From: a virus | Length of the DNA stretch: 24,178 bases | Strand: one strand, 5' to 3' | Virus record (IMG/VR): IMGVR_UViG_3300042507_001612 | Span: 1-24,178 of that record | In this document: in pieces, positions 1-24,178 of the stretch | Layout: each line of letters opens with the position of its first letter | Position numbering within the stretch: position 1 is the stretch's first letter | The notes under the pieces: model-generated | What the model saw: the letters and a program-made list of their open reading frames with translations, nothing else | Told to the model about the DNA's origin: nothing | Database searches by the model: none | Translations under genes and position numbers: made by a program

Positions 1-722
1 CCTTGAGCACCTGTGGCTCCTTGAGGACTTGCCCCTTGAGCGCCCGTGGCTCCTTGAGCGCCAGTGGCTCCTTGAGCGCCTGTGGCTCCTTGAGGACTTG
101 CCCCTTGAGCACCTTGAGCCCCTGGGGGTCCGGCTGGACCCGCATTCCCTTTGTCTCCTTGTGGACTTGCACCTTGAGCGCCCGTAGCTCCTTGAGCCCC
201 TGTATTACCTGCGTCTCCTTGTGGACTTGCCCCTTGAGCGCCCGTAGCTCCTTGAGGACCTTTGGCTCCTTGAGCACCTGTGGCTCCTTGAGGACTTGAA
301 CCTTGAGCCCCCGTGGCTCCTTGAGGACCTTTGGCTCCTTGAGCACCAATAGGGCCCGAAACTGCCGCCCCTTGAGCGCCAGTAGCCCCTTGTGGACCTT
401 TGGCTCCTTGAGCACCTACGGCTCCTGAAGTAGGTGCTCCTTGAGCGCCAGTAGCCCCTTGAGGACCTTTAGCTCCTTGAGCACCTGTGGCTCCTTGTGG
501 ACTTGCCCCTTGAGCTCCTTGAGGACCTTTGGCTCCTTGAGCACCCGTGGCTCCTTGTGGACTTGCTCCTTGAGCACCCGTAGCGCCAATGCCACCTTGT
601 GGACCTTTGGCTCCTTGAGCTCCTTGAGGACCAGTGCCAGTAGGACCCGTATTACCTTTTGCTCCTTGAGCGCCCGTAGGACCGGTAGGACCTTTGGCTC
701 CTTGAGCACCGGTAGGACCTGT
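1..722 (-). repeat. Collagen-like Gly-X-Y coding repeats
   Basis: The DNA is a run of degenerate 9-nt units encoding Gly-X-Y, with longer super-repeats around [12 protein letters not shown] and [10 protein letters not shown]. Codons for the same residue vary (GGA, GGT, GGC, GGG), so the amino-acid pattern is conserved better than the DNA. The array continues past position 1. Confidence 0.9.
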
Positions 723-1124
723 GTTGTGAACTAATAAATTACCTACAAAATAATTGTGGTCGGGTTCTACTTCAATACTAATAAAAGAAATATCACCTTC
801 TACTAATTTAAGTGAGGTGATTTCTAATCCGTTAAGGAGTGATTTTTTTAAGTGGTATACATCTAAAGGATTTAACCACTCACCATCTTGTGAATAGAAA
901 AGTGATTTGATGGATGTTTTTAATTGTGAACCATCACTAAAATTTATGTGGTAGTATTCACTATCAAAACCGATGTGTTTAGAAACAACTTTACCTTCAC
1001 TAATAGTTTGGGCTTGAGTATTGTAACTTTTTACTACATCGCCAAGTTGGATATCTTTGATAGGGATTAGTATTCCATTAACCTCTAACAAAGTATCTTC
1101 GTATAATGCGTGTATTAAACTCAT
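1..1124 (-). CDS. Hint (intein-like) domain fused to collagen-like fibre protein, 3' end outside window
   Basis: ATG at 1124 is preceded by AAAGG, and the frame stays open for 374 codons to the window edge, so the C-terminus is missing. Residues 6-134 read as a Hint/mini-intein fold. Block A is [12 protein letters not shown], followed by [10 protein letters not shown], and the end is [12 protein letters not shown] followed by Thr135, which matches intein blocks F and G with the terminal His-Asn. From Thr135 on the protein is Gly-X-Y repeats ([10 protein letters not shown] type) rich in Ala, Gln, Thr and Pro. The triplets are broken about seven times by GASPQG or GSSPQG and once each by GAPTSG and GTG. 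Collagen-like stalks are known in phage tail fibres, so a fibre or virion-surface role is inferred. The Hint part has no Cys, starts with Ala, and lacks the block B His, so full splicing looks unlikely. Asn-driven C-terminal cleavage before Thr135 remains possible. It is the last gene of the fibre cluster in this window. Confidence 0.85.
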
Positions 1125-1145
1125 TTTTTTAACCTTTTAGACTGA

Positions 1146-1724
1146 TTAGTTTCCAACTTGGAAATAAATATTAAATGTATACAAATCAGATGTATTTGTG
1201 GTTTTATCCATAAAAAATGCAAGTCTATCTGTTTTTGAAAAAGAAAATGTTGGACCATAAACATATTCCGTTACAGTTCTTGCAGCACCCTGTGATGCAC
1301 TTTGAGCTACACCTAATGTAGAACCATTTTTATATCCTCTAATTGAAAAAGAACTACTCACTGTGTTAGTTTCACCTACCATCAATTCAATTCTTTCAAT
1401 GTAACCATCCGAAGGGGCTAACCAATTGGCAAATGGTGAAGTATCACCCTCTTGAACATCGGTAATTCCACTCATGGGTGCATACCCTTGAGTTAGTGTT
1501 TTAAAATCAACAACATTATTAAAATTTACATAGTTTTTGATTGATGATGAGGCTGCGCTAATATCTGAAAGAATTTCAGCGCCTGTTCTAAAATCAACAT
1601 TACCATTTGTATCTAATACCAAAAATTTATCGGTATCGGTTCCGGCATTAGTAATACCGCTGAGTTTTAATTGATTTAATTCTGCGTTACTACCGGAGGT
1701 AATAACTTTTTTCCAATTTGGCAT
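1146..1724 (-). CDS. Phage structural protein, probable fibre or decoration component
   Basis: The 192-aa product starts MPNWKKVITSGSNAELNQLK. I chose ATG 1724 because AAAGGATAGGG lies just upstream and because the N-terminus matches that of the gene starting at 2864 (MPTFKKIVVSGSA). A GTG 14 codons further up at 1766 has no such support. The shared start suggests a common virion-attachment segment of about 20 residues. Residues 65-192 are rich in Thr, Ser, aromatic residues and alternating hydrophobics (IRGYKNGSTLG, AFFMDKTTNTSDLYTFNIYF), consistent with a beta-sandwich head domain. The function is inferred only from composition and its place among fibre-like genes. It follows a terminator, a promoter-like motif and an 87-nt leader that may fold. 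Confidence 0.75.
   Translation of the reverse strand: MPNWKKVITSGSNAELNQLKLSGITNAGTDTDKFLVLDTNGNVDFRTGAEILSDISAASSSIKNYVNFNNVVDFKTLTQGYAPMSGITDVQEGDTSPFANWLAPSDGYIERIELMVGETNTVSSSFSIRGYKNGSTLGVAQSASQGAARTVTEYVYGPTFSFSKTDRLAFFMDKTTNTSDLYTFNIYFQVGN
1163..1170 (-). promoter_or_regulatory. TATTTATT motif upstream of Hint-collagen gene
   Basis: Coding strand reads TATTTATT, 38 nt before ATG 1124, inside the 3' end of the preceding gene. It is one of ten copies placed upstream of genes in this window, and a candidate promoter element. Confidence 0.35.
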
Positions 1725-1741
1725 ATCCCTATCCTTTATTG

Positions 1742-1788
1742 TGGTTGGTAACACTTTCGTGCCCACTTCCCTTTCAGGCCAACAACCA
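1742..1788 (-). promoter_or_regulatory. Possible structured 5' leader (three-way junction with two GAAA tetraloops)
   Basis: Read on the minus strand, the leader of the gene at 1724 has a closing stem (GTTGG with CCAAC, or in a shifted register TGGTTG with CAACCA). It encloses two short hairpins, CCU-GAAA-GGG (1778-1769) and GCAC-GAAA-GUGU (1762-1751). Both loops are GNRA type, and the ribosome-binding site follows about 10 nt later. I do not recognise a known riboswitch or ribozyme family. The stems are short, so chance is possible. Confidence 0.3.
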
Positions 1789-1811
1789 AGATTTTTATTA
1801 TTACAATCTTA

Positions 1812-1819
1812 AATAAATA
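1812..1819 (-). promoter_or_regulatory. TATTTATT motif after terminator
   Basis: Coding strand reads CTATTTATT, 17 nt downstream of a terminator hairpin and 87 nt before ATG 1724. This is where a new promoter would be expected. Confidence 0.4.
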
Positions 1820-1836
1820 GATAAATTCAAAATAAA

Positions 1837-1859
1837 AAACCCTCCACTTGGGAGGGTTT
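1837..1859 (-). terminator. Intrinsic terminator after 55-aa gene
   Basis: A perfect 9-bp stem (AAACCCTCC with GGAGGGTTT) and 5-nt loop begin 4 nt after the stop of the 55-aa gene. On the minus strand the stem is followed by TTTTTTATTTT when the stem's own T residues are counted. The plus-strand side has a poorer T-run, so it acts mainly on minus-strand transcripts. Confidence 0.85.
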
Positions 1860-1863
1860 CTTT

Positions 1864-2031
1864 TTAGGATTTTGACTTTAAGATTCCTTCTTGTAATTTG
1901 ACTGCCAATCGGTAGACAAATTCAATGTCTTTACCTTTGAAGGGAACCTCACCAAGTCCGATTAGAAGGGCCTCAAGCTCTCGTGTTGAGAGCTTGAGTT
2001 CCACTTCTTTTGGAGAATCGTTTTTTGCCAT
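1864..2031 (-). CDS. Small hypothetical protein (55 aa)
   Basis: ATG 2031 opens a 55-aa frame, MAKNDSPKEVELKLSTRELE and so on, ending TAA at 1864. It is supported by its fit between the 2058 stop and the terminator at 1837-1859, ordinary phage-like codon use, and a charged, helical composition with no low complexity. The leader has no strong Shine-Dalgarno sequence. I do not recognise a family. It closes the transcription unit of the fibre gene above it, so a small virion-associated or assembly role is possible but unproven. Confidence 0.7.
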   Translation of the reverse strand: MAKNDSPKEVELKLSTRELEALLIGLGEVPFKGKDIEFVYRLAVKLQEGILKSKS

Positions 2032-2057
2032 AAATCAAAACTTTTTATATCAAGTTA

Positions 2058-2864
2058 TTAAGAAGCTTCTTGGTCATCAAGAATAAAAATACCCGAAGCA
2101 TTTATAACAATGTTACCAGCCTTGTAATAAGTTCCGGCAGCTTGTACACTTGATGTAGTACCTAAAATAACAGTAGCCATAAATCCGTCTGCGGTGAGGT
2201 CACCTGTCGTAGCACTTGCTCCAGCTTCTACCGACCAACGTGCGGTCAAGGAGTCCCAGTAGAATGCGTTACCTACACCATTTGAACCAGACTGAACAAC
2301 GATACCACCTTCAATAGGAGAACCACCAGTTGAACCGGAGTTTAATAAGATAAACTTATCTTCAATGTTTAAGTTTGTGGAATTAATTGTAGTTGTAGTT
2401 CCATCTACAAATAAAGTACCTGTGATTGAAACATTACCAGTTGCAGTTATATCCTTAAATGTTACGTCATTGGTAGTTCCAACACCTTGAATTGTACCAG
2501 TTCCTTCAAGAGTAGTTACTCTACCCGCGATACTCGCGGCCGTAGTCGCGATGGAAGATGAAGTAGTGGTAAATGCACCACTAATAGCGGTCTTTAATGC
2601 GTAAGAGGATGTAGCAGCTGTAAGTGTTCCAATATCAGTCGTATTGGTTGTAATATTAGTCGTATTAGTTGCAATGTTAGTTTCATTGGTTGTAATTCTT
2701 GTTGATAATCCACCGGATACTGCGGTAAACGCACCACTAATATCGGCTGCAATTTGGGCTGATGATGATACTATTCCACCACCGATAGATGCAATGTATC
2801 CCACGTCATTGGTTAGTTGTGAAATAGCACTTCCACTAACTACGATTTTTTTAAATGTTGGCAT
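2058..2864 (-). CDS. Fibre-like structural protein
   Basis: The product has 268 aa, with AAGGAG 8 nt before ATG 2864. The N-terminus, MPTFKKIVVSGSAISQLTND, parallels the gene starting at 1724. Residues 55-75 contain an NxTNIxTNTT repeat (NETNIATNTTNITTNTTDIG), typical of trimeric coiled or beta-helical stalks in phage fibres. The C-terminal half has the motif GNVSITGTLFVDGTTTTINS followed by NLNIEDKFILLNSG, a pattern I associate with structural proteins of T4-like aquatic phages. A fibre or virion-surface protein is the best reading, and the exact position on the particle is unknown. A near-match of the recurring promoter-like motif (TACTTATT, 2916-2923) lies 51 nt upstream. Confidence 0.75.
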   Translation of the reverse strand: MPTFKKIVVSGSAISQLTNDVGYIASIGGGIVSSSAQIAADISGAFTAVSGGLSTRITTNETNIATNTTNITTNTTDIGTLTAATSSYALKTAISGAFTTTSSSIATTAASIAGRVTTLEGTGTIQGVGTTNDVTFKDITATGNVSITGTLFVDGTTTTINSTNLNIEDKFILLNSGSTGGSPIEGGIVVQSGSNGVGNAFYWDSLTARWSVEAGASATTGDLTADGFMATVILGTTSSVQAAGTYYKAGNIVINASGIFILDDQEAS

Positions 2865-2923
2865 TTTAATTCTCCTTTTTTGTTAATGCACTAACGGAAC
2901 TTTTTAGATATCATTAATAAGTA

Positions 2924-3682
2924 TTAAGATATTAAGTAAAAACTACTTGCTGAGTAAGCAATTGTTCCTATGGGTGCGTTATTTAAATCTTTATTCATAT
3001 CACCCAAAACTACAAATCCATCTGAATTAACTTCAAACGATTTAAATGAACCACTACCAACTGATAGTGAACCTGTAATTTGAATATTATTTGTTGTTGA
3101 GTAGAATGAACCTGTTAAAGTGAAGATTCCACTAACTATGGCTATATTGGTAACAGCGTTTGTAAAATGTTGTGATGATGTATCTAATCTAAACTCAAGT
3201 TCTTTAGAAATACCATCGCCATTTGTATCAGACAGCGATGTAAAAATTTGAATACCATCACCAGCAATAATTTCTAAAGAATCAGAGCCCGTTGCAACTA
3301 ATGTAGCTGAACCGCTTACTATAATATCACGGAAGTGTGAGCCAATTGAAACAAAAGCAGTTCCGCTAATTGATTCAGTTACATTTAATCCGGTTGAGGA
3401 ATCAAATTGTAAGTTACTAAATACTTTGTTAATTTGCTCACCGGATGGTGTTGAACCCGATATGGTAAGTCCACCTACAACTTCCCATCCAATAATTGAG
3501 TTATAATTTGCAATATCAGTTAATACAAAAAGAGTGTTATTATCGGTTTGATAAACTAACAATCCCTCATAAACATTCGCAGCGGAAAACCCAAGTAGTT
3601 CGCTTTGATTTTGGACCACAAATCTTGAATCAACCGGGTCAATGTTTAATATATTAAATCCACTGGGTAAATTAATAGCCAT
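2924..3682 (-). CDS. Fibre-like structural protein
   Basis: The product has 252 aa. ATG 3682 is preferred over an in-frame TTG at 3688 because AAGGAG sits 7 nt before it, overlapping the TAA stop of the upstream gene. The upstream stop and this ribosome-binding site are therefore fused, suggesting coupled translation. The N-terminal part (MAINLPSGFNILNIDPVDSR, then YEGLLVYQTDNNTLFVLTD) looks like the start of phage virion-surface proteins. The rest is Ser/Thr/Gly-rich beta material (TLTGSFYSTTNNIQITGSLS). There is no Cys, no signal peptide and no membrane segment. Function is inferred from composition and location in a run of four similar genes. Confidence 0.7.
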   Translation of the reverse strand: MAINLPSGFNILNIDPVDSRFVVQNQSELLGFSAANVYEGLLVYQTDNNTLFVLTDIANYNSIIGWEVVGGLTISGSTPSGEQINKVFSNLQFDSSTGLNVTESISGTAFVSIGSHFRDIIVSGSATLVATGSDSLEIIAGDGIQIFTSLSDTNGDGISKELEFRLDTSSQHFTNAVTNIAIVSGIFTLTGSFYSTTNNIQITGSLSVGSGSFKSFEVNSDGFVVLGDMNKDLNNAPIGTIAYSASSFYLIS

Positions 3683-3693
3683 TATCAATCTCC

Positions 3694-5202
3694 TTATGTA
3701 AGAATGTATGTTATTGAATTACCAGCACCACCCGCCTGAAGGGTATTTGACCTGTAAATTTTGTAGCTTCCAACAGTAGTAAGTGTAAATGATGAAAATA
3801 CACTAAACCCACTTGTCGTAATATCTGTTAAGTTTGATAAAGAACTATTGAATACTATATAAAGGAATTTATCACCTGTCCAACTAATTGTTACTGATTG
3901 TCCACTTGCAGTTGTTGTTCCTTTTGCAATCGTTCCTATTGTTCCACCCAATGCAGTATCCCAAGTAGCTAAATTAGCTAATTCAGCAGCGGTGAAACTT
4001 GTAGCAGTTGATGCTCCATATCTTAAACTTCTAATTTTTGTATAGGTAGTAGTTGTGGTTGATGTTGTTGTTAAATCAGGAATATTATCACCCAATGGAG
4101 ATGCGTAGTTTGCAGTTGCGATTATACTAATTGAAGTAGAACCTGTCGCTGAACCTGTTATAAGGTAAGGTGATTCTACGTTTGTTGTCACACTTGTCAA
4201 ATTCCAACTATTAGAAGGATTTACAGATGATGGTGTAAATGTAATACTACCCGTTGCACCCTGTTCGATTTGATTGGAACTAAATCCCAACTGAACCGAT
4301 GGTGTTGCACTTAATGTAGGTGCTGCAGGGTTGGTTTTAGATACTGTTCCCGTTGTAGTAGTTGATGTTTTGAATAAACTAGCATCCAATGGAGAACTAG
4401 CAGTATATTCCAATTTATATGTGTGAGAACCTGATGTCGTTGCACTAAATGTTAAAGATGTTCCACTACCAACTTGTGTTAATAGAGTTGCTCCTTCATA
4501 TAATGAGGCACTTACTAATGTATATCCTTGATTATTCCAAGTTCCATTAACTGAATATGTATCGGTTATGTTATTAAATCTATCGGTTTCAAATCCACTT
4601 AAAGTGGCTGCTAATGATGTTGGTTCGGTTGGTGTTCCAAAAATAAATTTTAATCTACCATCAACAAAAGTAACTGCAACATTATTGTCAAAATCAGCTA
4701 CTTCAATTTCATTTAAAGAAAGATTACCACTTTCAGTAATAAAAGTAAGAGAGCCTCCACCACCAAAACCACTTGCAGCAGCAGAGGCTGAAATGAATGT
4801 AGAACTTATAAATGAAGCGGTTAAAGCACTCAACACACTCATTGAAGAGGTTTGTGTTGAATTCACAAATCCTAAATCTGCAATTTGAGTAGAGCTACTA
4901 ATTGTTCCCGGAGGAACAGTGCCTGATACTGCGGCTTGTACTTGACCAGATAGTGTACTTACACTACTTTCAATTGTAGTAAATCTTGTGGAAGTAGATG
5001 CTGAAATTGCAGGATATGTTACTTCTCTAAACCTATTATTTGAAATAATAGAATTTGCTTGGAATGGTTGTATTGTGGTTGGTTTATTAACAATGCTATT
5101 GAAATCAATTTGCGTTGAACCAGATACGATTTCACTACCAAGTAGTGAACCACTAATTGTTCCCTGAAATGAACCAAAAAAAGACCCTGAATAATCGGCC
5201 AT
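3694..5202 (-). CDS. Large Ser/Thr-rich fibre or adhesin-like structural protein
   Basis: The product has 502 aa, and GGAG lies 9 nt before ATG 5202. It starts MADYSGSFFGSFQGTISGSL, and residues 1-150 are Ser/Gly/Thr repeats around SGSTQI and SSSTQIADLGF. Residues 190-390 hold beta-rich segments resembling Ig-like modules (TLSGFETDRFNNITDTYSVN, FTPSSVNPSNSWNLTSVTTN) with a Thr-rich linker (TTTSTTTTTYT). The C-terminus, from about residue 395, may be a receptor-binding or tip domain. Such composition is typical of phage receptor-contacting proteins, but I see no named domain. It follows phoH across a hairpin that carries the recurring AT motif in its loop. Confidence 0.75.
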   Translation of the reverse strand: MADYSGSFFGSFQGTISGSLLGSEIVSGSTQIDFNSIVNKPTTIQPFQANSIISNNRFREVTYPAISASTSTRFTTIESSVSTLSGQVQAAVSGTVPPGTISSSTQIADLGFVNSTQTSSMSVLSALTASFISSTFISASAAASGFGGGGSLTFITESGNLSLNEIEVADFDNNVAVTFVDGRLKFIFGTPTEPTSLAATLSGFETDRFNNITDTYSVNGTWNNQGYTLVSASLYEGATLLTQVGSGTSLTFSATTSGSHTYKLEYTASSPLDASLFKTSTTTTGTVSKTNPAAPTLSATPSVQLGFSSNQIEQGATGSITFTPSSVNPSNSWNLTSVTTNVESPYLITGSATGSTSISIIATANYASPLGDNIPDLTTTSTTTTTYTKIRSLRYGASTATSFTAAELANLATWDTALGGTIGTIAKGTTTASGQSVTISWTGDKFLYIVFNSSLSNLTDITTSGFSVFSSFTLTTVGSYKIYRSNTLQAGGAGNSITYILT

Positions 5203-5231
5203 GCAAGTTCTCCAACTGTAAATAAAATAGT

Positions 5232-5258
5232 ATCTCTAATCAATAAATAGTTAGAGAT
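5232..5258 (-). promoter_or_regulatory. Hairpin with TATTTATT motif in its loop
   Basis: ATCTCTAA (5232-5239) and TTAGAGAT (5251-5258) form a perfect 8-bp stem around an 11-nt loop. On the coding strand the loop contains CTATTTATT (motif core 5242-5249), 39 nt before ATG 5202. It could be a promoter inside an operator-like inverted repeat, a processing site, or a weak terminator after phoH. The T-run after the stem is poor. Confidence 0.4.
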
Positions 5259-5271
5259 TCACCATAACTTA

Positions 5272-5928
5272 TTAGAATGAATATAATAGTCTTAAAACTT
5301 CATCAAGGGCTTCGTGTCGGTGGTTATCTTTTAAATTTACCGTGTATACAAACTTTGATTCTTTTAATTTAGCAACATCGTGTACTGCTGAATCATTTGA
5401 AAACTTTAAATCAATTTGTTGTGCGTCTCCGGTAAGAATCATACGAGACCCCTTACCCAATCTACCCAATACCATTGCTAACTGATTTTTAGTTAAGTTC
5501 TGAAACTCATCTACTATACATATACAATTATCAAAAGTTCTACCACGAAAATGTGTTAAAGATACCAATTCAATATTTTCATCTTTTTCCATTGCTTCTA
5601 ATATTGTAGATTTGTTATATACCTTTCTCATATTAGAACGAATAGGAACTAACCAAGGTTCCATTTTTTCTTCCAAAGAACCAGGTAAAAATCCATTATC
5701 TTCATTAGAAACAGTAGGTCTCGTGATTACTATTTTGTTAATATTTCTTTTAAAATATAAATCCAATGCAATCTGAACTGCAAGTAGGGTTTTACCACTA
5801 CCTGCTTTTCCTAAAACAAAATTAAATGGATGTTCAAGAATTTGTGCTTTAGCGTTTTTTTGTTCATCGGATAAAGTGATTGAAAATTTAATATCACCTT
5901 TTGGAACTCTTTTTTCCGTATTCTCCAT
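5272..5928 (-). CDS. phoH: PhoH-like P-loop ATPase
   Basis: The product has 218 aa. Walker A is GKAGSGKT at residues 40-47. Walker B is CIVDEFQN at 137-144. A conserved segment RMILTGDAQQID lies near residue 165, and ITRPTVSNEDNGFLPGS near 68-84. Together these match the PhoH family found in many marine and freshwater phages. The family binds and hydrolyses nucleotides, and the phage role is not settled. Length is normal for phage PhoH, which lacks extra N-terminal domains. It lies between the capsid gene terminator and the fibre cluster, with its own promoter-like motif upstream, so it may be transcribed separately from the head genes. Confidence 0.93.
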   Translation of the reverse strand: MENTEKRVPKGDIKFSITLSDEQKNAKAQILEHPFNFVLGKAGSGKTLLAVQIALDLYFKRNINKIVITRPTVSNEDNGFLPGSLEEKMEPWLVPIRSNMRKVYNKSTILEAMEKDENIELVSLTHFRGRTFDNCICIVDEFQNLTKNQLAMVLGRLGKGSRMILTGDAQQIDLKFSNDSAVHDVAKLKESKFVYTVNLKDNHRHEALDEVLRLLYSF

Positions 5929-5967
5929 AAATCCTTTATAGATAAATTAGTATTACAAAACCTTTAA

Positions 5968-5975
5968 TATAAATA
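5968..5975 (-). promoter_or_regulatory. TATTTATA motif between terminator and phoH
   Basis: Coding strand reads GATATTTATATT, 39 nt before ATG 5928 and just downstream of the capsid gene terminator. Its complement is TATAAATA, the T4 late-promoter consensus, but facing the wrong way for these genes. Confidence 0.4.
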
Positions 5976-5991
5976 TCTTGTATATAACAAA

Positions 5992-6015
5992 AAAGGGGGT
6001 CCGAAGACCCCCTTT
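5992..6015 (-). terminator. Strong intrinsic terminator after major capsid gene
   Basis: On the minus strand, AAAGGGGGTC-TTCG-GACCCCCTTTTTT gives a perfect 10-bp stem with a UUCG tetraloop and a T-run. It lies about 30 nt after the capsid stop codon and ends the head-gene transcript. Confidence 0.95.
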
Positions 6016-6046
6016 AAGTTTAATCAAAGTTTATAACTTTATCAGA

Positions 6047-7684
6047 TTAAGATAAAGTTTCTAAACCATGAACGTACACTTTACCGTAGAACTCACCACG
6101 AATCATTTCCTTCGCGTAACGAGTCATTACACCCTTACGAGGTTGGAAGTTTTTCGGGTCGTAAACTAACGGAGTCATAATCAATGGGATGTATGGAGCG
6201 TAAACAGCGCCAGTCTCAAGGAATTGTGAACCTTTGAAGCCCATCAATACTACGTTAGATTGCATGTATGGGTTTTTGTATACAGTGTAGCGGTTTGCGA
6301 ATGAACCTACTTGAGATACACCCATTGCGAACTGCATTGCTTCACCCGTACCATTTGATACGAATCCTGGGATAGATTCCAAGATTGTAGCAACATCAGG
6401 AGAAACTACCATAAAGTTAGCTCCACCTCTCATAGTCTTGGTGTGGATTTGGTTAGATACTCGTTGGAGAACCGTACCAAATGTTGAGAACCAAGTTCCT
6501 TGAGTGTAAGCTTGACCATTGGTTGCAGCATCTGCAAAGTTTGAACCATTCCATTGGAATCCAATTCTAGCTGACCAGTGACCTTCAGTTAATGCGTTTT
6601 GTTGTAACATATCCAAGATTTCGAGGTCGATTTCTTGAGAAATGTATTCAGATAACATTGAAGTCAATTCTGCTTCAGCATCAATTGAGTGGTATGCGTT
6701 CAAATCTTGAGCGAATTCTGGAGTCCATTGTGCTTTTAACTTACGAGTCTTAGCAACGATTGGAATAGAACGAAGCTCTACGTTCAATTCAGGAATACCT
6801 AAATCGGTTTCTGCGTTTGCAGCAAAACCAGCAGCAGTTTGTTCAAAGTCACCACGAGTAATATCCGTAGGTTGTTTGTGATACTTAATAAGTGCGTCAG
6901 TTGCGCCTGTAAGAGATGTTACTCTAACAACAAATTTAATTTGAGCATCATTTGAATTTATAGTTGTAAATTCAGGATAGTATTCTAAAATGTTAGTACC
7001 TTCGATTGAAAATGCGCGAACACCGTCTAAATCAGGACTAGTAAATGATGCGGTACTAAATGTAAGCGTTTGGTGAAGTATACCACCACCAGCTTCCGAT
7101 GATGACCATGCGGTATCGTAGTTAAAATCAGCAGCTGTAAGCGATGCTGTTACCATTGCAGTTGCAGTGGGAGCGGTAGCTTTAGTGCTGATAACAGCCG
7201 TGGGTACATCATTGATAGTGTAACCAAAACGACCAGCGCCATAAAGACCGCCAGTAGCTTGACCTGCGGTTTCGGTAACACCGAACACAGAGTCGTTTTG
7301 TGAATCTTTACCAGAACCGGTAGTGAAACCGGGCTGACCTGTACCATACTTGAAGTCCAAGTAGAATACAAGACCCGAAGGTAAGTTCATAGGTTGAACC
7401 GAAACGAATTCCTTCGCTGCGATTTCGGAGAAGATACGGCGAACTAAAGGAAGAGCTACACCAGCCCATTCTTCAGAGTTTGCCGATAGACCTGTAGCGG
7501 ATGCTTCAGATACTAATTGTTTTGCTTGGTTTTCAAGTAGAGTAGCCATGCCTGCTTTTTCAAAGTCTGAAGATAATCCTTCTAAAAGGCCAGTCTTGAC
7601 CCATTTAGATACGACACCTTTAGTCTCTTCAGACATTCTCTTGTTGAAACCAGCAGATTCAGCTAAAATGTTATTTACTTTCAT
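6047..7684 (-). CDS. 23: Major capsid protein, T4 gp23-like precursor
   Basis: The product has 545 aa; T4 gp23 has 521. AAAAGGAT lies just before ATG 7684. The stretch LVRRIFSEIAAKEFVSVQPM with NLPSGLVFYLDFKYG (about 79-114) aligns with the T4 gp23 region VRRAIPNLIAFDICGVQPMN. A predicted cleavage site for the prohead protease is LVSE|A at E60|A61, close to the known gp23 site E65|A66. That would leave a mature shell protein of about 485 aa. The C-terminal part (RYTVYKNPYMQSNVVLMGFKG, then YIPLIMTPLVYDPKNFQPRK) fits the HK97-fold core. The N-terminus MKVNNILAES also resembles the capsid-targeting peptides of neighbouring head proteins. It is the last head gene before a strong terminator. The identification is firm; the cleavage position is inferred. 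Confidence 0.95.
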   Translation of the reverse strand: MKVNNILAESAGFNKRMSEETKGVVSKWVKTGLLEGLSSDFEKAGMATLLENQAKQLVSEASATGLSANSEEWAGVALPLVRRIFSEIAAKEFVSVQPMNLPSGLVFYLDFKYGTGQPGFTTGSGKDSQNDSVFGVTETAGQATGGLYGAGRFGYTINDVPTAVISTKATAPTATAMVTASLTAADFNYDTAWSSSEAGGGILHQTLTFSTASFTSPDLDGVRAFSIEGTNILEYYPEFTTINSNDAQIKFVVRVTSLTGATDALIKYHKQPTDITRGDFEQTAAGFAANAETDLGIPELNVELRSIPIVAKTRKLKAQWTPEFAQDLNAYHSIDAEAELTSMLSEYISQEIDLEILDMLQQNALTEGHWSARIGFQWNGSNFADAATNGQAYTQGTWFSTFGTVLQRVSNQIHTKTMRGGANFMVVSPDVATILESIPGFVSNGTGEAMQFAMGVSQVGSFANRYTVYKNPYMQSNVVLMGFKGSQFLETGAVYAPYIPLIMTPLVYDPKNFQPRKGVMTRYAKEMIRGEFYGKVYVHGLETLS

Positions 7685-7712
7685 TTTAATCCTTTTCTTT
7701 TTTTGATTTTTA

Positions 7713-8723
7713 TTATTTGATTAAACCAGCTAACTTCTTAAATCTTTCAGCTACTGCGTCACCTTCAGATAAAATCTTTCTTGGTGCTGCGGTTGACTTC
7801 ATAGGTTTAGAAGCGAGTGATTCTTTGACAACTGTTTTCTTTTTTCTAGCAACATTTAAGTTTTCACCTAATGTAGCAAATACTAATTTTACTTCTCTCA
7901 AGTTTGAAGCTCTATCGAAATTTTCGATAACTTTAACTTTTTGAGATTCATTCAAATCGAAAGTTCTGAACAACTTGTTAGTGTAAAGAAGTTTTGCGTT
8001 AAGTAAGTTTACTTCGTTGATGGTTTTTCTCATAGACTGAATAGTCTTATAAGCTTCTTCCAATTCTTCTTTGTAGCCTTCAGTAGCGTCTTCTTCTTCT
8101 TCGGTCATCTCTTCTTCATCTTCACCTTCCATTTCTTTCAATGTGCGGATAATTTCGTTGATGTCAAGTTCTTCTTCATCTTCTTCAGATGTCATTTCAT
8201 CTTCCATTTCATCTTCTTCAGATGTCATTTCATCTTCCATTTCATCTTCTTCGGTCATTTCATCGTCTGAAGCCATTGCGTCTTCTAACTCTCTGATTAC
8301 TGCTTCAAGGTCAAGGTCATCTTCTTCGGTATCTTCTTCTTCGTTACCTGTTAAGTCGTACTCTTCACCATCACCAGAATCAGCAGCCATGTCCATTTCT
8401 TCTTCAGCATCCATTCGGTCTTCGCCAGAATACATTCCGTCCTCTTCTTCAGCCAAGTCTGTATCATTTTCAATATCAGATGAATCGTTAGCATCAGCAG
8501 ATGGTTCAGCGTTGTCGCCTGTACCTAATTCTGATGAATCTAATTCTTCTTCCATTGAATCTTCATCCTCATCTTCTAGCTCTTCAGCTAACTTGTGGGA
8601 TAACATTGATTGAATTCGAGGAGCAAATGCCTCTTCTAAAGCCAACCGAGCGTTAGCTAAAGCAGTCTCTTTGACAGCTTTTGCATCAGCGATAGCTTCT
8701 TTGAGCAAATTTGATTTTGCCAT
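7713..8723 (-). CDS. 22: Prohead core scaffolding protein, T4 gp22-like
   Basis: The product has 336 aa, with TAGGAG upstream of ATG 8723. The N-terminus MAKSNLLKEAIADAKAVKET is helical. Residues 50-215 are extremely acidic (Glu/Asp/Met/Ser), including an 11-aa tandem duplication (DEMTSEEDEME). Residues 215-336 are a coiled-coil to basic region (YKEELEEAYKTIQSMRKTIN, then KKKTVVKES). Its position just before the capsid gene, its charge pattern and its helical C-terminus are those of the T4 core scaffold. Possible protease sites are LKE|A (residue 9), LDINE|I and ILSE|G near the C-terminus. T4 gp22 is degraded during maturation, and these sites would fit. The acidic insert is longer than in T4 gp22 (269 aa). 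Confidence 0.85.
   Translation of the reverse strand: MAKSNLLKEAIADAKAVKETALANARLALEEAFAPRIQSMLSHKLAEELEDEDEDSMEEELDSSELGTGDNAEPSADANDSSDIENDTDLAEEEDGMYSGEDRMDAEEEMDMAADSGDGEEYDLTGNEEEDTEEDDLDLEAVIRELEDAMASDDEMTEEDEMEDEMTSEEDEMEDEMTSEEDEEELDINEIIRTLKEMEGEDEEEMTEEEEDATEGYKEELEEAYKTIQSMRKTINEVNLLNAKLLYTNKLFRTFDLNESQKVKVIENFDRASNLREVKLVFATLGENLNVARKKKTVVKESLASKPMKSTAAPRKILSEGDAVAERFKKLAGLIK
8177..8264 (-). repeat. 33-nt tandem repeat in scaffold gene
   Basis: Two identical 33-nt copies (8177-8209 and 8210-8242) and a shortened third (8243-8264) encode the acidic 11-residue unit. The DNA identity indicates recent slippage-type duplication, which keeps the frame. Confidence 0.85.
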
Positions 8724-8754
8724 TTTAAACTCCTAAATTATTATTTGGGGTAGT

Positions 8755-8834
8755 AAGGTTATTCGTGAACCTTAATAGTATAATTTTAAATAAAGTTATA
8801 GCCCATTAGGGGGCTACATTTTTAGTAATAAATA
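8755..8834 (-). promoter_or_regulatory. Scaffold gene leader with promoter-like motif and two hairpins
   Basis: The 147-nt gap between S21 and the scaffold gene starts with TATTTATT (8827-8834), 103 nt before ATG 8723. Two hairpins follow: TAGCCC with GGGCTA (8799-8816) and AAGGTT with AACCTT (8755-8773). Neither has a T-run, so they are more likely leader or mRNA-stability structures than terminators. Separate transcription of the highly expressed scaffold and capsid genes would make sense. Confidence 0.4.
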
Positions 8835-8870
8835 TGGGAACTTTTATTGAAACAATAAAGTGTTTACCAT

Positions 8871-9122
8871 TTATTCTTGTTGTTGGCGACGCGTCCACTC
8901 TGCACGGAGTGCTTGATTTCGTAGCTCTCTTTTTTTCGTGGTAGGTTTTGTATACTCACGATTTTCTTTAATCCATTCAATTTTACCATTGTCTTTCATA
9001 TTCCGTTTCCAGAATCGTAAAGCGGCTTCTATATTATTATTTACTACCCTTACAGCGTTGGGCCTTCCAATAATAATCATATCGGTTTTTCTAACCTTTT
9101 TGTGTTTTTTGTTTTCTTCCAT
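8871..9122 (-). CDS. rpsU: Ribosomal protein bS21 homologue
   Basis: The product has 83 aa. From residue 20 the sequence follows the bS21 pattern: NAVRVVNNNIEAALRFWKRN, then a short spacer, REYTKPTTKKRELRNQA and a basic C-terminus RAEWTRRQQQE. The A-L-R-F-x-K-R helix start and the K-P-T/S turn followed by a basic helix are the family marks. An N-terminal basic extension of about 18 residues (KKHKKVRKTD) is unlike cellular S21. S21 is the commonest ribosomal protein reported in aquatic phages. It is thought to replace the host copy on the 30S subunit and bias initiation. It sits inside the head gene run, between a 51-aa gene and the scaffold, with its own promoter-like motif 19 nt before ATG. 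Confidence 0.8.
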   Translation of the reverse strand: MEENKKHKKVRKTDMIIIGRPNAVRVVNNNIEAALRFWKRNMKDNGKIEWIKENREYTKPTTKKRELRNQALRAEWTRRQQQE

Positions 9123-9141
9123 AACTTGTTTTTTATATTGT

Positions 9142-9149
9142 AATAAATA
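9142..9149 (-). promoter_or_regulatory. TATTTATT motif upstream of S21 gene
   Basis: Coding strand reads ATATTTATTAC, 19 nt before ATG 9122, in the short gap after the 51-aa gene. Confidence 0.4.
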
Positions 9150-9156
9150 TAATTTT

Positions 9157-9312
9157 TTAACTTAAATCATCAAGTCCATTTTTAAAATCAGAAAAAAGTT
9201 TTCCTAATCCTCTTTGAGCACTTGGGGATAACTTTTTAATTTGTGATAAGTTTTTCTTAATCATTTGAGAAAACTCAACTGATAGGTCTTGTAGAACTTT
9301 AGTGTCGTTCAT
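9157..9312 (-). CDS. Small hypothetical protein (51 aa)
   Basis: ATG 9312 overlaps the stop of the 819-aa gene as ATGA, and the frame ends at TAA 9157. The protein is a charged helical 51-mer, MNDTKVLQDLSVEFSQMIKK, then NLSQIKKLSPSAQRGLGKL and an acidic tail. No membrane segment or named domain is visible. The overlap implies translation coupled to the polyprotein-like gene, so it may be a head-assembly factor or extra internal protein. It fills a 186-nt stretch that would otherwise look empty. Confidence 0.7.
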   Translation of the reverse strand: MNDTKVLQDLSVEFSQMIKKNLSQIKKLSPSAQRGLGKLFSDFKNGLDDLS

Positions 9313-11768
9313 TTTACCTTTTCCTTTACAATCCGTTCGTTTACTGATTCATAGTAAAGGTTCATCATCATATCTTTAAGTTTTGGATTTTTAAAATCAC
9401 CTTTAAACTTCTCTAATGCTCGTCTTGCTTTTAATGCATTTGTGTTAGCAACTACAAAGTGTCCTGTCTTTTCACCACCCAATCTCTTAGCCATTGATAT
9501 GGCTTGTATTTTTGGACCAACACCTTTTTGATTTCCCATAGGGTCAATCACAGTATATTTTTCTTCGTTTACTGATTCACCTAGCTTATCACTTTTAACC
9601 ATGTTGATAAATGATTTGATATCATCTTTAAGATATTTAGAAGTTTTTGTTAGTTTACCAACTTTTTTTCCATTTTTTGATATTATCATATCTTTTTCAG
9701 TTGGGGCTTCAATTAAATCATAACCACCAAAACTTGCCAATACCTTAAATTTAGCTTCGTTTACTGATTCAACTGATTCCTTTACATACTTCATAGATGA
9801 GTTAGAACCATCGGTAAAAAATACATTATCACCATCAATCATTTTTACTTTTCGTTTGAATGGTCCTTTTTTACCTAAAGCTGATTCCCAATGAGGGTTA
9901 TCAACTTTAACCATTTTACCAACTGCGATTTCTTCGTTTAGTGATTCGGTCAGTTTAAAGTAAAAATATTTTCTCATATATTCTAATGACTTTATGATAT
10001 CTTGTAATTCTCTTTTACCCTTTGGTCCAAGTTCTTCATCTCTCAAATATGCACTTAAAACTGCGTATGCACCATTTACAAACTGATATGGGTTTTCAGC
10101 TTTTACAGTATACCCAGCTTCGTTTACTGATTCACCAATTGATGTTACTTTCCAATATAATCCTTTAGTTTTTTCAGATGGTGATAATCTTCTATTGAGA
10201 GTTTCAACCTCTTTTTCAGCTTCTCTATAAGTTCTATCCAAAGATAAAGTCTTTATAAATTTGTTTGTGTTTGGGTCTACTAATGATAGTTTTACCCCTT
10301 CGTTTACTGATTCAAGTTTTAAATTTCTTTGTGCATTAACTAATCCATTAATAATAGATTTTAAACCACCTTTAACTCCATCAGTATCTTTAGCTTGAAC
10401 TCTTTTATCCAAAATTTTGGTGTTCATCTTTAAGAAGTTGATGATTGCGTTTTCAACAGCGTTCCACTTGATTTCTTCTTCGTTTAATTTTCCTTCCATT
10501 ATACCCACTGCAATATCACCAACCACAAAATCAGGTTTAGATGCATATTTCTTATTTACAATAGCAACTTTGTTATTTGGAGTTGGTTGTATAATGTAAA
10601 TTGGTAATGGTTCGGTAGCAAAAGTATATTTCATACCTAATTTCTTTAACTCACTACCCACACTCATAAATGAAGATGCTGCTTCCACTGCACCTTTAAT
10701 TTTATCCATATCAGTAGAAGAAACACCTTCGTTTACTGATTCTTTTATAGAATATTTCATATGAGATGGTGCTGATTTTTCTAATGCCTTCATAGCAATT
10801 AACAAATCACCCTTTCCTTTTCCAGATAACACTTCATACTTTTCACCTGTCTTTTCATTATGAACAAATACTTTAGCTTCGTTTACCGATTCATTGGTTA
10901 CTTTAACACCCCTAACACCTGCCCAATCAGTTTTGTCAAGAATCATTGTGGAGTGGTTGTTTAATGATTTTGCAAACTTTTCAGCATCTTCTCTACTTTT
11001 ATATCCTGCTGCTTGTGGTTTTGAAAACTTACCATCTTTTTTTTGATATAAAACATAAAATAAATTAGAATCTCTTTCTTCGTTTACTGATTCATCTGCT
11101 TTTTTACCAGCTCTTAAATCAGCCAAGTCATCAGCTTCAATGTCACCATCACTATCAACATCCAACTCTTTTTGTTTGCCTGTTAATTCTTCGTTTCGTT
11201 TGATTAAAGATGTTAGCTTCATAGACTCATTAGCGAACTCGTCTGCGTTCTTCTTGTCTTCAGCGTCTACACCGGTTACTTTATAGGATTTACCATCAAC
11301 TTCAAATGAATCATCACCATTAGCGATAGCTTTTGCTCTTTCAGCACCAAACTCATTACCTTCTTTGATTTCGTAGTATTTACCAAGAACCTCACCGATT
11401 TCATCGTAAGATGATTCTAATCTTTGTTGTAAGGTAGATACCTCTTTGATTGTGTTTGAGAAAACCTTGAATGATTCGTTCATAGATTTCATATGTCTCT
11501 GAACAGTTACTCTATCAAACCAATCACCAGTTTCTTTTAAGGTAAGGTTATTTGCGTTTTCAACAATACCTTTGATTGAATCATGGATTTCTGAAATATT
11601 ACCTTTGTGTGAAATCATTTCACCTAATTGGCGGTAAGCAGCAACAGCCTCAACAAATGCACGCTTTTCTTCTTTGGTCATTCCTTGACCTTCTTCATCT
11701 TCGCCTACATTCATCCTACGATAATCTAAATGTTGTGATTCTTTAAGTAATTGTGTTAACTTTTTCAT
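9309..11768 (-). CDS. Multidomain protein with ten S-V-N-E-type junctions, probable internal-head polyprotein
   Basis: The product has 819 aa, with AAGGATAG before ATG 11768. The N-terminus, MKKLTQLLKES, resembles a capsid-targeting peptide. Residues 1-200 are largely helical. An EF-hand or dockerin-like loop, DVDSDGDIEADDLADL, starts at 203. Junction pentapeptides end at residues 230, 297, 347, 430 (GKLNE), 490, 550, 612 (ESLNE), 671, 735 and 811. Between them lie small dissimilar segments of 50-83 aa, most beginning with a short beta-strand and ending in a helix (FYVLYQKKDGKFSKP, AKVFVHNEKTGEKYEV, EKYTVIDPMGNQKGVG). The junctions fit a gp21-type V-x-E|A/G/E rule, and the protease gene is about 0.9 kb upstream. 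The inference is a precursor cut into about ten proteins packaged in the head. Alternatively E-S-V-N-E is only a linker within one long core protein. No segment has a recognisable enzyme. Confidence 0.8.
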   Translation of the reverse strand: MKKLTQLLKESQHLDYRRMNVGEDEEGQGMTKEEKRAFVEAVAAYRQLGEMISHKGNISEIHDSIKGIVENANNLTLKETGDWFDRVTVQRHMKSMNESFKVFSNTIKEVSTLQQRLESSYDEIGEVLGKYYEIKEGNEFGAERAKAIANGDDSFEVDGKSYKVTGVDAEDKKNADEFANESMKLTSLIKRNEELTGKQKELDVDSDGDIEADDLADLRAGKKADESVNEERDSNLFYVLYQKKDGKFSKPQAAGYKSREDAEKFAKSLNNHSTMILDKTDWAGVRGVKVTNESVNEAKVFVHNEKTGEKYEVLSGKGKGDLLIAMKALEKSAPSHMKYSIKESVNEGVSSTDMDKIKGAVEAASSFMSVGSELKKLGMKYTFATEPLPIYIIQPTPNNKVAIVNKKYASKPDFVVGDIAVGIMEGKLNEEEIKWNAVENAIINFLKMNTKILDKRVQAKDTDGVKGGLKSIINGLVNAQRNLKLESVNEGVKLSLVDPNTNKFIKTLSLDRTYREAEKEVETLNRRLSPSEKTKGLYWKVTSIGESVNEAGYTVKAENPYQFVNGAYAVLSAYLRDEELGPKGKRELQDIIKSLEYMRKYFYFKLTESLNEEIAVGKMVKVDNPHWESALGKKGPFKRKVKMIDGDNVFFTDGSNSSMKYVKESVESVNEAKFKVLASFGGYDLIEAPTEKDMIISKNGKKVGKLTKTSKYLKDDIKSFINMVKSDKLGESVNEEKYTVIDPMGNQKGVGPKIQAISMAKRLGGEKTGHFVVANTNALKARRALEKFKGDFKNPKLKDMMMNLYYESVNERIVKEKVK
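9336..11093 (-). repeat. Ten interspersed copies of a 15-nt coding repeat (E-S-V-N-E)
   Basis: Coding-strand GAATCAGTAAACGAA or a close variant occurs in frame at 9336-9350, 9564-9578, 9756-9770, 9933-9947 (ESLNE), 10119-10133, 10299-10313, 10479-10493 (GKLNE), 10728-10742, 10878-10892 and 11079-11093. Seven copies are identical at the DNA level, including third codon positions, while the DNA between them is unrelated. Spacing is about 150-250 nt. Confidence 0.95.
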
Positions 11769-11779
11769 TTTAGCTATCC

Positions 11780-12631
11780 TTATTTTTTACCTTCAACAAG
11801 TTTTTCAATTTTTTCACCCATTGGTCTACCAATAGTCATTGATACATAAAATCCAATTGCGTCTACGATGTCTTTACCATCCCATTTTGCAAGAGCCGCA
11901 ATGTTTGGACCTAACTCATATTCATACATTTGTATAAGGTCCTTCTCCGCCATTGGGTCACCTTCGTATTTTGCTCTTGGAAAAAGTGATGGAACCTTCC
12001 TTGATGTTGAATGGAAGTTAGCATCAGTTAATGCACCCTGTAAAATGTACATTATTGCAAATTGGTGATTTGGACCACCTTTTCTTAAATCACCAAGTTC
12101 ACGTTCTAACATTTTGTTAACTTTTACATTTAACTGGCGGTCCATTTCATTTAATTTACCTTCGTTCATACCACTACCATATTCGTGGTAGTTTGAAGAT
12201 GCTTGTGAAATATATTCATCAGCCATAGTAATGTAACTCTGAATCCAAGCTGGAATATCTTTTTCCATCTCACCCATTTTTTGCTTCAATTCAGTAGCGT
12301 ACTTGATAATTGAATCTAATGAGTTTTGAGACATTTTCACTTCGTGGTCTTGTTCTTCGTTTACTGATTCAGAAAACATTTTAATCATTTTCCTTTGGAT
12401 AGGATTATTAGGTTTACCTACAAGTGCAGTTACAAAATCCATTTTACCATCTAGCTTACTTTTTTTAAGAAATTGGTATAATTTTTCAATATTCAACTCG
12501 TTAGTATCAACGAATTTTTGAACTGCATCGGCTCTTGTTGCAGTTAATGAAGCAATCGCTACTGCGAATTTGCTAATACCAGCATTAGTATATTTACTAA
12601 CATCTTCTTTTAATAATGACATCATTTTCAT
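11780..12631 (-). CDS. Head-region protein with S-V-N-E-type junctions
   Basis: The product has 283 aa. ATG 12631 overlaps the protease stop (ATGA), so translation is probably coupled. The N-terminus MKMMSLLKED matches the short L-L-K-E start of neighbouring head proteins. An ESVNE junction lies at residues 88-92, and GMNE|G and GKLNE|M near 153-160 look like further protease sites. These would divide it into a helical N-terminal piece, a middle helical piece (QNSLDSIIKYATELKQKMGE) and a C-terminal domain of about 120 aa (NHQFAIMYILQGALTDANFH). The function is unknown. By position between gp21 and the large polyprotein-like gene it is a candidate internal or core head protein. Confidence 0.75.
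   Translation of the reverse strand: MKMMSLLKEDVSKYTNAGISKFAVAIASLTATRADAVQKFVDTNELNIEKLYQFLKKSKLDGKMDFVTALVGKPNNPIQRKMIKMFSESVNEEQDHEVKMSQNSLDSIIKYATELKQKMGEMEKDIPAWIQSYITMADEYISQASSNYHEYGSGMNEGKLNEMDRQLNVKVNKMLERELGDLRKGGPNHQFAIMYILQGALTDANFHSTSRKVPSLFPRAKYEGDPMAEKDLIQMYEYELGPNIAALAKWDGKDIVDAIGFYVSMTIGRPMGEKIEKLVEGKK
12356..12370 (-). repeat. E-S-V-N-E coding repeat in 283-aa gene
   Basis: GAATCAGTAAACGAA on the coding strand is identical to the commonest copy in the 819-aa gene, followed by Glu-Gln. Confidence 0.9.
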
Positions 12632-13269
12632 TTTATATCTCCAAAATCACACTCACAATATCCACCCACTTCGCAGATGATATCTCTCATAAGTGTATTA
12701 ACCTTATTATAATTAGTTTGTTTTCTTTGAAGTGATTCATTAATAACCCCTTCATTTGTAGGTTTCATAAAAGCACCATGCGTTGATGGGTTAGAAACAA
12801 AGTCCCAACATATTAATTCAAAATCAGTTTCAACGGCAACTGTACCATCTTCTTTGATTTGCTTAACTGAACCCATGCCCCTTGAAGAAATACCCACAGT
12901 ACAACCAGCGTTGATTATTTCTTGCAAAATTCTACCAGTAGGCGTGTTTAAAATTTCAACTTGACCCATTACATCATCACCTTTCCAGTAAACATCACGA
13001 ATAATGTGAGATGTATTTTTTAGTTCAACCACAGACGATTCAGGATGGTCTAATTCACCATACGCCCTGTTTTCTCTGATTTCTCTACCTTTATACTTTT
13101 CAATTTCACGTTCAAGGATATTTTTTGGATAAACCCTACCATTTTGATTTGTTGAGTTGGCTCTTTGTAATACACCCGTTACAAGAAATCTACCATTTTT
13201 ATTAAGTGATTCTTTTAAGATTTGAGGTGTAATCTCAAATAAACTAACATCAATGAGTAATTGCTTCAT
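12628..13269 (-). CDS. 21: Prohead core protease, T4 gp21-like
   Basis: The product has 213 aa; T4 gp21 has 212. The segment GRVYPKNILEREIEKYKG (44-61), GELDHP with the likely catalytic His75, and GISSRGMGSV with the likely catalytic Ser (128/129) mark the phage prohead serine protease family, which shares a fold with herpesvirus assemblins. DFELICWDFVSNPSTHGAFM (149-168) completes the domain. The C-terminus carries PTNE|G and VINE|S, which look like self-processing sites of the same x-N-E type as the junctions in neighbouring proteins. The start ATG 13269 overlaps the stop of the 46-aa gene (TAATG). The role is to cleave scaffold, capsid and internal proteins inside the prohead before DNA packaging. 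Confidence 0.93.
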   Translation of the reverse strand: MKQLLIDVSLFEITPQILKESLNKNGRFLVTGVLQRANSTNQNGRVYPKNILEREIEKYKGREIRENRAYGELDHPESSVVELKNTSHIIRDVYWKGDDVMGQVEILNTPTGRILQEIINAGCTVGISSRGMGSVKQIKEDGTVAVETDFELICWDFVSNPSTHGAFMKPTNEGVINESLQRKQTNYNKVNTLMRDIICEVGGYCECDFGDIK

Positions 13270-13409
13270 TATTTTTCCCAGATTTGTTTTTTGCGGTAAA
13301 GGTCAAGAAACACTTTAGCTAATTCTTTACGAATTAACAATCTGATTTGAGAGATATCATCTATCTCCAAAGCTTCATTAACTTGATTCTTTTCACATCC
13401 GCAAGACAT
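13269..13409 (-). CDS. Small hypothetical protein (46 aa) with SCGC motif
   Basis: ATG 13409 lies 1 nt after the TAA of the 169-aa gene, and its own TAA overlaps the protease ATG (TAATG). The frame therefore fits exactly between two real genes. The product starts MSCGCEKNQVNEALEIDDIS and ends in a basic helix (RLLIRKELAKVFLDLYRKKQ). The Cys-Gly-Cys start could bind metal or form a disulphide. Q-V-N-E|A at residue 12 matches the junction motif of the polyprotein-like genes. No family is recognised. A T4-like gp67/68-type small core protein is possible by position only. Confidence 0.75.
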   Translation of the reverse strand: MSCGCEKNQVNEALEIDDISQIRLLIRKELAKVFLDLYRKKQIWEK

Positions 13410-13410
13410 A

Positions 13411-13920
13411 TTACGACCCTAGCTCTTTAATCTTACGAGAAATTTTTAACATTCGTTCAGAAATCTTACCAAATCTAATTTTTGTAGATTCCCAATACTG
13501 ACCTTGACTTAATCCCATTTCGGTTTTAAGTTTGGTATTTTGATTTACCAATTGTTCTACTTCGTAAAGTTTACGGTTGATTTCTTTAATAGCAATGTTT
13601 ACTTTTTTCGTTGCAGACATTGACTCATCTTTTCTATAAGCACGGTAGGTTGCTTCAATCAAATTTTCTAATTGAGAATCTATCTTTAATACTGATTCAA
13701 AATGTTTATTTGATTTTTTTGATTTTTTATATCCCAATACCTCAATGTGGTCATCATCCATATCATCTTCACTTTTAGCAAAAGCGTATGGTGTTCTTGG
13801 GGGGCCTGCCCCACCATCAAGGTTTGCAGTTACATTTGCCTCATCCAACTCATCTTCTTCTTGTTGAATTTCAAGTTCATTAAACTTATCTTCAAGTTCT
13901 TTTAGTAAGTATCTACTCAT
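13411..13920 (-). CDS. Conserved phage head-region protein of unknown function
   Basis: The product has 169 aa, and ATG 13920 overlaps the upstream stop as ATGA. It begins MSRYLLKELEDKFNELEIQQ, with the L-L-K-E pattern of neighbouring head proteins, followed by an acidic stretch. The segment ELDEANVTANLDGGAGPPRT then PYAF (residues 24-47) resembles a short Gly/Pro motif I recall from other T4-like aquatic phages. ELDE|A is a plausible protease site. Residues 70-169 are predicted coiled coil (LENLIEATYRAYRK, then KKVNIAIKEINRKLYEVEQL). It lies between portal and protease, where T4 carries its small core genes 67 and 68, but no homology to those can be shown. Confidence 0.75.
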   Translation of the reverse strand: MSRYLLKELEDKFNELEIQQEEDELDEANVTANLDGGAGPPRTPYAFAKSEDDMDDDHIEVLGYKKSKKSNKHFESVLKIDSQLENLIEATYRAYRKDESMSATKKVNIAIKEINRKLYEVEQLVNQNTKLKTEMGLSQGQYWESTKIRFGKISERMLKISRKIKELGS

Positions 13921-14756
13921 TTTAGTTTCCTCACCTCTTCAAGCAATTCGTGGTATCTTAATAAGGAAAGAACCTGTGTTTCGCTGATTATCTTTGATGT
14001 TGCAATGTTTTCCATTAAATTAATGGTTTCATTTAACTTAATAGATACAACCTTATCTGATACTTTTACTTTACCAAATGCGGTCTTTAATTTTTTAACC
14101 TCGGAAATAACATATTTTCTTAATTTTTCTGAATTATCAATGTTATTGATGTATGTTCTTAATACATTCTTTTGTTCCAAAGTTAAACTTGAATACTTTT
14201 CGTTAAACGAATCAACCAAGAATTTGTAAGCCAATAAACGAACTTCTTTTGGTTGGGTTGTGTATTCTTCGTTAATTTTTTCTTCTATCAATTGCTCTTT
14301 TTTGGTAATAATACTTTCAAAAATAGTATTCTTACAATCAACCCATTCTTTTGGAGAATTTTCTTGTTTATATTCAAACAATTTATAGGTTGATGCTAAT
14401 TCTTTGTAATTGTTTACACGATATTTAAAAAAGTCATCAATCTTATATGATTCTTTGATAGATTTAATAAGATTATATTTTTGTCTACGGAGAAGTGATT
14501 CGTTTAAATTTCTTCTTTGCTCTAAAATAATATTAACAAATTCTTGAGCTTTGTATTGAGTGTCAAATGTTTCTTTTTGAAGCGTTTGATAAAAATTTAA
14601 TTCTTTAGTTAGTTCAGTTCCTTTTTTAAAGTGGAACTTTATAATTTCAAGCGCCAATGAGTTTTTGCCACCCAATGTATCAGCAGCAATTTGTCTCACC
14701 AGTAGCTCAAATAAAATACCTGTATTTTTGAACTTACTATGTTTTAGTTTACCCAT
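13917..14756 (-). CDS. Conserved head-region protein of unknown function
   Basis: The product has 279 aa, starting MGKLKHSKFKNTGILFELLV. It is Lys/Glu/Leu-rich and almost entirely helical, with no Gly/Pro-rich linkers, no signal peptide and one Cys. The first 50 residues (TGILFELLVRQIAADTLGGK) look well conserved in similar phages from memory, but I cannot name a family. It follows the portal and precedes the protease cluster with an ATGA overlap, so a role in prohead assembly or portal-core contact is likely. A promoter-like motif lies 24-35 nt upstream. Confidence 0.7.
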   Translation of the reverse strand: MGKLKHSKFKNTGILFELLVRQIAADTLGGKNSLALEIIKFHFKKGTELTKELNFYQTLQKETFDTQYKAQEFVNIILEQRRNLNESLLRRQKYNLIKSIKESYKIDDFFKYRVNNYKELASTYKLFEYKQENSPKEWVDCKNTIFESIITKKEQLIEEKINEEYTTQPKEVRLLAYKFLVDSFNEKYSSLTLEQKNVLRTYINNIDNSEKLRKYVISEVKKLKTAFGKVKVSDKVVSIKLNETINLMENIATSKIISETQVLSLLRYHELLEEVRKLK

Positions 14757-14780
14757 TTCAAACCTTTTATTTGACTTTCT

Positions 14781-14792
14781 AATAAATAAATA
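14781..14792 (-). promoter_or_regulatory. Overlapping TATTTATT motifs downstream of portal gene
   Basis: Coding strand reads GATATTTATTTATTAG, two overlapping copies (14785-14792 and 14781-14788), about 24 nt before ATG 14756. Confidence 0.4.
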
Positions 14793-14804
14793 TCGTATTG
14801 TAGG

Positions 14805-16667
14805 TTAAATCGTATCATCTAACAATTGTGACTCATCTAATAACCCAGATTCTTCAGGTTTAGACTCTTTTTTTAACGATTCCATAATCATAGATTTAGT
14901 TTTAACCTTCATTTTCTTTAAAGAAGAATTCAATGCGTTTTGAGATTCAACCGCCATTGGTCCTTTTCTAAAAGTATGATATGTGCTGTCTCTACTAATG
15001 TCGGTTTGTTTACCAAGTGGGTCTCTACCCATATTTGCTTGGTCAGTTCCATAGGTTCCACCTTCGGTAGGTCTTCCAGCGCCAGGTTGACCACCTTCAG
15101 GCGAACCACCTTCTTCTTCTTGACCTTGTTGAGAAATCACAGCAAGGTCGTGTGGAGTTCCAAACGATTCACCTGTTTTAGCAGGGTCATTACCTTCAGT
15201 AGTAATTTGTTCGTGTCTAAATGATAACTTTAAATCATCAATTACTCTTTGTTGTTCTACTTCCCACTCATCCTCGGACATATTAAAGATATTTTTGTAA
15301 ATCCACTCTTGTGAAATCATCTTCAAATCCTTCAAGTCTCTTATAAGAGCTGTTTTTTCAGAAAGTAAAGCAATCTTTTCTTGTTCGTAGATAATAGATG
15401 GGTTCGTAAGCTCTAACTCAAAGTTAACAAGGTCTTCGTTTTCGTATCCTTGTGAGTAAAGGTGAACGATTGCGATTTTGGTAAGTTCTGATAGAACAAT
15501 CTTTTGAACTCTTTCAACAGTTCTTGCAAATCTAATGTCTTGTTGAGCAAGGGTTGCTTTACCTTCTACACCTTCTTCGTATCCGATGAATGCTTTAGGA
15601 ACTTTTAAAGCAGCCATCATTCTATTCTTCAGGTATTCAATATCATCAATACCACCGAACTCCATACCACTCAAAGAATCAATTTCAGTTCCGCTTTGAC
15701 CACCACGAACCGGTAAGAAGTAATCTTCTAACATATTCATCATGTTGAACTTGAGGTTGTAATCGCCTGTGTTAGGGTCAATGTATGGAACTTTTTTCAT
15801 TCCATCAATAATGTTCTGCATATGTTGGTCAACCTCTTGTGGTGGGATATTACCAACATCAATTTTAAAGATTCTTTTTTCAGGCGCTCTCATAATTCTA
15901 TGAATCATCATTGCGTCTTCCATAAGAGTCAATTGCTTCCAAGTTTTTCTAGCACCCTCTAACAAAGAACGACCATATGGTAAGAAATTTGAGTCGGCCA
16001 TCAATCTAAAATGCGCAACCTGATAAAATGGGAAATAAGTTTGTTTATCTTTACTACCATATGTAAAATTGGTAGAAGAACTCATACTTGCTAACTTGAA
16101 CCTAACCTCATAGGGGTTATCAGGATTAAATCCTTCTTCACGCTCAAGTTCGTATGCTGAAATTGGTTGAACATTTACAATACCAACACCCTCTTCAATA
16201 TCTAAATATAAAAAGTAATCACCATATTTGTTCATACCACGAACCCAAGCCCAAAGGTTAAATTCAATGTTTAAGATATCGTAAAATAAGTTGTGTAAGA
16301 TTTTCTTTAAAGTCTCATCCGAAGATTTGATACGAATTACATCACCCATATCATTCTTTAGGGTACACTCATCGGAGTAGATATCTAAAATAGAAGTGAT
16401 GATTGAATCTTTGTCCATCGCCTCATAGTCAGTATATAGTTCTAACTTATTTGAGTGATAGTTGAATTGTTGGTTGTAGGTTTCCCAATTTCTACGAGAT
16501 GTATGTAAACGACCAAATCTATCGTAATACGATGTTCCACGGATGTTACCTTGGGATTGAAGTCGTTGCGAATCTACAGTCTGTAAACGATTCTTACCAA
16601 CTCTTCTTACGATGACTTGGGTAGCGAATAGTTTTTGTAGTTTTCCAAATAATGAATTATCTGCCAT
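14805..16667 (-). CDS. 20: Portal vertex protein, T4 gp20-like
   Basis: The product has 620 aa; T4 gp20 has 524. Recognisable portal segments include RGTSYYDRFGRLHTSRRNWE (about 39-58), YEAMDKDSIITSILDIYSDE (80-99), the clip and stem region ending MRAPEKRIFKIDVGNIPP, and KNRMMAALKVPKAFIGYEEG, a signature of gp20 family portals. Residues 430-470 contain helices typical of the crown. The C-terminal region, about 505-560, is low-complexity Gly/Glu/Pro (EEEGGSPEGGQPGAGRPTEG), and the tail is Ser/Lys/Glu-rich, which accounts for the extra length. The dodecameric ring sits at one capsid vertex, nucleates head assembly and is the DNA channel. It lies directly after the terminase gene, with no tail sheath or tube genes between them as in T4. 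Confidence 0.95.
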   Translation of the reverse strand: MADNSLFGKLQKLFATQVIVRRVGKNRLQTVDSQRLQSQGNIRGTSYYDRFGRLHTSRRNWETYNQQFNYHSNKLELYTDYEAMDKDSIITSILDIYSDECTLKNDMGDVIRIKSSDETLKKILHNLFYDILNIEFNLWAWVRGMNKYGDYFLYLDIEEGVGIVNVQPISAYELEREEGFNPDNPYEVRFKLASMSSSTNFTYGSKDKQTYFPFYQVAHFRLMADSNFLPYGRSLLEGARKTWKQLTLMEDAMMIHRIMRAPEKRIFKIDVGNIPPQEVDQHMQNIIDGMKKVPYIDPNTGDYNLKFNMMNMLEDYFLPVRGGQSGTEIDSLSGMEFGGIDDIEYLKNRMMAALKVPKAFIGYEEGVEGKATLAQQDIRFARTVERVQKIVLSELTKIAIVHLYSQGYENEDLVNFELELTNPSIIYEQEKIALLSEKTALIRDLKDLKMISQEWIYKNIFNMSEDEWEVEQQRVIDDLKLSFRHEQITTEGNDPAKTGESFGTPHDLAVISQQGQEEEGGSPEGGQPGAGRPTEGGTYGTDQANMGRDPLGKQTDISRDSTYHTFRKGPMAVESQNALNSSLKKMKVKTKSMIMESLKKESKPEESGLLDESQLLDDTI

Positions 16668-16705
16668 AATGTTTTTCTTAACTAAAAGAGTATACTTTTA
16701 CAAGC

Positions 16706-16713
16706 TATAAATA
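16706..16713 (-). promoter_or_regulatory. TATTTATA motif upstream of portal gene
   Basis: Coding strand reads GTATATTTATAGC, 38 nt before ATG 16667, in the gap after the terminase stop. Confidence 0.4.
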
Positions 16714-16739
16714 TACAAAAAATAAACCACACTACCAAA

Positions 16740-18314
16740 TTAAAGTATCCAAGTCATATCAATATCGTTTCCACGACCATCTTTAATAACCCAAGGGTTG
16801 TGTTGACCCATTCTTGCATTGTAAACCCCACCATTTGTTTTTGAAATGTGACTTAATGCGGTACGGCTTAAATCTATACCCTGTTGTCTTAATTTTAATG
16901 CGGTGTCTCTTACCCAAAGTCCTGTGGAGAACGACATAACCAAGTCATCATTATACCCTTGTTGAGCTTCTGCTCTACTACCATTCCAAATGAATACGAA
17001 TAGTTCATCAATAAGACGCTTTGAGTGAATGATTGGTGTCTTTTCTCTCATATAGGTGTCAAGTTTAGAAATCACCAAAGGTCGTGTTCGTGAGGACATT
17101 GTAAAGCCCGGAACCATATCTTCTTTTTTCTTTAAATCCCAACCCCTACGAAGATGAATATCTTCATCAATATAACCTAAATCACGATACGAGTAATATA
17201 AATTTGTATAGTTTCTATCAATAACTTCTTGGATTACAGCCCAACCAATGTTTGCATTTTCAACCACCAACATTGCATTATTCCACTCTGCAGCAACGGA
17301 TGTAAGGAATGCCCCATATTGTTTGGTTTCAATCTTACCTTTGTATTCCGCAACTTGTTCTACAGTTTCAACATCAATAACGTGAAACGCTGAATAGTCA
17401 GTTGAGTCACCTCTAGCTACATCGGCAACCACCACATAGTCACGAGAATAATTTGGATATTCCCATAACCAATAGTTTCCATCAAATCCTCGTTTTTCAA
17501 TTGGGTCTTTAATGTAAGTTTCAGTATACCAAGTTAGGATTGCTGAGTCAACTACCGTGTAACCTGAACTGATAAAGTCACAATCACATTCTTGTGCTGC
17601 ACCCTTTTCACCAAGTAATTTTGTTTGACCATCCCTCCATTTTTGGTCTCGTTCAGGGTGAACTGTCCAGTGAAGTTTAATTGGATTCCAACTATCACCA
17701 GCCTCACCTTTTAACCAAATTTTGTGAAACCAATTACCCACACCATTTGGAGTTGATAACACAATGGCCTTACCACCGGTAGAAAGGGTTGATTGTGAAG
17801 AAGTCCAAATATCTTCAATATTGGAAATAAACGCAGCCTCATCCATAATCAACATTGAAAGAGCTTCAGAACGACCCGCGTCACCTGCTGCTGATGTTGC
17901 TTTGATTTGAGAACCATTTCTTAATCGTAAAGAAAGTTTATTATCCTCTTCGGTTTGACCTCTTAACCAACTTGGTAAATTTTCGTGCATAAACCTTACT
18001 TTAGTCACAAGGTTTTTTGCTACTTCTTGTTTGGTTGCAATTACCAATATGTTTTTGTCTTCGTGGAACAACATCATCCACAAAGAATATCCTGCCGATA
18101 GAGTAGAAATACCTAACTGGCGAGATTTAAGGATTACATTAAATCGGTGGTCATCAAATTCCCTCATCAAATCTTCTTGGAAATCATAAAGATTGAAAAG
18201 AATTTTACCTCGGTGGGGGTGTTGGATATAGCAATATTTCTTAAAGAAATACACGGGGTCTTTAGCACATTTAATATACTCTTCCCTAATAAGTTCTTTT
18301 AAACTTTTTGCCAT
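16740..18314 (-). CDS. 17: Terminase large subunit, T4 gp17-like
   Basis: The product has 524 aa; T4 gp17 has 610. Adenine-binding region: YDFQEDLM, residues 43-50. Walker A: SRQLGIST, 64-71. Walker B with catalytic Glu: LSMLIMDEA, 152-160. Coupling motif: LSTPNG, 186-191. The nuclease domain begins about residue 290 with DYVVVADVARGDSTDYS (Asp298), then VVENANIGW (Glu352) and NDDLVMSFS (Asp456/457), an RNase H-type metal triad. It packages concatemeric DNA through the portal and cuts it. Length is slightly short for T4-type enzymes because the C-terminal tail is reduced. No small terminase is visible. The portal gene follows. Confidence 0.96.
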   Translation of the reverse strand: MAKSLKELIREEYIKCAKDPVYFFKKYCYIQHPHRGKILFNLYDFQEDLMREFDDHRFNVILKSRQLGISTLSAGYSLWMMLFHEDKNILVIATKQEVAKNLVTKVRFMHENLPSWLRGQTEEDNKLSLRLRNGSQIKATSAAGDAGRSEALSMLIMDEAAFISNIEDIWTSSQSTLSTGGKAIVLSTPNGVGNWFHKIWLKGEAGDSWNPIKLHWTVHPERDQKWRDGQTKLLGEKGAAQECDCDFISSGYTVVDSAILTWYTETYIKDPIEKRGFDGNYWLWEYPNYSRDYVVVADVARGDSTDYSAFHVIDVETVEQVAEYKGKIETKQYGAFLTSVAAEWNNAMLVVENANIGWAVIQEVIDRNYTNLYYSYRDLGYIDEDIHLRRGWDLKKKEDMVPGFTMSSRTRPLVISKLDTYMREKTPIIHSKRLIDELFVFIWNGSRAEAQQGYNDDLVMSFSTGLWVRDTALKLRQQGIDLSRTALSHISKTNGGVYNARMGQHNPWVIKDGRGNDIDMTWIL

Positions 18315-18321
18315 ATATTTT

Positions 18322-18329
18322 TATTTATA
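18322..18329 (-). promoter_or_regulatory. TATAAATA (T4 late-promoter-like) next to terminase start
   Basis: Coding strand reads CTATAAATAAAAA, an exact T4 late-type box, but only 7 nt before ATG 18314. Transcription from it would leave almost no leader. It also overlaps the stop codon of the upstream gene, so it may be chance. Confidence 0.25.
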
Positions 18330-18732
18330 GAGCGAGCAATAACGTAACTGTAGCCGCTCCGCCAGCAAATCCAATTAAAAGACCTTGCCACATTTTAGAA
18401 GATTTTTCTCTTTTTAAAACTTTAATTTGGTCTTCTTTTAGAGAAATTACTTTGTTTTTTTCTACAATAACCAAATCTTTTGAAGTGATAATTTTATTTA
18501 AGTTTTCAACTTCAACTTTATATAAATCAATAGACTTTGAGTATAAAACAACTTTTCCTTGTGTTAGTTGTAATTCTTCAACACACAAGTCACGCTCTGC
18601 TTTTACTTTTAATGCTTTTTCAAGAGTGGCTCTTGGAACTGCAATTAAGTTAGGTTCAGTTGAAAGCGTCTGTGAAAGCGTCGGCAATGTCGTTATCAGA
18701 CATAGCGTCAAGCTTAGCAACATCTTTTTCAT
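18325..18732 (-). CDS. Membrane/coiled-coil protein, possible spanin partner
   Basis: The product has 135 aa, and AAGGAA lies 7 nt before ATG 18732. There is an N-terminal signal-like segment (MKKMLLSLTLCLITTLPTLS), a central coiled coil (about 35-105, EVENLNKIITSKDLVIVEKN) and a C-terminal membrane segment (WQGLLIGFAGGAATVTLLLA). It overlaps the end of the preceding gene by 77 nt in another frame. Two short, overlapping, membrane-anchored coiled-coil genes suggest a spanin pair (Rz/Rz1 type) that disrupts the outer membrane at lysis. A Cys is present in the signal region, but the residues around it (T-L-C) are a poor lipobox. A structural or membrane-linked role is the alternative. Confidence 0.65.
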   Translation of the reverse strand: MKKMLLSLTLCLITTLPTLSQTLSTEPNLIAVPRATLEKALKVKAERDLCVEELQLTQGKVVLYSKSIDLYKVEVENLNKIITSKDLVIVEKNKVISLKEDQIKVLKREKSSKMWQGLLIGFAGGAATVTLLLAL

Positions 18733-19000
18733 ATTGTTTCCTTAACTTATTAATTTGAGTATCTTTTTTATCAATCTGAACATCAATTCTCTTTAATTCT
18801 TTTTCAATATCTTTATTGATTTTTAAAAGAGAGTCCGATTGACTTTCCAACTTTTCAATCTGCGTGTTGTATTCTTGTTCACGCTCTTTCAACATTCTTT
18901 CGTAATCTTTTTTGTAACGATTGCCAGCAAAAAAGAATTGATATGCTAGTAATGCTAATAACGCAAGAATTACAATTTGTTGAGTATTGAATCGTTTCAT
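18656..19000 (-). CDS. Type II membrane coiled-coil protein, i-spanin-like
   Basis: The product has 114 aa, and ATG 19000 directly abuts the upstream TAA. Residues 8-25 (QIVILALLALLAYQFFFAG) are a single N-terminal membrane helix. Residues 28-100 are a continuous charged coiled coil (KLESQSDSLLKINKDIEKEL), followed by DNDIADAFTDAFN. This is the architecture of Rz-type inner-membrane spanins, and the out-of-frame overlap with the next gene strengthens that reading. No holin or endolysin is visible in the window, so the lysis link is inferential. Confidence 0.65.
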   Translation of the reverse strand: MKRFNTQQIVILALLALLAYQFFFAGNRYKKDYERMLKEREQEYNTQIEKLESQSDSLLKINKDIEKELKRIDVQIDKKDTQINKLRKQYEKDVAKLDAMSDNDIADAFTDAFN

Positions 19001-19267
19001 TTACTTTTTAGCAGCAGCTTTGGGCTCAGCTTTAGGAGCAGCTTTTTTCTTTGGGTAGTATCTTTTCTTTTTAGGAGCAGCTTTTTCTACCACATTAGCC
19101 ACATCGGAAGCTTCTTTTATTACTTTTTTAACAGCAACTTTTGCTTCTGCAACAGCAACCTTTACTTCGGCTACTTCTTTTTTAATTTCGGCAGTAGTTT
19201 CTTTGATTTTTTCATCAATGGTAGTTTTACCAAGTAACCAGTTCCAAGCTTTCTTTAATGTTTCCAT
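19001..19267 (-). CDS. Small Lys/Ala/Pro-tailed protein (88 aa)
   Basis: ATG 19267 (METLKKAWNWLLGKTTIDEK) is preferred to an in-frame TTG 12 nt upstream. Residues 1-15 are an amphipathic, Trp-containing helix, and 18-60 a helical heptad-like stretch alternating Lys, Glu, Val and Ala (AEVKVAVAEAKVAVKKVIKE). The tail from 64 is Lys/Ala/Pro-rich (APKKKRYYPKKKAAPKAEPK), like histone H1 C-termini. A DNA-binding or polyanion-binding tail is plausible, as is membrane association through the Trp helix. No family is recognised. A TATAAATA box lies 54 nt upstream. Confidence 0.6.
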   Translation of the reverse strand: METLKKAWNWLLGKTTIDEKIKETTAEIKKEVAEVKVAVAEAKVAVKKVIKEASDVANVVEKAAPKKKRYYPKKKAAPKAEPKAAAKK

Positions 19268-19310
19268 AATTTTTTCCAAATTTTAATTAAACTAATAATA
19301 AGTATGTAAT

Positions 19311-20279
19311 TCAATGTAATTTATTTATATATTCGTAATATAAATCAATATAAAGGTGTTTTTTATTATATTGATTTAACAAATACATACCATCAGTAAT
19401 TAACATATTTTTTGTAGAGATATATTTTGGGTCAGTTGATTCTAAATAATAATGATTTTTAGCACCCCATAAATGATATGCATATTCATCTACATAAAAT
19501 TGTGTTTGTAAAGTATCAGTTTTATCTGAAATAAATCCATACATACCATATATTAAATCCGACATACATTTAAATTTCATAGTTGGATTTAATTTTTTAT
19601 ACTCTTGTATTTTTGCAGCCATTAACCATTGTTCGGCTAATAGTTGAACCGGATATTGATTTATATAATAATGTTCTCTCATTTTTTTAAAATTAACATC
19701 ATACAATTCACCAGGATTATCAAATACTAATTCAAAATATCTATCAGCAAATGCGTTTTTTAATTCATCATTTCCCCAATAAGTCAAACATGCGTTTATT
19801 GGGAATGATTTAGAAAAAGATTCAATTTCAATATCACTCCATTTAAAATTTTCAGGAGTTGATATATTAAATGGAGTTGCATAATGAGTTGGACTTTCTC
19901 TATGCAATCCTATAAAATCATACTCATAAAAATACGAATAACTTTTGTGTAAAACTAAATCCATATCCATTATCATAAATGGAGCTTTTAATTTTTTTGT
20001 AGCCCATACTTTAGGAGATGCCCAAAATACATCTGATATTCTATGTGATGGGTAATCGCTAAAAAAATCATATTCTACTTTATCGTAAAGAGTATCTATA
20101 CCCATAGATTTAAAAATATCATATGACCTAATGTCTGTTAAAAGGTGTATGGGTATTGTTGGATTTAATGTTCGGTGTCGGACAACTGATAGTAATGCTA
20201 CTAATTGTTCAAATGGTGTAAAATCTAAACCACATCCAGGTCTGTGTTCTTGAAATACAAAAACATGATAAACTTTCAT
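19311..20279 (-). CDS. Glycosyltransferase-like protein with DxD motif
   Basis: The product has 322 aa, starting MKVYHVFVFQEHRPGCGLDF. The early region (SVVRHRTLNPTIPIHLLTDI) is typical of a GT-A nucleotide-sugar fold, followed by FMIMDMDLVLHK near residue 102, where D-M-D is a likely metal and nucleotide-binding DxD motif. A further conserved-looking element is QLLAEQWLMAAKIQEYKKLN (about 210-229). The protein is rich in Tyr, Asn and Ile, and its DNA looks more AT-rich than the neighbouring head genes, hinting at later acquisition. Phage glycosyltransferases modify DNA, virion proteins or host surface glycans; the substrate here is unknown. It lies between the 774-aa polyprotein-like gene and the lysis-like genes. 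Confidence 0.65.
   Translation of the reverse strand: MKVYHVFVFQEHRPGCGLDFTPFEQLVALLSVVRHRTLNPTIPIHLLTDIRSYDIFKSMGIDTLYDKVEYDFFSDYPSHRISDVFWASPKVWATKKLKAPFMIMDMDLVLHKSYSYFYEYDFIGLHRESPTHYATPFNISTPENFKWSDIEIESFSKSFPINACLTYWGNDELKNAFADRYFELVFDNPGELYDVNFKKMREHYYINQYPVQLLAEQWLMAAKIQEYKKLNPTMKFKCMSDLIYGMYGFISDKTDTLQTQFYVDEYAYHLWGAKNHYYLESTDPKYISTKNMLITDGMYLLNQYNKKHLYIDLYYEYINKLH
19322..19329 (-). promoter_or_regulatory. TATAAATA, T4 late-promoter-like box
   Basis: Coding strand reads TATATAAATAAATTAC, an exact match to the T4 late consensus TATAAATA, 54 nt before ATG 19267. It lies within the 3' end of the glycosyltransferase-like gene. Confidence 0.4.
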
Positions 20280-20296
20280 CGAAACTTGTTTTTATT

Positions 20297-20304
20297 AATA
20301 AATA
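20297..20304 (-). promoter_or_regulatory. TATTTATT motif upstream of glycosyltransferase-like gene
   Basis: Coding strand reads CACTATTTATTAAT, 17 nt before ATG 20279 and just after the stop of the 774-aa gene. Confidence 0.4.
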
Positions 20305-20308
20305 GTGT

Positions 20309-22633
20309 TTACCACTTTCTACAAGACCAATAACGAGCTTTCCATCTTGGTCCTGGAGTATCACAATTGTGTCTAGCTCTAAATGATTTTCTTGCTTCAG
20401 GATTGTCTTTACGAATTCGCATCGTTCCACCTTTAGCATCACCACCTTGTCCAAAGTTTACCTTAACAACATTACCTTTGTCATTTTTAACATACACTTT
20501 GAACTTCTTAACATCACCTTGCATAATCTTACCAAGTTTTACTTTTCTACCTTGATATTCTGCCTCATTGATGTCACTTTTGTATTCAGCCATAAACTGA
20601 ACAAACTCTTTTAGGTCTTGATAGTTTTCTACATCATACTCATCAAGTATTTCTTCCTCTTCTTCTTTTAAAAAAGGTTTTGCTGCAAGATTAGAATATA
20701 CCTTACCCAATTCAGGAGTAAATCCATATTTTTCTTCCATAAAGGTTTTTACATTATGGTATTCTTCTTTGATAATCTGCTTCAAAGAATCTTTGGTTAA
20801 TTTTGATTCAGCAAGAGTTTCTTCTTTTTCTTCTTCTTCAAGTTTGTGAACCGGATATTTCTTTCCGTTGAATTCAAATTCAGTCAAACCTTCTTTTCTT
20901 GCGTTAAACAAAGCGCCTGTAAATGCATTGCCTTCGTTTACATTATCTTGAGCCAATAACTTAATTTTATCAACCACGGTTTTAACTTTTTTACCATTCG
21001 CCAACTTTAAGGTTACACTTCTACCAAATCTATCAACAACAGTAGCAGCACTATTCGCTGATGGGAAGAATACAATATCACCAATTTCAACCGATGATTC
21101 GTTTACAATGGATTCGGCTGTGCTTCTATTATCATAAACACCCTTTAACCATTTGATAGTATCTTTATCTTTTGGAAAATCTTTGTATTCTTTATAAAAT
21201 TCTTTGACAAAATCTTTAAAGTCGTTTGCTTCTTGAGCGATAATATCAATATTACTCATTGATGATTCGTTTACCGATTCACCTAATCTATCAAGCATTC
21301 CACTTACAACTTTATTTGTAATTTCGTAATTATTATCGTTAAAAGCTTTTAAAATTGCGTGATATACATTTGTACCACCTTTAACATTTTTTTTCTCTAT
21401 TTTTAGTTTTTTACCATTTTTCAATGTTACTAAAATATAGTGTGGGTTTACAAATTCATCCCAATCTTTGTAGATAGATGCCGCTTCGTTTACTGATTTA
21501 CCTTTTTTGAATTTTTTAATAAACGCCTGACGTAGTTTAGGAACGGAACCAACAGTACCTCTTTCTCCACTTATATAATGTTTAACATTATACCCATCAA
21601 TATTATTTCTATTAGCCTTCACATAATCTGATAGTTTTTCACCATCCAATCCGTTATCATCAATAAAATTTTGAGTAGCATCTTGACCTGATTGTAGGAT
21701 TCCGTGAATGTAAGCTGCATCCCTTGAAACACCCTCATTTACTGATAGTGTTAATTCATTTGGTGCGTGTTTCATTACTTCACCATTTGGTAATTCTATG
21801 TTGTAGTATTTTTCATCATCAGCACCATCTTCTTTATCTAATGACTTAACAACACCAACACCACCATGAGACATTTTTACTTTGTCACCAACTTGAAAAT
21901 GTGATTCGTTTACAACGGATTCTTCAATACCTTTTTTAGAGCGAAGTTTGTATTTTTTGTAGAGGTGGTCCATTGACTTAATGTTTTGCTTTAACTGCCA
22001 CTCATGTTCGCTATTTACTATCTTTAAACGAGCCATCAATTCTACATCACTATCAGATGCAACTTCAGCAAATTTAGGACCAATTACGAATGCTTGTTTT
22101 TTTCTATAAACATCAACATCAATACTTGCTTCATTTACTGATTCTTTTTTTGTTAAAAGATTTTTTGCAAGAAGAGAAAGAAACTTAATATCTACTGATG
22201 CAATTTGTTGTAGTTCTTGTTTTGATAATTTATTTAACATATCAACCAACCTTTTGTATGCGGGCTCCGATGGATTAATTCTATCAATATCTTTAAATGC
22301 ATATTGTAAAATACCAAGATGTGTTTTATCAAATTTTTCATCCATTTCTTCTGGACGTTTACCAAATGTTTTGTGGACTAATTTGTCAAGTTGTGTATGA
22401 AATTCAGTTTCTTGAGCATCAGTAGCTTCACTTGCACACTTTTTCCAACCACCACCAGCGTCTTTGTATTGTTTTGAAGCCCAACCATTAGCATATGCGG
22501 ATGGGTATACATCAAACTTTTTTTTCGCTTGTGATTTGTAATAAGACCACTTTGATGGGTTAGTCGGGCAGTTTTTTTCTTCTAGCCGTTCAACTGCTTC
22601 ACCTAAACGAATGTAATACTCTTTATTTTTCAT
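20309..22633 (-). CDS. Second S-V-N-E multidomain protein, probable internal-head polyprotein
   Basis: The product has 774 aa. ATG 22633 is chosen because GTGAGGT is its ribosome-binding site; a GTG four codons upstream overlaps that site. The N-terminus MKNKEYYIRLGEA resembles the T4 internal-protein targeting peptide (MKTYQEFIAEA). Residues 20-50 (NPSKWSYYKSQAKKKFDVYP, then SAYANGWASKQYKDAGGGW) are a domain familiar from phage proteins. Junctions end at 168, 243 (ESVVNE), 300, 383, 456, 512 (ESIVNE), 567 (DNVNE) and 690 (SDINE). Two segments look like SH3/KOW-type barrels: FQVGDKVKMSHGGVGVVKSL after 243 and VEIGDIVFFPSANSAATVVD after 512. The last 80 residues, ending KSFRARHNCDTPGPRWKARY then WSCRKW, are a second familiar phage domain, basic with two Cys. 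Function of the pieces is unknown; packaging in the head and release by gp21 is inferred. Confidence 0.8.
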   Translation of the reverse strand: MKNKEYYIRLGEAVERLEEKNCPTNPSKWSYYKSQAKKKFDVYPSAYANGWASKQYKDAGGGWKKCASEATDAQETEFHTQLDKLVHKTFGKRPEEMDEKFDKTHLGILQYAFKDIDRINPSEPAYKRLVDMLNKLSKQELQQIASVDIKFLSLLAKNLLTKKESVNEASIDVDVYRKKQAFVIGPKFAEVASDSDVELMARLKIVNSEHEWQLKQNIKSMDHLYKKYKLRSKKGIEESVVNESHFQVGDKVKMSHGGVGVVKSLDKEDGADDEKYYNIELPNGEVMKHAPNELTLSVNEGVSRDAAYIHGILQSGQDATQNFIDDNGLDGEKLSDYVKANRNNIDGYNVKHYISGERGTVGSVPKLRQAFIKKFKKGKSVNEAASIYKDWDEFVNPHYILVTLKNGKKLKIEKKNVKGGTNVYHAILKAFNDNNYEITNKVVSGMLDRLGESVNESSMSNIDIIAQEANDFKDFVKEFYKEYKDFPKDKDTIKWLKGVYDNRSTAESIVNESSVEIGDIVFFPSANSAATVVDRFGRSVTLKLANGKKVKTVVDKIKLLAQDNVNEGNAFTGALFNARKEGLTEFEFNGKKYPVHKLEEEEKEETLAESKLTKDSLKQIIKEEYHNVKTFMEEKYGFTPELGKVYSNLAAKPFLKEEEEEILDEYDVENYQDLKEFVQFMAEYKSDINEAEYQGRKVKLGKIMQGDVKKFKVYVKNDKGNVVKVNFGQGGDAKGGTMRIRKDNPEARKSFRARHNCDTPGPRWKARYWSCRKW
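20564..22144 (-). repeat. Eight interspersed S-V-N-E coding repeats
   Basis: In-frame copies lie at 22130-22144 (ESVNE), 21905-21922 (ESVVNE), 21734-21748 (LSVNE), 21485-21499 (KSVNE), 21266-21280 (ESVNE), 21098-21115 (ESIVNE), 20933-20947 (DNVNE) and 20564-20575 (DINE). They are more diverged than in the 819-aa gene, but most keep GTAAACGAA at the DNA level. The residue after the last Glu is Ala, Gly or Ser in all eight. Confidence 0.9.
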
Positions 22634-22647
22634 ATAATACCTCACAA

Positions 22648-22655
22648 AATAAATA
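22648..22655 (-). promoter_or_regulatory. TATTTATT motif upstream of 774-aa gene
   Basis: Coding strand reads CCTATTTATTTTG, 14 nt before ATG 22633, in a 29-nt gap. Confidence 0.4.
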
Positions 22656-22662
22656 GGTATGG

Positions 22663-23250
22663 TTAATCGTTTCCGTTTTCCAACTTGGCGATAAACTCCG
22701 TTTTAAACTTTTCAAATTCAGCATCAATTTTAGCTTCAAGTTCTTCAGGTGATATTCCACCTTCCCACTCTTCAACACGACCATCTTCAAGGATGTATTG
22801 AGCTTTCAATCCCGTCTTTAAGATTTCTTTTTCTATTTCGGCTTGTTTTAACCAAGCTTTAGCATTTTCTAAAATCTTACTTCTTTCGTATTCTTTAAAC
22901 TTACCTTCAATTTTTAATTGATGTTCCATATCAATTACACAATCCAAACACATTCCGTGATACACCATCATCTTTTTATCAGCTTGAGATGGATTAGTGC
23001 AAGTGCAAACTTCTTTACGACAATTTGAAAATTGTGAAACTTCTTTACGGACCTCTGAAAGTTTACCAAGTTTGACCTTGTATCCTTTTTTTTGTTCCCA
23101 TTGATTACCAAACTCATCGGTCCATTGTTCTCCAACTTCTCTTCTTACATAATCTTTGGTTTCAAATCCAATTGTAGTTTTTGTTTGAGTTCTATGTGTT
23201 CCGGCAATCATTTCTTTGATTGCCTTTATGTTTTGTAATTTTTTAGCCAT
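22663..23250 (-). CDS. Conserved phage protein with Cys cluster
   Basis: The product has 195 aa, starting MAKKLQNIKAIKEMIAGTHR. After a basic N-terminus, residues 37-60 read VGEQWTDEFGNQWEQKKGYK. Cysteines at about 77, 82, 84, 100 and 103 (NCRKEVCTC, then HGMCLDCVIDMEHQL) could form a zinc-binding knuckle. The rest is helical and acidic (YERSKILENAKAWLKQAEIE). I recall similar proteins from aquatic T4-like phages without a known function. It lies between the large partial gene and the second polyprotein-like gene. A structural or nucleic-acid-binding role is possible. Confidence 0.7.
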   Translation of the reverse strand: MAKKLQNIKAIKEMIAGTHRTQTKTTIGFETKDYVRREVGEQWTDEFGNQWEQKKGYKVKLGKLSEVRKEVSQFSNCRKEVCTCTNPSQADKKMMVYHGMCLDCVIDMEHQLKIEGKFKEYERSKILENAKAWLKQAEIEKEILKTGLKAQYILEDGRVEEWEGGISPEELEAKIDAEFEKFKTEFIAKLENGND

Positions 23251-23267
23251 AACTTTATTTTAATTTA

Positions 23268-24178
23268 TCAATCTCCGTAGAACAATCCTAAAATTTGATT
23301 CAGAGGTGCAAATGTGCCTGTAAGTTTATAAGTATTACCCTTATACACAAATACAATACCCTCATTGGGAACAATTTTGTCTTTACCACCAATAGCAGCA
23401 AGTCGTTCTAATTCTAATTTTAGTTTTGCAATTTTCTTTGGGTCGCCCGCCTTTTGAACATCCTTGACTGTTTGGTCAAGTCGGTCTTTCATACTTCTAA
23501 CAGCCGTATCAGGATTTGCAGTTAGAACTGAACTCATAAATGAAAGAACCTCAGCACCCACTCCCAAGAAAATATCCTCAAATGGTCTAATATTGTCTTT
23601 TTGGATTTTAGCGTGGTCGTTCTTGTCTATACCTTGAGCCCAAGACAATACCTTTGGGTCTTCTATACTTTTACCATCTAAACGAAATCCTTTATCATAA
23701 AACGCCCATCTTTTTACAAGACCCATTTTAGTTTTATTATCAAGTGTTGATGGTGATTTTGTATCTACAAAGTTTTCCCACCACTTTTGGTGATATTCTG
23801 CAACACCATCAGTATCTTTCAAGTTAAATTCTTTTTGAAGTTTACTCAACTGACCATCAAACTTTGATTTTAAAGAAGTAAGTTTTTGTGACTTTGGTAA
23901 TTGAGTCACCGGCGGTCCTTGAATAGTATATTGTGATTGAATAGTTTGATTGATTTGTTTAATCATTCCAGCAAGAATTTTTGCATCACTTTGGTCAGCG
24001 CCAATGGCTATACCAGCTTCATTGTATTCAGTTGTATTGTGGAATATCAATAGGGCTTGACCATAGGGAATGACATTTACCGATGTTGGCCAGATTACTT
24101 CAAGGTTCATAAACTTTGCACCTTGTTTAAAGATTTTGTCTCTTTGTGCTTTTGATAAACCTTTGATTGCTGATGTAA
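23268..24178 (-). CDS. C-terminal part of a large conserved phage protein, 5' end outside window
   Basis: The reading frame is open to the window edge (at least 302 codons). The upstream extension KGLSKAQRDKIFKQGAKFMN reads as normal protein, so the ATG at 24110 is internal and not the start. The stretch MNLEVIWPTSVNVIPYGQAL then LIFHNTTEYNEAGIAIGAD looks highly conserved and is familiar to me from long proteins in aquatic myovirus genomes. The rest is helical (SLKSKFDGQLSKLQKEFNLK) with a short beta-rich end (NEGIVFVYKGNTYKLTGTFA). No catalytic motif can be assigned with confidence in the visible part. It is the first gene of the transcript seen here. Confidence 0.75.
   Translation of the reverse strand, partial: TSAIKGLSKAQRDKIFKQGAKFMNLEVIWPTSVNVIPYGQALLIFHNTTEYNEAGIAIGADQSDAKILAGMIKQINQTIQSQYTIQGPPVTQLPKSQKLTSLKSKFDGQLSKLQKEFNLKDTDGVAEYHQKWWENFVDTKSPSTLDNKTKMGLVKRWAFYDKGFRLDGKSIEDPKVLSWAQGIDKNDHAKIQKDNIRPFEDIFLGVGAEVLSFMSSVLTANPDTAVRSMKDRLDQTVKDVQKAGDPKKIAKLKLELERLAAIGGKDKIVPNEGIVFVYKGNTYKLTGTFAPLNQILGLFYGD

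What the first reader, a model, noticed from the sequence alone, without database searches (positions are those of the whole stretch)
1..1124. Hint (intein-like) domain at the head of a collagen-like phage fibre
Seen: residues 6-134 have intein block A and a near-perfect C-terminal block ([12 protein letters not shown] then Thr), fused directly to Gly-X-Y repeats. There is no Cys, residue 1 of the domain is Ala, and the block B His is missing. Known: without a nucleophile at position 1, splicing is impaired, but Asn cyclisation can still cut at the C-terminal junction. Inference: the domain could release the collagen stalk from its own N-terminal part, or link it to another protein, as a timed maturation step.
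Basis: partly seen in the sequence, partly recalled or inferred. Interest (0 to 1): 0.8.

Follow-up and report, generated by a model that had tools for sequence, protein, structure and literature searches.

The report
Self-cleaving head on phage collagen fibre
A group of uncultured viruses of bacteria make long collagen-like fibres whose front end is a small domain related to self-splicing proteins; it has lost the parts needed for splicing but kept exactly the parts needed to cut itself off the fibre, so it probably removes itself as the fibre matures, which has not yet been shown in the laboratory.

Summary
Residues 1-134 of the minus-strand ORF at 3-1124 form a Hint (intein-fold) domain. 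The AlphaFold2 model has pLDDT 92.6, and its best PDB matches include bacterial intein-like (BIL) domains at TM 0.85. The domain is fused directly to Gly-X-Y collagen, which the contig end truncates. In relatives the fibre is 940-1500 aa, ending in a conserved cap. Across 20 distinct homologues, residues for the first splicing step are lost: position 1 is Ala/Gly/Ser and never Cys, block B His is Lys/Asp, and F:4 Asp is Ser. Residues for Asn-cyclisation cleavage (H123, H133, N134) and Thr135 never change, despite 22 silent codon changes. Best reading: a self-cleaving N-terminal propeptide, cutting between Asn134 and Thr135. Cleavage itself is not shown. The adjacent fibre gene carries a second Cys-less Hint head. 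Its His-Asn is equally invariant, but it lacks the F:13 His and often has Pro at +1, so a purely structural role for His-Asn is not excluded. Ligation and splicing are poorly supported. In several relatives the two fibre genes are followed by a 2OG-Fe(II) oxygenase and a glycosyltransferase, suggesting a collagen-modification cassette. This is a new variant of a known kind.

The parts
3..1124 (-). Hint-collagen fibre ORF, 374 aa, truncated by the contig end (homologues 943-1503 aa)
1110..1124 (-). N-terminal flank MSLIH (residues 1-5); Ile4 and His5 invariant in the family
   Evidence: alignment A4
723..1109 (-). Hint domain, residues 6-134
   Evidence: AF2 pLDDT 92.6; Foldseek to BIL2 6y75 and BIL4 2lwy, TM 0.85; profile to PDB
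1107..1109 (-). Ala6 = intein position 1 (Ala/Gly/Ser in the family, never Cys)
906..917 (-). Block B remnant Thr70..Lys73 (B:7 Thr drifts to Ser/Ala/Leu; B:10 His replaced by Lys/Asp)
777..779 (-). Ser116 at the F:4 position (Asp in class 1, Cys in class 3 inteins); invariant Ser in the family
   Evidence: residue roles from PMC4031507
756..758 (-). His123 = F:13 His, invariant
   Evidence: 0 aa changes, 4 silent
723..728 (-). His133-Asn134 = G:6-G:7, invariant; predicted cleavage after Asn134
   Evidence: 0 aa changes, 12 silent
720..722 (-). Thr135 = +1 residue, invariant in this family; predicted new N-terminus of the fibre
   Evidence: 0 aa changes, 6 silent; Thr is 31.5% of collagen Y positions
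3..722 (-). Collagen Gly-X-Y stalk (Pfam PF01391, E 1e-21), cut by the contig end
1146..1766 (-). Small structural protein encoded directly upstream of the fibre; unnamed family, synteny kept in relatives

Best explanation
The N-terminal 134 residues are a Hint (intein-fold) domain reduced to its second half-reaction. It cannot form the N-terminal (thio)ester or splice, but it is kept under strong selection as a single-turnover asparagine lyase. After folding, His123 and His133 help Asn134 cyclise to a succinimide, which breaks the Asn134-Thr135 bond and frees the collagen fibre with an N-terminal Thr-Gly-Pro. The domain thus acts as a self-removing propeptide, perhaps keeping the very long repetitive chain soluble or in register during folding and trimerisation. 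Shown here: the fold, the loss of the step-1 residues, the strict conservation of the step-3 residues, and the architecture and synteny. Inferred: that cleavage occurs, its timing and its purpose.
For: Fold: AF2 pLDDT 92.6 and TM 0.85 to BIL2 and BIL4. Among 20 distinct homologues, the residues needed for step 1 (Cys1, His B:10, Asp F:4) are lost, while His F:13, His G:6, Asn G:7 and Thr+1 have zero replacements against 22 silent changes; nearby residues 129 and 132 change 9 and 5 times. In L062 and L074 even the block A Asp-Thr-Leu core is gone, yet [19 protein letters not shown]|TGPTG is intact. The search patterns did not include His-Asn, so its invariance is not a sampling effect. Positional contrast: C-terminal Hints on other repeat-stalk phage proteins (L024, L025, L028, L217, L219, L226) all keep Cys1 and the block B Thr-x-Glu-His motif, while N-terminal ones lose Cys1 but keep His-Asn. 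Residue roles are from PMC4031507.
Against: There is no direct evidence of cleavage. The adjacent fibre's Hint head also keeps His-Asn with 0 changes, yet mostly has Asp at F:13 and Pro, Ala, Val, Asn, Ser, Asp or Phe at +1, so His-Asn may be held for another reason. In class 2 inteins, loss of B:10 or F:4 also reduced C-terminal cleavage (PMC4031507). C-terminal Hints keep His-Asn although only 5-13 residues follow it. Conservation of Ile4, His5 and Leu7 is not explained by cleavage.
Confidence: 0.6

Rival explanations
1. Structural cap: the Hint fold has been co-opted as a permanent, non-cleaving N-terminal knob that caps, trimerises or anchors the collagen stalk to the virion. His-Asn is kept for packing or hydrogen bonding.
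For: The second, adjacent fibre carries an even more eroded Hint head with invariant His-Asn but without F:13 His and often with Pro at +1. Conservation of MxxIHxL before and at position 1 suggests a structural role for the N-terminus. Phage fibres usually attach by the N-terminus (general knowledge).
Against: A pure scaffold should not hold three catalytic residues and the +1 Thr without a single replacement while neighbouring positions drift. Hint families without a C-terminal reaction, such as hedgehog and Vint, lack the His-Asn end (general knowledge). A conserved C-terminal cap exists that could serve as anchor instead.
Confidence: 0.27
2. Residual splicing: Thr135 attacks the His5-Ala6 bond directly (class 2-like, or via Ser116 at F:4 in a class 3-like way), so the product carries MSLIH joined to TGPTG.
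For: Ala1 and a nucleophilic, invariant +1 Thr; invariant Ile4-His5 flank; invariant Ser at F:4.
Against: Class 2 inteins need Cys+1, His B:10 and Asp F:4, and have Ser at G:6 (PMC4031507). Here these are Thr, Lys/Asp, Ser and His. The class 3 residue CysF:4 is absent. Gaining a 5-residue leader has no obvious use.
Confidence: 0.05
3. Ligation or cross-linking: after C-terminal cleavage the freed fibre end, or the Hint succinimide, is joined to another virion protein.
For: Type A BIL domains can ligate fragments by aminolysis (PMC4031507). These phages have two Hint-headed fibres side by side.
Against: BIL ligation needs an N-terminal thioester at Cys1, absent here in every member. No partner site was identified.
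Confidence: 0.05
4. A decaying intein fossil with no function.
For: Block A and block B catalytic residues are lost.
Against: Strict purifying selection on the C-terminal half across lineages about 40% identical, and one copy in every phage of the group searched.
Confidence: 0.03

Closest known systems
Bacterial intein-like (BIL) domains, type A (C. thermocellum BIL4, 2lwy; Tetrahymena BIL2, 6y75/6tmm)
   Same: Hint fold (TM 0.85), size about 134 aa, C-terminal His-Asn, host protein not a conserved enzyme
   Different: BILs form the N-terminal thioester (Cys1) and lack a +1 nucleophile; here Cys1 is lost in all members and +1 is an invariant Thr
Class 2 inteins (KlbA type)
   Same: Ala at position 1, nucleophilic +1 residue
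   Different: His not Ser at G:6; Thr not Cys at +1; B:10 His and F:4 Asp missing
Pretoxin HINT (Pfam PF07591) of bacterial polymorphic toxins
   Same: Best Pfam match for the single sequence; Hint thought to release what follows it
   Different: Cargo is a collagen fibre, not a toxin; the domain sits at the protein's very N-terminus and lacks Cys1; below Pfam's gathering score
C-terminal Hint of phage collagen/tail proteins (Erwinia phage Y3, Yersinia phage fHe-Yen9-02, Alcaligenes phage Afa-NA1)
   Same: Phage tail protein combining collagen repeats and a Hint domain
   Different: Hint at the C-terminus, Cys1 and the block B Thr-x-Glu-His motif intact, followed by only 10-12 residues
Auto-cleaving intramolecular chaperones of phage fibres (e.g. 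endosialidase-type C-terminal domains)
   Same: Domain removed by self-cleavage after fibre folding
   Different: Different fold, different chemistry (Ser/Lys), C-terminal; comparison from general knowledge, not tested here

Membership tests
Hint/intein fold superfamily | Horseshoe all-beta Hint fold of about 130-140 aa | tested here: met
   AF2 pLDDT 92.6; PDB matches are inteins and BILs, TM 0.80-0.85 for the best; profile hits to PDB
Class 1 intein | Cys1 or Ser1 with Thr B:7, His B:10 | tested here: not met
   Ala/Gly/Ser at 1, never Cys; B:10 Lys/Asp
Class 1 intein | Asn G:7 with His G:6 and Cys/Ser/Thr at +1 | tested here: met
   His133-Asn134-Thr135 invariant
Class 2 intein | Ala1, Cys+1, Ser G:6, His B:10, Asp F:4 | tested here: not met
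   Only Ala1 is met (criteria from PMC4031507)
Class 3 intein | Cys at F:4 | tested here: not met
   Ser116, invariant Ser in the family
BIL type A | C-terminal His-Asn | tested here: met
BIL type A | Cys1 thioester and no +1 nucleophile | tested here: not met
   Ala1 and Thr+1
BIL type A / C-terminal cleaving Hint | Cleavage activity in a purified precursor | not testable with these tools
   needs expression
Pfam PT-HINT | Score above the gathering cut-off 27.7 bits | tested here: not met
   22.0 bits for the window domain
Collagen-like phage fibre (PF01391) | Gly-X-Y repeats over the Pfam cut-off | tested here: met
   76.5 bits against cut-off 27.2

The most novel reading that the evidence does not exclude
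Phages have repeatedly turned Hint domains into one-sided self-processing ends for long repetitive stalk proteins (collagen, Thr-Pro repeats, polyproline). Cys-less Hints at the N-terminus cut only their own C-terminal junction, and Cys1-bearing Hints sit at the C-terminus. In the phages studied here, the processed collagen is also hydroxylated and glycosylated by adjacent phage-encoded 2OG oxygenase and GT2 enzymes, making a viral procollagen-like maturation pathway.
Probability: 0.3. Interest if true: 0.8.

Novelty: new variant of a known kind. Interest (0 to 1): 0.6.

Why it matters
If it cleaves, this would be a natural Hint family specialised for Asn-cyclisation cleavage alone, used as a self-removing propeptide on a viral collagen. 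It would give a clear case of inteins being domesticated for virion maturation, a compact cysteine-free C-cleaving tag for protein work, and a way to study how phages fold collagen chains of over 1000 residues. A search of open-access full texts found no description of a Hint-collagen phage fibre, though subscription journals were not covered.

Tried and rejected
No isolate carries the family: tblastn against 50,697 phage records found only unrelated inteins and Hints, mostly inside terminases or at the C-termini of tail proteins, and none for the second head or the TP-repeat heads. Cellular relatives: only one distant hit, with an intact Cys and no collagen (L056). Flavobacterium phage immuto, a close isolate by terminase and capsid, has neither collagen nor Hint, and Microcystis phage Mel-JY01 has collagen without Hint. 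The AF2 model of the second Hint head was poor (pLDDT 59.4, 7 sequences) and was not used. Dead-intein and splicing readings were rejected on conservation and residue grounds.

Full report
OBSERVATION. The window is a 24,178-base viral contig. Its genes read on the minus strand: terminase, portal, prohead protease, T4-like major capsid protein, PhoH, then a run of structural proteins ending in the fibre gene at 3-1124 (portal and protease named from sequence and from the matching gene order in annotated relatives). Terminase and capsid are nearest to Microcystis phage Mel-JY01 and Flavobacterium phages immuto (57-59% and 54-58% identity). The fibre ORF starts at 1124 and runs off the contig. 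It has 374 aa and no Cys.

WHAT IT IS. A single-sequence Pfam search is weak (PT-HINT, E 2e-4, below cut-off). A family profile matches BIL domains and gp41-1 inteins in the PDB (E 1e-9 to 1e-7). AlphaFold2 with 20 homologues gives pLDDT 92.6. Foldseek ranks the Tetrahymena BIL2 domain first, with C. thermocellum BIL4 and DnaB/DnaE mini-inteins close behind, TM 0.80-0.85. It is therefore a Hint domain. About 30 other viral contigs carry the same N-terminal Hint plus collagen, in phages of about 167-187 kb where long contigs exist, one copy per phage. Complete fibres have open frames of 943-1503 residues, ending in a conserved cap of about 45 residues.

WHICH CHEMISTRY IS LEFT. Residue roles come from a review of protein splicing (PMC4031507). 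Step 1 uses Cys1/Ser1, Thr B:7, His B:10 and Asp F:4. Step 3 uses Asn G:7, assisted by His G:6 and His F:13. In 20 distinct homologues, position 1 is Ala, Gly or Ser and never Cys; B:7 is Thr, Ser, Ala or Leu; B:10 is Lys or Asp; F:4 is Ser. In contrast His123, His133, Asn134 and the +1 Thr135 have no replacement on the tree but 4, 8, 4 and 6 silent codon changes. Positions 129 and 132, close by, change 9 and 5 times. The most divergent members (L062, L074) have lost even the block A Asp-Thr-Leu, yet keep the whole C-terminal block. The search patterns that found most members did not include His-Asn. One search's N-terminal pattern did require Gly/Ser/Ala at position 1, but the patterns and most of those put no requirement there and still gave no Cys. 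Thr is 31.5% of collagen Y positions, so its invariance at +1 is also unlikely to be accidental, although the sequences are related and a formal probability was not computed.

SECOND HEAD AND THE CAUTION IT BRINGS. The gene just downstream of the fibre, outside this window, encodes another collagen fibre with its own Cys-less N-terminal Hint head, a Cys-rich linker and then collagen. Its His-Asn is equally invariant (0 replacements, 7 silent changes), but F:13 His is mostly Asp and the +1 residue is highly variable and often Pro. A freely variable +1 fits cleavage without splicing. Pro at +1 and loss of F:13 do not favour efficient cleavage, although F:13 His is dispensable in some inteins (PMC4031507). 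So either that head also cleaves, or His-Asn is kept for structure. This is the main reason for 0.6 rather than a higher confidence.

WIDER PATTERN. Other phage stalk proteins carry Hints too. N-terminal, Cys-less heads occur on Thr-Pro repeat stalks (L224, L227, L228) and on a polyproline protein (L084). C-terminal Hints with intact Cys1 occur on collagen or other repeat proteins (L024, L025, L028, L217, L219, L226). The reaction facing the stalk is the one retained at the N-terminus; C-terminal copies keep both halves. This was a small hand-read sample.

MECHANISM. Best reading: a self-removing propeptide acting by Asn134 cyclisation. Shown: fold, residue loss and retention, architecture. 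Inferred: cleavage, timing and purpose. Splicing or ligation is unlikely, because the N-flank is 5 residues and no thioester-forming residue exists. The unexplained invariance of Ile4 and His5 needs a structure.

LITERATURE. Open-access full-text searches found no paper on a Hint-collagen phage fibre or on phage collagen with a prolyl hydroxylase. Papers outside the open-access set were not searched.

Noticed in passing
L093:6177-10757 (also L002, L006, L010, L015, L016, L036, L067, L098, L105, L110, L122): Adjacent second collagen fibre with its own Cys-less N-terminal Hint head, Cys-rich linker and a similar C-terminal SGS end; His-Asn invariant, +1 hypervariable.
   Followed up: partly
L093:10809-12149; L096:6484-7461; L122:4699-6381: A 2OG-Fe(II) oxygenase (PF13640, prolyl-hydroxylase-like) and a GT2 glycosyltransferase directly follow the collagen fibre genes. 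By position the oxygenase also follows the fibre in G002 and G006, but not in G003 or G004. Possible collagen hydroxylation and glycosylation cassette.
   Followed up: partly
window 9309-11768 (-) and 20309-22645 (-): Two proteins near the head genes contain 8 and 6 copies of an (E)SVNE-like motif between small segments, with single copies in 11780-12631 and in the likely prohead protease 12628-13269. They look like polyproteins cut at repeated sites by the prohead protease.
   Followed up: partly
L224, L227, L228 (2974-6462): N-terminal Cys-less Hint heads (GYVVHN|V or GYIVHN|D) on Cys-rich plus Thr-Pro-repeat stalk proteins in other phage contigs.
   Followed up: no
L084:8276-9190: Degenerate N-terminal Hint (HN|QGGG) in front of a polyproline stretch, in a 193 kb viral contig.
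   Followed up: no
L006, L011, L017, L018, L020, L021, L022, L069, L091, Hint domain loop: A subset of the Hint heads carries a Cys-rich insertion (e.g. CGCGDCKC), possibly metal-binding, in the loop after the block B region.
   Followed up: no
L162:2-2599 (PP395634.1): Microcystis phage Mel-JY01 has a collagen-like open frame on the + strand that the record annotates as hypothetical genes on the minus strand; it has no Hint head that could be seen.
   Followed up: partly

Follow-up and report, generated by a model that had tools for sequence, protein, structure and literature searches.

How does a single phage gene come to repeat one short sequence, synonymous positions included, between stretches of DNA that bear no resemblance to each other, and does that sequence help to exchange what lies between its copies? 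The question arises in IMG/VR record IMGVR_UViG_3300042507_001612, a complete record, 24,178 bases long, of a T4-like phage, the whole of which we analyzed and call the window. Four T4-like markers, a gp23-type major capsid protein (6047 to 7684, minus strand), an S77 prohead protease, a portal, and a large terminase, are all present by Pfam and PHROG. Three further genes, also on the minus strand, concern us here. The 819-aa gene (9309 to 11768) consists of an N-terminal core (module 0), nine modules, and a short tail; the 283-aa gene (11780 to 12631) encodes a targeting-like peptide, a module of the family numbered 15, a junction at 12356 to 12370, and then two more parts; and the 778-aa gene (20309 to 22645), upstream of the terminase gene, holds a second module array. 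The S77 protease (12628 to 13269, minus strand; Pfam PF03420, E = 9e-34; phrog_207, E = 9e-51), presumed to cut at the junctions, sits next to portal, core, and capsid genes, as expected of S77 prohead protease systems, lying between the portal and capsid genes and beside the module genes. The 819-aa gene has no Pfam or PHROG family; Pfam returned no family above cut-off in the module chains scanned and no embedded peptidase domain, the protease being a separate gene, and PHROG matches in these chains were only weak or of unknown function.

Two other features of the window deserve mention. A homologue of ribosomal protein S21 (8871 to 9122, minus strand; PF01165, E = 1e-9) lies between the 819-aa gene and a 336-aa gene, and Microcystis phage Mel-JY01 has an S21 homologue in the same region. 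At positions 3 to 1124 (minus strand), an ORF that runs off the contig end opens with a part resembling Hint/intein domains (PT-HINT, E = 0.003, below cut-off), after which come collagen-like Gly-X-Y repeats (PF01391, E = 1e-21), and its G+C content is 52%, compared with about 34% elsewhere.

The repeated sequence, GAATCAGTAAACGAA, encodes Glu-Ser-Val-Asn-Glu (ESVNE), and we refer to it and its variants as seams. An earlier note on this DNA had claimed exact copies at seven of the 819-aa gene's ten junctions and at a single junction of the 283-aa gene, and all of these were located. On the minus strand, the exact 15-mer forms the seams between modules 0 and 1 (11079 to 11093), 2 and 3 (10728 to 10742), 4 and 5 (10299 to 10313), 5 and 6 (10119 to 10133), 7 and 8 (9756 to 9770, with a partial second seam before it), and 8 and 9 (9564 to 9578), and between module 9 and the tail (9336 to 9350), as well as the copy at 12356 in the 283-aa gene. 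The other three seams, on the same strand, are a synonymous variant, GAATCGGTAAACGAA, between modules 1 and 2 (10878 to 10892); GGAAAATTAAACGAA, encoding GKLNE, between modules 3 and 4 (10479 to 10493); and GAATCACTAAACGAA, encoding ESLNE, between modules 6 and 7 (9933 to 9947). The DNA between the seams was said to be unrelated, and indeed no module-module similarity was detected inside the 819-aa gene at E = 1e-3. Junctions of the same kind, absent from the earlier note, occur in the 778-aa gene, where the copies at 21266, 21485, and 22130 carry a single mismatch and those at 21734, 21905, and 21098 are looser VNE versions. Allowing up to three mismatches to the 15-mer gives 14 matches where 1.16 are expected (the maximum of 100 shuffles was 5), and every copy with at most one mismatch is on the coding strand and in frame. 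The seam is the sole many-copy repeat family found and, compared with integron attC-type sites, is a plain, nonpalindromic 15-nt direct repeat. Double or partial seams, such as GAATCAGTTGAATCAGTAAACGAA and ESVNESVNE, which occur at 9756 to 9779 and in relatives, are possibly scars of imprecise joining.

Codon usage as the only cause of this uniformity was ruled out. With codon frequencies drawn from the 819-, 283-, and 778-aa genes, seams left out, the exact spelling has a chance of P = 0.051 per ESVNE, and 8 identical spellings out of 11 were reached in none of 200,000 simulations. The pattern extends to 182 related ORFs, where 129 of 199 ESVNE seams have the exact spelling and the seam codons stand far from background (GTA, 98% versus 46%; AAC, 86% versus 41%; TCA, 82% versus 40%). 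The 35% of seams that deviate do so nearly always at synonymous positions. The valine of the predicted cut site in the capsid protein is likewise always encoded by GTA, so codon uniformity may partly reflect a preference set by context.

A conserved stretch of this kind could also be under constraint at the level of DNA or RNA, serving, for instance, as a recombinase, nuclease, or RNA-processing site, with the protein motif as a by-product. Such a reading would fit the confinement of strong conservation to 15 to 16 nt, and it would fit the 29 occurrences of the exact 15-mer in ten long relatives (71 to 276 kb), never on the opposite strand and with a count of 0 for the reversed control. However, the restriction to one strand per genome, together with the reading frame, points to a coding element; the synonymous deviations just described and the drift of same-neighbor seams at the rate of the module body (see below) speak against a nucleic acid site; and seams without ESV, such as GKLNE and SVVNE, also form module borders. 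We disfavor this explanation and consider it very improbable. The inspected positions of the 15-mer in the long relatives fall in these same head genes. In one contig, G009, a second cluster lies near 231 to 235 kb, which was read in part.

Relatives were collected by a protease search, which yielded sequences grading in identity from 100% down to about 60%, and the set was extended with the N-terminal parts of both large genes. When they are aligned, modules come, go, and change order at the seams, as the earlier note had predicted. Among informative relatives, L012 is the closest: its protease is identical, its DNA is about 98 to 99% identical across most of the region compared and 94% identical beyond that, further downstream, and its version of the 819-aa gene is 586 aa long. 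The DNA alignment with L012 has three clean gaps, of 150, 180, and 369 nt, with seams at every border. They correspond, on the minus strand of the window, to module 2 (10728 to 10877), missing in L012 and L031; to module 5 (10119 to 10298), missing in L012, L031, and L018 and present in L017; and to modules 7 and 8 together (9564 to 9932), missing in L012 and L031. The module order is thus 0-1-2-3-4-5-6-7-8-9 in the window, 0-1-3-4-6-9 in L012 and L031, 0-3-4-5-6-X in L017, and 0-3-4-6-X in L018, the last two differing in module content by module 5 alone. The comparison of L012 (about 10667 to 20416) with L031 also showed DNA identity rising from about 78 to 85% to 100% at the border between the protease and the 283-aa gene and staying there for nearly 10 kb, which represents either a very recent block exchange or an assembly chimera.

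Clean indels of at least 90 nt between close pairs numbered 23, a set that is partly redundant and not wholly independent. All 23 are multiples of three, both ends fall at seams in 16, and every one has at least one end no more than 17 nt from a seam end. The direct repeats shared at these indels reach 15 to 20 nt in several, whereas in several others a perfect repeat is short or absent. With chains left unsplit, 29 to 45% of BLAST alignment ends fall no more than 6 residues from a seam end, compared with 11 to 12% of random positions. It could be argued that the module differences are unreal and come from repeat-driven false joins in metagenome assembly: every modular relative is a metagenomic contig, and the window's own exact junctions matched no other contig scanned (its own record excluded). 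Yet identical arrays recur in several contigs, with the L012 type in three contigs, the L018 type in three, the L101 type in four, and the array of the window's 778-aa gene in two others, and the reading frame is kept by all indels. A repeat of 15 to 20 nt is also shorter than the usual assembly k-mers. Taken with these points, an assembly origin is scarcely credible.

The modules were also followed as families. Splitting the 182 ORFs at [VLI]NE and clustering the pieces gave 100 multimember module families and 95 singletons, some of them belonging to ordinary core genes, families of which were dropped from later tests. Module pairs from different chains with at least 85% DNA identity numbered 391, and these pairs, which are partly redundant and not independent, have an unrelated neighbor on at least one side in 230 cases and on both sides in 66, the latter spread over 20 families. 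L224 and L180, for example, share a 99% identical module set in otherwise unrelated DNA on either side, and the break comes at the seams. Some families are common to genes of the 819-aa and 778-aa types, at best with 70 to 85% protein and 77 to 88% DNA identity, and modules of one family occur in different genes at 81 to 88% and at 94% DNA identity. Family 15 follows the targeting peptide in the 283-aa gene and is also present in the 778-aa gene, in the gene immediately upstream of the protease, and at other places. Order is variable as well: of 235 family pairs seen in at least two chains, 29 occur in both orders, some merely through multicopy families, with 16/21, 15/20, and 17/21 as clear instances. 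The earlier proposal of a cassette array within one gene holds for the shuffling of seam-bounded modules but not for its confinement to one gene; the same modules move between head genes that surround the prohead protease, of which there are at least three or four. In L252 (3618 to 5165), modules sit midway in a homologue of the window's 169-aa core gene (13411 to 13920, minus strand), its N- and C-terminal parts flanking them.

Outside this group the modules have left few traces. A comparison with 50,697 phage records found relatives only for the conserved ends of these genes, and matches in cultured phages were limited to the N-terminal core, in Microcystis phage Mel-JY01, and the terminal domains of the 778-aa protein. 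The latter (window positions 20309 to 20563 and 22130 to 22645) recur over short stretches in pelagiphages, roseophages, and cyanophages, with identity as high as about 70%, so these small domains travel well beyond this phage group. The bacterial genomes searched yielded no counterpart. Between its protease and capsid genes, Mel-JY01 (L009, 13395 to 14558) has a 388-aa gene that is ADP-ribosyltransferase-like by motif, with no Pfam match at E = 0.1 and one weak PHROG match of unknown function. In Flavobacterium phage immuto (L010), about 55 residues (EGFEQWLDSVSAQMDKFGKNNPTIQAIEKAV...) are duplicated in tandem within the core/scaffold-type protein (12955 to 14196), and an 841-aa gene (1335 to 3860) carries VNE/LNE sites.

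What the seam does as a peptide is suggested by its ending. T4 gp21 cuts after L/I-X-E (PMC9026906), and the seams end in V/L/I-N-E followed mostly by A, G, S, or E, which matches prohead-protease sites of the gp21 type ([LIV]-x-E), with P3 mostly Val as against Leu or Ile in the T4 motif. In the capsid protein of the window, LVSE60/A aligns with the cut site FLTE65/A of T4 gp23, and [VIL]-x-E is retained in the related capsid proteins listed. All three module genes begin with a short peptide ending in hydrophobic-x-Glu (MKKLTQLLKE, MKMMSLLKE, and MKNKEYYIRLGE), as T4 targeting peptides do, a likeness at motif level only. Judged by these motifs, each ESVNE-like linker most likely serves as a substrate site of the S77 prohead protease that the phage itself encodes. 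The seams might instead be flexible, never-cut linkers of an ordinary multidomain core or scaffold protein whose domains are shuffled without any polyprotein. Cleavage is indeed read here from sequence, and the N-terminal core is a conserved stand-alone protein in Mel-JY01; against this, the linkers match both the protease motif and the capsid-protein cut site, a stand-alone 99-aa gene in L181 places behind a targeting-like peptide a module found inside a chain elsewhere, and inserted modules split a core gene that neighbors the protease. We regard the uncut scaffold as unlikely. In the high-confidence AF2 model of a family 15 module (pLDDT, 90.5), five helices form a compact domain and the seam tail is disordered, and a fold search gave no significant match in PDB or BFVD. 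The model of the whole 819-aa protein was poor (pLDDT, 41), which leaves independent folding supported for a single family; that poor model hints at a shared strand-strand-helix-strand layout in modules 2 and 5.

A comparison of synonymous change in seam and module had been proposed as a check in the earlier note. Among modules at least 93% identical that kept their neighbors, seams drift like the module body (0.012 versus 0.013 on the left, 0.008 versus 0.009 on the right), so extra purifying constraint on seam DNA is unsupported. Seams whose neighbor had changed differ somewhat more than the body in the same identity range (0.044 versus 0.030 and 0.036 versus 0.023), and at high divergence their codon difference is 0.12 where 0.47 would be expected from the modules; the pairs behind these values are not independent, and same-neighbor pairs are few at high divergence. 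Normal synonymous drift, which the earlier note had listed among the findings that would refute it, holds for seams with unchanged neighbors. Individual seams drift, yet the pool keeps near one spelling; exchange and copying of seams fit this better than constraint on each copy, and the uniformity is more readily attributed to spread and exchange than to any added constraint. The left-right gradient of seam mismatches expected for crossovers inside the seam gave no signal.

These results bear most directly on the possibility that selection acts only as a filter: illegitimate recombination would strike anywhere, products in frame with a good protease site would survive, and seam DNA would have no role in the exchange, its uniform spelling reflecting context codon preference and a common linker origin. 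Since the seam is a probable prohead-protease site, selection for cleavable junctions contributes, and a clear role at the protein level is what a filter requires. Drift of same-neighbor seams at the module rate, direct repeats that are short or missing at several indels, and the existence of double-seam scars also suit it. On the other hand, the spelling far exceeds codon use and is kept between unrelated modules, perfect repeats of 15 to 20 nt are found at several indels, and the changed-neighbor seams show the 0.12-to-0.47 discrepancy given above. A filter alone is possible but, in our view, doubtful. Comparison alone accommodates seam identity raising the rate of exchange and seam identity marking the products that survive. 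Of the earlier claim that seams serve as recombination homology, then, module shuffling at the seams is borne out, while active guidance of recombination by their DNA identity is likely, given that T4 recombines at microhomologies of 6 to 10 bp (PMC9391042); the seam would be an active homology substrate rather than merely a selected product.

We therefore favor, with considerable though incomplete confidence, a head-internal module polyprotein whose protease-site linker doubles as a recombination seam. The 819-, 283-, and 778-aa genes would encode head-internal proteins of a T4-like phage, with the 819- and 778-aa products being polyproteins, strings of small modules joined by ESVNE-like linkers. 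During maturation the S77 protease would cut the chain into separate small proteins that remain in the capsid and are probably delivered with the DNA; cleavage, packaging, delivery, and a function for the modules as cargo are all presumed in this scheme. Recombination between identical seams of 15 to 20 nt, within one genome or between coinfecting relatives, would delete, insert, or exchange whole modules in frame and leave a junction that can still be cut, and no dedicated recombinase would be needed. T4 amplifies and deletes segments through microhomologies of 6 to 10 bp with one repeat copy retained (PMC9391042), a length that the 15- to 20-nt seam exceeds. The broader form of this proposal is a combinatorial cargo system in which several head genes dock a shared pool of small module families, one sequence provides both protease site and DNA homology, and the lineage rapidly reassorts its delivered proteins; on this broader form our judgment is evenly balanced.

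The components of such a system are known (targeting peptides, internal and polyvalent proteins, multisite substrates); the combination was not found in the open-licence literature searched. The T4 internal proteins IPI, IPII, and IPIII also pair an N-terminal peptide ending in hydrophobic-x-Glu with small, variable head cargo (PMC9026906, PMC9391042), and they share the gp21/S77 protease and an accessory gene content that varies between relatives, but T4 devotes one gene to each internal protein, whereas here ten modules lie in one chain with predicted internal cut sites at which exchange occurs. Polyvalent proteins of phages and conjugative elements likewise carry many domains per chain and are proposed to enter the host at infection and be separated by proteolytic cleavage (PMC5512222); they differ in having recognizable enzyme domains and an embedded peptidase, in contrast to small modules without known domains and a separate head-maturation protease. 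T4 gp22 and gp67 and head proteins of phiKZ and SPN3US have several Glu-terminated cut sites per protein, as here (PMC9026906, PMC5694885), yet the regions cut from these multisite substrates are mainly scaffold or propeptides, unlike the modules, and seam-bounded shuffling of unrelated modules is not described for them in the literature searched. Cyanobactin precursor peptides set hypervariable cassettes between near-identical flanking DNA that includes processing signals (PMC3062557), but the proteins are unrelated, the cassettes are shorter than 30 bp, and the products are modified peptides rather than folded domains.

If this interpretation is correct, a T4-like phage would need no separate promoter, start, and targeting signal for each of the many small head-internal proteins that it keeps and reassorts, and the clean borders of the modules would be explained. 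It would represent a natural case in which protease site and recombination seam occupy one sequence. It would also supply a rule for finding hidden phage cargo, namely, to look for long head genes in the vicinity of an S77 protease and divide them at seams of the hydrophobic-x-Glu type, and the dozens of uncharacterized module families described here would become candidates for roles in host takeover or counter-defense.
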